64,000 nt of DNA from Hemerocallis citrina (lineage: Eukaryota > Streptophyta > Magnoliopsida > Asparagales > Asphodelaceae): contig CM030366.1 of NCBI GenBank assembly GCA_017893485.1, forward strand, positions 76,327,227 through 76,391,226, read 5' to 3'. The position numbers were made by a program, and so were the translations under genes. This document shows, piece after piece, positions 1 to 64,000 of this stretch; the first letter of the stretch is position 1, and each line of letters opens with the position of its first letter. Under the pieces are notes generated by a model that saw only the letters and a list, made by a program, of their open reading frames with translations, made no database searches and was not told the origin of the DNA.

Positions 1-2517
1 CCATTGCCACCGTGATCCCCCTCCATGCACCCACTTCATCCACCGCAGACCCTCCGAGCATCCTCGTCACTGTCCAAGCCCGTTCATCCTCGTCAGCGCT
101 TTCCCCTATTTTCGAGTGAAAATAGAGTTCGCTCTCACCGTCGGAGTCTCGCCGTTGCCGTCGCTTCCCGACCGCAGCGCTGCTGTCGTCATTATCGTTG
201 CCTTCATCCCGGGCATCGCCAGAGTTCTCTCGCTCTCTCTCTGTCGAAGGGAAGAAGGAGAGAGGGGATTGGTCCGTTTCGGTGTTCACTGTTCTGGGCG
301 TAGCGGATTCGGGTTTGCTGTGCGCTGTTTGCTTTGGATCCACTGTTGGATTCGTTGTTAGATCCGTTATGGTGTGTGTGTGTTGCTATTTGTTGTTCGG
401 TCTTCGAGTTGCTATTTTGGTTTTGCACGTGACTCGCTCGTGTTCTCGTGGATCGTCGCCTGGGATTCTTATCCCGTTATTCTATATTCGAATTAACCGT
501 CTAACATGCAAATCTATTCTTGAACTAGTATTTTATTTTGTTCAAGATCCCTTTGATGTCTGCAAGTAGATCCCGTCCATTTTCTTATCATGCTGTATTT
601 GACAATTCAGTTATGTTTATTAAGGGTTTACACGAGCTAACTCGAGATACTCTTAACATCGTGCCGCTCTCTTTGATCTAAAACATAGTCTCTATTGTTT
701 CATTGCATATGCACAAATACATGAAAATAACTGGATCCATATTGTAGACTTGTTTGATGAACTAGACATGTTAGATTGATTTGATTAAATGAATTGATTA
801 CCATGCCTGTGAAAATTGCATCTAAGAAACTGAAATTATGCATGTTGACACCTAGGATCACTTTGATTATTAATTTGCATGAAATATATGATTGTATAAC
901 TTAATTGGTCCCTATTCATGTTAAAACAAATTCTGGACTACTAGTTGTCTCTTTTAGAATCAGATTCACAACCATCTTGCTGTCATAATTTGAAATAACT
1001 TTCTGAACATGAAATTTAGCCTCTGATGTCTATTTTACTGTCCCTTTTGCGGATTTGAATTCTGATGTGTAATCTGCTAGATATCATCATTTTAGTATAG
1101 TTGTGTCAGAATTTTCAGATTCACAAATGCATGCATATCCTGCTGTTCTATAATTTATTTAACCATGCTAAGAGTAAAATAAAAACCTGAAATAAATTAG
1201 TCTGAACCTAGACATGTGTAGGAATGCCCCAGAATATTAATAAATTTATTTGATGAGTTTTATGACCCGAAACAAATAGGTGAACACGATTTACATCATG
1301 TTGCCTGAACAAAAAACCTGAAAGGAATAGGAGTTTCACCCTAGCTTCAGTATCTTTTATATGCCTTATATATGTTTGCTGGAACCGTGTGGAAGTCTAG
1401 TTTTTAGACCTTCTGACGAATTCAGATTTTCTATTTTGTACTGGCTGTAATCCATGTTTTAGTACAGCAAGGTCATGCTGTCCTGATTATGTAATTTTGC
1501 TAATTTAATGTGTTTGCTTCATGATTTGTCTATAACGAGTAGAATTAGTCACACTTAGTATCATACAACATTGATACCCTCTTGAATGCTCACATAGGAT
1601 GAAAATAAACTAATAAAAAACCAGGGTATCATGGTTTTGACTTGGTAGTGAACAATCAGAGACTGTACTCGGTAGAGGTCCCTTGCCAGCTAATTCCTGA
1701 ACATCCTGAAAATCCTAAATATCCTGAAAATCCTGAATGTCATGAATATCCTGAAAATCCCGAAAATCCTGAACATCCTGTACATCCCGTAAATTCCCGA
1801 TTACTGGACCGAGTACACGAACCGAGAATTCACCATCAGTCTAAAATGTTCACTGTGTGTTTGTGCCGAACCTGTAGTATGGGATGCAGTAGTACGTGCA
1901 CTAGATATACTAATAAAATGACTAATAACCTGCATGCTTGATCCTGTATGGAGCTTGACTCGACATCACGCATTACATGTGTGATTACTGTAGACATTTG
2001 ATATTGTTTCCTGCCTTTGCTTTGTTCTTTGACTTTGATCATGTCCCTTTTCTTTGATATTCATATTTCCTTTATCCTCTGTTTTTCTCTACTTGTTGTC
2101 CACGACTTGCTCTAAGGACACTATTTTCTTTCTTTTTAGATCAAGAATTTACAGGTACTGAAAGATCACTGCCAGAAGAAATTGGTGAGCAAACTCTCTG
2201 AAGATTGAAGCTGGACTATTAGAATACTTAGCTATCTCTTATTATTTTCTTATTGTATTGCTTTTTATCATACTTTGTATTCTTGGGCTTTTATGACCTG
2301 GAGTTTGTTTTATCCTTGATGTTGGATTATTATTTTGTGAATTTATTTCATGATTAAGAGTTTGTTCATGGTTTATGTGGTTATTCTTTTTCTGTGTGGT
2401 TGTATTCTCTTGTATATTGTTGAGTTAATCTGTTACAGCTTATGGATGATGTATAATCATTCGCTAGACCTTCGTTATGTGCTCGTATTCACGTATTTTG
2501 GGAAGCGGGGCGTGACA
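1..2517 (+). mobile_element. Tekay-type chromovirus LTR, left end outside window
   Basis: The segment ends in GCGGGGCGTGACA at 2505-2517, the same terminus as the complete Tekay LTR ending at 58962 and, inverted, the LTRs starting at 13519 and 19230. The stretch before it, an Ile/Thr-like region with a TCGTATTCACGTATTTTGGG block, also matches those LTR ends. Related LTRs here are 3.0-3.2 kb, so roughly 0.5-0.7 kb should lie left of the window. It contains only AT-rich non-coding sequence with no supported gene. Whether it is a solo LTR or a 3' LTR cannot be decided; the sequence immediately to the right is not an internal PBS region, so it is not a 5' LTR. Confidence 0.75.
1694..1799. repeat. 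9-bp tandem repeat (AATCCTGAA-like) inside LTR
   Basis: About eleven imperfect copies of a 9-bp unit AATCCTGAA/CATCCTGAA run head to tail. The unit is a multiple of three, so it stays open as a short Asn-Pro-Glu/His-Pro-Glu run, but it lies in an LTR and is not a supported gene. Confidence 0.85.
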
Positions 2518-2696
2518 TCCATCGGCCCCATCAGCAACTGTCGGATTCAGATCACGGTGGTCAATCAACGATCCAGATTCAATCTCAGGAGCTTCAACTG
2601 TATTTCACGACTAAGGTCAAAAGTAAGATTTTTTGTAGTTTCCATCAATTATTAACTCACTATCTGTTTGCTCCTACACCGAAATAAGCAGCAACA
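2518..2696 (+). mobile_element. 3' end of a Tat-like LTR
   Basis: This block is homologous to 23855-24031: both contain a CAGATTC...TCTCAGGAGC stretch, then TAACTCACTATCTGTTTG, and end in AAATAAGCAG(C/T)AACA. At 24031 the same end is followed by a Tat-style primer-binding region, which identifies it as an LTR terminus. It is interrupted on its left by the chromovirus LTR and abuts the DEAH-helicase pseudogene on its right. Confidence 0.6.
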
Positions 2697-2754
2697 TGTC
2701 GTCCATGCACTGTTCTCTAATTAGTGAAACAATGTTGTGTAGGTTGGAATCAAT
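2697..2754 (-). pseudogene. DEAH11/12-like helicase pseudogene, distal piece
   Basis: Read on the minus strand this encodes a short stretch with the pattern IDSNLHNIVSLIREQCMDD, which continues the helicase homology that stops at 7159. The CACTA element and one copy of its AAT target duplication lie between the two pieces; removing them brings the conserved CCGR...DSNL segment together with a one-base frameshift. The piece ends where the Tat-like LTR begins at 2696, so a second insertion truncated it. Confidence 0.7.
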
Positions 2755-2900
2755 CACTACAAAAGATGTAGGAATACCCGGTGATACTATCTCGGCATTT
2801 GGGTGTTTCGCTGGGGCATTCCCCAGCGCTTTGTAAAAAAATACCAGCGGGGTCCAAATATTCCCCGGCGTTTTATAAAAAATGCTGGTGTTTGTTCCTT
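2755..2900. repeat. CACTA left TIR and subterminal repeats
   Basis: The terminal CACTACAAA is followed by repeated short motifs in both orientations (ACCCGG, CCCAGCG, CAGCGGGG, CCCCGGCG) next to TTTTATAAAA/TTTGTAAAA spacers. These match the motif set at the other end and are the usual binding region for CACTA accessory protein. Confidence 0.85.
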
Positions 2901-2939
2901 TATAAAACCCCACGCTCCCCACTTCCCTCTCTCTATTTC

Positions 2940-3165
2940 CTATTCGCGCCTTTATCTCTCTGAAGCCCTAGCTATTTCTCTTTTTTCGATTTCGCACCGA
3001 AGAATCGCCGTTCGCTCTCACCGCCGCCGCTCGCCAAACGTCGCCCGCCGCCAGCCGCTATTCGCTCTCATCACCGCCGCCGCTCGCTGCTCGCCGCCCG
3101 CCTCCCGTCGCCATTCGCTCTCATCGCCGCCTTTGCCATATCTCTCTGAAACCCCAGGTAACGAT
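2940..3165 (+). other. GC-rich leader-like segment inside CACTA element
   Basis: This Ser/Arg/Pro-coding, CGCCGCC-rich stretch stands out from its AT-rich surroundings and is followed by AAACCCCAG/GTAACGATTG, a plausible exon-intron boundary. It looks like a captured 5' untranslated exon with a first intron, but I could not assign a gene. The open frames through it are short and low-complexity. Confidence 0.4.
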
Positions 3166-3400
3166 TGAAAACCCATGTTCCCAAAATCAAATCTCTTTTT
3201 TTTATTGTTTGGATTGATTTTTTTGTTCTGAACCCTAAGAATTCCCTGTTTAATTTAGAGGAAAATCAATCATCATAGGTTTTAAATTAGGGAATGAGCT
3301 TAGCTTTCGGTTTATTGTTCTGAAACCCTAAGAATTCCATGTTTAATTTTTTGTTCTGAAACCCTAAGAATTCCATGATTTTGTTGTTCTATTTTTCCAG

Positions 3401-3500
3401 TCAGTTGAGTTCAAAGGTATTATAAAGATTGAACGCACACATAATCAGGACGCTATTCCTTTAACCCTGGGACAAGAGTTTAGTAGGTACACTGCACAGG
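3401..3500 (+). pseudogene. Captured fumarate hydratase (class II fumarase) exon
   Basis: After an acceptor-like TTTTTCCAG (ending at 3400) the frame reads [12 protein letters not shown] followed by [15 protein letters not shown] and ends YTAQ at a possible donor CAG/GTGTAC. This is the fumarase segment around the conserved GRTHTQDA...PLTLGQEF motif, which forms part of the active-site region of this homotetrameric mitochondrial/cytosolic enzyme of the TCA cycle. Two conserved positions have changed here (Gly to Glu before Arg-Thr-His, and Thr to Asn after His). Only about 33 codons are present and no other fumarase exon is visible in the element, so it is a gene fragment carried by the CACTA transposon and not a working enzyme. 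The assignment rests on motif recognition. Confidence 0.8.
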
Positions 3501-4967
3501 TGTACATACTGACTTGGCTCTAGTGGATTCGGCTTTTACATACAATGTTATGTGGTGCAGCATGATAGTTGATCTTCGTTGTTGCGCAATGCATATCACA
3601 ATTAGGTAGCAATGCATATCACAATTGTTTGTTCCAATTGGATTCCATTAAATCTAACTTATCAATTGAATGAATGGGTACATTAAGTTGTACCCGTAGT
3701 ACTATTGTTTAAGAAATGCACTTGGTTGCTAAGTCTATAAGAGGATTTAGATATTTAGGAAGTGCACTAAAAAAATGCCTTCTATTTGAGAGTATTGCTT
3801 GGGTATTGAAGTTTATGTTAGCAGATGATGGGGATTTTTTAAGAAATGTGGTAAAACTATTCTGTTATTGGTCTTTTCTTCTTTTAAATTGTGCAAATGG
3901 GTGACTGGTTAGAAATCAATTCCTCAAGTTATGAATCTACATTCATCTCAGCTTGTTATTATTGTAAGAAAAGAAGTATAGAGAACTCCAAGTTGTACAC
4001 AATATTTTAATTGATGTGTTGGATTCCTATGTGGAATCGAGTTGACAAACTGTTATGGTATGTATAATAAACGATAATTAATCTTAACAATATTTGATTC
4101 GGTGATGATGCATAGCATAACTGAATGTGCCAATTGAATACCATGCAGGAATATAGCACATCAATTACATAATGGGTAGATTAAGAAGCACTTGTAGCAC
4201 TAGATGTACTACTCTTGTAATAGATAATAATCATTTTATAATTTCTTTGTTTTTTTGGGTTGAGGAGTGGATTTGTACATGTCTTACTTTCTAAGATATT
4301 GCTATTTTAGGTATATGTTTTGAGGAAAATTTTCAATTTTGGTAGATATTTATGTTTTTTGATGAATTAATGGAGTAATGTAGACGATAAAGAACATGTG
4401 AAAGATAATATTTTTTCTTCATATGATTGGGTCTCCCCCTCAATTGTGATTTGAGTTTGTTTTCTCAACGGTTTATAGTACTTTCAGGGAAAGCATTATT
4501 AAGGAGTTGTGTGTTTGTTTTTTAAGAGAAACGTCAATATCATGCCAGGAATGAAAATTTTAGATGGTTTGGGGAAATATTTATGGCTACTTATTGGAGA
4601 CTTATTTTTTGTCAAATTATTTTCAAATGTTCTGAGTTGTTTAACTGTGGATTGTATTGTGAATAACTTCCTTATATTAAATGCATTATAAGAGCATTAT
4701 AAATTTCATCCTCGAATTTATGCATTTAAAAGAAAAAGTATTTGTTCGTGGAACATTAAATTTTACCCTCTCAAAATCCGTCTATTCACAGCTTGAATCT
4801 TTTTATAGTGTGAAATTTGAGGAATTATCTGCTATTTCATGCTCAAACTGGAAATTTTTGTTGGACCTAGGCCACCAGTTAAATTTATTACTTCCATTTT
4901 TTCATGGAGATATCTTTTGTGTGGCTTCGACTCAAAAGTTTAATCCAATGCGATTTTTTGAATACAG
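3501..4967. other. CACTA interior, no recognised gene
   Basis: AT-rich sequence with only short chance frames. It reads like intron or intergenic DNA carried along with the captured fragments. A TATCACAATT/GCAATGCATATC phrase is repeated twice near 3585-3625. I could not find ROP exon 1 or further fumarase exons here. Confidence 0.5.
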
Positions 4968-5467
4968 GATTATGTGGCAACGGTTTTAGACAATTTCAGT
5001 GCCAATGTTGTGGTTAATGGGAACACTGTTAACCTAGGTTTATGGGATACAACAGGTAAATTATCTCTCATTTGGTGGCTCTGCCAATATATCTGATGTT
5101 ATCTGTATCTTTGTTGAATTGTGTCTTCCAATCTGTTTTTTGAGAAATATGAAAAATGTGAATGAGATGTTATTCGTTAGTTGTGGTACAGGACAGGAGG
5201 ATTACAATAGATTAAGACCTTTGAGCTACCGTGGGGCTGATGTTTTTATTTTGGCTAGTTATGAGAATGTTGCTAAGAAGGTGAATGGATTTTATTTCAT
5301 TGGACACCATTATTTCTGCTCTCTGTCGTAATTGTTCTATCTCACGTGCATGCTGAATGCTAATTGTATACTGTCTTGTTTATTATTTATGTTTCATTTT
5401 CAGTGGATCCCTGAATTGAGGCACTATGCATCTTGTGTCCCAATTATTCTTGTTGGAACAAAGCTTG
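4968..5467 (+). pseudogene. Captured ROP/RAC small GTPase fragment, exons 2-4 with introns
   Basis: Three exons of a Rho-of-plants GTPase (membrane-associated switch for polarity and ROS signalling) lie in order. Exon 4968-5055 encodes [16 protein letters not shown]...GLWDTTG, the effector and DxxG (G3) region. Exon 5192-5280 encodes [18 protein letters not shown]...SYENVAKK. Exon 5404-5467 encodes [10 protein letters not shown]...VGTKL, including part of the TKxD (G4) motif. Each exon is bounded by AG and GT, and phases agree: the G of DTTG is split between exons 1 and 2 of the fragment. The junctions fall at the positions known for plant ROP genes. Exon 1 (P-loop) and the C-terminal exon are absent, the second exon lacks about seven codons (FSLISKA in the family), and Pro, Phe and Ala of the effector/G3 region are changed. 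It cannot make a working GTPase. Confidence 0.93.
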
Positions 5468-6831
5468 GTTAACTTTCTGATATTTTTGTTAGTTGCTGTA
5501 TTTGCAATTACCTTTTCTTCTTTCCTATTGTCTTTGTATTTTCCTTTTGATATTATGGTGCTTTTTCCTTCATTATGTGATCCTCCTTCACCTATATTTG
5601 GCTAAACACCTAGTAATATGCCATTTATTCCACTAATGTCTTACATCAACCTTGTTCAGCTGCATTCTATCAGCTTCATTGCAGAATATAAGATAAACTG
5701 CAATATGTAAAGAGATTTTATAAACAATCCCAAATATTTAACTTAACATAGTTTTGGTTGTTAAGTTATGGTATTTCTAGGCTTTTGTGAGAAAAAACTG
5801 ATGTTTTTGGAGCACTCACGATATAGGGATGCTCTAGTGAAGGGGTACTAAATTTTCTGATTGATTACAGTTATCCAACTTGTGGAAGAGAAAAATCCTG
5901 GACTTTCTTAGGAAAATAACTACTTGGTTGTTAAGCATTCTGCCCAAATGGATCAAATGAGTAGCATAGCCTACGTTTGAACATAATACATTTCTTGATA
6001 ATGTTGTGGCCACGATCTCTGAATTGTTATGGATCCAATTTATCTAGCTCGTCGATTGGTGGGCAAGTCTCAACATATGATTCTTTAGATACAAATCTCC
6101 TATCATCTCCTATCCATAGCTTTATATTTATTTCTACTACATATTTCTTCGAAAGTGTTAATAAGATATGTTGTGAATTCTCCTTATTGCAGATCCATTT
6201 GTTTGCAGATTCAGAAACTTTTAATTCGCTGGGTATGGATTTAACATTTCATATATTTGTGTAATATCTAATAGAAAGATGTTGCCATTTAGCTAACACA
6301 AAGTTCTCTAATCTGATTTTGAACTAAACATTGTGATATGTGATCATATTAGATATCATTTTCTTGTACTATGATTGTATCATGAACAATAATGCAACAT
6401 AAGCATGTCTTATATATTTTTTGAGAAAGACTACTTATGTTGTGTTGCAATTTTTTGAGATTTAGTTTAAGGTTTATTGTTCTATCCGCTCCAACTAATG
6501 AACAATTTTGCTATATTCAGGTAGGTGCACATGGAATAGAGAGTGAGTTAAGCCTAGTTCTCGATCAAACGATCAAATAGTGGCAAGCTTCGATAACGGA
6601 TTTAGGTATCTAATGAATCTATGCAGTGTCCATGCTTGGTTGTAAATTCTATGACAGTAGTAGTTAATTCATGAAAATGGAAGGAGGGTGACTGAAATTG
6701 TATGTAATGTGAGAGAATTGTGGTTTGTGTTGTATAAAGACTTGTATTCTTGAGTGTAGCTTGCTTGGAATGAATTGCTTATTGATTTGTATTGTATTCG
6801 AAGACTTGTAATCTTTGGGTGTACATGATAA
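5468..6831. other. CACTA interior, intron-like and 3'-like DNA, no recognised exon
   Basis: AT-rich DNA with GT at 5468 as the donor of the ROP exon before it. No conserved ROP exon 5 is visible. The 6510-6800 part, after an acceptor-like ATATTCAG, contains a short frame ending at a TAG near 6577 and then repeated CTTGTATTCTTGAGTG-like phrases resembling a 3' untranslated region; its origin is unknown. Confidence 0.4.

Positions 6832-6879
<48 letters not shown>
6832..6879. repeat. (AAT)n microsatellite
   Basis: About sixteen uninterrupted AAT units directly inside the right subterminal region of the CACTA element. Confidence 0.95.
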
Positions 6880-6889
6880 TTTTAAAAAA

Positions 6890-7158
6890 AGCCTACCCCG
6901 GCGTTTTCAAATGCCGGGGTAGATTTTTAAAATAAAAAAATATTTTTTTTTTTTTGTTTTAAAAGTGCTGGGAATTGTAACGAAAAGCGCCGGGATATCA
7001 TACAAAATCCCGGCATTGGAAAACGCTGGGAAGGACAATATTCTTCCCCGGCGGGGAAAAGGACGGCGCTTTTTAAAGCGACGGGGGATCAACCCCGGTG
7101 TTTATAAACGCTAGGAAATGTTAAAAAAATGCCGGGGAGTTCCTTCCCGTTTGTAGTG
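6890..7158. repeat. CACTA right subterminal repeats and TIR
   Basis: At least eight GCCGGG/CCCCGGCG-type motifs in both orientations, alternating with T- or A-rich spacers, end at the inverted terminus TTTGTAGTG. The last base before the AAT target duplication is 7158. Confidence 0.85.
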
Positions 7159-8512
7159 AATCTTCCACAGCAGCTCCTAAGCACTGCAGTACTAGTAACT
7201 GGAATTTCTTTCATACTTATTATTCGGCTCTCCAACTGTTCAATATCAAATAATGGGTGCGAAATTTCTAGCAAGTAGCAAGTCACTGCAATTAATAGAG
7301 TTTATACAGACCAGAAACTCTCATGGCTCCCTGCTGATAAAATTTCACCGAAAACTACCCAGCTTGGCTTCTGTTCATATACTAGCAATGAGCATGAAGG
7401 GTGAAGTCGCATTTGTTGCCCTGATAATGGCACTTCATAACCAAGTTTCTCAGATCCTGAGTACATCGAGACATTCTCCGCAAGAGATGAGAGTATTATC
7501 TTCTTTAATAATCTATCGTACGTCCCCAGTAGGTTTCTGCAGGTTCCAACCCAATAATTAGGGGAGGCAATGCTGAGTTCATAACGTAGGCAGCGTTCCA
7601 ACTCAATTACAGTATCATGACATCTCCTCATAGATTTTGCATTAATGCAGTTCTTCCTACACAACTGATTTCTTCTACGCACCTGCTCCCTTTCATTGTA
7701 CACAGAAAGAAGAATAAACAGGTCGCCCTCATGATGGCAGAACCGCAACCTGAATCAGTCTGCTTTGTGCTTGTACTCCTCGCTATCAACTCTACAGAAT
7801 ATACTGCTTGAATTTGGCATAACAACAGCAAGAATGAGACCTTCCTTTTTAAGTCCACACTGAAAAGAATCTAGAACTATCTTCCCTAATCCAGGTTCAA
7901 TGCCCAATTTGACCAATTGGCGACCTGTATCTGTAAGCTCAATAAAGTCCTCATTTTTACGGCCAATTGCACCTAACTGGGTAAGATTCTGCATGGCCTT
8001 CTCTATTGCCTTTGGGATTGGAGCATATAAAAAAAATTAAAAATTGAACATTATCCATGTTGAGAGCAAGAATCCTCAATGCTGCAAGACCAAGGTGCAC
8101 TTTCCCAATGTCGGGGTCCTGATGCATTCTCATTGATTCGAAATGGTGTTCAGAATATAGTCTAAGACACTTTTGTGGTCCTGTTCTACCTGCTCGTTGA
8201 CTGGCAGAACTTTGGCTAATCCTCCCAACCTTGAGCACATTCATTCCACTGCTAGATTCAAACAAGTTCACCTTAAACATGCCGGAGTCCACGACTTACT
8301 TATCATCGGGTATAGTAAGGGACGTCTCTGCTACATTCGTGGAGATTATAATTTTTCTCTTCCCAGAATAATTTTGTATGACACGTGTTTTATCATCATG
8401 AGAGAGTTTCCCATGCATTGGTAAGAAAACTGCTGAGGACTCACGAAAATTTTCACAAGCACATTCTACTTCCAACCGAGAAGTTAAAGAAGCAAGAATT
8501 GCAACACAACTT
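7159..8512 (-). pseudogene. DEAH11/DEAH12-like RNA helicase pseudogene (C-terminal helicase region)
   Basis: Read from about 8512 down to 7159 the minus strand follows the plant chloroplastic-annotated DEAH11/12 helicases (DEAH-box RNA helicases that also carry C-terminal RING/IBR parts). Landmarks in order: TSRLEVECACENF; PMHGKLSHDDKTRV; STNVAETSLTIPDDK; VVDSGMFKVN; ISQSSASQRAGRTGP (motif VI); NLTQLGAI; FCHHEGDLF; NAKSMRRC; LHPSCSLLVYEQKPSW. The gene is dead: a TAA replaces Tyr after IPDDK, motif VI has lost about three residues so the second half of QRxGRxGR is missing, there is a frameshift near 7995-8040, a TGA (from CGA) sits near 7750, and a frameshift lies near 7300. No intron is evident between 8512 and 7159 apart from these breaks. 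A CACTA element splits it at 7159. Confidence 0.9.
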
Positions 8513-8528
8513 CTTCACTACCGTGAAT

Positions 8529-8863
8529 CTTGTGCACCATCATAATCTCATAAAAACGGTAGGGTGTGTGAAGAGAACAGGTGAAGCGAGAAGAAGTTCG
8601 AAGTGAATATTGGAGCAAGAAGGGCTACTCTTGTTGCAGGTTGGAAAAGAGTTGACGGTCGGAGTAGTTTGGTTTGACCCGCAGTGCAGTCGACTTGTGC
8701 GCCATCATAATCGCATCAGAAATGTAGGATGTGTGAAGAGAACGGGTGAAGCGAGAATAAGTTCGAAGCGAATATTGGAGCAAGAAGGGTTATTGTTGCA
8801 AGATGGAAAAGAGTTGACAGTCAATTGCATCCTAAATAGTATGGTTCAACTCGCAGTGCAGTC
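8529..8863. repeat. 165-bp tandem duplication
   Basis: Copy one starts CTTGTGCACCATCATAATC at 8529 and copy two starts CTTGTGCGCCATCATAATC at 8694; they share GTGTGAAGAGAAC, GGTGAAGCGAGAA and ATTGGAGCAAGAAGGG blocks at the same 165-bp spacing. The right copy is interrupted by the copia element at 8864. Similar wording (CAGTCAATTGCA) resumes at 22556. It may be part of the 5' portion of a second copia LTR whose end is at 23025. Confidence 0.75.
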
Positions 8864-9003
8864 TGTTAGATATTATTATAGTCCTATATTAGTTATAGAG
8901 TTGATCTGATATTTGTTCTCCTCCTATATATAGGTGGCATTGTACTTGGTTGAACTCAATTCAATATTTAGTATTGTTTTCATCTCTCTGATTTATCTTA
9001 ACA
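8864..9003 (+). repeat. copia 5' LTR
   Basis: Starts TGTTAGATATTA, ends TTATCTTAACA, and contains CTCCTCCTATATATAGG, the probable TATA region. Short LTRs of this size are usual for several plant copia lineages. Confidence 0.95.
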
Positions 9004-9016
9004 TGGTATCGGAGCC
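9004..9016 (+). promoter_or_regulatory. Primer binding site (initiator Met tRNA)
   Basis: TGGTATCGGAGCC directly follows the LTR; it is one base off the usual TGGTATCAGAGCC complement of the plant tRNA-iMet 3' end. Confidence 0.9.
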
Positions 9017-9616
9017 AATTATCCAGATTTTTCCTTCTTAAATTCTCTCTCCAAAAATCATCAAATTCCAACCACCAAAGTTATACAAATTTCTTCCCAA
9101 AACTCTAGATTAAAATAAAAAAAATAAAAAAATAAAAAAAATCAAGAAGAAGACTTCCAGCAACTACCTTTCCAACCTCAATCTCCCCTGTGTCCAGATC
9201 CAAAGTCGAGATCCTCAATCTCCCTTGTATCCAGATCCAATGTCGAGATCCAATTCATCAAGAAGACTTCCAGCAACTTTGACCTCTCCAATCTCACCGT
9301 CGACCTCTCCAACCTCACCGACGATATCCTCTGTCGACTCCTCTTCCCCATCCAACCTCCCTGCCGTTGACCCAACACCCGTAACTTCGAGTCCCCAACT
9401 CCGGCGACCCAACACCCAAATCCCCGATTGTAATCATCCTCGAGTCCCCCCCCCCCCCCACCACCCCATCCTCGTCAGCCCCCACATACCCCCTTCCCTT
9501 TATCGCTGAAAACCGTATTTTTTTCTCTTTTCCTTCTAAACCCATTACCCAAAATCCATTACCCTCAACCCAAACCCGACCCACTTCTTCCCCTTATTTT
9601 TTTCTTTACTGTTTTT

Positions 9617-9619
<3 letters not shown>
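9017..9619 (+). other. copia leader, no gag domain seen
   Basis: An A-rich leader is followed by a Pro/Ser/Thr-rich frame (about 9225-9509) of low complexity. GATCCAATTC-type and CTCCAACCTCACC phrases are repeated. No UBN2-type copia gag is recognisable. Confidence 0.5.

Positions 9620-9671
<52 letters not shown>
9620..9671. repeat. (AT)n microsatellite
   Basis: Uninterrupted AT run at the left border of the MITE; with the matching run on the right it suggests insertion into a TA repeat. Confidence 0.95.
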
Positions 9672-9672
<1 letters not shown>

Positions 9673-9674
<2 letters not shown>

Positions 9675-10036
9675 AAAGGATCGATTTAGCCCTCCTCTAG
9701 TGCTCACCGCATGAACACTAGGCCTTCGGGCGTTCATATCGAAAATCCGAACAGTTTACATTGATCTACACATCTAAATTAGTCTAAATATGTAAAATCA
9801 AATCATTTGAAAATCATTTGCCCATTCATTGAAGTGTTACAAAATTGTATGGCTGAAAATTATTGTTTTTATAGTCACATGATGGATGGGCAAATGAATT
9901 TCAAATGATTTGATTTTACATATTTAAACTAATTTAGATGTGTAGATCAATGTGAACGGTTCGGATTTTCGATATGAACGTCCGAAGGCCTAGTGTTCAC
10001 GCGGTGAGCACTAGAGGAGTGCTCAACCGATCCTTT

Positions 10037-10038
<2 letters not shown>
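9673..10038. mobile_element. Foldback MITE, copy A
   Basis: A 366-bp element with long inverted arms: GGAAAGGATCG at the left pairs with CGATCCTTTCC at the right, and the pairing continues through CTCCTCTAGTGCTCACCGC, ACTAGGCCTTCGG and CATATCGAAAATCCGAAC to the centre. It has no coding capacity. It sits in a TA repeat inside the copia leader. The copy at 49845-50195 shares the inner arms. The transposase superfamily is not certain; long arms suggest a Mutator-like or foldback type. Confidence 0.85.

Positions 10039-10067
<29 letters not shown>
10039..10067. repeat. (AT)n microsatellite
   Basis: AT run on the right border of the MITE, the counterpart of 9620-9671. Confidence 0.95.
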
Positions 10068-10070
<3 letters not shown>

Positions 10071-10080
10071 GTACTACTAC

Positions 10081-10539
10081 TTGATGTCATCTCAGTCTCT
10101 CCCATATATTTCCGCCTCCACTGATTTTACAGATGCAACCACCTCTCGTTCCTCCTCCAGATTCAAAAAGCAGCAGCGGCAGCGCCACTTTCAGTCTGCC
10201 TCCGGCCTCCTACCTTCTCCTTACATCATTCCTCACCCTACCCCACCTCTACTTCCACCACCGGTAGCACCGCCCTACTTCCTACCCCGATCCAGACACC
10301 AGCAGCATCTCCCTCCACATTGTGCTCTCAGTCACAGCAGTGCTAGTCTTATTTCTCCTTGCAGTGCTTCTTCCCTCACATCATCGGTCATGCCCGTCAC
10401 TTCGGCCTTGCTGTCTTCTACTGATTGTGCTAATCTTCAGTAACACCACACTCAGCTTGAACTACAGCTCATTGGTCAGTCTATCAATGCTGGCTCCTCT
10501 GTTCCTGCACTTTCTGCCACTCCCGGTACGAATTCGTTC
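10081..10539 (+). pseudogene. copia gag/protease linker remnant
   Basis: A Ser/Pro-rich frame (10081-10442) ends at a TAA, and the same frame continues HTQLELQLIGQSINAGSS toward the protease at 10543. The Gln-to-stop change is a single C-to-T step. This resembles the linker normally found between gag zinc knuckle and protease in copia polyproteins. The gag capsid domain and a CX2CX4HX4C knuckle are not visible, so most of gag has been lost. Confidence 0.5.
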
Positions 10540-13513
10540 TGAATTTTAGATTCTGGTGCATCACATCATCTCACTAGTAATCAGACACTGTTTACCACCT
10601 GCACAATACTTTCCTCTCACTCTCCATCTCTACACACAGCTGATGGCTCACCACTTCTTATTACACACTCAGGGACAATTAACTCTCCCACTCTCACATT
10701 ACCACATGTTCTCTATGCTCCTAATTTATCAATAAACCTTATTTCTATTAGTGTGTTGTGCGATAGTGGTCTTGTCGTTACTTTTGACTCTTTATGTTGT
10801 TCTATTACTGATTCCTCCACCAGTGAGGAGTTTGGGCGTGCTAGTAGTCAGGGTCGTCTATATTATCTAGATTTTCTTCGTGCCCATCACTATCCTTCTA
10901 GTTTTGCCGGTATTATTTTCTCTGATGCTGATCTATGGCATAGACGTTGAGGTTATATTAGCGCATCATGACTCCAGACTATAGCTCATAGTGGTGCCCT
11001 TGGTTTTCTCACTTTAAAATATTTATCTGATTGTCAGGGTTGTCATTTAGCCAAACACATTGCCCTACCCTTTAGTCACAAAAGAACTTCTGAAACCACT
11101 CACCCTTTTCAACTTTTTCATTCTGACATATAGGGATCCTCTTCCGTACCTTCGTGGAAAGGCTATCTCTATTATATTGCCTTCGTCGTTGACTTCACTA
11201 GACATACATGGATTTTTCTTATGTGTCAGCGATCTGAGATACCTGACATTTACCATTTCTTTACAACTATGATTCACACTCAGTTCGGTGTGCGCATTAA
11301 GAATTTTCGATCGGATGGTGCACGTGAGTACACTTCCACCACTATGAGAACGATCCTTTAGTCTCACGGCACCCTTTTTCAGCAATCATGCCCTCACACA
11401 CATGAGCAGAATGATGTAGCTGAATGCAAGCATCGTCACATCCTTGAGACGGCTCGCGCTATTTTACTCTCCTCTTCCACACCTTGTTCTTTCTAGGCTG
11501 AAGCTATCATGACCTCTGTTAGTCTCATCAACATTACTCCCTCGTCTGCCGTAGCTGGTACGATGCCTTATGAGGCTCTTTATCATTCACCTCCCGACTA
11601 CAGTATGCTTCGTACTTTTGGGTGCACTTGTTACGTCCTTCTCCCTCCTACTGAGAGCACGAAGCTCTCCGCTCGTGCTGCCAAGTGCGTTCACCTAGGT
11701 CTCAGTCCTGAATACAAAGGTTATCGTTGTTTTGATCAATCAGCGGGTCGTGTCCGCATTTCTCGACATGTATCTTTTGTGGAAGACTTCCCTTACTACC
11801 TGACTTCCCCTGAGGATACTAGATTTCTCTATTCTCCAGTTGTTGCTAGCCCCCCGACTTTATCTTTCCACATTCCTTTTGATCCCACTCCTCTGGCTCC
11901 ATTCACATCTCCTGCAGTCCTTACACCTGTTGTTCCCCCTACCGAAACACCACCTGCATCCCTACAGCAGCCAGCACCCATCCCACCTACTTCCCCACCA
12001 ACACATGCACCTACTCCACCGTCCTCACCCCCACACCCTTTCAGTCCACCACCTCTTCGTCAGTCTACCCGTTCCACTTCTGGTATTCCACCGGCACGTT
12101 ATACACCTGATGCCACTGGTCCTTCTGACCAGTTTGATTTTGTCACCCTAGCTTCCTACTCACCACAGTTTCATGCATATCTCACTGCTATACACTCTAC
12201 ACGTGAGCCCAGAACCTATCAAGAAGCAATTCAATATCCTTAATGAAGGAAAGCTATTGCAGAGGAGATCAGTGCATTTGATCAGACTGGCACTTGGGAT
12301 GTTGTTCCTCTGCCATAGGGCGTTCAGCCTACTAGTTGCAAGTGGATCTTCAAGGTCAAATATCAACCTGATGGATCTATTGAGCGGCACAAGGCTCGTC
12401 TAGTAGCCCAAGGATTTACTCAGGAGCATGACATTGATTATGATGAGACCTTTGCTCCCATTGCACAGATGACTACTGTTTGCACTTTTCTTACTGTTGC
12501 AGCCATCCGCCAATGGCTGTTATACCAGATGTACGTAAAGAATACTTTTCTTCATGGTACCTTATCTGAGGTTGTTTATATGGATCCTCCTCCTGGCCTC
12601 CCTACTCCTCCTCGTCATGTTTGCCGGTTGCGTCAGGCTATATATGGTTTGAAGCAGGCTCCTCAAGCCTGGTTTGAGTGTTTTCGCCTTGTCATCACCA
12701 AGGCTGGTTTTAGTCAGAGTTCTTAGGACCATTCTATGTTTATGTGGTCATCACCGCAGGGGAGGGTAATTCTACTGCTCTATGTTGACGATACGATCAT
12801 TACTGCGGATGACTCTGCAGGCATTACATTCACCCAGAAATACCTTCATCAGCAGTTCCATATGAAAGACCTTGGCAGACTACATTATTTTCTGGGCCTA
12901 GAGATTGCTCATGGATCTCGGGGAATACTCATTTCTCAACAGAAATAAACATCAGATATTATCTCCGCTGCATGCCTTTCTGACAGTAGATCAACCGATA
13001 CACCCTTAGAGCTTGAAGTGAATCTTCGTCCCACTGATGGTGAGCACCTTCCTGATCCCACTAGATACAGACAGATTGTTGGACAGCTTGTCTACTTATG
13101 CGTGACTAGACCCGATATTGCTCACGCAGTCAGTGTTGTCAGTCAGTTTGTTTCTGCTCTTCTTCGGATTCTCAAATATCTTCGAGGCACTATTAATCGC
13201 TCATTATTCATGCCTGCTACATCAAAACTAGATCTGAGTGCATATTCTGATTCAGATTGGATAGGTGATCCTACTACCAGACGGTCTACCATCGATTTCG
13301 GTCTATTTCTTGGTAATTCGCTGATCTCATGGCAAAGTAAGAAACAGGTAGTTGTTGCATGTTCTTCGACTGAAGCTGAGTACAGAGCAGTGGCAGCTAC
13401 TACTAGAGAGATTGTTCATGTTCGTTGGCTGTTATCAGATATGGGTGTCCTCTTCATTGTGATAACCGGAGTGCATTGCACATTGCAAGCAACCCGGTCT
13501 TTCATGAGCGAAC
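10540..13513 (+). pseudogene. Ty1/copia pol: protease, integrase, RT, RNase H (5' part)
   Basis: Protease: ILDSGASHHLT at about 10543, with the expected Trp before it changed to TGA at 10540. Integrase: a WHRR...ISAS and CQGCHLA zinc-binding end near 10935-11055, FHSD near 11125, NFRSDGAREY near 11300 and the [10 protein letters not shown] segment near 11410, then the IN C-terminus FGCTCYVLLPP. RT: KWIFKVKYQPDG, LHGTLSEVVYMDPPPG and the intact active site YVDD at 12781-12792. RNase H: SDSDWIGDP, ISWQSKKQ, STEAEYRAVA near 13245-13390. Stops at 10938, 11132, 11359, 11495, 12241, 12317, 12724 and 12946 break the frame. The reading frame is cut at 13513 by the nested element and resumes at 22231. 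Confidence 0.95.
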
Positions 13514-13518
13514 GAAGC
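13514..13518. repeat. Target duplication GAAGC, left copy
   Basis: GAAGC at 13514-13518 matches 22231-22235 and marks a single clean insertion into copia RNase H. Confidence 0.97.
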
Positions 13519-16500
13519 TGTCACGCCCCGCTTCCCAAAATACGGAAATACGAGTACGTGACGAAGCCCAGCGAATGATTTTTACATCATCCATAAGCTG
13601 TAGGATCGACTCAGCATCATAACAAGAATATAACCAGATTTATATATAACCAAGCATGCATGAATAATTTATTAAGCAACAGAAACAATTTAAACAAATA
13701 ATAATATTCAAATAGTTCTCATGTCTGGATCAAGTGTAAACTCGGAAACAAGTCTTATACAGCAGAAGAAATAAATACCTTAAGAAAAGCAACAAGTCCT
13801 TGCTCCAAGCAAAACCTGAAATGTCTGCTCGCCAATTCCAGCAGATAACTTGTCTCCCAAGTCTGCTTAATAAATATAAACAGAAAAACGAAGGGGAAAC
13901 AAGAGAAAATGCCCTTAGTGCAAGCTAGGGCCACAAATAGTAAAAGCAAGTACAAGAAAGGGGAAAACAAGATTTGGAACCAAGAATAAACCGAGTTATA
14001 AGAAGTAGTGACAAATTCAAGTCTAGCTGGCAAGAGGGAACATCATAACGACTAGATTGGATAACAACTGCTAGTGGTGAATCACTCGTCAGGTATACTT
14101 ATAGGGGTATTTAATATCAAGCGACAACCTCAAACCTAGTGTCATATGTTATTTTGAATGTCAGGTTCCAAATGTCAAGTCCAAGTCCAAGTTCCAGGCT
14201 TTAAGTCTCAGGTATCATATTTCATGTATCATATCATCAGGTATCAAGTGACAGGTGTCCAGTTCAAGTCTTGTAATTATTACTATCTAGGTAGCACGAC
14301 ATGCATCCATTATACTACATGGTTGCTACAGTCAAATCAATTGCGCTTAGACTTAGTAATGGAGTCTATAGGGCGGTGTACTCAGGCATCAAACTAGCAG
14401 GTGATCAACCATGTGCTCTAGAGGTGGCCCCCGTAGGCTCTAGAGGTGGCCCCCGTCACCCATGACGTGGCACTTAGTTCTACGTGGCACTTAGTTCCAG
14501 GTGATTTCAAACATACATCATGTAAACATATAATGGGCTCTAGAGGTGGCCCCCGTAGGCTCTAGAGGTGGCCCCCGTCACCCATGACGTGGCACTTAGT
14601 TCTACGTGGCACTTAGTTCCATTTAACATACAACTTGGGAAACACGGGCCCCCTTCCGAGTACACTTACCTATGTTGTCCACTCTATAGTCTTTCCCATA
14701 ACCCCGGCTTATTACATTTGTCCAGGCAGATTTTGTGTTCTTGTATTTATACATGTGGAACAGGGTTGAAATAATATAAGTTAATTCTAAGAAAAATTGG
14801 AGATGTCCTATAGGGTGTCCAGCAACTACATATAAAATTTCGTGTCAAACGCTCGCTGTTTACATAGCTAAATTAATTTGTAAAGAAAATATATACAGCA
14901 GTTTTTACAGAACTGCGCCTACTGACACAGCTTCAGTATAACAGCCATATCTCCTAGACCGTAACTCCAAATTCAATCATTCTGGAGTCTATCGACATCT
15001 ACACATCCTGATCTACGTTTTGTATTCAGGCCTCGGGCCCAAATTCCAATGTTAAAAGGGTCGAAACCTCAAAAGAAAATCCAGACAGCAACATAGGGAA
15101 ATAATTCACTAATGTAGATTTCATAGAATTATGTAATTTGGTGTCTAAAATCATTATGTGGCACAAATACATGGTAATGGGAATCAAACAGCGAATAATA
15201 GTATTTTTCAAGTCATAATAATCATAAATTGCCAAAACACTAAATTTATATGCGTCTACAATTTCTAGGGGTCCTTAATTCATATGTCTATGTGATTCGC
15301 AAGTTCAAGGAGATAAAGGAGTCCAATTGAATTATTATTTAATGCGAGGAAGTTTTGTGACTCTTAGACTGGTGAGTTTGAAGGTTCAAATTGTTTTACT
15401 ATGATATTCAAAGAGAGTCACAAACTAACTACATGTGGTATTTCAAAGAGACTTGTACTAGGACAATAAGATGTACAAGGTTACTTGCCTTAAATCGACG
15501 GTTAAAATCTCCGCTTGTTGAAGCAACTGAGAAGAAAAGTCCCCGGAAATGTCCTCGAAATGCGCGTGCAAAAATATACCAAAGATCGAGTTTTCCTCGC
15601 ACACACGATCGGTCCAAAACAGCGTGTAGCGCTCGGATCCGGTGCGGGTAGAACACGGAACAGCAAAACAGGCGAATCAGATCGCTGGGAAGCAGCTGAT
15701 CTGAGGCCAGAACAGCGAACACAGCTCCGGATCTGGTGTGGACGAACACGGGACAGCAATCACGCGCACGGATCTTGAAGAGATCTGACGGCTACGAATC
15801 GCTCCCGCTCTTTTCTCCTTCTTCTTCGTTCTTCTTCTTCGTTCGAAACAGAGCGAGAGAGAGGGGTGTGCAGCGGCGATGGCGGGGTTTCTTCGACGGC
15901 GGCGCTACGTCGGGAAGCGACGCGGCGATGGGGCGGACGACGGCGATGGGGCGGCGCGTGTGCGACGGGAGGCGTCGAGTGGTGCAGGCGAGTGGGGATG
16001 GGTTCGGAGGTGGTGGGTTCTACGGTTGGAGAGATGGCGAAGGCGACGGAAGTTGGAGTTGTGGTGGTGCTGGCTGCGGGGGGGGGGGGGGGGGGGTCGA
16101 CGAGGATGGCGGTGGTCGGAGGTGAGTCGAAGGAGGTGGGTTTGGTTAGCGGCGGGTGTGATTAGAGATTAGGTTTTAACAGTAGAGATTAGGGTTAGGG
16201 TAGGGTTTATATACTAGGTTAGTGGGTTTGCGGGTTAAAGGGTTTAGGGGATCCGTTTCAAAAAGGGCCCAACAGAAGAAATGGTCAAAAAGCACAATAA
16301 TGGGGATTAGAAAGATAAAAGAGAAGAATCGGGCTATTCCTCATGAAGAACGGTGCAAATGGCACACAATAGAATTTGATAAAAGGACCCAAAATTTGAG
16401 TTGAGACAAAAATAATAATTTTATTCGAATAGAAATAAAATACGGATCTCAAATAGATGAAAGAGTACAATATGGCAAAATAGAGTATAAAATACAAATG

Positions 16501-16519
16501 CGGGGAAACAGTAGTTACA
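13519..16519 (-). repeat. 3' LTR of the non-autonomous element
   Basis: Plus-strand ends are TGTCACGCC and GTAGTTACA. It contains a 121-bp tandem duplication (about 14415-14650) with CTCTAGAGGTGGCCCCCG and GTGGCACTTAGTTC blocks, a G19 run near 16078-16096, and a GC-rich CGGCGATG segment (15870-16140). Frames through the GC-rich part are low-complexity and identical in both LTRs, so they are not annotated as genes. Confidence 0.97.
14415..14652. repeat. 121-bp tandem duplication within LTR
   Basis: The block with two CTCTAGAGGTGGCCCCCGT phrases and two GTGGCACTTAGTTC phrases occurs twice in a row, and identically at 20126-20363 in the other LTR. Confidence 0.85.
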
Positions 16520-17339
16520 AATCCTACCCACCTTACACAAAAATTTCGTCCTCGAAATTTGCTTAGGCGGTACATAGGACAGGGTAAAGTAACTTAGGGG
16601 CGGGTAACAAACAAGGGATCCAAGGAGAAGTCAACTTGGTGGTAACACCAAAACAAGAAGGGAGTGGATAACAACGAGTCCAAATGGAAGGCATGAAAGA
16701 GAATAACAGCATCTAAAGGATCCAAATAATACAAGATAATAAATACGATGAAGGAGTAGGCAGAACAGAAACCAAGGAGATGGAAGAGAGAAAAGAATTG
16801 AATCCAATAATGATTGAGTACATGATGGCAAGGTGGAATGCAAGACGAAAGTAATCGGTATCAAAATGAAGAAGAAGCAACACTGAACACCACAAGACTT
16901 GCAAGATAACAAGGCAAGGAGGTGAACGAATAGAAAGAGTTGGAATCGAAGAAGGGAGCGACAAGGGAAAGATGCACCACGCAATGAGTCAATGGATGAG
17001 AACAAAAGCAAGAAATAGGGGACAGCAAATGGTGCAAGGAATGGAACAAAACACAACACAAGAAAGGAGAAACAACAACATGATCCTGGGTCCTGTGGGT
17101 CATGGGTCCACCACGCTTCCGCTGCGCTACTCTGATGGTGACACTCCAAGCTCCAGACATGTTGTAGACCACGTGGCACCAAGCGACGATCCGAGCAGGA
17201 AGAAAGGAATGAGGCACCAGATCAAGGAGAGTATGGGTTCAGGATAGATATAAACAAGGATGCAAAGAATATAAAATTGAGCTTCAATTCAAATAATCAA
17301 AATATATAGTATACATCAAAGCTAATGACTTTAACAGGA

Positions 17340-18500
17340 ATACTAATAGTAACAATATCCATGATAATAATATCAATAGTAATAGAAAATAATAATGACA
17401 ATAAAAACTAATAATAACAATGATAATAACAAAATAATAATAATAACAATAATAATAACAGAAATAAAAATCGTCATAATCATACAGGTAATAATAATGT
17501 GATGAAATAAAAATACCAACAATACTAATAATAACGATAATACATACATGACAAAATAGAATTCAACACACTCATGAAAATAATGCAAAAATAATATTAA
17601 TGATAGCATTAAAAATAATATCAATAATGATAATAAATAATATGACAATAGCAAAGATAACAATAATATCAATAAAGCAACAGTAATAATAATAAAAATA
17701 ATAACAGTAATAAAGGTGATGAAAATAATAATAATAACATAAATCGAAACGACAATGATAGTAATAATACCAATAATAACAAAAACATTCCTTTACCATC
17801 ATTTTATTTATATAAGTAACGAGTCTTGAAATATCAATTAGTAATAGGTAGAAAATATTGCCTCCTTAACATCAAGTTGCATATTTGCCTTCACGACATC
17901 AGGTTTCAAGTTGCCGTCCGGATATTCGGCTGCACATTTTGCCTCGCCGATAACCAGTTGCAATTTGCCTCCAGTGACATCGAGTTGCATATTTGCCATC
18001 TCGACATTAGGTTGCACCGAATTGGTGAAATGTATATAAGATTGAGCATGATCAGGCTCAAAACAAATTAATAATAATAATAATAATAATAACGGTAAAA
18101 AAATAACGATACCGATAACGATAATAATAACAAAAATATCGATACTAATGACAATAAAAATAGCAATGATCATAACAATGATCATAACAGTAATAATAAC
18201 AGTAATCGCAAAAAGAGTCATAACAATGATAATAATATTAACAGTAATATTAAAATATTAACCTCATTAGTAAAAAATAATAATGCAAGACAAGATATAG
18301 TTTAAGCCCAACAATTTTTGTAGAAGTAATTTAATATTAGCAATAATAATAAAATAATGAAAACAACAATAAGAATATCAATAGTAATAACAATAATAGT
18401 AATACTAGTAATGATAACGAAATTAATAGCAATAATAATAATAGTAGTAATAATAGCATTATACGACAAAATAAGAATTTGTCTTATCAAAATAATCCAG
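17340..18500. repeat. Imperfect AAT/AAC/GAT trinucleotide low-complexity region
   Basis: Long stretches of AATAATAAC-like triplets with scattered substitutions, interrupted only by the 27-bp repeat block. On the minus strand they give Ile/Tyr/Val-rich artificial frames that should not be taken as membrane proteins. Confidence 0.85.
17856..18017 (-). repeat. Six 27-bp repeats encoding a 9-residue motif
   Basis: On the minus strand six consecutive 27-base units encode VQPNVEMAN, MQLDVTGGK, LQLVIGEAK, CAAEYPDGN, LKPDVVKAN and MQLDVKEAI. Consensus is hydrophobic-Q-L/P-D-V-x-x-A-N. Length is conserved although bases differ, and the frame is open through the block. The same repeat occurs at 28254-28334 and 29600-29870. 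Confidence 0.85.
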
Positions 18501-19206
18501 TAGAAATATATAGTCGATCAAAAATAAAAAGTGAAGTGAAAATACACTATTGTTCGAAATAACAAAATCTTTATTGAGAAACATTTTTATTGAAGACCGA
18601 AAATAAATATAACAATTAATAATCAAAATATAGAAAGTATTCGGGAAAAATAATTATAAGAGAAAATAGATAGGCGAAAATGAAGCTACACCCAATAAGG
18701 AGTTAAAGAAGAGGATGGCTAGAAGAGACAAAAGAAAATTAAGGAATTGAATAAAAGGAAAGAAGGACGAGGGCAAAATCGGAATTGAAGAGAATATAAC
18801 AGGGAAGGAATAACTAGTATGATACTCAGTATGAAACAACAAATGAAAAAGAATACAAGGCAGGGAAAACAGTGAACGATGCACGAGTTGAAATATGAAG
18901 GAATTACCGAGGTAAGCAGAAAACAAGAGATCGTTTGCATCAGAATCAAAAGAATAGGGGTACGGAAGAATAAATTTGTACCCAATAAGGAATCGACAAA
19001 TCATGACGAATGCAAGAGGTGGAAGGAAGCAATGAATCAAAGAATTGAATATGAAGGGATCAAATGAATAGGATAAGACTTGTATCCAGATCGAGTTGAC
19101 TATTAAATTATTCATGTGGTTGCATAGCCTGTTTAATGTTGAGTTAATCCTGACTGAGTCAAGCCTGTCTAATGTATTAGTCGGACCAACACATTAGCCA
19201 AACCTG

Positions 19207-19220
19207 AGCTCTGATACCAC
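19207..19220 (-). promoter_or_regulatory. Primer binding site (initiator Met tRNA)
   Basis: Minus strand TGGTATCAGAGCTC lies nine bases inside the LTR at 19230, the same spacing as in the Tekay element at 58973. Confidence 0.93.
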
Positions 19221-19229
19221 TAAAAACCT

Positions 19230-22200
19230 TGTCACGCCCCGCTTCCCAAAATACGGAAATACGAGTACGTGACGAAGCCCAGCGAATGATTTTTACATCA
19301 TCCATAAGCTGTAGGATCGACTCAGCATCATAACAAGAATATAACCAGATTTATATATAACCAAGCATGCATGAATAATTTATTAAGCAACAGAAACAAT
19401 TTAAACAAATAATAATATTCAAATAGTTCTCATGTCTGGATCAAGTGTAAACTCGGAAACAAGTCTTATACAGCAGAAGAAATAAATACCTTAAGAAAAG
19501 CAACAGGTCCTTGCTCCAAGCAAAACCTGAAATGTCTGCTCGCCAATTCCAGCAGATAACTTGTCTCCCAAGTCTGCTTAATAAATATAAACAGAAAAAC
19601 GAAGGGGAAACAAGAGAAAATGCCCTTAGTGCAAGCTAGGGCCACAAATAGTAAAAGCAAGTACAAGAAAGGGGAAAACAAGATTTGGAACCAAGAATAA
19701 ACCGAGTTATAAGAAGTAGTGACAAATTCAAGTCTAGCTGGCAAGAGGGAACATCATAACGACTAGATTGGATAACAACTGCTAGTGGTGAATCACTCGT
19801 CAGGTATACTTATAGGGGTATTTAATATCAAGCGACAACCTCAAACCTAGTGTCATATGTTATTTTGAATGTCAGGTTCCAAATGTCAAGTCCAAGTCCA
19901 AGTTCCAGGCTTTAAGTCTCAGGTATCATATTTCATGTATCATATCATCAGGTATCAAGTGACAGGTGTCCAGTTCAAGTCTTGTAATTATTACTATCTA
20001 GGTAGCACGACATGCATCCATTATACTACATGGTTGCTACAGTCAAATCAATTGCGCTTAGACTTAGTAATGGAGTCTATAGGGCGGTGTACTCAGGCAT
20101 CAAACTAGCAGGTGATCAACCATGTGCTCTAGAGGTGGCCCCCGTAGGCTCTAGAGGTGGCCCCCGTCACCCATGACGTGGCACTTAGTTCTACGTGGCA
20201 CTTAGTTCCAGGTGATTTCAAACATACATCATGTAAACATATAATGGGCTCTAGAGGTGGCCCCCGTAGGCTCTAGAGGTGGCCCCCGTCACCCATGACG
20301 TGGCACTTAGTTCTACGTGGCACTTAGTTCCATTTAACATACAACTTGGGAAACACGGGCCCCCTTCCGAGTACACTTACCTATGTTGTCCACTCTATAG
20401 TCTTTCCCATAACCCCGGCTTATTACATTTGTCCAGGCAGATTTTGTGTTCTTGTATTTATACATGTGGAACAGGGTTGAAATAATATAAGTTAATTCTA
20501 AGAAAAATTGGAGATGTCCTATAGGGTGTCCAGCAACTACATATAAAATTTCGTGTCAAACGCTCGCTGTTTACATAGCTAAATTAATTTGTAAAGAAAA
20601 TATATACAGCAGTTTTTACAGAACTGCGCCTACTGACACAGCTTCAGTATAACAGCCATATCTCCTAGACCGTAACTCCAAATTCAATCATTCTGGAGTC
20701 TATCGACATCTACACATCCTGATCTACGTTTTGTATTCAGGCCTCGGGCCCAAATTCCAATGTTAAAAGGGTCGAAACCTCAAAAGAAAATCCAGACAGC
20801 AACATAGGGAAATAATTCACTAATGTAGATTTCATAGAATTATGTAATTTGGTGTCTAAAATCATTATGTGGCACAAATACATGGTAATGGGAATCAAAC
20901 AGCGAATAATAGTATTTTTCAAGTCATAATAATCATAAATTGCCAAAACACTAAATTTATATGCGTCTACAATTTCTAGGGGTCCTTAATTCATATGTCT
21001 ATGTGATTCGCAAGTTCAAGGAGATAAAGGAGTCCAATTGAATTATTATTTAATGCGAGGAAGTTTTGTGACTCTTAGACTGGTGAGTTTGAAGGTTCAA
21101 ATTGTTTTACTATGATATTCAAAGAGAGTCACAAACTAACTACATGTGGTATTTCAAAGAGACTTGTACTAGGACAATAAGATGTACAAGGTTACTTGCC
21201 TTAAATCGACGGTTAAAATCTCCGCTTGTTGAAGCAACTGAGAAGAAAAGTCCCCGGAAATGTCCTCGAAATGCGCGTGCAAAAATATACCAAAGATCGA
21301 GTTTTCCTCGCACACACGATCGGTCCAAAACAGCGTGTAGCGCTCGGATCCGGTGCGGGTAGAACACGGAACAGCAAAACAGGCGAATCAGATCGCTGGG
21401 AAGCAGCTGATCTGAGGCCAGAACAGCGAACACAGCTCCGGATCTGGTGTGGACGAACACGGGACAGCAATCACGCGCACGGATCTTGAAGAGATCTGAC
21501 GGCTACGAATCGCTCCCGCTCTTTTCTCCTTCTTCTTCGTTCTTCTTCTTCGTTCGAAACAGAGCGAGAGAGAGGGGTGTGCAGCGGCGATGGCGGGGTT
21601 TCTTCGACGGCGGCGCTACGTCGGGAAGCGACGCGGCGATGGGGCGGACGACGGCGGTGGGGCGGCGCGTGTGCGACGGGAGGCGTCGAGTGGTGCAGGC
21701 GAGTGGGGATGGGTTCGGAGGTGGTGTGTTCTACGGTTGGAGAGATGGCGAAGGCGACGGAAGTTGGAGTTGTGGTGGTGCTGGCTGCGGGGGGGGGGGG
21801 GGGGGGGTCGACGAGGATGGCGGTGGTCGGAGGTGAGTCGAAGGAGGTGGGTTTGGTTAGCGGCGGGTGTGATTAGAGATTAGGTTTTAACAGTAGAGAT
21901 TAGGGTTAGGGTAGGGTTTATATACTAGGTTAGTGGGTATGCGGGTTAAAGGGTTTAGGGGATCCGTTTCAAAAAGGGCCCAACAGAAGAAATGGTCAAA
22001 AAGCACAATAATGGGGATTAGAAAGATAAAAGAGAAGAATCGGGCTATTCCTCATGAAGAACGATGCAAATGGCACACAATAGAATTTGATAAAAGGACC
22101 CAAAATTTGAGTTGAGACAAAAATAATAATTTTATTCGAATAGAAATAAAATACGGATCTCAAATAGATGAAAGAGTACAATATGGCAAAATACAGTATA

Positions 22201-22230
22201 AAATACAAATACGGGGAAACAGTAGTTACA
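19230..22230 (-). repeat. 5' LTR of the non-autonomous element
   Basis: Second copy of the 3001-bp LTR, offset exactly 5711 bases from the first with no length change. It ends GTAGTTACA next to the GAAGC target duplication. Confidence 0.97.
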
Positions 22231-22408
22231 GAAGCATATAGAGATTGATTGACATTATGTTCGTGAGCGCTTTGAGATAGGGACCATTTCTCTCCATTCT
22301 GTTACATCTTCCCAACAGACTGCAGAATTCTTCACCAAATCTCATACTGTTCAGAAATTTAGATACTTGGTAGGCCAACTCACACTGTTTGACCCATCGT
22401 GGATTTGA
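22231..22408 (+). pseudogene. copia RNase H C-terminus, continuation after nested insertion
   Basis: After the duplicated GAAGC the copia frame resumes with KHIEID, a stop in place of one codon, then HYVRERFEIG, a THTVQKFRYL-like region and a terminal TGA at 22406. It is the conserved copia pol C-terminal end (HIEIDxHFVRE). Confidence 0.9.
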
Positions 22409-22415
22409 GTGGGGG

Positions 22416-22555
22416 TGTTATGTATTATTATAGTCCCATATTAGTTGTAGAGTTGTTTTGATATTTGTTCTCCTCCTATATATAGGTGGCATTGTACTTG
22501 GTTGAACTCAATTCAATATTCAGTATTGTTTTCATCTCTCTGATTTATCTTAACA
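22416..22555 (+). repeat. copia 3' LTR
   Basis: 140 bp, matching 8864-9003 from TGTTATGTATTA to TTATCTTAACA, preceded by GAGTGGGGG (polypurine tract) and followed by the CAGTC duplication. Confidence 0.95.
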
Positions 22556-23025
22556 CAGTCAATTGCAATGTTTGCAGTAGACCACAAGTAGCAGCGACAG
22601 TAGTTTTGGTCAGGTTTTGAGTGCCTGTTTGAGCCTAACTTCTCCTCCAAGTTAGATTGTATGTGTGCTATCATATAACTTTCTCTTCAAGGTATATTAG
22701 ATGATGATTGTATCAATACTACAACATAGGGTTTCTCAAGATCACTATATAATATTGTAATGGCCTCCACTAAGAGGTGTGTCAAAAACATCCAGTACTT
22801 AGTCTGAGAGTTTTCCATAGTAAACAATAGAGTATCTTCGAGTGAGGTTTGAGAGCTGGATTAGGTTCTTGAAAAATCTCAGTTATTTCTCCTCCAGATT
22901 AGGCTTAACCAAACTGGAAAAAAATTTGTGCTTTGTGTGCTTGGTTTGGTCTACTTACTTGGTTGTTCATTGTGATTGATTATCGCTTATGTACAATCCC
23001 TCTCTGCAAACTTAATTTCCTAACA
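22556..23025 (+). mobile_element. Second copia-type element: LTR end
   Basis: The stretch ends TTTCCTAACA at 23025 and is followed by ACTAGTATCAGAGCA, a PBS-like sequence one base from the tRNA-iMet complement. It therefore looks like the 3' part of an LTR into which the first copia element inserted. The LTR start cannot be placed; the 165-bp duplication before 8864 may belong to it. Confidence 0.55.
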
Positions 23026-23027
23026 AC

Positions 23028-23040
23028 TAGTATCAGAGCA
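23028..23040 (+). promoter_or_regulatory. Probable primer binding site of second copia element
   Basis: TAGTATCAGAGCA, one mismatch from TGGTATCAGAGCA, three bases after the TAACA LTR end. Confidence 0.6.
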
Positions 23041-23058
23041 AAGGTTACTGGAGTTTCT

Positions 23059-23220
23059 TGATGAAGATGACAGACCAGAGTTTCACGAAGATCAAACAGT
23101 TCGACGGTAAGATCAACTTTAATCTCTATAAGGTGGATATGTGCGGCATGTTGGTTCAACATGACTTGCATCTTGCCATACAAGGAGATAAGCTTTTGTA
23201 TATCGATAATGGTAAAAATC
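23059..23220 (+). pseudogene. Ty1/copia gag N-terminal fragment
   Basis: The frame reads MKMTDQSFTKIKQFDGKINF then NLYKVDMCGMLVQHDLHLAI and QGDK. FDGKxNFxLWxxxMxxxLVQxxL is the hallmark of plant copia gag N-termini. After about 55 codons the homology stops and a Tat-like LTR begins. The aromatic Trp usually found in this motif is Tyr here. Confidence 0.75.
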
Positions 23221-23232
23221 ACAGCAAATCAG

Positions 23233-24031
23233 GGTCATACGATTTCGGCACAGATTCAAAAACTTCTACAGGCAGATTAGTCATCGCAGATCTCTTTAAC
23301 AGGTCAAGGCCTCCTCCAGTCTCATTAACAAGACATGGACCGCTTTCAAGTCCATTAAAAGTGATAGATTAGACCCACTAGGAGAGACACCAAGCCTATG
23401 AAGGCTATGAGTCAAATCTCTTATCCCAGACAAGAGAGTCTTATCTCTTAAGGGGGAGAAGTCCCCCCATTCTTTGCCTCAGCCTGGGAAGCATGAAAAT
23501 CTCTCGGACCGTCTTTCCAAGTATCATCCTAATGTTCATTGCTATACCCTTGTTTGCTCTGTTATATGCAATGGACGAGGTAGTAGTAGATCCAGCCATT
23601 ACTATAAAAGCTATTGGACATCAATAGTATCGGAATGCGCTAAGAGATAATGAATTCATATCAATCTAATGGATCATATCAATCTCCTAAACTATTTCTC
23701 AGGACTATAAACACCCTTCCCCCACCTCAGTCAGAATGTAATCAACAATCAAGAAATTCTCTCTCAAACTCCCTTTATCTCTATGGTTCTTACTTGAGCA
23801 TCGGATGGTCTGTCGTTGGGGCCACCCCCGGTGTTTCAAGCTTTTTGCAGGTCTGTCAGCCGCATCAGCAACCATCAGATTCAGATTACGGTGTTCAATC
23901 AATGACCCAGATCCACTCTCAGGAGCTCTAACCACTTTTTACTCCGATGATCAAAGGTTACATCATTAGTAGTTTCCTTCCAATTATAAACTCACTATCT
24001 GTTTGTTTCCACATCAAAATAAGCAGTAACA
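23233..24031 (+). mobile_element. Tat-like LTR
   Basis: It contains a TATAAACACCC promoter-like region near 23705, a CTTGAGCATCGGATGGTCTG segment near 23793 like the LTRs at 30960 and 47715, and ends AAGCAGTAACA, shared with 2696. The start is uncertain because no clear TG boundary or target duplication could be found. Confidence 0.6.
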
Positions 24032-24221
24032 GATTGATCTCGTCTGTGAAAAATTACACAGATCAACATCAAAGATCAGACTTACACCCATGCTATCAAG
24101 ACTAAGAGAGAGAGTGGCGGCCTCAAGCCGTCGAACAAACTTTCTTCGTCAACCAGCCCCTTCCTTGGAGGACCAAATTTCTCCTCAACAACTGGATCAG
24201 CCCCAACACCCTAGTCAAGCT
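24032..24221 (+). other. Leader and gag start of Tat-like element, truncated
   Basis: GATTGATCTCGTCTGTGAAA after the LTR resembles the degenerate Tat PBS (TGGCGCCGTCTGTGGGA family). A frame beginning MLSRLRERVAASS follows and is cut after about 40 codons by later insertions. Confidence 0.5.
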
Positions 24222-24235
24222 TGTCACGCCCCGCT
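24222..24235 (-). mobile_element. 14-bp remnant of an inverted Tekay-type LTR end
   Basis: TGTCACGCCCCGCT equals the inverted end of the Tekay-type LTRs (as at 13519). It stops where the next LTR begins at 24236. The rest of that LTR is not seen on the other side, so it was deleted. Confidence 0.5.
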
Positions 24236-27200
24236 TGTAACAACCCAGATTTTCATATGAACATATATATGTTTTGTTAAGCACTAAAATACTATAGTTA
24301 TTTATTTATTTTTCTTTTTAAAGCTTTTAGTATGGAGTGAACTCTTAAGCTTTAACTAGACTCGATTGAACCCTAATTTAACTCAACACTTGTAGTGTAC
24401 CATAGCATGTAACCAAAAAAAAAAAAAAACTTGTGCACATGCACAAGCCCAAATCCGGCCATGATTTAGGAGGGAAAAGAAGGAGGGAATTTGAAGAATT
24501 AGGGTTAGGGTTTGAACATGGAATCTTGACTCATGATGAGTCTTTGACCATCTCTACCCTCCACCTCCATTCTCCCCCAATGCAGCCCTCTCACTTTCTC
24601 CTTCCCCCCTTTCTAAAAAATCCATCCACATTCATTTCCCATCCTCTATTAAAACACCCTCATCTCACCCTAGCTCAATTTCTCATCTTTTCCTACAATT
24701 AAGCCATCTTCTACACCTCTAAACCTTACTCTCTACACCCTAGCTACAGATTTGGAAGGAGAGAAACCAAGGAGAAGAATAGAAGCCAAGGAGAAGAAGA
24801 GAAGACAAGGAGGAGGAACCAAGGAGCAAGAAGGCTAATCAAGGAGCTAGGAGCTTGTAGGATCTCTCTTTACCATCAAACTCATCAAGGTGGGTGATTC
24901 TAATCTCTGTGTTTCATTTTGATTGTTGAATGGTTGTTTTAGTGACTGAAAAATGACATGCATGCTTTTGAATGAACTTAAGTAACTCATTTTGTGCTAA
25001 GAAACCCAAAACAGAAAATCCTGTTAAAAAGCTGATTTTTTGTTGTTAGTCCGTAGCTCATAACTCGAACACCACTGCTTGGGTTAACCTGCAATTTTTA
25101 CAAGATGTTCATTTATGTGTCATACACCGTTAGTAATTTTTCCAGAGTTTTTTGATATTTCCTTCTATTAAAATAAATTACAAACTTGCATGCTGGTTAG
25201 AATAGAAAGAAGCAGTTTTTATTGTTACTATTGTGAAAAAAATGACTTGTATCTCACTGCATGCTTATGGAAATGATCTGAATTTTTAGTATGTCATTGT
25301 TCGATGTATCTAAGACCTACGTTTCAAATTTCATGAGATTTGGACCACTGTAGCTATGTCAATAAATTCATGCAATTTGAGTTAAATATTTTAGTAAACA
25401 GAACTGCTGGTGTTACTGCCCTATTTTTGGATGACATTGAAAAGGACATAATTGGAAATCTACTTGGTAGAATAACCTGATTTTTGGAATTGTTGTAACA
25501 TTATGTGTCAGGAACTAGATTCTAAAATTTCATTATGATCTGACACCATATGCTATTTTAAATGGATTTTATCCCATGACTGTGTTGATCTGATCTGCTG
25601 TTCTGGAAGTCTGTATACTTGTTAAAGATGGACCCATAAGAGCATCTAAGCGGCCTTATCCGAAGAGCCTTATAACTAGGAACTTTTAGTAAACACATAG
25701 ATCTTTCTGGAATGTTCAATAAATCCTGATTTGGACAAGTATTCGATTTTATATGATTTTTGCAAGTGACGACAGAAACATAGTAAAACATAGAGCTCAC
25801 TGGTTTGCACCATGTTCATTGAGATGAGTTTGAACTTGTATCTTGTTGGCTTAGAGTTGCTGTTTGACGTCAAGACTCATGTTATAGATGTGTACTTGGG
25901 TTAGGACTTAAATTATCTAAAGTTCCTTGCTAAGAATAGCTCATAGTTGCTTGTAGACCCCAAAATAGACAACGTTGTTCACTGTTTTGAAGTGAAAATT
26001 GTATTGGATGTTGGGGTAGCGTGGTTGACCATTTTGGGATGAAATCCATGCCCAAAGTGGGTTATTACTTGCTTTCTACCTTGAGTAGAAGCATGGGAGC
26101 GCCGATCGTGATTACTCAAAGAATCGGAACCGGGAATTACTCCGTTGTGGCATAAAAGCTAAATGTGTGCTTGCTGTTTGGATTTGTAAATTGTCAATTT
26201 TAGGGCTCTTAGAACCCCTATTTGGGTATTCATGGGTTAAGACTTACTCCTAGTGTGATGTACCTTGTTGGAGTACGTTGGTTGAGTTCTGAGACTCTAG
26301 GACTAAGTCTTGTTGACAAATCTAGACAGGTAGAATAAGATCTGTGTCACATCGAACGTGTTGGAGGAGATGACTTATGCGCCGATGTACTCGCCGTGCA
26401 TGGATGGATACCATGGTTTTGTGTTTGGAGCTACCACTTTTCAAGGACTGTGGATCGTTAAGTTTAGCGGGAGCTACTTGTTCGTCAGGCCGAGATTACG
26501 ATCGAACTCCAAGCATAGATGTCGGTTGTGCCAATCGACGGGGTTGATTCGTCGTTGGTTCGTGCCAAGTGTAGGTCGAGGCGGGCCAACCCTTGGGCCG
26601 GACTTGAGGGCTAGTTGAGTCCTAGTGCGGGATGGGTTAAGATCCATTGATGATAAAGGGGTAACTAGCTAGAAAGAGTCTACAAGAAAAGCTTAACTAG
26701 TTATTCATAGCAAGCCAAGTTGATTACCACGTTAGGGATTGGATAAGGTAGATAGATCGGCTAACTAGGGGAATGGGTAATTTGAGAAAGCTCGCCTAGA
26801 GGTTCTTACTTCTAATAAGAAAATGAAAGAGAATTAGAGTTGGGCTAGAGTGATGGCGTTTAGTAATGGGTTGATAAAAGAAATACTAGTAATTGTGTAA
26901 TTAACCTTACCTTTAATCTTGGAGTGGGGTAGCATGAATACTTTGATAGGACTAGATCGAGTCTTCGTTGATTGTAAGGACAGGCACTAGCGAGGGTGTT
27001 CGCCCGTCAGAGGGACGTCGTCTCGACTGCAAGTTTTGCTCTAGTGTAAGGATGAGTGTAGCGGAGTTGGGGAAACCTTATATCCGTCAGGTCCTTTGTT
27101 GATTAATGCGGGCAGGAGGATTAGAGAAAGACTCGGTGAATGAGACTCTAAGTCCTTCGGTAGGGAGCCCTGGTGTCCGTATATCAGCTTTGGATGAGGT

Positions 27201-28061
27201 CCGGGCAGACATAGATACAACAACATATCGGGTAAGCCGATTTAATTACAGTCACACAGGGTAAGCCTGCACAGTCACGCACAGTAAGCCTGCGACTGGG
27301 CCTAGCAACATATCAGGTAAGCCAATTTAATTACATTCACGCAGGGTAAGCCTGCACAATCATGCAGGGTAAGCCTGCGACTGGGACCCCGGGCATAGTG
27401 GATAAAACTTGAGGATTGGATACCACTAATGACAGCAGCGACGGGTAAGTCGGACGACTATAGCCTCACTATCACTGGAATCAGAAACAGGAGAGAGCAC
27501 AAAAGTAGGATGTATAGCGGGGGATCGAGCCCCATCAAACTGAATAACGTCATTTGGTTGGGGGGTGTGTAGTATGGGATGCATATCTTTCAACCAAGCG
27601 TGCATTAGCTTTAGGAGCATGTGGGCATATTGTGTATTAGATTAGGTCATGGCATACACCGACACTTGCTTGACACCACCTTTTTCTTTGCATCAAATAT
27701 TTTGTGGATTGGTGAGGTTGGAATCGCTATATTATGGCGTAGAGAGGATAGCTGAATATAGCATTTTCATCAGTTGTAATCAACTACGTTCCCAAAGTTA
27801 TTAGTGCAGGATCGCCGACTTGGGATCACGGGAAAGCTCTAGCAGGGGAAAGCATCCAAGTGAAAGATATTGTCCAAATTTTATTATACATTCTTGTTGT
27901 AACATTTAATTGTAATTGTTGTAATCATTGGACATTGTAATAACAATTTGATATAATAAAAGTTGTTAATTTCCTAGTAATTTTTGTTGTATTGTGACTC
28001 ATTTGAAGGTAAATCCTGGAGTGTGTCACGAGTTCCTTTGTTAGGAATTCAGGGTGCTACA
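24236..28061 (+). repeat. 5' LTR (3.8 kb)
   Basis: Starts TGTAACAACCC, ends GGTGCTACA. It includes a purine-rich AAGGAG-repeat stretch (24745-24850), an 85-bp tandem duplication at 27221-27390 and long non-coding AT-rich stretches. No supported gene. Confidence 0.85.
27221..27390. repeat. 85-bp tandem duplication with GGGTAAGCCTGC subrepeats
   Basis: CAACATATC(G/A)GGTAAGCC(G/A)A starts at 27221 and again at 27306. Each copy carries two GGTAAGCCTGC subunits and ends GCGACTGGG. Confidence 0.9.
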
Positions 28062-28065
28062 GAAA

Positions 28066-28079
28066 TGGTATGAGATCTT
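28066..28079 (+). promoter_or_regulatory. Degenerate primer binding site
   Basis: TGGTATGAGATCTT lies four bases after the LTR; the expected TGGTATCAGAGC has changed at two or three positions. Confidence 0.6.
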
Positions 28080-28253
28080 ACTTCAAATTGTAGTCCAACA
28101 CCACAGGAGATTAGACTTGGGTGCGTCAGTAGGGTCAGTTTTGATAGTGGGATGGTCGTAAATCATATTGTTGCACTTTTGCAACTTTTGTTTACGAATT
28201 TTTCCTCTGTCTGACCTAACCCCACTGCGGTTATTCTTTTACTAACTTTTATG

Positions 28254-28334
28254 ATTCAACTGGACGTCGAGGAGGCAAATCTATCGCCTAATGTCCAGGA
28301 GGCAAGCATGCTGCCGGGAGTCGATAAAGGAGAG
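28254..28334 (+). repeat. Three 27-bp repeats encoding a 9-residue motif
   Basis: Directly after an ATG the frame reads IQLDVEEAN, LSPNVQEAS, MLPGVDKGE, the same nonapeptide repeat as on the minus strand at 17856-18017. Confidence 0.8.
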
Positions 28335-28407
28335 CCCACGATGCAAGAGTCGAGGAAGAAAGGGGAGGAGCCGACGACGGTGACCTCAATGTCGAGGTGA
28401 GAATTCA

Positions 28408-29535
28408 ACAGGATGTCCAAGCACAAGGTTCACATTGACTGTAAGGAGAAGAAGGTGACCTTAGCCATGCCCGAGAAACCAGAGATCGTGTTTCAAGGGA
28501 AGAAGAAAAACGGAAAGATTTTGGCGGCTACAGTCGGGAGTAAGGTGCCAAAAGAAGTCAAGGGGATGCCCATTATACGAGACTTTCCATTTGTATTTTG
28601 GAGGAGTTACTAGGGTTACCCCCACCAAGGGATGTAGAGTTCAGTGTGACCCAGCCAGGCAGCGCACCTGTATCAAAGACGTCGTATCGTATGGCACCGG
28701 TGGAACAGAATGAAGTCAAGAAGCAAATAGAGGAATTGCTGCAGAAGGGACTCATCAGGCCTAGTGCCTCTCCTTGGGGAGCACTGGTACTACTAGTCAA
28801 GAAGGACGGGTCATCAAGGATGTATATTGACTATCGAAAATTGAACAAAGTCACAGTCCAAAACAAATATCCAATTCCCAGGATCGACGACTTGTTCGAT
28901 CAGCTACAAGGAGCCGTAGTGTTCTCAGATATCGATCTACAATTGGGCTACCATCAGGCCCGTGTCAAGGAGGAAGACATACTAAAGACAGCTTTCAGGA
29001 CGTGGCATGGGCACTATGAATTCCTAGTGATGTTGTTTGGACCGACTAACACCCCAGCGATCTTCGTGGACATAATGAACTGAATTCTACGGCCATTTAT
29101 TGACTCGTTCGGGGTGGTCTTCAACGATGACATTCTACTGTATTTCACAGACGAAGGAGGATCACGTGATGCACCTGACAGCAGTTTTGAGGAAGCTTCA
29201 GGAGCATTAGTTGTATGCCAAGATATCCAAATGCAAGTTATGGAAGTCGAAAGTAGCTTTCCTCGGCCATGTTCTTTCTAAGGAGGGAGTGGCCACTGAC
29301 CCACAAAGATAGAGGTGGTGAAGGCTTGTCCTCAGCCAAGGACAGTGAAGGAAGTAAGGAGCTTTTTGGGTCTGACTGGGTACTACAAGAAGTTCATTCA
29401 AGACTATGCCAAGATTGCGGTACCACTCACGGCCCTGACCAGGAAGGACAAGATATTTGAATGGGCTGACAAGTGTGAAGCAGGTTTTCAGGAACTGAAG
29501 GAGGTGCAGGGAACTGCGATGCTTTCACTAGCATA
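28408..29535 (+). pseudogene. Chromovirus pol fragment: protease/RT linker and RT, start of RNase H
   Basis: After a linker (VHIDCKEKKVTL near 28428, [11 protein letters not shown] near 28566) a frameshift leads into [16 protein letters not shown] (28600), [47 protein letters not shown] and the [12 protein letters not shown] region (about 28920). The active-site box reads VVFNDDILLYF near 29115, so both Asp residues remain but Ile is Asn. Stop TGA at 29081 and frameshifts follow. The last part, [20 protein letters not shown] (29345-29405), is the RT-RNase H connection of Tekay/Reina chromoviruses. The frame ends in a TAG at 29533. Integrase is absent. Confidence 0.93.
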
Positions 29536-29599
29536 GAGGATCCATAGTGGACCATTTTGTCTTTTGATTGGGGATTAAACTCTTTTGGAATACTAGCAA

Positions 29600-29915
29600 G
29601 ATGTCAGGGAGCCAAATCTGCAACTGGATATCAGAAGGCAAATCTGCAACCGAAGGTCCAGAAGGCAAACCAGCAACTGGATATCAAAGGGCAAGTCTGC
29701 AACCAAAGGTCCAGAAGGCAAACCTACAAATGGATATCAGAAGGCAAACCTGCAACTGGATATCGGAGGGCAAGTCTGCAACCGAAGGTTCAGAAGGTAA
29801 ACCTGCAACTGGATATCGGAGGGCAAATCTGCAACTAGATGTCGAGAAAGTAAATTCATAACCTGATGTGCAGGTAGCGAGTCTGCAGTTGAATGACAAA
29901 TGAGGGCAAGTCGCA
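29600..29915 (+). repeat. Long array of 26/27-bp repeats (CTGCAACTGGATATCnnAAGGCAAAT)
   Basis: About eleven units, each with GCAACTGGATATC or GCAACCGAAGGTCC followed by GAAGGCAAA. Units of 27 bp code for L-Q-P-K-V-Q-K-A-N-like peptides; several units have lost one base, so the frame slips between copies. It is the same repeat as 28254-28334 and 17856-18017. Confidence 0.9.
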
Positions 29916-30456
29916 GCACAAAGTCGAGGAAGAACGACAAGGCCGCACCGAGACTCAGTGTTGAGATTAGAATTCATGCGGTACCAAGGAAAGGCAAAGG
30001 AGGAAATCTGTGAAATGAAGAATGGGAAGAGGACCCATAGAATGGGGAGGACTTCTTGGATGAGTTTAGGCAGCATTATTTTTCCCCAGACTTACAAGAT
30101 GAAAAAACAATGGAATTTCAAGATCTAAAACAGGGAGATATGATGAAGCAAGAACGATCGTAAGTAAGGAGGCTCCAGAATGATCCACAGAGTAAGATAT
30201 TCTACAGTATTCCGGACGAGGGATGAAATAGGCTCCAGAATGTCCTTTGGAGTGGGATTAATCTCCAGTATTTCGGAACAAGAGTCGATACTCGAAGGAC
30301 GATCAAATTCTCGTAGCTTTCATGATGATGGCTTGTGCAGTTGGGGATTGTGAACGCTGTATGTGAAAATGTATTTCTCGAGTTATTTAATTAACTCTTG
30401 TTTGCTTTCCAACTAAGCGTAGTTATGAGGACATAACTATTCTAAGGAGGGAGTGA
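29916..30456 (+). other. 3' interior of deleted chromovirus, no gene
   Basis: No domain is visible. GGCTCCAGAATG occurs twice (30170, 30231). A purine tract AAGGAGGGAGTGA precedes the 3' LTR at 30457 and could be the polypurine tract. Confidence 0.5.
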
Positions 30457-30698
30457 TGTAACAACCTGGATTTTCATATGAATATATGTATGTTTTGTTA
30501 AGAACTAAAATACTATAGTTATTTATTTATTTTTCTTTTTGAAGCTTTTAGTATGGAGTTAACTCTTAAGCTTCAACTAGACCCGACTGAACCCGAGTTA
30601 ACCCTAGTTTAACTCAACACTTGTAGTGAACCATGGCATGTAACAGAAAAAAAAAAGGACTTGTGCACATGCACAAGCCCAAATCCGGCCATGATTTA
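30457..30698 (+). repeat. 3' LTR, truncated to about 240 bp
   Basis: Matches 24236-24473 through CACAAGCCCAAATCCGGCC and ATGATTTA. Homology stops at 30698, thirteen bases before the Tat element. Confidence 0.85.
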
Positions 30699-30711
30699 TA
30701 AGAATGGAAAT

Positions 30712-31231
30712 TGATATGGGTCAGATGATGTGGCCCCTCCTGGACTGCCAGATCCCCTCAAAACCTGCTTTCCCCTAATCATCAGATCAACCCAAAGCCT
30801 CATGGGCTTCTACCACGTCAGGCCCATGAGCAAACGGGTCTAAACCTGGCCTAGCAAGATCTCAGACCCGTTTGCTCTGCGTATAAATACCAGACCCCTG
30901 TCCCCCACTAGCAAGGTAATCAATCTTTCTCCTAAAAAACCCTAGCCCCTGTTATATTCTAGTGACTGACTAGATCATCGGAGGGCCTGTCGCCGAGATC
31001 TCTCCCAGTATTTCTAGGCAAAGTGCAGGTACACAAGATCGGGCCGAGCCCCAAAGATTTGATCTGAGTTACTAGATCCGGGCCTAGCATTCGTCCTCCA
31101 CCTCACTCCTGCTATTCCCGTGCCGATTCCCCAGCCGAGGGTCAAACATATAGCCTGTACCACAACTTTCACTATAAAAATTACAAGAACTCACACCTGT
31201 TGCAGCCACACCCTAAAAACAAACCGCATCA
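30712..31231 (+). repeat. Tat 5' LTR
   Basis: 520 bp with a TATAAATAC promoter at 30882 and GATCATCGGAGGGCCTGTCG downstream, typical of Tat LTRs. No poly(A) site could be placed. Confidence 0.95.
30882..30890 (+). promoter_or_regulatory. TATA box of Tat 5' LTR
   Basis: TATAAATAC, conserved at 47622 in the 3' LTR in spite of about 10 percent divergence around it. Confidence 0.75.
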
Positions 31232-31234
31232 GGT

Positions 31235-31250
31235 TGGCGTCGTCTGTGGG
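31235..31250 (+). promoter_or_regulatory. Tat-type primer binding site
   Basis: TGGCGTCGTCTGTGGG follows the LTR after three bases; the TGGCGCCGTCTGTGGGA type of PBS is standard for Tat elements. Confidence 0.85.
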
Positions 31251-31864
31251 AAACCTCGGTACTGACCTTAGTCCGACCCCGGTCAGGAACGTCATCCCCT
31301 CCATCCGAGCTCTCACATGGCCCCCAGGTCTCGAAGAGCCGTCACTTCTGTGCGTCATCCAGACCCTCCTCTCCAGTACAGCCACACTGATGCCCGTGGA
31401 TCCAACCATCCGAGGGTCAACGGCGAACTCGGGCCGGGCGCTTCTCTCTCGATCGCGACCGACCTACATCGAGACATCGAGAGACGGCAAGCCAGCTGAA
31501 CTAGGGGAGGGTTCGCTTCCAACTCAGTCTTGAACCATCCCAGGCACCCGTCCCGAGAGTAGGAGACAGAGCTCAGTCGCACAGAACGAAGGCCTCCACC
31601 CCAATGCGACCCGGTCGGACAAGCTCCGGACACACGCCGTGAGTTCTAAAAATTTCGGAACGAGATCCTGGAGGCCATCTTAGGGACCCCTAGGAATGAG
31701 ACACTCCTCCGCTATCACTTGCGGTCGGATGTCAGAGCCATCGAGTCTTGCAGCTTAACCCACCCGTCAGAACGTGACAAGGACGTCCTACGATGCCTAC
31801 AGGAAATGGAGAACCACCTCGACCATTTTGGTGAGGACGGCCCGAGGCCGGCTCAGGGTCATAG
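31251..31864 (+). pseudogene. Tat leader and gag N-terminal part (first copy)
   Basis: Broken Arg/Ser-rich frames lead into a segment (31664-31864) that repeats at 33561-33761 with 12 differences in 201 bases. Read in the frame of the second copy it gives LREAILGTPRNETLLRYHLR-like sequence. It stops at a foreign LTR. Confidence 0.75.
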
Positions 31865-31865
31865 A

Positions 31866-33556
31866 TGATGTGTCTAATTTATATACAAATATTTGTACTC
31901 ATTTACCAATTAAAATTGCTTTTTTTTTCGTTGATATTATCTATAATTCATCTTATTTCAATAGGATTCATTTAATTAATTATTTTTGAAGAAATAATAT
32001 TTTTTATGCAAAAAGTAAAGATTTGTGAAAAAAATCAACAAACAAAGTAAAACTATGGATTTATCATTTTTTATTGTTTTGTTGAGTAAAAGTGCGATAA
32101 ATAATTTTAGAAGGATTTTAATGAGCTATTATGATTTTTAGTTAGTTTAATTAATTTTAAACTAATTAATTTTATTTTATTTAAAAATCCTAATTTATGG
32201 TATTATCTTTTGTGTATACAGCACGTGTTTGCAAGAAAAGGAAGAAGAAGAAGAAAGGAGAAAGAAATACTTATCTGGGTTAAAAAGGAAGGAAATAAAT
32301 GAAGAAAGTGGATTTTTCTGCAAAAAGTGCAAACCCTAACTCTCTTCCCATTCTCTATAAATACAAACCAAAGGAGAGAGAAGAGGCCAGGAGGTGACGG
32401 CTATTAATCAGCAACAAACAAATAATAAAAAAAATAAAAAAAAAGTAAGAGAGAGCTCTCCTCTTTTTGGTTTGCGGGTTGAAACAAAAAAAGGAAAGAG
32501 AGAAGCAGGGCGACAGAGGCGGCTGGACCACATGGCGACAAGACGGGCGCTGACTAGGCCTGGCGTGCGGCTCTAAGCTCTGACCTTGCGCACGGAACCC
32601 AAGGCGTGCTGACGCGGTCGACACGACAAAAGAGAAGCAGCAGGCTTCGGCTGACGTGCGCTGGCTTCTTCTGCTACTGACTAGACGAAGGTGACAAGCA
32701 GGCGGTCCCACGTGACAGGTGGGGAACGCTGCCTCTTTTCCTGGCGTGCGCAGCGAAGGATCAGACAGCGACTGTTTGGGGTTCGGTTTTTGAGAAAGAA
32801 GAAAGAGAAAGGACTGGTTTGCATTAATTTTTATTTCTTTTTGTATCTCTTCTTCTCCAATTTTTAGATGCAATCCCAAACAGACATTAACTGAATTTAT
32901 TATTCTAGAGGCTAAGATGTAGCCGAGTTTTGTAGAACACAAATTTTAATTCCTTATTATTACTCTATTTTTCCTGGTTGTGTTTTAATTTTTATTATTT
33001 ATGCGTACAAAATGGTGGATAGATATTTGTATGATCTTTAAAATCATGATGAGACCGAACTGGTAATTTGTGATTAATAAAAATTAAATACCGTTATTGG
33101 AGGACGTGACCGTTAAGAAATCCAAATTTTCAATTAATAATTTGATGGATAGGCAAATAATTAGTTGAGAATAATTTTTAGACTACGTGGATAGAGTGGT
33201 TAATATTTTTAGGATTTTGGTCTACAACTTGGAAAGATAATATCTTTATTCATAAGGAGTTATAATTTGTGTGTGTGATAAACGAGGTGAACCAAGAGCC
33301 CTAGAATTAATTTTACCCTTAATAAATTACAAGAGCTTCACAGTTTAACAGCCCTCTCCATCTTCACAAATTTAGTTAGCTTTAATTAGATTAATTTAAT
33401 TTAGTTGTTTTATCCTTCATAAATTTTGATCTTCCAAATAGTGATAATCTAGTAATATCGATACTCAATAAAATATCTAGTCCCTGTGGGTTCGACACTC
33501 TATTCACTTACTATATTACTTATTGCGATTTTGTACACTTGCAAATATTCACATCA
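31866..33556 (+). mobile_element. Solo LTR of another LTR retrotransposon inside Tat gag
   Basis: A 1691-bp segment with inverted ends TGATG/CATCA, a TATAAATA box at 32355 and a CCCTGTGGGTTCGACACTC region near its 3' end, which is common in LTRs of plant non-chromovirus gypsy elements. It has no PBS, polypurine tract or coding domain. The 5-bp neighbours ATAGA and ACTTG do not match, so it lacks a target duplication, and 201 bp of gag is duplicated on both sides. Confidence 0.75.
32355..32362 (+). promoter_or_regulatory. TATA box of solo LTR
   Basis: TATAAATA in a CTCTATAAATACAAACC context, positioned near the middle of the LTR. Confidence 0.65.
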
Positions 33557-33560
33557 ACTT

Positions 33561-34836
33561 GATCCGGGAGGCCATCTTAGGGACTCCTGGGAACGAGACA
33601 CTCCTCCGCTATCACTTGCGGTCGGATGTCAGAGCCAGTGAGTCTTGCGGCTTAACCCACCCGTCAGAACGTGACAAGGACATCCTACGATGCCTACAGG
33701 AAATGGAGAACCACCTCGACCATTTTGGCAAGGGCGGCCCGAGGCCAGCTCAGGGTCATAGGCCGACCCGAGCTCCTTTCTTCGCTCCAATCTTACAAGC
33801 AGAAATACCCAGGAACTTTCGGCCTCCTCAGTTCGAGACCTACGACGGCGAGGGTGATCCTGCTGGTCACATGGAGGGGTTCAAGACCCTCATGATGATT
33901 CACAGCACTTCGGATCCCCTCCTATGTCGTGCCTTCCCCGCCACCCTCCGGGGTCCGGCTTGGGAATGGTTCTCTAAGCTCGTCGCGGGCTCGATCTACT
34001 CGTTCAATCAGTTGGAGGCCAACTTTCTTGCCCACTTTGTGACCAGCAGGAAGGCCGAGAAGACAAGTGCGTCCCTACTGGACCTCCGATAGAAGGAAGG
34101 GGATTCACTCCGCCAGTTCGTCCGGAGGTTCACCATAGAGGTGAGGTCTATCTTCTCCCTCGATGCTGGGGTCGCCTCGGCAGCATTCCGACACAACGTC
34201 CGACACGACCAACTGAAGGCATCCTTGGCCAAGAAGCCTCCCTTCGACTTCCCTGACCTAGTCAATCGGGTCGAGAAGTACATTCGGGCGGAGGAGGCCC
34301 TAAATTTCGAGGGCACCAAAGTGGTCTCGGTGAAGGAGAAGCGCAAGGCCGATGAGGCAGAGCCAGCCAAGAAGGTTCCGAAAGATGGGACCGACATGAA
34401 GAGGGTCCCTCCGGTCCCGCGTCTCGAGAGATACACGCCACTGACACAAAACGTGTCGGCCATCCTCTTAGAGATCGAGGACAAGGACCTCGTCTAGGTG
34501 CCCCCTCGACCAACCAGCAATAAGAAACGGGACCAGTAGTTCCACTGCCACTTCCACCGGGACAACGGTCACGACCCCGACTAATGTCGGGCCCTTAAGA
34601 ACGAAATCGAGGCCCTCATCCAACGAGGGTACCTCCGAGAATTCATCCGAGAAAATGCCCGAGACCGAAGGGATACGAGGAACCGAAGGCCTTCTCCTCC
34701 TTTTTGCGCACCCAAACAGCGTCCTGAGCGGGACCCGGAGCCTGAAGAGACCAGAGGTCGAGCCATTCTACACTGCGTCCATGGGGGGCCTATGGGAGGG
34801 GATTCTAATACTTCCCGCAAGGCGTTCGTCCGAGAG
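33561..34836 (+). pseudogene. Tat gag
   Basis: The frame reads REAILGTPGNETLLRYHLR, then PRNFRPPQFETYDGEGDPAG (about 33810), TLRGPAWEWFSKL and FNQLEANFLAHFVTSR, the capsid core of plant Tat gag (Retrotrans_gag). After TAG at 34090 (Gln in relatives) it continues EGDSLRQFVRRFTIEV, and after TAG at 34495 the knuckle-like CHFHRDNGHDPD...C region at about 34543-34590, again with stops at 34538 and 34582. These stops are single C-to-T changes of Gln codons where the family is known to have Gln. Gag would form the particle that packages the RNA. Confidence 0.9.
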
Positions 34837-34840
34837 GTAA

Positions 34841-35608
34841 ATGCCGTCCGAGACCTCCCTTCCCCCCCAGGTCCAACAGCTCCATGTCTCATTCTCGAGG
34901 GAAGACCTGGAGGGGGTCCGGCTTCCGCACTGCGATGCGCTCGTCATCAGCCTCGTCATGGCGAACTACGAAGTCCGTCGGATCCTCATGGACAACGGGA
35001 GCTCTGTGAACATCCTCTTCCTGAAAGCATTCGAGAACCTCAAGCTCCCCCGAGATAAGCTGAAACTAGTCGGTTACACCCTCCACAGGTTCTCCGGCAT
35101 CCCAGTGCCAGTAGAGGGGATTGTGACCATGGATGTTACTACCGGCACAACCCCCCTCAGACGAACTGAGTCGATGGACTTCATGGTTGTGAACGTCAAA
35201 GCGGCGTACAACGCCATCCTCGGCGGACCAGAGCTCTGCTCCCTCCAGGCTGTTCCCTCGGCCTACCACCTGAAACTAAAGTTTCCTACTAAGTCAGGTG
35301 TCGGGGTCGTTCGGGGGAACCAAGAGGCTGCACGATCGTGCTATATGACGGTGGTCGGAGGCAGTGTGTTTCCCCTGGACGCTATCGAACTGCAACCCGA
35401 AAGGAGCCAACCACAGCCCGAACCTGCGGATGAACTGGAAGAAGTCTCGTTCGAGACAGAAGACAAGTCAAAGTGGTTCCGCGTGAGCTGCTCCCTCACG
35501 ACCAAACTAAAGTCCGACCTAATCAACTACATTCGCCGCAACATGAACCTCTTCACCTGGAAGCCATCCGACATGCCCGGGATCTCCGAAGACCTGATCA
35601 TGCACTGA
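34841..35608 (+). pseudogene. Tat protease and start of RT
   Basis: A 255-codon open stretch. RRILMDNGSSVNILFLKAF at about 34975 is the aspartic protease site, with Asn where DTGAS/DSGSS-type elements have Thr or Ser. VNVKAAYNAILGGPELCSLQ and HLKLKFPTKSGVG...GNQEAAR follow, the standard Tat protease C-terminus. It ends at LFTWKPSDMPGISEDLIMH, the conserved entry into RT, where CGA has become TGA. Confidence 0.93.
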
Positions 35609-36912
35609 CTGAGCGTGGTCCCTGGAAAAAAGCCGATCGTCCAAAAGTGACATAGGTTCACCCCGGAGAGGTAGCAAGATGTAAAAACGGAGGTAGACAA
35701 AATTTTTTCTTCCCGGTTCATCCAAGAGGTCAGCTACCCCGAGTGGCTGGCGAACGTCGTAATGGGAAGAAAGGCCAACGGGAGCTGGAGGATCTGCATA
35801 GACTTTACGGATTCTCAACAAGGCATGCCCCAAAGATCCTTTCCCTCTCCCCATCATCGACGCTCTGATCAATGCAACATCAGGTCACGAGCTCCTGTCG
35901 TTCATGGATGCCTTCTCGGGCTACAATTAGATCCGGATGTTCCCCCCTGATATAGCCAAGACATCCTTCGTCACTGACCAAGGTCTCTACTGCTACCGGG
36001 TTATGTCCTTCGGGCCGAAGAACGCCAGTGCTACCTATCAGAGGCTCGTCAACTGAGTCTTCAAGGACCAGATCGGTCGCAACATGGAGGTATATGTCGA
36101 TGACATTCTCGTCAAAATCCAACAAGGACAGGACCACGTCGCCGACCTGGAAAGAAGCCTTTGGCGTCCTTCGGACCCACAATATGAGGCTCAATCTAGC
36201 CAAGTGTGCGTTCAGCGTCTCCTCGGGAAAATTTCTCGGGTTCGTTGTCAGCTAGCACGGCATCGGGGCGAACCCCGAGAAGATCCGTGCCATAATAGAC
36301 ATGGCCCTTCCGAGAAACATCAGGGAAGTCCAGCAGCTCACGGGAAGACTGGTGGCCATCGGACGTTTCCTCTCCAAGTCCAGAAAGAATTCACTCCCGT
36401 TCTTCAAGGATCTGTGTGGAACCGGAGGCTTCAAATGGGGCACTCAACAGCAGGAGGCGTTCGCCCAATTAAAAGAGTACCTCGCCAATCCTCCGCTCCT
36501 TAGTAAACCCAAGCTGGGCGAGCCTCTCTGGCTTTATCTTTTGGCCTCGGAAAGTGTACTCAGTGTTGTTCTCGTTCGAGAAGAAGATGGAGTCCAAAAG
36601 CCGTTGTACTATGTAAGAAAAGTCCTGCTCTCGGCCGAGACCAGATATGCAAAAATAGAGAAGGTGGCATACGCTCTGGTCATGGCTGCGCGGAAGCTCC
36701 GCCCTTATTTTCAGGCGCACTCGATTCAGGTCCTCACGAACCAGCCTCTGAAGGCCGTCCTTTACAAGCCCGAGAGCTCCGACCGCTTAGTAAAGTGGTC
36801 GATCGAGCTAAGTCAATACAACATCAGCTATCAACCAAGGACAACAATTAAGGGACAAGCCATCGCCGAATTCATCATGGAATGCACCATCTCCGAGAAA
36901 CCCAAAAGTGGG
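35609..36912 (+). pseudogene. Tat reverse transcriptase and RNase H
   Basis: Stops at 35606, 35648, 35672, 35927, 36055 and 36253 and a frameshift near 35815 and 36165 break it. Landmarks: FIQEVSYPEWLANVV, MDAFSGYN (35905), TSFVTDQGLYCYRVMSFG, MEVYVDDILVK with the intact YVDD at about 36093-36104, NLAKCAFSVSSGKFLG, INS/REVQQLTGRLVAIGRFLSK, and the RNase H region KPLYYVRKVLLSAETRYAKI...PYFQAHSIQVLTNQPLK. The 204-codon frame 36301-36912 is the longest intact piece. Confidence 0.94.
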
Positions 36913-37373
36913 TAGGCTGACCAGACGTGGAAAGTTTACGTCGATGGATCTTCCTGCGAAGCGGGGAGTGCCGCGGGCATCATTTTGCGATGACCCGACA
37001 ACTTCCTTTTCCAATATTCCCTCCACCTCAACTTTCCAGCCTCCAATAACGAGGCAGAATATGAAGCTGTGATCGCGGGGTCACCCTAGCACACCAGGCA
37101 GGGGCCAGACAGATCAAGGCCTGCAGCGACTCTCAGCTCGTGGTCAATCAGATCACCGGAGAGTACGAAGCTCGTGACGATCGGATGATCCGATATTTGG
37201 CTGTGGTCCAACAGTTCTTGACATCCTTTGATGGCTCCGCAGTCTTAAGGATCCAAGGAGAGCAGAACGCCCAGGCCGATGCCCTGTCGAAGTTAGCCTC
37301 CTCGTCCTTTGATGGCCTCGATCGCACCGTTCTGATCGAAGTGCTCCTGAAGCCGAGTATCGACCTCCCCTAG
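36913..37373 (+). pseudogene. Tat second (archaeal-type) RNase H
   Basis: WKVYVDGSSCEAGSAAGIIL near 36928 is the first Asp block, SNNEAEYEAVIAG near 37045 carries the Glu, and after a frameshift CSDSQLVVNQITGEYEARDD (about 37123) carries the next Asp. EQNAQADALSKLAS near 37262 is the last conserved block. A second RNase H after the first is the defining trait of the Tat lineage. TGA at 36990 and a frameshift near 37080 disrupt it. Confidence 0.9.
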
Positions 37374-38665
37374 ACCCTTTGTATAGACGACGGAGCTCAA
37401 CCGGACGACTGGACCACTCCCATCCGAAAGTTTCTGATCGAAGGAAAGCTCCCCCAAGACCGAGCCGAAGCAAGGCAGATCAGGGTCCGCTCGAAAAGGT
37501 TCACCATGATCAACGAAACCCTCTTCAAACGCTCGTACACAACGACGGAAGGAAGACCTTACCTCCGCTGCTTAGCCCCTGACAAGGCCAAGTATGCTCT
37601 TAAGGATCTCTACGAAGGAATTGGCGGGTGCCACATGGGAAGCCGATCACTTGCCCGAAAGGCTCTGAACCACGAGTATTGCTGGCCCACGATGTTGTAA
37701 GATGCCCTGGCCCTGGTCAAAAAGTACGGTCCTTGTCAAAGATTCTCCTCAGTAAGAAGGGTTCCACAAGCAAACCTCCGCTCCCTGGCCAGTCTGACCC
37801 CCTTTGCTATGTGGGGGATGGACCTGGTAAGCCCCTTTCCAAAAGCACGGGCCAAAGGAAGTTCCTGGTAGTAGCGATCGACTACTTCACAAAGTGGATC
37901 GAGGCCGAGCCCCTGGCCACGATCACCGAGCAGCAGACTTAGTAATTCTTCTGAAAACACATCATCTACCGGTTCGGAATTCTGCACATACTCATCACGG
38001 ATAATGGGACCCAGTTTGCAGGTAAGAATTTTAGAAAGTTCTACGAGGATCTCGGAATCCAGCAACGCTTCTCTTCTGTGTGCCACCCGCAGTCGAACGG
38101 TCAGGCCGAGAATGCGAACTGCTAGATCCTTGACGATCTGAAGAAATGGCTTGATAATTCTTCCAAGGGACTATGGGTCGACGAGTTGCCGAACGTTCTC
38201 TGGGCCCATCGAACGACGAAAAGGATCCCCACGGGAGAGTCGCCATTTAATATGACTTACGGCGTGGAGGCAGTAATTTTCCTCGAGATCAGGCTCCCTT
38301 CGCCCCGAATCATGGCCTTTGATGAAGAAAGCAACACAGCACAGCTGCGTGCCAATCTGGACCTCATAGACGAGGTTAGGGAAAAATCTGCCATCAGAAG
38401 GAGCACATACCAGCAGAGGATCGAGAGGATCTACAACAAAAGGGTACGTCCCACCAGCATCAAGCTAGGGGACCTCATCCTCCGAAAGCTGGCGGTATCA
38501 AACCCCGGCCAAAAGAGGAAGCTAGCTCTAAACTAGGAAGGCCCATACAAGGTTTCAGAAGTTGTACGCCCTGGCAGATACCGCCTCACCGACTCGGAGG
38601 GCATGGTTGTGAAGAGACCCTGGAATGCGGAGCACCTTATCAAATTCCTCGAAGGGGAGGATTAG
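37374..38665 (+). pseudogene. Tat integrase
   Basis: Landmarks: GGCHMGSRSLARKAL and WPTML (37625-37695) of the zinc-binding region, FLVVAIDYFTKWIEAEPL with the first Asp (about 37876), ITDNGTQFAGKNF with the second Asp (about 37998), and CHPQSNGQAENAN with the Glu (about 38108). LWAHRTTKRIPTGESPFNMT and the C-terminal NKRVRPTSIKLGDLILRK and PWNAEHLIKFL follow, ending TAG at 38663. Stops at 37698, 37940, 37953, 38124 and 38536 and a frameshift near 37740 make it non-functional. Stops correspond to CAG, CAA or TGG in relatives. Confidence 0.93.
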
Positions 38666-38774
38666 CCCTTGTAGATACCCTTCTGTAAATAATAAGATGT
38701 AATCTGCACCTCGTGCCTTGTTTTGTAAAGTCAATATGATGTGATCGTTTACGCTTTTGGCCTCATGCCAGCTT

Positions 38775-39135
38775 TCTTAAAAACAAGTTTGGGGCTCGAC
38801 GCTCGAGTATCACTGCGAGCCACACCAAGCTTCTCCTACAAGGTTTGGGGCTCGACGCTCGGGTGTCACCGCGAGCCACTCCAAGCTTCTCCTACAAGGT
38901 TTGGGGCTCGACGCTCGGATGTCACCGTGAGCCACTCCAAGCTTCTCCTACAAGGTTACAGGCTTGACGCTCAGATGTCACCGAGAGCCACACAAATCTT
39001 CTCCTACAAGGTTTGGGGCTCGATGCTCGGATGTCACCGCGAGCCACTCAAAGCTTCTCCTACAAGGTTGGGGGCTCGACGCTCGGATGTCACCATGAGC
39101 CACTCCAAGCTTCTCCTACAAGATTTGGGGCTCGA
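38775..39135. repeat. Minisatellite array 1, 56-bp unit
   Basis: About six units of AAGGTTTGGGGCTCGACGCT then CGGATGTCACCGCGAGCCAC and TCCAAGCTTCTCCTAC, exactly 56 bases apart (for example 38841 and 38897). It is the same unit as array 3. Confidence 0.95.
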
Positions 39136-40378
39136 CCTCGAGCAAGGCCTTGGCCTTTTCAAGTCCTGCGATCTTTACGCTCGGCGATGACCTCCAGCTA
39201 TACATGCCAGCTTCTCTTAAGGTATGGGGGCTCGGCATCGACCTCGAGAAAGGCCTTGGTTTTCCAAGCCCTACGACCTCTACGCTCAGCGATGACCTCC
39301 AGCTACACTCATACTACCTATCTTAGAACAGGTATGGGAGCTCGGCATCGACCTCAAGCAAGGCCTTGGCTTTTTCAAGCCCTGCGATCTTTACACTCGG
39401 CGATGAACTCCAGCTACACATGCCAGCTTCTCCTAATGTATGGGGGCTCGGCATCGACCTCGAGCAAGGTCTCTAATTTTTCAAGCCCTGCGACCTCTAC
39501 ACTCGGTGATGACCTCCAGCTACACTCATACTACCTATCTTAGAACAGGTATGGGGGGTCGGCATCGACCTCGAGCAAGGCCTTGTCTTTTTCAAGTCCT
39601 GCGATCTTTACGCCCGGCGATGACCTTCAGCTACACTCATGTCAGCTTCTCCTAAGGTATGGGGGCTCGGCATCGACCACGAGCAAGGCCTCGGCTTTTT
39701 CAAGCCCTACGACCTTTACGCTCGGCGATCACCTCCAGCTACACTCATAATACCTATCTTAGAATAGGTATGGGGGCTCGGCATCGACCTCGAGCAAGGC
39801 CTTGGCTTTCTCAAGCCCTGTGACCTTTACGCTCGGCGATGACCTCCAGCTACACTCATGCCAGCATTTCCTAAGGTATGGGGGCTCGCCATCGACCTCG
39901 AGCAAGGACTCGGCTTTTTCAAGCCCTGCGACCTTTAAGCTCGTCGATGACCTCTAGTGCACTCATACTACCTATCTTAGAACAGGTATGGGGGCTCAGC
40001 ATCGACCTCGAGCAAGGCCTTGGCTTTTTCAAGCCCTGTGATCTTTACGCTCGGCGATGACCTCCAGCTACACTCATGCCAGCTTCTCCTAAGTATGGGG
40101 GCTCGGCATCGACCTCGAGCAAGGCCTCAGCTTTTTCATGCCCTGTGATCTTTATGCTCAGCGATAACCTCCAGCTACACTCTTACTACCTATCTTAGAA
40201 CAGGTATGGGGGCTCGGCATCGACCTCGAGCAAGACCTTGGCTTTTTCAAGCCCTGCGACCTTTACGCTCAACAATGACCTACAGCTACACTTATTCTAG
40301 CTTTCTTAAAAATGACATGGGGCCTCAACATCGACCTCAAGCAAGGCCACACTCGGCGATGGCCTCGAACTACGCTCC
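39136..40378. repeat. Minisatellite array 2, about 109-bp unit in alternating dimers
   Basis: Eleven units start GGTATGGGGGCTCGGCATCG and run through GACCTCGAGCAAGGCC, CAAGCCCTGCGACC and CGGCGATGACCTCCAGCTA. Ends alternate strictly between GCCAGCTTCTCCTAA and CTACCTATCTTAGAACA, giving a dimeric higher-order period of about 218 bp. Confidence 0.93.
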
Positions 40379-40583
40379 TGCCAGTCTCACTTGACCAATT
40401 ATCAAAGTTAAGAAATCGAAGTTTCATTACTCATGAAGCGCCGCAAATGGCCACACGATACAATAAAGATATTACAAATCACTCGGCTTAAAACTCAAAT
40501 TCTGTGCTTCCCACGGGACCCTCGTGGCCAATGCCACCCACCTCAAGCCCTCTAGAGCGAAACCTTCCCCCTGCATGCTCCAC
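40379..40583. other. Spacer between array 2 and antisense segment
   Basis: Non-repeat sequence with CTCGGCTTAAAACTCAAATTC and an AATAAAGATATT stretch that on the opposite strand may end the antisense transcript; no gene. Confidence 0.35.
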
Positions 40584-41051
40584 CTATACAGCTAGTAAGG
40601 ACGCCCCGGCAACGGAACTCTGCGCGTCGACAGGCCTCGCCATTTCCAGATAAAAGGCCGGAGAAGGACCCAATATAGAACAGCTTGCTCCCTCGAACGG
40701 ACTGAACCGATGTTGAACCATGCCTAGCATAAGCTTCAACCTCCGAATCTCCAACTCCTTCTCCACGACGACCTCGCAAAGAAAGGACTCTGAAGCCGGT
40801 CGCCTGGTGGAGGCATTCGAGATTGACCAGTTCATCTCGACACTCCCCCATTCCCGGTCTGCTATAGCCTTCTTCAGGCGAGCGGCTTCTAGGCTGAGCT
40901 TCTTAGACTTGTTCATAAAATAGTTTACCGTGACCTCTCAATCACGAGCTTGCTTACGATGGTAAGTCAGCACACTCTCCTTGGACCCCAGCTTATTTCG
41001 GAGTCGGAAGACCTCTGCGGAACATAGGTCGGCGCCAATGGCCTCGTGCGT
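40584..41051 (-). pseudogene. Antisense coiled-coil segment, possible extra exon
   Basis: After an acceptor-like TTCCCTCTTCTTGATAG on the minus strand (ending at 41052) a frame reads THEAIGADLCSAEVF, LRNKLGSKESVLTYHRKQAR, a TGA (Arg in all likelihood), then NKSKKLSLEAARLKK and VEKELEIRRLKLMLGMVQHR. Heptad-like Leu/Lys/Glu composition suggests a coiled coil. It resembles the C-terminal part of antisense proteins of Tat elements. Because the main antisense gene seems to stop at 41221, this could be an alternative 3' exon or a separate duplicate. No function is claimed. Confidence 0.45.
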
Positions 41052-41688
41052 CTATCAAGAAGAGGGAAAAAACAACGGGTCAATAAGAAGCTTGCGAAAA
41101 ACTACAAGTCACAGAGGATCGGCCAAAAATCTTTTCTTTTATAAATTCAAAATTTTGGATCACAAAAAAGTGGTGGCCAGTCCGCGCGAGGCAAATACAA
41201 GTCTAAGTAAAATTCCTAAACTACTTTTTAGAGGGGGACGGCACCTTTTCGACAGCCGGATCGCCCCTGGCCTCCTCCAGATGAGGGTCCTCCATCTCTT
41301 CCTCGTCCTCCCCGCCGGGCATCGGTGGATGCACGGGAAGCCGCTACCCGTAGTGAAGCTGGTCGACCCAAGCCTCCGGATAAAGCTGTAGGAAGTGCTC
41401 CTTGGCCTTGGCGTAGGCTTCGTCCTGAGCCAGGATTAGAGTGTCCGCCAAGGTGTTCTATAGCTCCTCAGCCTCCGCCTAGGCCTTAGCCTGAAAATGC
41501 GCCAGCTCGTTCGCGAGATGATCTTGCAGCGAGGCCATTTGATCTTAGAAGACCACCTGGGCTGACTGGGACTCCGTCAGCTTGTCTTTCAGACAAGTTG
41601 CCTTACGAAAATACTTCTCAGCGTTCTTCCTCTCGACAACGACCTCCTTCTTCAGGCACTTGTGGAAGTGTTGCCCATGAAGCAATGC

Positions 41689-41757
41689 CTGGCTGAGGAA
41701 GATCAAGTTAGAAAAATCCCAAAAATTCTAAGCCTAAAGCGAATGCCAAACACTTAC
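41689..41757 (-). other. Intron of antisense gene
   Basis: Donor TCA/GTAAGTG, acceptor TTGATCTTCCTCAGCCAG/GCATTG; splicing there keeps codon phase zero on both sides. 69 bases. The upstream AG (41693) would shift the frame. Confidence 0.7.
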
Positions 41758-42209
41758 TGAAATGTGCGCCTGAGCCCACCTCATGTAGGCCATCTCGGAC
41801 TTCTCCGACGCTAGAGTCATCTGATCCCGCTCCATGGCGAGATGCTCTACCACCTCCAGCGCCACCGGTCCTTCAGTCAGGGTATCACCGGCCTTGACCC
41901 CCCAGTCGGGGGCGTGCGGCATCATGCCCTGCCTACCCGCCATCTTCTCGACATTGGGATGAAGTGACGGGAGCCCCTTCTCCGAGACGGCAACTACTTT
42001 CTTACTACCGGAGCTTGCCCCCGGTTCCTTCGTCGACCTCGACGAGTGGTGGTGCTTCTTTTTCCTCTTTGAGGGTGGCTCCGAAGGCCCTGAGGCCGCT
42101 CCTTTATTAGGCCCCATGGCCGAGGCAGCCTTCTTCTCCTGTACGGCCCTCCTTTTGGCGGCCAAAGCCACCAAGGCCTGTCGGTTGTCGAGCTACTTTG
42201 CAGACATCT

Positions 42210-42280
42210 CTACGAAAAGAAAAAAGGAAAAATGTTAACACGAAGGCATGAAGATAAATAGATTAGAAACAAAAACATAC
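42210..42280 (-). other. Intron of antisense gene
   Basis: Donor CCCCA/GTATGTTTTT, a TAAC branch-like motif and acceptor TTTTTCTTTTCGTAG/AGATG. 71 bases. It joins SPVDP to KMSAK in frame. Confidence 0.75.
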
Positions 42281-43484
42281 TGGGGTCGACTGGGCTCAGT
42301 CCGGCTCGGTCCAGATGCAACTCCGTGACGTGCGGCCACCCTATGCTATGCCCTTCCAAAATCTTCTCTACAGTTGCCCACTTTATCCGTTAAGTCACTA
42401 CTCCTCGGGGGCTTATGGTTCGGCCTACTAAAATTCCAAACCGTTGGAATTTTCCAAGGTTTGTCACTTCGGAAGATAAAGTACTTCTCCTTCCATCCTT
42501 TAATGGAGTTCGGGTGGCCGTGCATCACCCTCTTGTGAGGACGCAACGAGATGTAAAAAATCCCCTCCATGTCTCCGAGCGAGCTCATCCTTTGGAAGGC
42601 ACGGAAGTATGCGAGCCTCGGTTTGATCCCCTTCTCCTGGCACTTCAGGATGAAGCAGACCAAGTGTTTCCACGAGTAGGGGCCATACTGCATTGGACTC
42701 AACTCTCCCCATTTCAACACCCTCTTAATAAATGGGTGCAACGGCAGCCTCAATCCCGAGACGAAGGCGTCCTCGGGAAACATGCAGAAGCTCGACTCCA
42801 GCACTGAGGTTGAACGAATTCCAGGGTTCGGCACCAGAAGTTCGAATTCCTTCAGAATGAAGTAGGTCGCCCTTAAGATAGGCAGGTATTCTGCCCTCAA
42901 AGCACACTGGATGTTGTCCATCTTGATCATGTACCGACCCAACTCCCGTAGCAATGACGTAAACATGAAAAGCCCCTCCACGCCGTCGGGATACATCCTG
43001 ATCGACCCCGGGTATTTATTGGACAGGGGGGAAACTTGAACCCAGGCTCGGGTCCATATTTGTGTGGCTCGCCTGGACTATCGGGACGAATCCTCTTCAT
43101 TTTTCTCCTATGGGAAAGAGGCTTCCTCTCCGGAGATGGGGTCGATAATGGGGGCAGAGGTGGAAGATCTGCTTCTTCCTCAGCTATCTTTCCCGATGTT
43201 CCTCCTTCCCCTTCTCCCCAATCGTTGCCTCTCTCGGTTCCTCGTTCGGACCCCTCCTGGTCGTCCTCCTCAACAAGCTCCTCTCCCTCAGAGCCTCCTT
43301 CCTTATGCTCACCCTCCTCAACAAGCTCCTCTTCCGGCTTACGGATTCGTAAAGGGGGCACGTTATAAATCACGACACCCTCGCCCCCAGCTCCTAACTC
43401 CGAATGGACCTCTTCCTTCACTTCAAATTCATCAAGAGACCACGATGTCCAGCTTGCCTCGGAGCCGGACTGAGAATGGGACAT

Positions 43485-43849
43485 TACGAAACAAAAATAC
43501 TAACCTAATATACCGGGAAACGTGAAGATCACTAAAAAATGATCGCCAACGACTATGAAAGAAACTTCTGTTATCTAGGGATTGAGTGCAAGGTGAAGAA
43601 ATGAAGGGAAGGGTGGGAGATTTATAATATGGGAAGGGACTCCTCGAATTCCACAAGGAGATATAACCATTGGATCTTGATCATCAAGATCTAACGGCCA
43701 CCAGGATCTGAAATGCTTCGATTCTCACGCCCATGACGTCAGCCTAGAGCATAAATGTGGCGACAGCTCGTCAAACGTGGCCAACCACTCGAGTACTGCA
43801 CCTTTTTCTATGCCACTGCTCCACCTTCCTCCCAAGACAGAAGAACAAG
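43485..43849. other. Spacer upstream of antisense gene
   Basis: On the minus strand, the CCTTCCCATATTATAAATCTC stretch (plus 43610-43630) is a possible TATA region for the antisense gene, about 130 bases before the ATG at 43484. Otherwise no gene is seen. Confidence 0.4.
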
Positions 43850-46570
43850 CTCGAAGCTTGATGCTCGGATGTCACTGCAAGCCACACAAAGTCTTTTCCA
43901 ATAAGTCTTGGGGCTCGAAGCTCGGATGTCACCGCCAGCCACTCCAAGCTTCTCCTACAAATTTTGCGGCTCGACACTCGGATGTCACCACGAGCCACTT
44001 CAAACATCTCCTACAATGTTTGGGGCTCGATGCTCGGATGTCACCGTAAGCCCCTCCAAGTTTCTCCTACAAGGTTTGGGGCTCAACGCTCGGATGTCAC
44101 TGCGAGCCACTCCAAGCCTCTCTTACAAGGTTTGGGGCTCGACGTTCGGATGTCACCGCAAGCCACTCCATGCTTCTCCTACAAAGTTTGGGGCTCGACA
44201 CTCGGATGTCATCATGAGCCATTCCAAGCTTCTCCTACAAGGTTTGGTGCTCGACGCTCAGATGTCACCGCGAGCCACACCAGGCTTTTCCAACAAATCT
44301 TGGGGCTCGGAGCCCGACTGTAATTTCAAGTCATACCAAGACTTTTTCAACAAGTCTTGAGGCGCAGAGCTAGGTTGTAATCTCAAGCCACACCAAGACT
44401 TTCCCAACAAGTCATGGGGCTCAGAGCTCGGTAGTGAATTCGAGCCACACCAAGACTTTTCCAATAAGTCTTGGGGCTCGGAGCTCGGATGTCACCGCGA
44501 GCCACTCCAAGCTTCTCCTACAAGGTTTGGGGCTCGACCCTCGGATGTCACCGCGAGCCACTCCAAGCTTCTCCTACAATGTTTGGGGATCAGAGCTCAG
44601 ATGTCACCGCGAGCCACTCTAAGCTTCTCTTACAAAGTTTGGTGCTCGACGCACGGATGTCACCACGAGCCCCTCTAAGCTTCTCCTACAAGGTTTGGGG
44701 CTCGACGCTCGAATGTCACCGCGAGCCACTCCAATCTTCTCCTACAAGCGTGGTGCTCGATGCTCGAATGACACCTTCAGCCGCACCAAGCTTCTCCTAA
44801 AAAACATGGGGCCCGGAGCTCGGATGTCACTGCGAGCCACACCAAGGTTCTCCTACAAGTGTGGGGCTCGATGCTTGGATGACACCGCAAGCCTCACCAA
44901 GCTTCTCCAACAAGTTTCGTGGCTCGACGCTCGGATGTCACCACGTGCCACACCAGGCTTTTCCAACAAGTCTTGGGGCTCAGAGCTCGGATGTCACCGT
45001 GAGCCACTCCAAGCTTCTCCTACAAAGTTTGGGGCTCTTTGCTCAGATGTCACCGCGAGCCACTCCAGCCTTCTCCTACAAGGTTTGGGGCTTAATGCTC
45101 GGATGTCACCGCGAGCCACTCCAAACTTCTCCTACAAGCGTGGGGCTCGATGCTCGGATGACACCGCGAGCCACACCAAGCCTCTCCTAAAAGACTTGGG
45201 GCTCGGAGCTCGGATGTCACCGCGAGCCACACCAAGGCTCTCCTACAAGCGTGGTGCTCGATGCTCGGATGACACCGCAAGCCACACCACGCTTCTCCAA
45301 CAAGTTTCGTGGCTCGATGCTCGGATGTCACCACGTGCCACACCAGGCTTTTCCAACAAGTCTTGAGGCTCGGAGCACGGATGTCACCGCGAGCCACTCC
45401 AAGCTTCTCCTACAATGTTTTGGGCTCGACACTCGAATGTCACCGCGAACCACTCCAAGCTTCTCCTACAAGATTTGGGGCTCGACGCTCGGATGTCACC
45501 GCGAGCCACTCCAAGTCTCTCCTACAAGGTTTGGGGCTCGACACTCGGATGTCACCGCGAGCCACTCCAAACTTCTCGTATAAGGTTTGGGGCTCGATGC
45601 TTGGATGTCACCGCAAGCCCCTCAAAGCTTCTCCTACAAGGTTTGGTGCTCGACGCTCAGATGTCACCGCAAGCCACTCTAAGGTTCTCCTACAAGCATG
45701 GCTCGATGCTCGGATGTCACCGCGAGCCACACCAGGCTTTTCCAACAAGTCTTGGGGCTCAGAGCTCGGCTGTAATTTTCAGTCACACCAAGCTTTTCCA
45801 ACAAGTCTTGGGGCTCGGAGCTCTGCTGTAATTTCGAGTCGCACCAAGACATTTCCAACAAGTCTAGGGGCGTGGAGCTCGGTTGTAATCTCGAGCCACA
45901 CCAAGAACTTCCAAACAAGTCTTGAGGCTCGGTGCTCGGTAGTGAATTTGAGCCACACCAAGACTTTTCCAACAAGTCTTGGGGCTCGGAGCTTGGATGT
46001 CACCGCGAGCCACTCCAAGCTTCTCCTACAAGGTTTGGGGCTCGATGCTCGGATTTCACCGCGAGCCACTCGAAGCTTCTCCTACAAATTTTGGGCTCGG
46101 AGCTCGGATGTCACCGCGAGCCACTCCAAGCTTATCCTACAAAGTTTAGGGCTCGACGCTCGGATGTCACCACGAGCCATTCCAAGCTTCTCTTACAAGG
46201 TTTGGGGCTCGACGCTCGAATATCACCACCAGCCACTCCAAGCTTCTCCTACAAGCATGGGGCTCGACGCTCAGATAACACGGTGAGGCACACCGAGCTT
46301 CTCCTAAAAACTTGGGGTTCAGAGCTCGGATGTCACCGCGAGCCATACTGAGGCTCTCCTACAAGCGTGGGGCTCGACACTCGGATGACACCGCGAGCCA
46401 CACGAAGCTTTTCCAACAAGTTTCGTGGCTCGACGCTCGGATGTGACCACGTGCCACACCAGGATTTTCCAACTAGTCTTGGGGCTCGGAGCTTGGTTGT
46501 AATTTCGAGTCACACCAAGACTTTCCAGCAAGTCTTGGGGCTCGGCACTCGGTGGTGACCTCGAGCCACC
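43850..46570. repeat. Minisatellite array 3, 56-bp unit, about 48 copies
   Basis: The same unit as array 1 with subfamilies: GTTTGGGGCTCGACGCTCGG (common), GCGTGGGGCTCGATGCTCGG with GATGACACC, TTTCGTGGCTCGACG with ACCACGTGCC, and TCTTGGGGCTCGGAGCTCGG with TGTAATTTCGAG. A five-unit block in fixed order recurs at about 44741, 45136 and 46250. All three frames stay open over long stretches, which is why long frames appear here; they are not genes. Confidence 0.95.
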
Positions 46571-47290
46571 CCCCGGCTTTCCCAACAAGTGAAGGGGGCT
46601 CGGCGCTCGGTGGTAACCTCGATCCACCCCCCAGCTTTTTCAACAAGGGGGAGGGGGGGGCTCGGCGCTCGGTGGTGACCTCGAGCCACCCCTTTCTTTC
46701 ATCACAAGCAGAGGGCACGTCTTTCGACCCTCGATGCTCGGCTGAGTGAGCCCCCACTCTTCAACTCTAGACATCCCCATAACTTTTCCAACAAGTGGGG
46801 ATCGTCTACTGACCCTCGACGCTCGGCTAAGCGAGTCCCTACTCTTCGGCTATCGAAGTCCCTCATCTTCTCCAACAAGTAGGGGGCTCGTCTCTCGACC
46901 CTCGATGCTCGGCTAAGCGAGCCCCTATCTTCGACTCTAGACATCTCCATAACTTTTCCAATAAGTATGGGGATCTTCTACCGACCCTCGATGCTCGGCT
47001 AAGCGAGTCCCTACTCTTCAGCTCTCGACGTCCCCCAGCTTCTCCAATAAGTAGGGGGCTCGTCTCCCGACCCTCGACGCTCGGCTAAGCGAGCCCCTAC
47101 CTTCGGCTCTTGATGTCCCCATATCTTTTCTAACAAGCATGGGGGCTCGTCTTCCAACCCTCGATGCTTGGCTAAGCGAGCTCCTGCTCTTCGGTTTTCG
47201 ACGTCTCCTAGCTTTTCCAGCAAGCATGGGGGCTCGTCTCCTGACCCTAGATACCCAGCTAAGTGAGCCCCCACTCTTCGGCTCTCAATG
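46571..47290. repeat. Minisatellite array 4, about 87-bp unit
   Basis: About seven units carrying GGGGCTCGTCT, CGACCCTCGACGCTCGGCTA and AGCGAGCCCCTAC. The GCTCG.CGCTCGG core is shared with arrays 1 to 3, so this looks like a longer derivative of the same ancestral unit. Confidence 0.88.
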
Positions 47291-47451
47291 CCCCTCATAC
47301 CTTCAAAGGGATCCTCATCATTCTACCCCGCTGGCCTCTCCAGAAAGATACGAACCACATTCTTCGTCGTACACACCGCTCCACTCTCCCTACAGAGGCA
47401 AATCACTCCTACACGGCTGGGTTATCCAGTCCTCTAGGAGTGGGGAGTTCC

Positions 47452-47969
47452 TGATATGGGTCAGATGATGTGGCCCCTCCTGGGCCGTCAGATCCCCTCC
47501 AAACCTGCTCTCCCTTGCTCATCAGATCAATCCAGTGCCCCATGGGCTTCTGCCACGTCAGGGCCACAAGCAAACGGGTCCAAACCCGGCCTAGCAGGAT
47601 CTCCGACTCGTTCGCTCTTCCTATAAATACCAGACCCCCTCTCCCACTGGCAAGGTAATCAATCTTTCTCCTAAAAAACCCTAGCTCCTGTTGCTTTCCA
47701 GTGCCTGACTAGATCATTCGAAGGCCTGTCACCGGGATCTCTCCCGGTGTTTCTAGGCAGAGTGCAGGTACACAAGATCGAGTCGAGCCCCGAAGATCTG
47801 ATCCGAGTTACTGGATCCGAGCTGAGCATCCGTCCTCCACCTCATTCCTGCTACTCCCGAGCCGATCTCCCAGCCGAGGGTCGAACATATAGCCTGTACC
47901 GCAACTTTCACTATACAAATTACAAGAATTCAATCCTGTTGCAGCCACCCCCAAAAACAAACCGCATTA
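47452..47969 (+). repeat. Tat 3' LTR
   Basis: 518 bp, start TGATATGGG after polypurine tract TAGGAGTGGGGAG (47436-47448), TATA at 47622, end ACCGCATTA, then GAAAT duplication. Confidence 0.95.
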
Positions 47970-47974
47970 GAAAT

Positions 47975-49844
<1,870 letters not shown>

Positions 49845-50195
49845 TTCCCTTTTCCGTTGTGCACTAACCTCCGTGTGCACTCTATGTGCACTCACCCTTC
49901 GGGCCTTCTTATCGACAATCCAAACTGTTCACATCGATCTACACGTTTAAATTAATCTAAATATTTAAAATCAAGTTATTTGAGATTCATTTGCCCATTC
50001 ATCATGTCATTATAAAAAAATGATATTCATCCATACAATTTTATAACACTTCAATGGACGAGCAAATGAATTTCAAATGACTTGATTTTACATATTCAGA
50101 CTAACTTAAACGTGTTGGTTAATGTGAACGGTTCGAATCGTCGATACGAAGGCCAGATGGGTGAGTACACACAGATGCTAGTGCACAACGTAAGA
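49845..50195. mobile_element. Foldback MITE, copy B
   Basis: Inverted arms with GTGCACTCACCCTTCGGGCCTT on the left and GCCAGATGGGTGAGTACAC on the right, and inner arms (GATCTACACGTTTAAATT, TCATTTGCCCATTCAT) shared with the copy at 9673-10038. The ends differ from copy A, so it is a diverged subfamily. It too is bordered by a TA run. Confidence 0.75.
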
Positions 50196-50198
50196 TTC

Positions 50199-50272
<74 letters not shown>
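50199..50272. repeat. Compound (AT)n(AG)n microsatellite
   Basis: About 13 AT units then about 24 AG units at the right border of the MITE, with the same arrangement as 49040-49157. Confidence 0.97.
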
Positions 50273-50276
<4 letters not shown>

Positions 50277-51062
50277 TGCATTGCAAACGGGTCTGTTTGC
50301 ACAGACTCGTTGCAAACTCAACATCTAGCTGTTGGATCAAGTTGATCATAAACCAACGCCCCAGATTCATACCACCCATCTCCTTCTCCTGTAAAACATA
50401 AACCCCGGGGGGTATTTTGGGGATTTCACCCCCAAATACCCCCTTGACCTCTCACTCTCTCATTCACTCTTTTCCCTCCGCTGCCTCTCTCTCTCATCCG
50501 AAACCACTCAAACCCAAAATAAAAAGAAACCCAACGGCCAGCTCCTCCTCCTCCTCCTCCGACCAACACGCGAGCCCCCGTGCGTCCACCTTTGCCTGAC
50601 CACCCTCTCCTTCTCAATCCCCTCCTCTCCCGAGCCTCCTCCTCCTCCTCCTACTCTCGACTGCCCAACGTAGATCCAATGCCTCTCTCTCACCCAACAC
50701 CTCTCCTCCTCAAGCGATGTTCCCGTGCCTCTCCAATCCTGAAGCTCCCCCAAAATACCCCCTAACCTGCTCATTCTCCTCCTCAAATCTACGAAACCCA
50801 ATCACAAACTAGAAACCCTATTTTGCAGTTAAATTTGGTATACATTGCTGACAACATCTATGCCATACAGTGCCGTATTGTGCAAGGTAATTGAAAACCC
50901 CCACTTTGTATACTTTATACTCATTACTTGCTATTCATAATCAATGAAGACATATGTTTTATTTTAATTAATTTTTGTGATCTGTAGTTATATAGATGTA
51001 GTTGTTTGATGTGTATCGAATGTAGTTATTTGATGTTTTAGATGGTAGAATCATAGATGTAA
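50273..51062. other. Pyrimidine-rich leader-like region
   Basis: CTCCTC-rich and CTCTCTC-rich stretches (50450-50770) with short Ser/Pro frames and then GTGCAAG/GTAATTG near 50888, a possible splice donor. It could be the 5' end of the plant-mobile-domain unit downstream but carries no recognisable domain. Confidence 0.35.
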
Positions 51063-51063
51063 T

Positions 51064-52140
51064 TGTTATTGTTTGATCTTTGTAAAACCGCACAAACAAC
51101 AACAAAAAATTACCAAACTTTGAGAGTAGGTCGGTTATTTATCATAAAAAAAAAAGACCCAATACACAAGGTGAATCTGACCTACTTGCAAAGTTTGGTA
51201 AATTTTTGTGGTTGTTTGTGTGGTTTGCAAGATATGGCAATGTATCACTTTATTTCAATCCAAAAAAATAAAAATAAATAAAGTAATACATGGTCGTATC
51301 TCGCAAATTGGTAGTCGAAACTCAATTATACAAATTACGTTAGCTTATGTGTGGTGAGTCTGAAGTACTCTCAAAGTTTCATAATTTTTTGTTGTCGTTT
51401 GTGTGGTTTTCCATATTTTTCCACTCAAAAATCCAAAATTTTAGTTGTAGTTGTAGTTGTAGCTGTTTGATCTATGAAAAATGGCACAAACGATAACAAA
51501 AAATTATGAAACTTTGCAAGTAGGTCAGATTCACCACACACAAACTAATGCAACTTTTAGAAGTGAGTTTCGATACATGATTTGTAAGAAGTGAGTTTCA
51601 ATACAATGTGTCACTAGCATAGAAGACAAGAATAATATAGTGATACATGGCCATCTCTTGCAAACCGTGAGTCGAAACTCACTTCTAGAAGTTGCATTAG
51701 CTTGTTTCTGGTGAATTCGACCTACTTGCAAAGTTTCGTAAGTTTTTGTGGTCGTTTGTGTGGTTTTATAAATATCAAATAACAACAACTACAACTACAA
51801 CTACAGATATAATTTTGGTTTTTTGTGTACGAAGACATAAAAAACCACACTAACAGGAACAAAAAATTACGAAATATTGCAAGTAGGTCGGATTCAACAC
51901 ACACTAGCTAAAAAAATTTATAAAAGTGAGTTTCAACTCACGGTTTTCGAAGAACAGCAATGTATCATTTTATTTTGTTTTTTCTTGTATGCAAGTGATA
52001 CATGGCCGTATCTCGTAAACCGTGGGTTGAAACTCACTTCTATAAGTTGTATTAGTTTGTGTGTGGTGAATTCTACTAAGTCACAAAGTTTCTGTAATTT
52101 TTTGTTGTCATTTGTGCGGTTTTCTCAATTTTTTGCATAC
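51064..52140. repeat. Cluster of alternating inverted repeats
   Basis: A unit reading CACAAACRAYAACAAAAAATTA, CGAAACTTTGCAAGTAGGTC occurs forward near 51085, 51485 and 51848 and inverted near 51180, 51358, 51719 and 52072. Between them GAAACTCACTTCTA and its inverse recur near 51590, 51675, 51930 and 52030. The order forward/inverted/inverted/forward/inverted/forward/inverted could fold into several hairpins. Confidence 0.85.
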
Positions 52141-52489
52141 TTTTTACATTATCGGTGACTTGACATAAATTGGACTCTTATCAATTAACCTTGGTATTTT
52201 GTTGATGGAAATGGATAGAATAAGGGGATCTCCATAAGTAAGATTTATTTACAGAAGTAAGATTTTTTTTATTAGTGTTAGTTTTGAATATGAATATGTA
52301 ACATTGTATCAATAATAACAAGATTTGTAAACGTCCGTATAGGTTGGTGGCCACCATTCTTCTTCCGTCGAGGCCGGTTCATTTTCTTCGACTAGACGTA
52401 CACCTCCAGGACCAGAAGACCCAAGTGTACTCGCGTTGCAACACATACACAAATCCCAAGCCATGTGGGATGCATCCGCAAAGAATATA

Positions 52490-53846
52490 ACTTTCGAATG
52501 CACGCAGCTCTTCCCATGGACCCCCATAGCCATTCGTACTTGGTCCAAACCGGTTTTTATGGATTCAGATTGATAGGGGGTGTGAAGCTCCATCGGCACT
52601 TACTTACAGGTCACACTCCAAGATGTAGCAATAATTTTCAGGCTTCCTATAAATGGGGTGGCTGTGACGGGGAACATGGACTTCGACCGAGTGGAAGTTG
52701 TACGTGATTACCTCGGTGTTGATTTAGAAGCTGAATGAGCTGCAAAGAAAGTGGAAGTTGTAGCTGAAGTTGTAGCTGAAGTTGGGGCAGTATATGAAGA
52801 TGAAGCCGTAGTGCAAGCTGTAGCTATAGCTCAAGCTAAAGAAGAAGAAAACTTTTTTAAAGAAGTTTTCGACGGTAAAACCCTTCGACTCGCATGGTTG
52901 AAGAGAATATTCACAGGGTATTCTAATGAAGACTCATTTGATGAAGACGTCCAGTACTACACACGTGCATACATTATAAGTTTGATTGGTGGTGTGCTCT
53001 TTCCAAACTCCTCTGGTGATCTCGTGCCACTTATGTATATAAGATTATTCGGCGATTTCACTATAGCCGGTCGGTATAGTCTGGGAAGTGCGGTGTTAGC
53101 CTCATTGTACAGGGCGTTGTGCGCATGTGCATCGAATTACCTACAGATGGTGGGGCCGATGGTTTTGTTACAGATGTAGAGTTGGTAGTGTACATACATC
53201 GATTGTCCCCGCGTTGTTGAACCATCACCGGCTTGGTTGGCCGCTCTGCCAATTCCAGAGATGTTCCCTCCTTTAGAAGAGTATTGGGCAAGGCGACACA
53301 CGTGGGTCGTTAACCCATGCACATCTCTAGCATAATTTGGGGACGAGTTCAATGCAATGTGCGACGAGTGTGTCATTTGGGCACCCCCGATAGACTTCCA
53401 CCTGCATGTACGGCCGCTAGTGAGATTTGGTTGACAACAATCCCACTGATCAACTTCGGTGTTGTGGAGTTCTGCTATCCGGATAGAGTACGCCGGCAGT
53501 TCAAATTGCAATAGAAGATTCTCGAAGCCCGCTTGTACAATAAGAAATTGCATGAAGTGAAAGGGACGGGTCGGGTGCCCAATTTTGACTGGGCGGATTT
53601 CCATCGAGTACATGTGGCAAATTGGAATCAAAGATTTCATATGGTACTTGGACGTCAAATACCTTATGATGGCTCGAGGCAAGAAGTGTATATGACGTGT
53701 ACAAGCACATTAAAAGATTGTATGTATCTTCGTATTGCATTGTACTAGTGGGGATCCAGATACCGACTCCCACGATAGAGGAGGAACCACCACAGGCGTA
53801 TTCATCTTCTCAACCGATGTATCAACCGAATGTGTCGTCGTATTGA
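52490..53846 (+). pseudogene. Plant mobile domain (PMD, MAIN-like) pseudogene
   Basis: Landmarks in order: SYLVQTGFYGFRLIGGVKLH and HLLT (52530-52605), a loss of roughly 20 codons, TLQDVAIIFRLPINGVAVTG (52613), YLGVDLEAE followed by TGA, KTLRLAWLKRIF, YTRAYIISLIGGVLFPNSSG (52965), GRYSLGSAVLASLYRALC and MVGPMVLLQM. Then TIPLINFGVVEFCYPDRVRR (53437) and WADFHRVHVANWNQRF (53590) lie in other frames. This order is that of PMD proteins (aminotransferase-like plant mobile domain), which occur both as MAIN-like nuclear proteins and as cargo in transposons. Stops and frameshifts at about 52737, 53177, 53514 and 53690 make it non-functional. A short Val/Ala/Glu repeat (VVAEVVAEV) was inserted at 52751. 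Confidence 0.87.
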
Positions 53847-54026
53847 GCCATGGTTAGTGTACTTTGTACATTTATATATTTATCGTATGGATGTATTGTT
53901 AAGTTAAAATTTGATGTTTATATGATTTCCTAACAATATTGATTAATTTATATATATTTATTATCGTTGTAGATTGATAACACAAGGGATACATTTTAGT
54001 TAGTTGCTCATACGTTAGCAAGTACC

Positions 54027-54416
54027 ATGATTGAGAGCGTTAAGGATGTAATGCGGGAGATCCTGAAACCATGCCGCCGCAGTCTTGAAGAAACGGGTGA
54101 TGGGGCAAAACTTGATGCCAATCTAAATTCAACGTCACGTGTACCAAGGCGTAAAAGCATGACTAGGGGATCAATTCGCATAGCCGAGCCACATCAACCG
54201 CCACAACAAGAACCAGAGGTTTCAGACGAAGAAGAGCAAGATCTGGCTCAGCCAGTATCACAATTGACACAAGGTCCCAGCAGATGCCAAAATCCCCTTC
54301 GTAAGAGGAATATCCAAGCAACTCTCACCGAGTGGACGCAAACCGCCCTGTCCGAAGAGGAAGTAGCTAATACTTTATCAATTTTGTTTGAAGTTCACTT
54401 TATCCGAATTTTGTAG
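54027..54416 (+). pseudogene. Short ORF downstream of PMD pseudogene
   Basis: A 129-codon frame starting MIESVKDVMREIL, basic and then acidic/Pro/Gln-rich (PHQPPQQEPEVSDEEEQD), ending before the next AT-rich stretch. It may be a last exon of the PMD gene; GTAGATTG-type splice signals are not clear. No recognised domain. Confidence 0.35.
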
Positions 54417-54917
54417 TAGTTAAGTTCAACGTTGTATATATTATTTCATCTCTTAGTTGATTAATACATCTTGTTTTCTAACTTAACAAATTTTGTAGTT
54501 GATTGAAGGTCATGCGAGGAAGATGGTGCGGTTGTGTGAATTAAAAGCGATGTATGTAATTTTTGTTAAAATTTGAAATATATGTATGTTGGAAGAAGTT
54601 TCATGAAGTTTATGTATTTATGTATGGAGGTTATTTGTGCATTGTTATTGTTGTAAAGTATTATAGTTGTTATTGTTGTTTAGGTTATTATTGTGCTTAT
54701 AGTTGTTGTGATGATTGAATGAGATGAGGGATATGAATATGTTATTGTTTTTATTGTTGTTATTGTTGTTATATGAAGATTGAATGAGATGAGAATCTGA
54801 ATGAATGAGAATGTGGATGAATGAAGTTTAGTTCTCCAAAAATTGTATGTTGTTGATCTCTTTATGTAGCTGAATATTGATGTGTGTTTGTATATTTTTG
54901 AGTTGGGACTCAACCTA
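54417..54917. other. AT-rich DNA, no gene
   Basis: Low-complexity TTGTTATTGTTG and GAATGAGATGAG runs; nothing coding. Confidence 0.5.
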
Positions 54918-55205
54918 ACCCGCTATTGGCGATAACAAGTTAAGTAAACTTAACCCGTTATTACCAACAACAGGTTGTTGAAAAATTCAAACAGAGACTT
55001 CATTGTTTTTAGGAAATTTGAAAAAATTCATCTTCAACTTAACCCGTTGTTGGCGAGAACGGGTTAAGTTTAATAAAACCGTTATCACCAACAAGGGGTT
55101 AAGTTGAAGATAACAAACAAAGAACTTGCAATTCTTAAAAAAAAAAAACCCACATAATTTGACCCGTTATTGGCGATAACGGATTAAGTAAAATAAACCC
55201 GTGTT
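54918..55205. repeat. Palindromic repeats TTAACCCGTTATTGGCGATAACGGG
   Basis: Five palindromic copies: ACCCGCTATTGGCGATAAC (54917), ACCCGTTATTACCAACAAC (54954), ACCCGTTGTTGGCGAGAACG (55041), ACCGTTATCACCAACAAGG (55078), ACCCGTTATTGGCGATAACG (55162). Each could form a short hairpin with a TTGG loop region, and neighbours also pair with each other. Confidence 0.85.
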
Positions 55206-55769
55206 GCCACTTTTTTCGGTGCGGGAGCAATCAGATGAAGTGGATTCTTTGGAGGAACAATCAAGAACTTGATCTTTTGACTTTCAACAGTGTTGATTGT
55301 GATTGACTTACAATCTAACTCGTTTGCATCGTAGAATTTGATTCGTGTGGTGCGATCGCCTCTGGGAACTGTGAAAAGTCTGAAACACCGGGGTTGATCC
55401 CAGCGTCAGACCCTCCAACACTCAAGTCAAAATTAAGAAGACTTTGAAAGAGCCTTTGTGGAGAAGATACTGATTACCTGTTTGTGGCGGAGGTAGGGGG
55501 TATTTATAGTTGCTTTGGTCAGTTTCAAGATAATGATTTATCTCTACTTCCCAGTGTTTTTGGATCGAATCAGTTATCTCTTTACCATGAAAAGATAAGA
55601 GTGGTTGATGAGAGTTTAAACTCCATTTAGGATAAGAGATATTGTTTTGATCCGTCTCTTATGGATGATTAGAGGTTTAAATTATATTTAAACAATCTGG
55701 ACCCATTCTTATTGAGCTGGTAGGATGACCCGATTAAACAGACCCATTTTGGGCTGTTGGGTTATAAAG
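55206..55769 (-). mobile_element. Probable inverted Tat/Athila-type LTR fragment
   Basis: On the minus strand it reads GACTTGAGTGTTGGAGGGTC then TGACGCTGGGATCAACCCCGG, the phrase typical of Tat/Athila LTRs near the R region, with TATAAATACCCCC upstream (plus 55498-55510). Boundaries and target duplication are not visible. The Tekay element begins directly next to it. Confidence 0.55.
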
Positions 55770-58700
55770 TGTAACTCCTATTTTCCTGTATTTATATTTT
55801 ATACTGTATTATGCATCATTGTACCCTCTCGTCTATTTGAGATCCTGTAATCTGTTCAGATTGAATAAAATCATTATTTTTGTCTCGACTCAAATTTTTG
55901 GGTCCTTTTATCGAATTCATTTATGTGCAATTTGTGTCGTTCTTCATGAAGGATTGACCAATTCTTCTCATTTATCCCTTTAATCTCCATTTTATTGTAT
56001 TTTGAGCTATTCTCCTGTTGGACCTTATTTGAAACGGATACCCAAAACCCATCAAACCCGAAACCCTACTATATAACCCTACCCTAACCCTAATCCCAAC
56101 CTAATTACTATTAAACCCTAATCTAACCCCCACCGCTCTTCTCCTTCATCATTCCGTTTCCTTCTCCTTCGATTTTGCGCGCCAACCCATAGCCAGATCC
56201 ATTTCCCTTCTCCGACCGCCACTCCGCCGTCTCCCTTACCATCGCCTACGACCCCCGCTCCTCGTCAAGCCCATCACAGCAACCAACACTACCATCTCCC
56301 CATCCATCGAACCCATCCTCGACCAAACCCACCTCTGCCATTACCCATCACCTGTCACCACCCTGTCGCCTCGTCAACTCCTCAACACCACACTCAATAC
56401 CTCTACACCTCCGTTGCATCGCCACACACCACCAAACCACTCCCCAAACTCCTCCTCTGTTTTCGAACCACAGCAGAGTCGCCGCGCATCACCCTCCTCA
56501 GTCATCGCCGCTCGTCACACCACAGTCAGCCGTGCTACCCCATCGCCGCGTCGCTCCTCGACATAGCGCCATCATCGAAGAACCTCGCCACCGCACATTC
56601 TCTCTCTCACGCTCGCTGTTCGTCGAAGAAGAGAACGAAGGAAGAAGAAGAAAGGAGGAAAAGGCGGGATTAGATCTCGACCGTAGGATAGCGCCCGTGA
56701 TCGCCGTCCCGTGTTCGTCCACAGCGAATCCCAGATCCACTGTTCGCTATTCGGGAGGGATCTACTGCGGAGGAGCTCAACCATTGGCCGCGCTCGCTGT
56801 CCCGTGTTCTGGGCACAGCGAATCCCGAACCGCTGTTTGCTGTTCGGCCGATCTGGTGTTGAAATTTTTGGGCGCTTCTATTGGATCTTCGCACCTGCTT
56901 TTGGGGAGACTTCTTCCAGGATTTTTCAACCCAATTTTCTACAACAAGTGGATCTAATCATCGTCAAATTAAGTCAAGTATCCCTTGTACAATTTATTTG
57001 TTCTAGTACAAGCATCCCTTGAAAAATATTACAAATAGTTAGAATTGTGACTCCTCCTTGACTATCGTTGTTGATCAATATTAAACCTCCAAAATTTTAT
57101 GATTCTAAGAGTCACAAAAATTTCATTGTGTTAAATTATAATTACTTGGACTCTTTTACCCCTGAACATATGGACACATGAATTAAGGACCTAGATTTGT
57201 AGACATGTTATATTTTGTATTTGATAATCTTGCAACCATTTGACTTGAAAAACAATTATTACTTGCTGTTTTGACCACCACTATCCTGTATTTATATCAC
57301 ACAATAACTTAGATGCCTAATGACAAATTTCCATGTAATCTATACTAGTAAGCTATTCCCACATGTTTCTGTTCTGAATCTTCTTTTGCTGTTTCGAGCC
57401 ATTTAACATTAGAATCTGGACCCGAACCTTGAATAGAAAATGTAGATCTCGACGTCTAGTTGTCGATAGCCTCCAAAAGTTTCGAATTTGGAGTTACCGT
57501 CTAGGAGTTATTGCAGTTTTACTACAGCTGTATCGGTAGACGCAGATTTACAAAACTGCTGCACACTTTTACTTTGCGAATTAATTTAGCTATGTAAACA
57601 GCAAGCGTTGGACTGTAAATTTTATATGTGGCTGCTGGACACCCTATAGGACATCCCCAAATTTTCTTAGAATTAATTTGCAACATTTCACACACTTGTA
57701 TGCTTGCTTGATAAGAATTAATAAAAGTAACAAGCCGGGGTTATGGGAAAGACTATATTAGTGGACAATATAGGTAAGTGTACTCGGAAGGGGGCCTGTA
57801 TTTCCCACTTGATACATGTCTCATGAACTAGTATATTATAAATCGATTCATGGACTAGTATATTATTGATCCATGAACTAGTATATATATGTGATTCATG
57901 ACTTGTCTTGCTATGACTCGACACATGAACTAGTTATATGATTACCCGATTCATGAGCATGACTAGCTTGTTACTTGATACTTGATACCTGAGTACGCTG
58001 CCCTATAAAATCCATTACTAGGCCTAAACAAAATTGTTTTGGCTGTAGCAACCATGTAGTAAAAGCATCGATGCATGAAGTGCTACATAGATAGTAATAA
58101 CTACAAGACTTGAACATGAAACTTGAACATGACACCTGTTACTTGATACTTGATGATATGATACATGAAACATGATACATGAGACTTGAAACCTGAAACT
58201 TGAACTTGATACATTGTTACTTGATACTTGACAACTTGTTACTTGAGGCTTGACACTTGAAATAAAATTTTGATACTAGACTTGACAACTTGACACCCGA
58301 CACTTACTAGATACTTGTCACTTGAGGTTAGATACCCCTACATGTACACTTGTCACTTGCTTTACCATTAGTGTTTGTTTACCCAATCTAGTCTCTTGAG
58401 TTGTCCTTCCTACTAGTTAGTTCTTGAATCCCTATTACTTGTTGTAAACCCTATTATATTCTTGATTCCAATTCTTGTTTCCCATTACTTGTACTCGTTT
58501 TTACTATTTGTGGCCCTAGCTTGCACTAAGGGCATTCTCTCTTATTTTTTCCTGTTTTTCCTTTTTATATTTATTAAGCCGACTTTGGAGACGAGCTACC
58601 CGCTGGAATTGGTGAGCAAAGATTCTAGCCTTCAAGTGGAGAAAGTACTTGATTAGATACTTATTTCTTGAATTATTTGTTCTTCTTGGATTACTATTTC

Positions 58701-58962
58701 TTGCTACTTAAGAACTTGTAACGGGTTGATGTTCCCGAGTTTTAACTTGATCCAGACTTGAAACTATTTGGATGTTTTATTTTATTTCAGTTGTTTCTGT
58801 TGCTAATAAATTATTCATGCATGCTTGGTTACATATATATCTCTCTTGTTATATTCTTGTTGTGATGCTGAGTCGATCCTACAGCTTATGAATGATGTTA
58901 AGATCATTCGCTGGCCTCCATCATGCACTCGTATTCCGTATTTTGGGGAGCGGGGCGTGACA
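55770..58962 (+). repeat. Tekay 5' LTR (3193 bp)
   Basis: Start TGTAACTCCTATTTTCC, end GGCGGGGCGTGACA-type. It holds a GC-rich segment (56150-56800) with the same TTCGTCGAAGAAGAGAACGAAG type of motif as the LTRs at 13519, and an irregular CTTGAxAC tandem region (58110-58330). The frames 56498-57022 are not supported as genes. Confidence 0.95.
58110..58335. repeat. Irregular CTTGATAC/CTTGAAAC repeats
   Basis: Many 8- to 10-base units (ACTTGATACTTGATGATATG, ACATGATACATGAGACTTG) cluster here; a shorter, homologous cluster is at 14150-14260 (inverted) in the non-autonomous element. Confidence 0.7.
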
Positions 58963-58972
58963 AGGATTTTAG

Positions 58973-58985
58973 TGGTATCAGAGCC
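58973..58985 (+). promoter_or_regulatory. Primer binding site (initiator Met tRNA)
   Basis: TGGTATCAGAGCC, perfect complement type, 10 bases after the LTR. Confidence 0.95.
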
Positions 58986-59134
58986 AGTTTTGGGCTAATG
59001 TGTTAGTTAACTAATACATTAGACAGGCTTGACTCAGTCAGGGTTAACTCAGCATTTGACAGGCCATGAAATTGCATGAAAATTTTTATTATCAACTTGA
59101 TCTGGATCCTGATTGTTTTGGGTTTGTGCAGGAC

Positions 59135-60326
59135 ATGGCTCGAAGAAACGCTTCGTCCTCCCAGTCTGAGGGTGATCAGACTGACCAGCCCGCCATTATG
59201 CAGCTGTTATAGATGCAGCAAGAGCAAAATGAGCGACACATGCAGCAGATGATGCAAATACAGAGAGAGCATGCAGAGATGATGAGAGCAGCCTTACGAG
59301 CTGCCAACAGAGAGCCCCTTGTACCTGCGCTTGGAGTGCTGCCGCCTAGACCGGGCAATGTAGCTGATTTCATGAGGCTGCACCCCAATAAGTTCACATG
59401 TACATATGGTCCATTGGAAGCTGAGCAGTGGCTCATTAGGACGGAACAGTTGTTCATCGCGGCAAGGATAGCCGATGTGGACCGAGTGGATGTCGTAAGC
59501 ATCCAGCTGGTTGATCTCGCCCATATCTGAGAGACTAGAACGTCCCGCCGCCTGGGCCATTTTCAGGAAGAGCTTCCTCACAAAGTTCTTCCCTAATGTC
59601 ACCAGGAAGGAGATGGAGCGGCAGTTTGTCGCACTCACTCAGGTTCGTCAAATAGTGTCTTATATGCAAAATTTCATTGTCAATTTATGATATATCGATG
59701 CCTAACTAAGACACTATCTTGAATCAGGGAAATCGGACCGTAGATGAGTATGCTGCGGAGTTTACCCGTTTGAGCCGCTTTGCCACGTCTATGGTGGCTA
59801 ATGATGAGGACAAGGGCAGTCGCTTCTTACTGGGCTTGGATATCGATATCCAAGATCACCTGGCTGCTTTGAGACTTCGTTCCTACGCCGATATCCTGGA
59901 GGCTGCTAGGAGCCAGGAACAGACCAGCAGACGGAAGCATGCCATTCAGCGGTCTGCTCCGCACCCGATTGCTGCCAGGCCCACTGGAGGCCCAATCAGG
60001 AGACTAGCTCCAACCTACCCTGCCAGGACTGCTCCCTACCCTGTTGCTGCCCCTAGGTGAGTTCTACCAGATTCCAGGACACGCACGTGGGGATTGCCGG
60101 TGAGCTAACCGCCGATGTTTTGGTTGTGGTGCTACCGACCACACAGTCCGAGATTGTCCACGGGGCAGGCCAGGCCAGCCTGCAGTCGCACCGACTCGCG
60201 ATCAAGTTAGGCCGCCACTTCCTCCTCAGCATCAGATCGTCGGTCAGAGGACCACTGCCCCGAGGAGAGGTCAGGCCTTCAACCTGACTGCAGAGGAAAC
60301 TGAGATCGTAGAGGAGGTCGTTGCAG
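59135..60326 (+). pseudogene. Tekay gag with internal intron
   Basis: ATG at 59135 follows GTGCAGGAC. The frame reads MARRNASSSQSEGDQTDQP, a TAG in place of Gln at 59208, then MQQEQNERHMQQMMQIQ. The capsid core follows with PNKFTCTYGPLEAEQWL, and after frame problems near 59527 SFLTKFFPNVTRKEMER. An 85-base GT-AG insert (59643-59727) separates LTQ from GNRTVDEYAAEFTRLSRFA; without it the Tekay motif is continuous. The zinc knuckle CFGCGATDHTVRDC (CX2CX4HX4C) lies at about 60114-60155. Gag forms the particle. The 3' end runs into protease through a second intron at 60327. Confidence 0.88.
59643..59727 (+). other. Intron-like insert in Tekay gag
   Basis: CTCACTCAG/GTTCGTC...CTAAC...GAATCAG/GGAAATCGG. 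85 bases (not a multiple of three), with a stop in the gag frame and a CTAAC branch-like motif 24 bases before the acceptor. Splicing restores VALTQ/GNRTVDEY, the order seen in all Tekay gag proteins. Confidence 0.7.
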
Positions 60327-60474
60327 GTATATTTGTATTTTGTTGCTTATTATCTATTTCATGATTTATTGATTATCTTGCATCACACCTTATGTAGTTC
60401 TTTTCACATCAGTTTTTACTATCCCTTATTATCCTGCATATTCATTCTCTTCCCATATTTTGACTCTATCATAG
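60327..60474 (+). other. Intron-like insert between gag and protease
   Basis: GTTGCAG/GTATATTTG...CTCTATCATAG/GTATCATCC. 148 bases, T-rich. Splicing joins EEVVAG to IILVHSFPAHVLFDSGATHS in frame, as in unbroken Tekay proteins. Confidence 0.7.
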
Positions 60475-61231
60475 GTATCATCCTAGTCCATTCCTTTCCT
60501 GCCCATGTCTTATTTGATTCCGGGGCGACCCACTCCTTCGTTTCCTCTCGCTTTGTGGATCAGCACCAGTTGGAGTGCAGTAATATGCAGACAGCTTGGA
60601 ATATCACCACAGGTGGCGGTGTTGTTATTTGCTCTAAGGAGTGCAGGCAGAGTCCTTTGGTTATTAGGGGCAGAGATTTCAAAGCAGACCTAATAGTGAT
60701 TGGCAATTCAGGGTTTGATGTAATTCTCGGCTTGAATTGGTTGGGGGAGTCTCATGCTGTTATTGATTGCTGAGCAAAGAAGGTTGTATTCAGGATTCCG
60801 GAGCATGATGAGTTTGAATTCCATGCTGGGGAAACACCTCTTGGGCGTGGTAAGAAGGTGGCAGATGAGGAAGATTGTGCAATGGAGTTGTACACAGGCT
60901 GTGAGGCTGTGCCTCTTGTAGTGCAGGAATTCCTGGATGTGTTCCCAGAGGAATTTCCCGGGTTACCTCCAAATCGAGAAGTGGAGTTCGGCATTGAGGT
61001 TCAGCCGGGTACAGTACCGATATCGAAGAGCCCGTACAGGATGGCGCCAATCAAGCTTGCAGAGCTGAAGGTACAGATTCATGGTCTATTGGATTTGGGT
61101 TTCATCAGGCCCAGTGTATCACCGTGGGGAGCTCCTGTGCTGTTCGTCAATAAAAAGGACGGAAGCCGCAGGTTTTGCATGGATTACCGAGAGATGAACA
61201 GTGTCACCGTGAAGAATCGATATCACTACCC
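60475..61231 (+). pseudogene. Tekay protease and RT N-terminus
   Basis: LFDSGATHSFVSSRF at about 60510 is the intact aspartic protease site, followed by FDVILGLNWL. A TGA at 60771 follows IDC. After it, the connection reads [40 protein letters not shown] and [21 protein letters not shown] one-base frameshift near 61225 changes frame just before the RT palm. Confidence 0.94.
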
Positions 61232-62551
61232 AGGATCAACAAATTGTTTGATCAGTTAGGCAGTGCTGCAGTGTTTTCGAAGTTAGATCTTTGCTCGGGG
61301 TACCATCAGGTGAAAGTGAAAGCAGCAGATGTGCCGAAGACTGTGTTCAGGACCAGGTATGGGCATTATGAGTTCTTGGTGATGCCCTTCGGTGTCAAGA
61401 ATGCCCCAGCAGTATTTATGAGCTTGATGAACAGAGTCTTCTCCCAGTTCCTTGACAGATTCGTGGTGGTCTTTATAGTCGATATCTTAGTGTATTCGCG
61501 GAATCGGGAAGAGCATGCAGAACATCTGAGAATAGTCTTGCAGACTCTGAGGGAGAACAAGCTCTATGGAAAGCTCAGCAAGTGTGAGTTCTGGCTTGAT
61601 CGAGTTCCATTCTTGGGACATATTATCTCGGGCGAGGGAGTCTCAGTTGATCCATCCAAGATTGCTGCAGTGAAGGATTGGCCAGTGCCAAAGACAGTTT
61701 CTGAGGTTAGGAGTTTCCTCGGGCTAGCAGGGTATTACAGGAAATTTGTGCAGGACTTCTCGAAGATTGCTGGGCCATTGACTAAGCTGACAGGGAAAGA
61801 TCAGAGGTTTGTGTGGAATGAGGCCTGCAGTGAAGCTTTCGCCGAGTTGAAGAACAGGTTGACTTCAGCGCCCATGTTAACTATACCGGATGGTTCGGGT
61901 GGTTTCGTTATTCATTGCGATGCTTCAGGCAGAGGTCTAGGTGTAGTGCTGATGCAGAAGGGTCGGGTGGTTGCTTATGCATCCAGTCAGTTGAGGCCGC
62001 ACGAGAAGAACTACCCTACTCATGACTTGGAGTTGGCTGCAGTGATCTACGCTCTGAAGTTGTGGAGGCACTACTTGCTTGGAGAGCAAGTGGAAATTTT
62101 TACTGACCACAAGAGTCTCAAGTATGTCTTCACACAGAAAGAGCTGAATATGAGGCAGAGGCGCTGGTTAGAGTTGATGGCTGACTACGACATCAGCTTG
62201 CAGTATCACCCTGGTAAGGTGAACATGGTGCCTGATGCATTGAGCAGGAGACCAGCCATCATGTGTTTGACCCAACAGAAGGAACTTATCGAGCAGATGA
62301 GGACATTAGACCTGAATGTGATTTTGCCGAGCACCGATCGTAGTTGCATGATGCTTCAGTTGCAGTCATCTTTGGTGGAGCAGATCAAGGAAGCTCAGGC
62401 AGGTGATGAGCAATTGCAGAAGTTCTGGGTAGAAGTTGAGGCAGGTTTGAGGACCGATATGATCATTCACTCTGATGGATCACTTCGCTTTGGGGCTAGG
62501 CTATGTGTCCCAAAGGGGGAAGTCAGGCAGAAATTGCTCGAGGAGGCCCAT
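61228..62551 (+). pseudogene. Tekay RT and RNase H
   Basis: In the second frame: [57 protein letters not shown]. The active site reads [11 protein letters not shown]: the codon at 61478-61480 is GTC (Val) where the first Asp of the FxDD box should be, so this copy cannot polymerise. RNase H follows with [20 protein letters not shown] (about 61908), [20 protein letters not shown] and [20 protein letters not shown]. The 459-codon span is open to a TAG at 62552. Confidence 0.96.
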
Positions 62552-63619
62552 TAGTCAGCATACTCTATTCATCCCGGTGGTACCAAGATGTATCGGGATT
62601 TGAAGCTCCACTTCTGGTGGCATGGCATGAAGAGGGCAGTAGCCAGATTTGTGTCTCAGTGCTTGATCTGCCAACAGGTGAAGGCAGAACATCAGAGGAC
62701 CGCCGGACTTCTCCAGCCTCTTCCCATTCCGGAGTGGAAGTGGGAGCACATCACCATGGATTTTATGACCGCCTTACCACGGAGTCCTAAGGGTCACAAC
62801 GCCATTTGGGTGATTGTCGACAGACTGACAAAGAGCGCTCATTTCATCCCCTTCAGAGTTGGTTAGTCTACTGAGAGTCTAGCAGAGAGATACATGCAGG
62901 AGATTATCAGACTCCATGGGGTTCCGGTCAGCATCGTATCCAACAGGGATACCAGGTTCCGATCTCAGTTTTGGGAAAGCCTGCAGAACAGTCTTGGGAG
63001 CAAGCTGAAGTACAGTACAACATTCCATCCTCAGACAGACGGGCAGTCAGAGAGGACCATTCAGACCTTGGAGGATATGTTGAGGTCCTGCGTACTTCAG
63101 TTTGGGGGGTCTTGGGAGGATCACCTACACTTAGTTGAGTTCTCGTACAACAACAGCTATCAAGCCAGTCTTAAAGCTGCACCGTACGAGGCATTGTATG
63201 GTCGGAAGTGTAGGTCGCCAGTGTGCTGGGACGACATTGGTGAAAGGAAATTGTTGGGGCCAGATTTGATTATCAGGACAGTCGACACTGGAGCTCAGAT
63301 TAGAAAACACCTTGTAGCAGCTCAGGACAGGCAGAAGAAGTGGGCAGATGTCCACAGGAGACCATCGGAATTTGAGGTGGGAGACCATGTGTTCCTCAAA
63401 GTATCACCGTGGAGAGGCATTATCCGATTTGGAGGTGGAGGCAAGCTAAGCCCCAGGTTCATCGGGCCTTTCGACATTGTGGAGCGAGTAGGTAAGGTGG
63501 CCTATCGACTCGCGCTGTCGCCAGCTCTATCTGGAGTGCATGATGTCTTTCATGTCTCCCAACTCAGGAGATACATCAGGGATGAGAGTCATGTGATTGA
63601 CTACTCGGAGTTGTCGGTA
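62552..63619 (+). pseudogene. Tekay integrase
   Basis: TAG at 62552 replaces the residue after EEAH, so the HHCC region reads H(stop)SAYSIHPGG then CLICQQVKAEH. The catalytic Asp of HITMDFMTALPRSPKG (GAT at 62759), the Asp of IVSNRDTRFRSQFW and the Glu of DGQSERTIQTLEDMLR are present. A second TAG at 62863 interrupts PFRVG/STESLAERY. The C-terminal domain ends DVFHVSQLRRYIRDESHV. Both stops are CAG to TAG. Frame 62894-63619 is uninterrupted. Confidence 0.95.
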
Positions 63620-63796
63620 TAGCCAGACTTGTCTTGTGAGATTCCGCCAGTTACTATCTTGGACAGGCGTGAGAAGGTGTTGAAGAATAAAGTTATAAAA
63701 CTGGTTCGAGTTGCATGGAATCCTCACTCGCCGGGTGAGTCGACTTGGGAATTGGAAGAGGAGATCCAGAAGAAGTTCCCGCATCTGTTTCAGTAG
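63620..63796 (+). pseudogene. Tekay chromodomain
   Basis: After a TAG at 63620 (Gln expected) the frame reads PDLSCEIPPVTILDRREKVL, NKVIKLVRVAWNPHSPGEST and WELEEEIQKKFPHLFQ, stop TAG at 63794. ILDRxExxLRNK...W...ExxTWExExxM is the Tekay C-terminal chromodomain, which steers insertion to heterochromatin marked with H3K9 methylation. Confidence 0.93.
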
Positions 63797-63889
63797 CCTT
63801 GTTGTTCTTTCTTTTCTTTTAGGGGTTACCCTATGTACCACTTGTCTGAATTTCGAGGACAAAATTCTGCTTGTTAGGTGGGTAGGATT
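63797..63889 (+). promoter_or_regulatory. Tekay 3' signature and polypurine region
   Basis: TTTCGAGGACAAAATTCTGC and GGTGGGTAGGATT precede the 3' LTR. The same two blocks occur inverted at 16520-16560 in the non-autonomous element. Confidence 0.85.
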
Positions 63890-64000
63890 TGTAACTCCTA
63901 TTTCCCTGTATTTATATTTTATACTGTATTGTGCCTCATTGTACCCTCTCGTCTATTTGAGATCCTGTAATTTGTTCAGATTGAATAAAATCATTATTTT
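63890..64000 (+). repeat. Start of Tekay 3' LTR
   Basis: 111 bases aligned to 55770-55880 (TGTAACTCC... to ATAAAATCATTATTTT), differing at about four positions. The remainder lies beyond the window. Confidence 0.95.

Follow-up and report, generated by a model that had tools for sequence, protein, structure and literature searches.

The window, the whole 64,000-nucleotide stretch of Hemerocallis citrina DNA analysed here, holds a non-autonomous CACTA element of 4404 bp on the plus strand (positions 2755-7158; C9:76329981-76334384), in which a piece related to fumarase and a piece related to ROP GTPase genes lie between terminal modules common to other elements. Its parts are as follows, in window positions.

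2752-2754, no strand: target-site duplication, left copy, AAT
2755-7158, plus strand: the whole non-autonomous CACTA element, 4404 bp
2755-3380, plus strand: 5' module common to other elements (element positions 1-626), with terminal and subterminal repeats and a GC-rich, ATG-free putative exon 1
2936-3157, plus strand: putative untranslated exon 1 with a GT donor at its end (exon start assumed)
3376-3585, plus strand: captured segment whose source is a decayed fumarase locus (C5:80814848-80815057, 98% identity)
3401-3499, plus strand: fumarase exon of 33 codons, AG and GT borders kept
3586-3603, plus strand: templated duplication of 18 bp of ROP sequence where the fumarase and ROP pieces meet; the other copy lies at 3609-3626
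3600-6023, plus strand: segment captured from a ROP gene, running from intron 1 to intron 4; its main block has 93% identity to the C8 gene
4968-5055, plus strand: ROP exon (DYV...DTTG)
5192-5280, plus strand: ROP exon; the window copy alone has a 21-bp in-frame deletion here
5404-5467, plus strand: ROP exon (WIPELRHY...GTKL)
6019-6023, plus strand: 5-bp microhomology where the ROP piece meets the 3' module, CTGAA occurring in both the donor intron and that module
6019-7158, plus strand: 3' module common to other elements (element positions 3265-4404)
7159-7161, no strand: target-site duplication, right copy, AAT

Direct reading of the ends and flanks bears out the CACTA termini and AAT duplication of the original prediction, which had been made from the letters of the window. 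The termini are CACTACAAA and TTTGTAGTG, with matching 9-bp ends, CACTACAAA and its complement forming the terminal inverted repeats, and repeats of the CCCCGGCG type (families D5 and I4) lie close to both ends. These terminal inverted repeats, the 3-bp target duplication and the subterminal repeats are those of CACTA (En/Spm) elements. The prediction that the element lacks a transposase also holds, in that no transposase family was found in six frames with Pfam at E up to 1, a search that a transposase diverged beyond Pfam's reach could escape; minus-strand matches to ODV-E18, WH_Egal and Sigma_reg_N all fell below the Pfam cut-offs and were dismissed. Lack of a transposase, possession of host gene fragments and the presence of several cargo-bearing copies are the traits of a Pack-CACTA element.

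The translated fumarase exon has PDB matches to fumarate hydratases (E 3.2e-9 for the best) and matches Pfam Lyase_1 (E 1.5e-6; 28.3 bits against a cut-off of 27), and thus the exon had been correctly identified, with its end placed at 3500 instead of 3499. All eight candidate places for a fumarase donor were scored, and the best match is the locus at 80.81 Mb on C5, with 98% identity and stop codons in two of its matched fumarase blocks; this decayed locus is the source of the piece. The host fumarase genes on C8 and C10, which have no stop in their matched blocks, were rejected as donors at 81% and 79% identity. An exact-end scan of 8.0 kb around the C5 locus found no CACTA termini, although decayed ends would escape it.

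The three ROP GTPase exons had likewise been predicted with their splice sites and in one orientation, and when spliced they find plant ROP/RAC structures as their first matches (ARAC5, E 1.1e-41). All fumarase and ROP exons read in the sense direction with AG and GT at their borders. The ROP piece, about 2.4 kb, derives from an apparently intact gene on C8, where exon blocks cover residues 1-164 of the probe and the exons have no stop. Seventy gap-free sites join the three ROP-bearing element copies with the C8 gene against the C649 and C10 paralogues, and six variable ROP sites group C8 with just one or two of the three copies. About 455 bp of donor intron is absent from all three copies, and because the C649 and C10 genes show a gap of similar size at that point, it is the elements that lost it. 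An exact-end scan of 9.9 kb around the C8 donor, which decayed ends would again escape, found no CACTA termini.

A search for further copies with the same cargo, which would make this a transduplicated family, had been proposed as a check, and such copies were found. Among the 40 of 978 candidates scored, a full-length match at 91% on C5 (C5:278796084-278800494) carries both cargo pieces, and a broken match on C7 (C7:24447880-24452875) carries the ROP piece without the fumarase part; neither has the 21-bp deletion of the window copy. A second search of the genome scored 40 of 307 candidates, and all copy counts are lower bounds. Cargo-bearing copies therefore lie on at least three chromosomes (C9, C5 and C7), and since the C5 and C7 copies each have their own target duplication (CCT and ATT, against AAT in the window), the cargo has moved as a unit. 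The donor loci and these copies also vindicate the view that one CACTA element took up pieces of two unrelated genes.

The alternative that the cargo reflects chance similarity or an assembly join is almost certainly wrong, given the E-values of 1.1e-41 for ROP and 3.2e-9 for fumarase, the alignment of introns as well as exons to the donor, and the recurrence of the same joints on other chromosomes. No points in its favour were found.

One question regarding such a composite is the order in which its pieces were acquired. An element on C2, read over 8 kb in which its 3' end did not appear, has a longer stretch of fumarase but lacks ROP sequence. Its fumarase matches the decayed C5 locus over 166 and 1486 aligned columns, and it has in common with the window and C5 copies one clear derived base that is absent from three host fumarase loci, together with a shared TTGCGC. 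Because the C2 element has fumarase without ROP, the captures look sequential, and this one element suggests a stepwise order with fumarase first and ROP second, although it may itself have captured the same fumarase stretch independently. We consider it very probable that the window element is a Pack-CACTA element assembled stepwise. About 1.6 kb of the decayed fumarase locus would first have entered a non-autonomous ancestor, between the 5' and 3' modules; later, in one of its descendants, about 2.4 kb of the ROP gene would have displaced most of this fumarase piece, and a transposase acting in trans would then have carried the finished chimera to three or more sites.

The ROP replacement probably occurred by template switching during repair of a break or gap inside the element, a mechanism that fits the templated restart of 18 bp where fumarase and ROP sequence meet. 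An earlier model for Pack-CACTA of Arabidopsis, described in a review and a later paper (PMC13317346, PMC8903248), would instead have two related CACTA elements flank each donor fragment, lose their inner ends and move as one. Three elements (L019, L021 and L022) that combine a different 5' end with the same 3' module demonstrate that subfamily ends have been joined in this genome, yet joint mobilisation seems somewhat unlikely here, as the restart suits it less well than template switching and the scans at both donors, within their limits, revealed no CACTA termini. The CTGAA joint is present in all three ROP-bearing copies; a microhomology of 5 bp may be due to chance, and joint mobilisation could also produce such a joint.

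Whether the cargo encodes anything is a separate matter. In the modelled RNA, splicing joins the fumarase exon and the ROP exons into a single stop-free frame, and the ROP splice borders are intact in all three ROP-bearing copies, as would be expected of a functional chimeric gene whose exons are translated as one protein under selection. However, the fumarase-ROP frame of the modelled chimera contains no AUG, and the longest AUG-started frame is 35 amino acids. Furthermore, amino-acid-changing changes relative to the C8 donor make up 6 of 10, 6 of 10 and 6 of 8 in the three copies, which given these small numbers is near the simulated neutral fraction of 0.75, compared with 0 of 1 and 0 of 2 in the host paralogues. 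Among the copies, the ROP exons differ by 6.2-7.1% and the introns by 2.8-3.2%, indicating that exon divergence equals or exceeds that of the introns and that coding constraint has been lost. This divergence and the missing AUG leave a chimeric protein under selection unsupported; with the changing fractions added, such a protein is highly improbable and was rejected. A chimeric transcript of the window element is possible, and would be predicted to start in the element's own 5' module and to be spliced to the 3' module, its product most likely being non-coding and decaying.

Exons of permease, midasin and RPB9-like genes, and others with weaker support, occur in elements that have the 5' or the 3' module in common with the window element. 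For eight other elements the ends had been fixed before the flanking triplets were inspected, and the triplets match in all eight; five more (L015, L016, L017, L021 and L029) were paired partly by means of the triplet and left out of this test. The Pfam scans of the relatives used an E limit of 0.01 and covered the plus strand for L015, and L009, L010 and L032 were compared by BLAST instead. No transposase family that would mark an autonomous partner was found among the 12 elements scanned with Pfam. The 5' end has 105 matches with up to two mismatches, part of them a related GATATTGG variant; this variant was rejected as autonomous partner, its one complete element (L029) having no Pfam match in six frames, and L030, with the same variant, has no complete pair of ends.

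Cargo is in sense orientation in five of five well-supported host genes, or seven of seven when two Pfam matches below cut-off are added (DUF2854, best 1.2e-4, and Cyclin_C, 0.0013, the cyclin exon having no PDB match). The one-sided chance of an all-sense result is 0.03 or 0.008, respectively, worked out post hoc on a sample that was small and made up of best-matching elements. In L014, two weak matches to DUF3915 on the minus strand, with no passing stretch, were set aside. The GT donor of exon 1 is kept in 10 of 11 aligned 5' modules, and the 3' module has two putative acceptors, with AG before 6193 and before 6521. It is conceivable, but doubtful, that the family acts as a mobile exon trap, in which the element ends provide a donor-bearing first exon and acceptor-bearing terminal exons, so that sense, cleanly splicing captures persist and element transcripts run through. 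We found no paper on CACTA capture as an exon trap, on sequential CACTA gene capture with sense orientation, or on transposon-captured gene fragments in the same transcriptional orientation. A search for CACTA together with fumarase gave work on aluminium tolerance and pear acids.

The window element is a clear new example of gene-piece capture, for which soybean and morning glory provide earlier cases. Pack-CACTA elements (Pack-TYPE transposons) of Arabidopsis and maize share its CACTA ends, 3-bp target duplications, lack of transposase, one or more host-gene pieces and several copies (PMC8903248, PMC13317346). The window element differs in that a single genome still shows both of its donors, an intermediate form and the decayed locus that served as a source, and in that one joint suggests template switching, not solely joint mobilisation. 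Soybean Tgm-Express1 is a similar CACTA element of 5.7 kb, in which fragments of five unrelated genes, introns as well as exons, have splice sites that are used, but it sits in an F3H intron and its isolated transcripts start at the F3H1 promoter (PMC1947982), whereas in the window element the transcript is putative and two host genes are recognised. The Tpn1 family of Japanese morning glory similarly has conserved terminal regions around an interior replaced by captured host gene regions, with some chimeric transcripts and a putative autonomous TpnA1 (PMC5105172), a counterpart of which was not found among the 12 elements scanned here. Chenopodium CACTA-like elements also carry host gene pieces, such as Neprosin and AP2, but are described as carrying transposase domains (PMC8978399), which the window element lacks.

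Gene-carrying CACTA elements resemble genes, a warning for annotation. A sense bias, if it holds genome-wide, would suggest selection on the element's own transcript. With both donor loci, an element holding the first cargo only, shared joints and three insertions, this is an unusually readable case of capture, and because all of these lie in one genome, models of DNA-transposon gene uptake can be tested.

The element at window positions 2755-7158 starts with CACTACAAAA and ends with TTTGTAGTG, as read directly, and is flanked on either side by AAT, so that the CACTA termini and target duplication proposed in the original prediction are both present. The only plus-strand occurrence of CACTACAA in the window is at 2755; TTGTAGTG has four occurrences, and the one that ends at 7158 closes the element. 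A six-frame Pfam search of the element found no transposase, as had been predicted, and returned Lyase_1 (fumarase superfamily; E 1.5e-6), weak Ras pieces, and three minus-strand matches that are all below cut-off. The fumarase exon (3401-3499, predicted as 3401-3500) matched fumarate hydratases in PDB when translated (best E 3.2e-9). The three predicted ROP GTPase exons, once spliced, had plant ROP/RAC proteins as their top matches (best E 1.1e-41), with animal RAC ranking lower. Chance similarity is excluded as the source of these matches.

The remnant of a DEAH-box helicase gene surrounds the element (window 7302-7748, minus strand; PDB DHX8, 2.1e-7), and the flanks, once joined, give helicase-like sequence with several stops and one frame change. 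Elsewhere in the window, by eye, frames at 11509-13578, 28598-29083 and 60858-63622 resemble copia and gypsy retrotransposon polyproteins, and long open frames at ~38700-46400 are built from repeated units (MSPRATPSFSYK...), which suggests a tandem repeat region.

In a search of the genome (3.78 Gb, 701 contigs), the best 40 of 978 candidate places for the window element included a full-length match on contig C5 (91%) and a broken match on C7. The C5 copy is a further copy with the same cargo, of the sort that the original prediction proposed to look for, and the C7 copy lacks element positions 592-972, including the fumarase exon. The target duplications are CCT on C5 and ATT on C7, versus AAT in the window. 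The C7 copy is interrupted by a ~0.9-kb nested insertion (positions 1224-2146 of the element in stretch L010). It is flanked by an 8-bp duplication (AATGGAGT), has TAGGGGTGG-type ends, and we take it to be hAT-like. All three places were reached by one chimeric ancestor.

A search with window 3370-3610, in which all eight candidate places were scored, located fumarase sequence in the window, the C5 copy, a separate locus at C5:80.81 Mb (98%), two pieces at C2:59.84 Mb, and loci on C4 (87%), C8 (81%) and C10 (79%). Several blocks of the C5:80.81 Mb locus match a fumarase probe and a stop interrupts two of these blocks; the C4 locus has stops too. The element shares IKIERTH with the C5:80.81 Mb locus; C8 and C10 have IKIGRTH. 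The 98% match, the stops and the shared IKIERTH identify this decayed locus as the fumarase source.

The C2 place lies downstream of an exact CACTA 5' end, and the element there carries fumarase sequence followed by sequence of the 3' module (positions 3265-4404 of the window element), with no ROP sequence. Its 5' module (positions 1-626) is shortened, ~2.7 kb is inserted within its fumarase part, and its 3' end was not found within the 8 kb read. It aligns with the decayed fumarase locus over 166 and 1486 columns, at 97% and 95%. One base sets the window, C5 and C2 elements apart from three aligned host fumarase loci, and two more columns that differ from the C5 fumarase locus are ambiguous; at the end of the window's fumarase part the same three elements have TTGCGC, versus TTGCAT in the decayed locus. 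The simplest history would be capture of fumarase first and ROP second; separate capture of the same fumarase stretch on two occasions is less likely.

Among the best 40 of 307 places scored with window 3600-6020, strong long matches to the ROP segment were found in the three elements and on C8, C649 and C10. In the part of the C8 gene that was read, which excludes its end, ROP blocks match an Arabidopsis-type ROP probe over residues 1-164, with stop-free exons. The captured segment begins in intron 1 and ends in intron 4. Of the gap-free sites at which the C649 and C10 paralogues are identical, 70 place all three copies with C8, 3 set only the copies apart, and in 6 just one or two copies side with C8. 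In introns the copies differ from C8 by 3.5-4.2% and from each other by 2.8-3.2%, with 10.7-11.1% between C8 and the paralogues. In exons the corresponding differences are 3.1-4.1% and 6.2-7.1%, with 0.4-0.8% between host genes, and thus the copies differ more from each other in exons than in introns. The changes in the copies are amino-acid-changing in 6/10, 6/10 and 6/8 cases, those in host paralogues in 0/1 and 0/2, and the simulated neutral fraction is 0.75. Coding constraint on the ROP exons of the copies is gone.

About 30 further places, many of them on both strands, match window ~3994-4202 at 74-80%. This stretch lies within the ROP intron segment and has inverted-repeat character, so the donor intron may have brought a small MITE-like repeat with it.

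At the joint of ROP with the 3' module, identical in the three copies, CTGAA is present in both partners. The joint between fumarase and ROP contains a doubled 18-bp ROP stretch in the window and C5 copies, the C7 copy being without that region; here copying would have begun, slipped back and restarted. We consider it reasonably probable that the joints arose by template switching during repair, in place of which joint mobilisation, a published model (PMC8903248, PMC13317346), is the rival. All three copies lack ~455 bp of donor intron, and a similar-sized gap appears there when other ROP genes are matched to the element.

Among eleven aligned 5' modules, the GC-rich stretch closes at a GT donor that is kept in ten. 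Nine of ten aligned 3' modules retain the putative TATATTCAG acceptor, the C5 copy having lost it; the AG of the putative acceptor upstream is retained by 7 of the 8 that extend to it. The modelled spliced RNA would be 917 nt, with fumarase and ROP predicted to share one open frame; the assumed exon 1 (222 nt) lacks an ATG, and the longest frame that begins with AUG spans 35 aa.

A Pfam scan of twelve elements covered the plus strand in all twelve and the minus strand in eleven (all but L015). Eleven have at least one of the two modules (5' or 3') in common with the window element or are that element itself; L029 shares only ~110 and 97 terminal bases with it.

Cargo of related elements, by genomic stretch
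L019, L021, L022, plus strand: amino-acid permease (Pfam, best 2.2e-16)
L019, L021, L022, plus strand: DUF2854 (Pfam, best 1.2e-4, below cut-off)
L016, plus strand: midasin lid domain (Pfam 4.4e-8; PDB midasin 4.5e-7)
L016, plus strand: AAA piece (Pfam 3.4e-5)
L015, L016, L017, plus strand: zinc ribbon (Pfam 0.0016, 8e-5 and 3e-4, respectively)
L026, plus strand: Cyclin_C (Pfam 0.0013, below cut-off)

The L016 zinc-ribbon exon matched RNA polymerase subunits in PDB (best 4.6e-11), the next match being subunit 9A of polymerases II, IV and V (3.6e-10), and a PDB search with the L026 Cyclin_C exon gave no match. By eye, an AG acceptor precedes the listed exons, except the L015 zinc ribbon. There were no plus-strand Pfam matches in L014, L020, L023 or L029, and the minus-strand matches in the eleven elements scanned were weak ones only, in the window element and L014. 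Because L019, L021 and L022 join a different 5' end to the same 3' module, the ends of subfamilies are recombined. The 5' end pattern (up to 2 mismatches) occurs 105 times in the genome versus 0 for the reversed control, with many of the 105 being a related GATATTGG end variant; one complete element of this variant (L029 244-4539, 4.3 kb) gave no six-frame Pfam match.

The original prediction stands as to the element's content and, for the most part, as to its meaning. The window element is a clean new case of a known kind, the same kind as Pack-CACTA, Tgm-Express and Tpn1, and the presence in one genome of both donor loci and of an element with the first cargo only makes it a more useful case.
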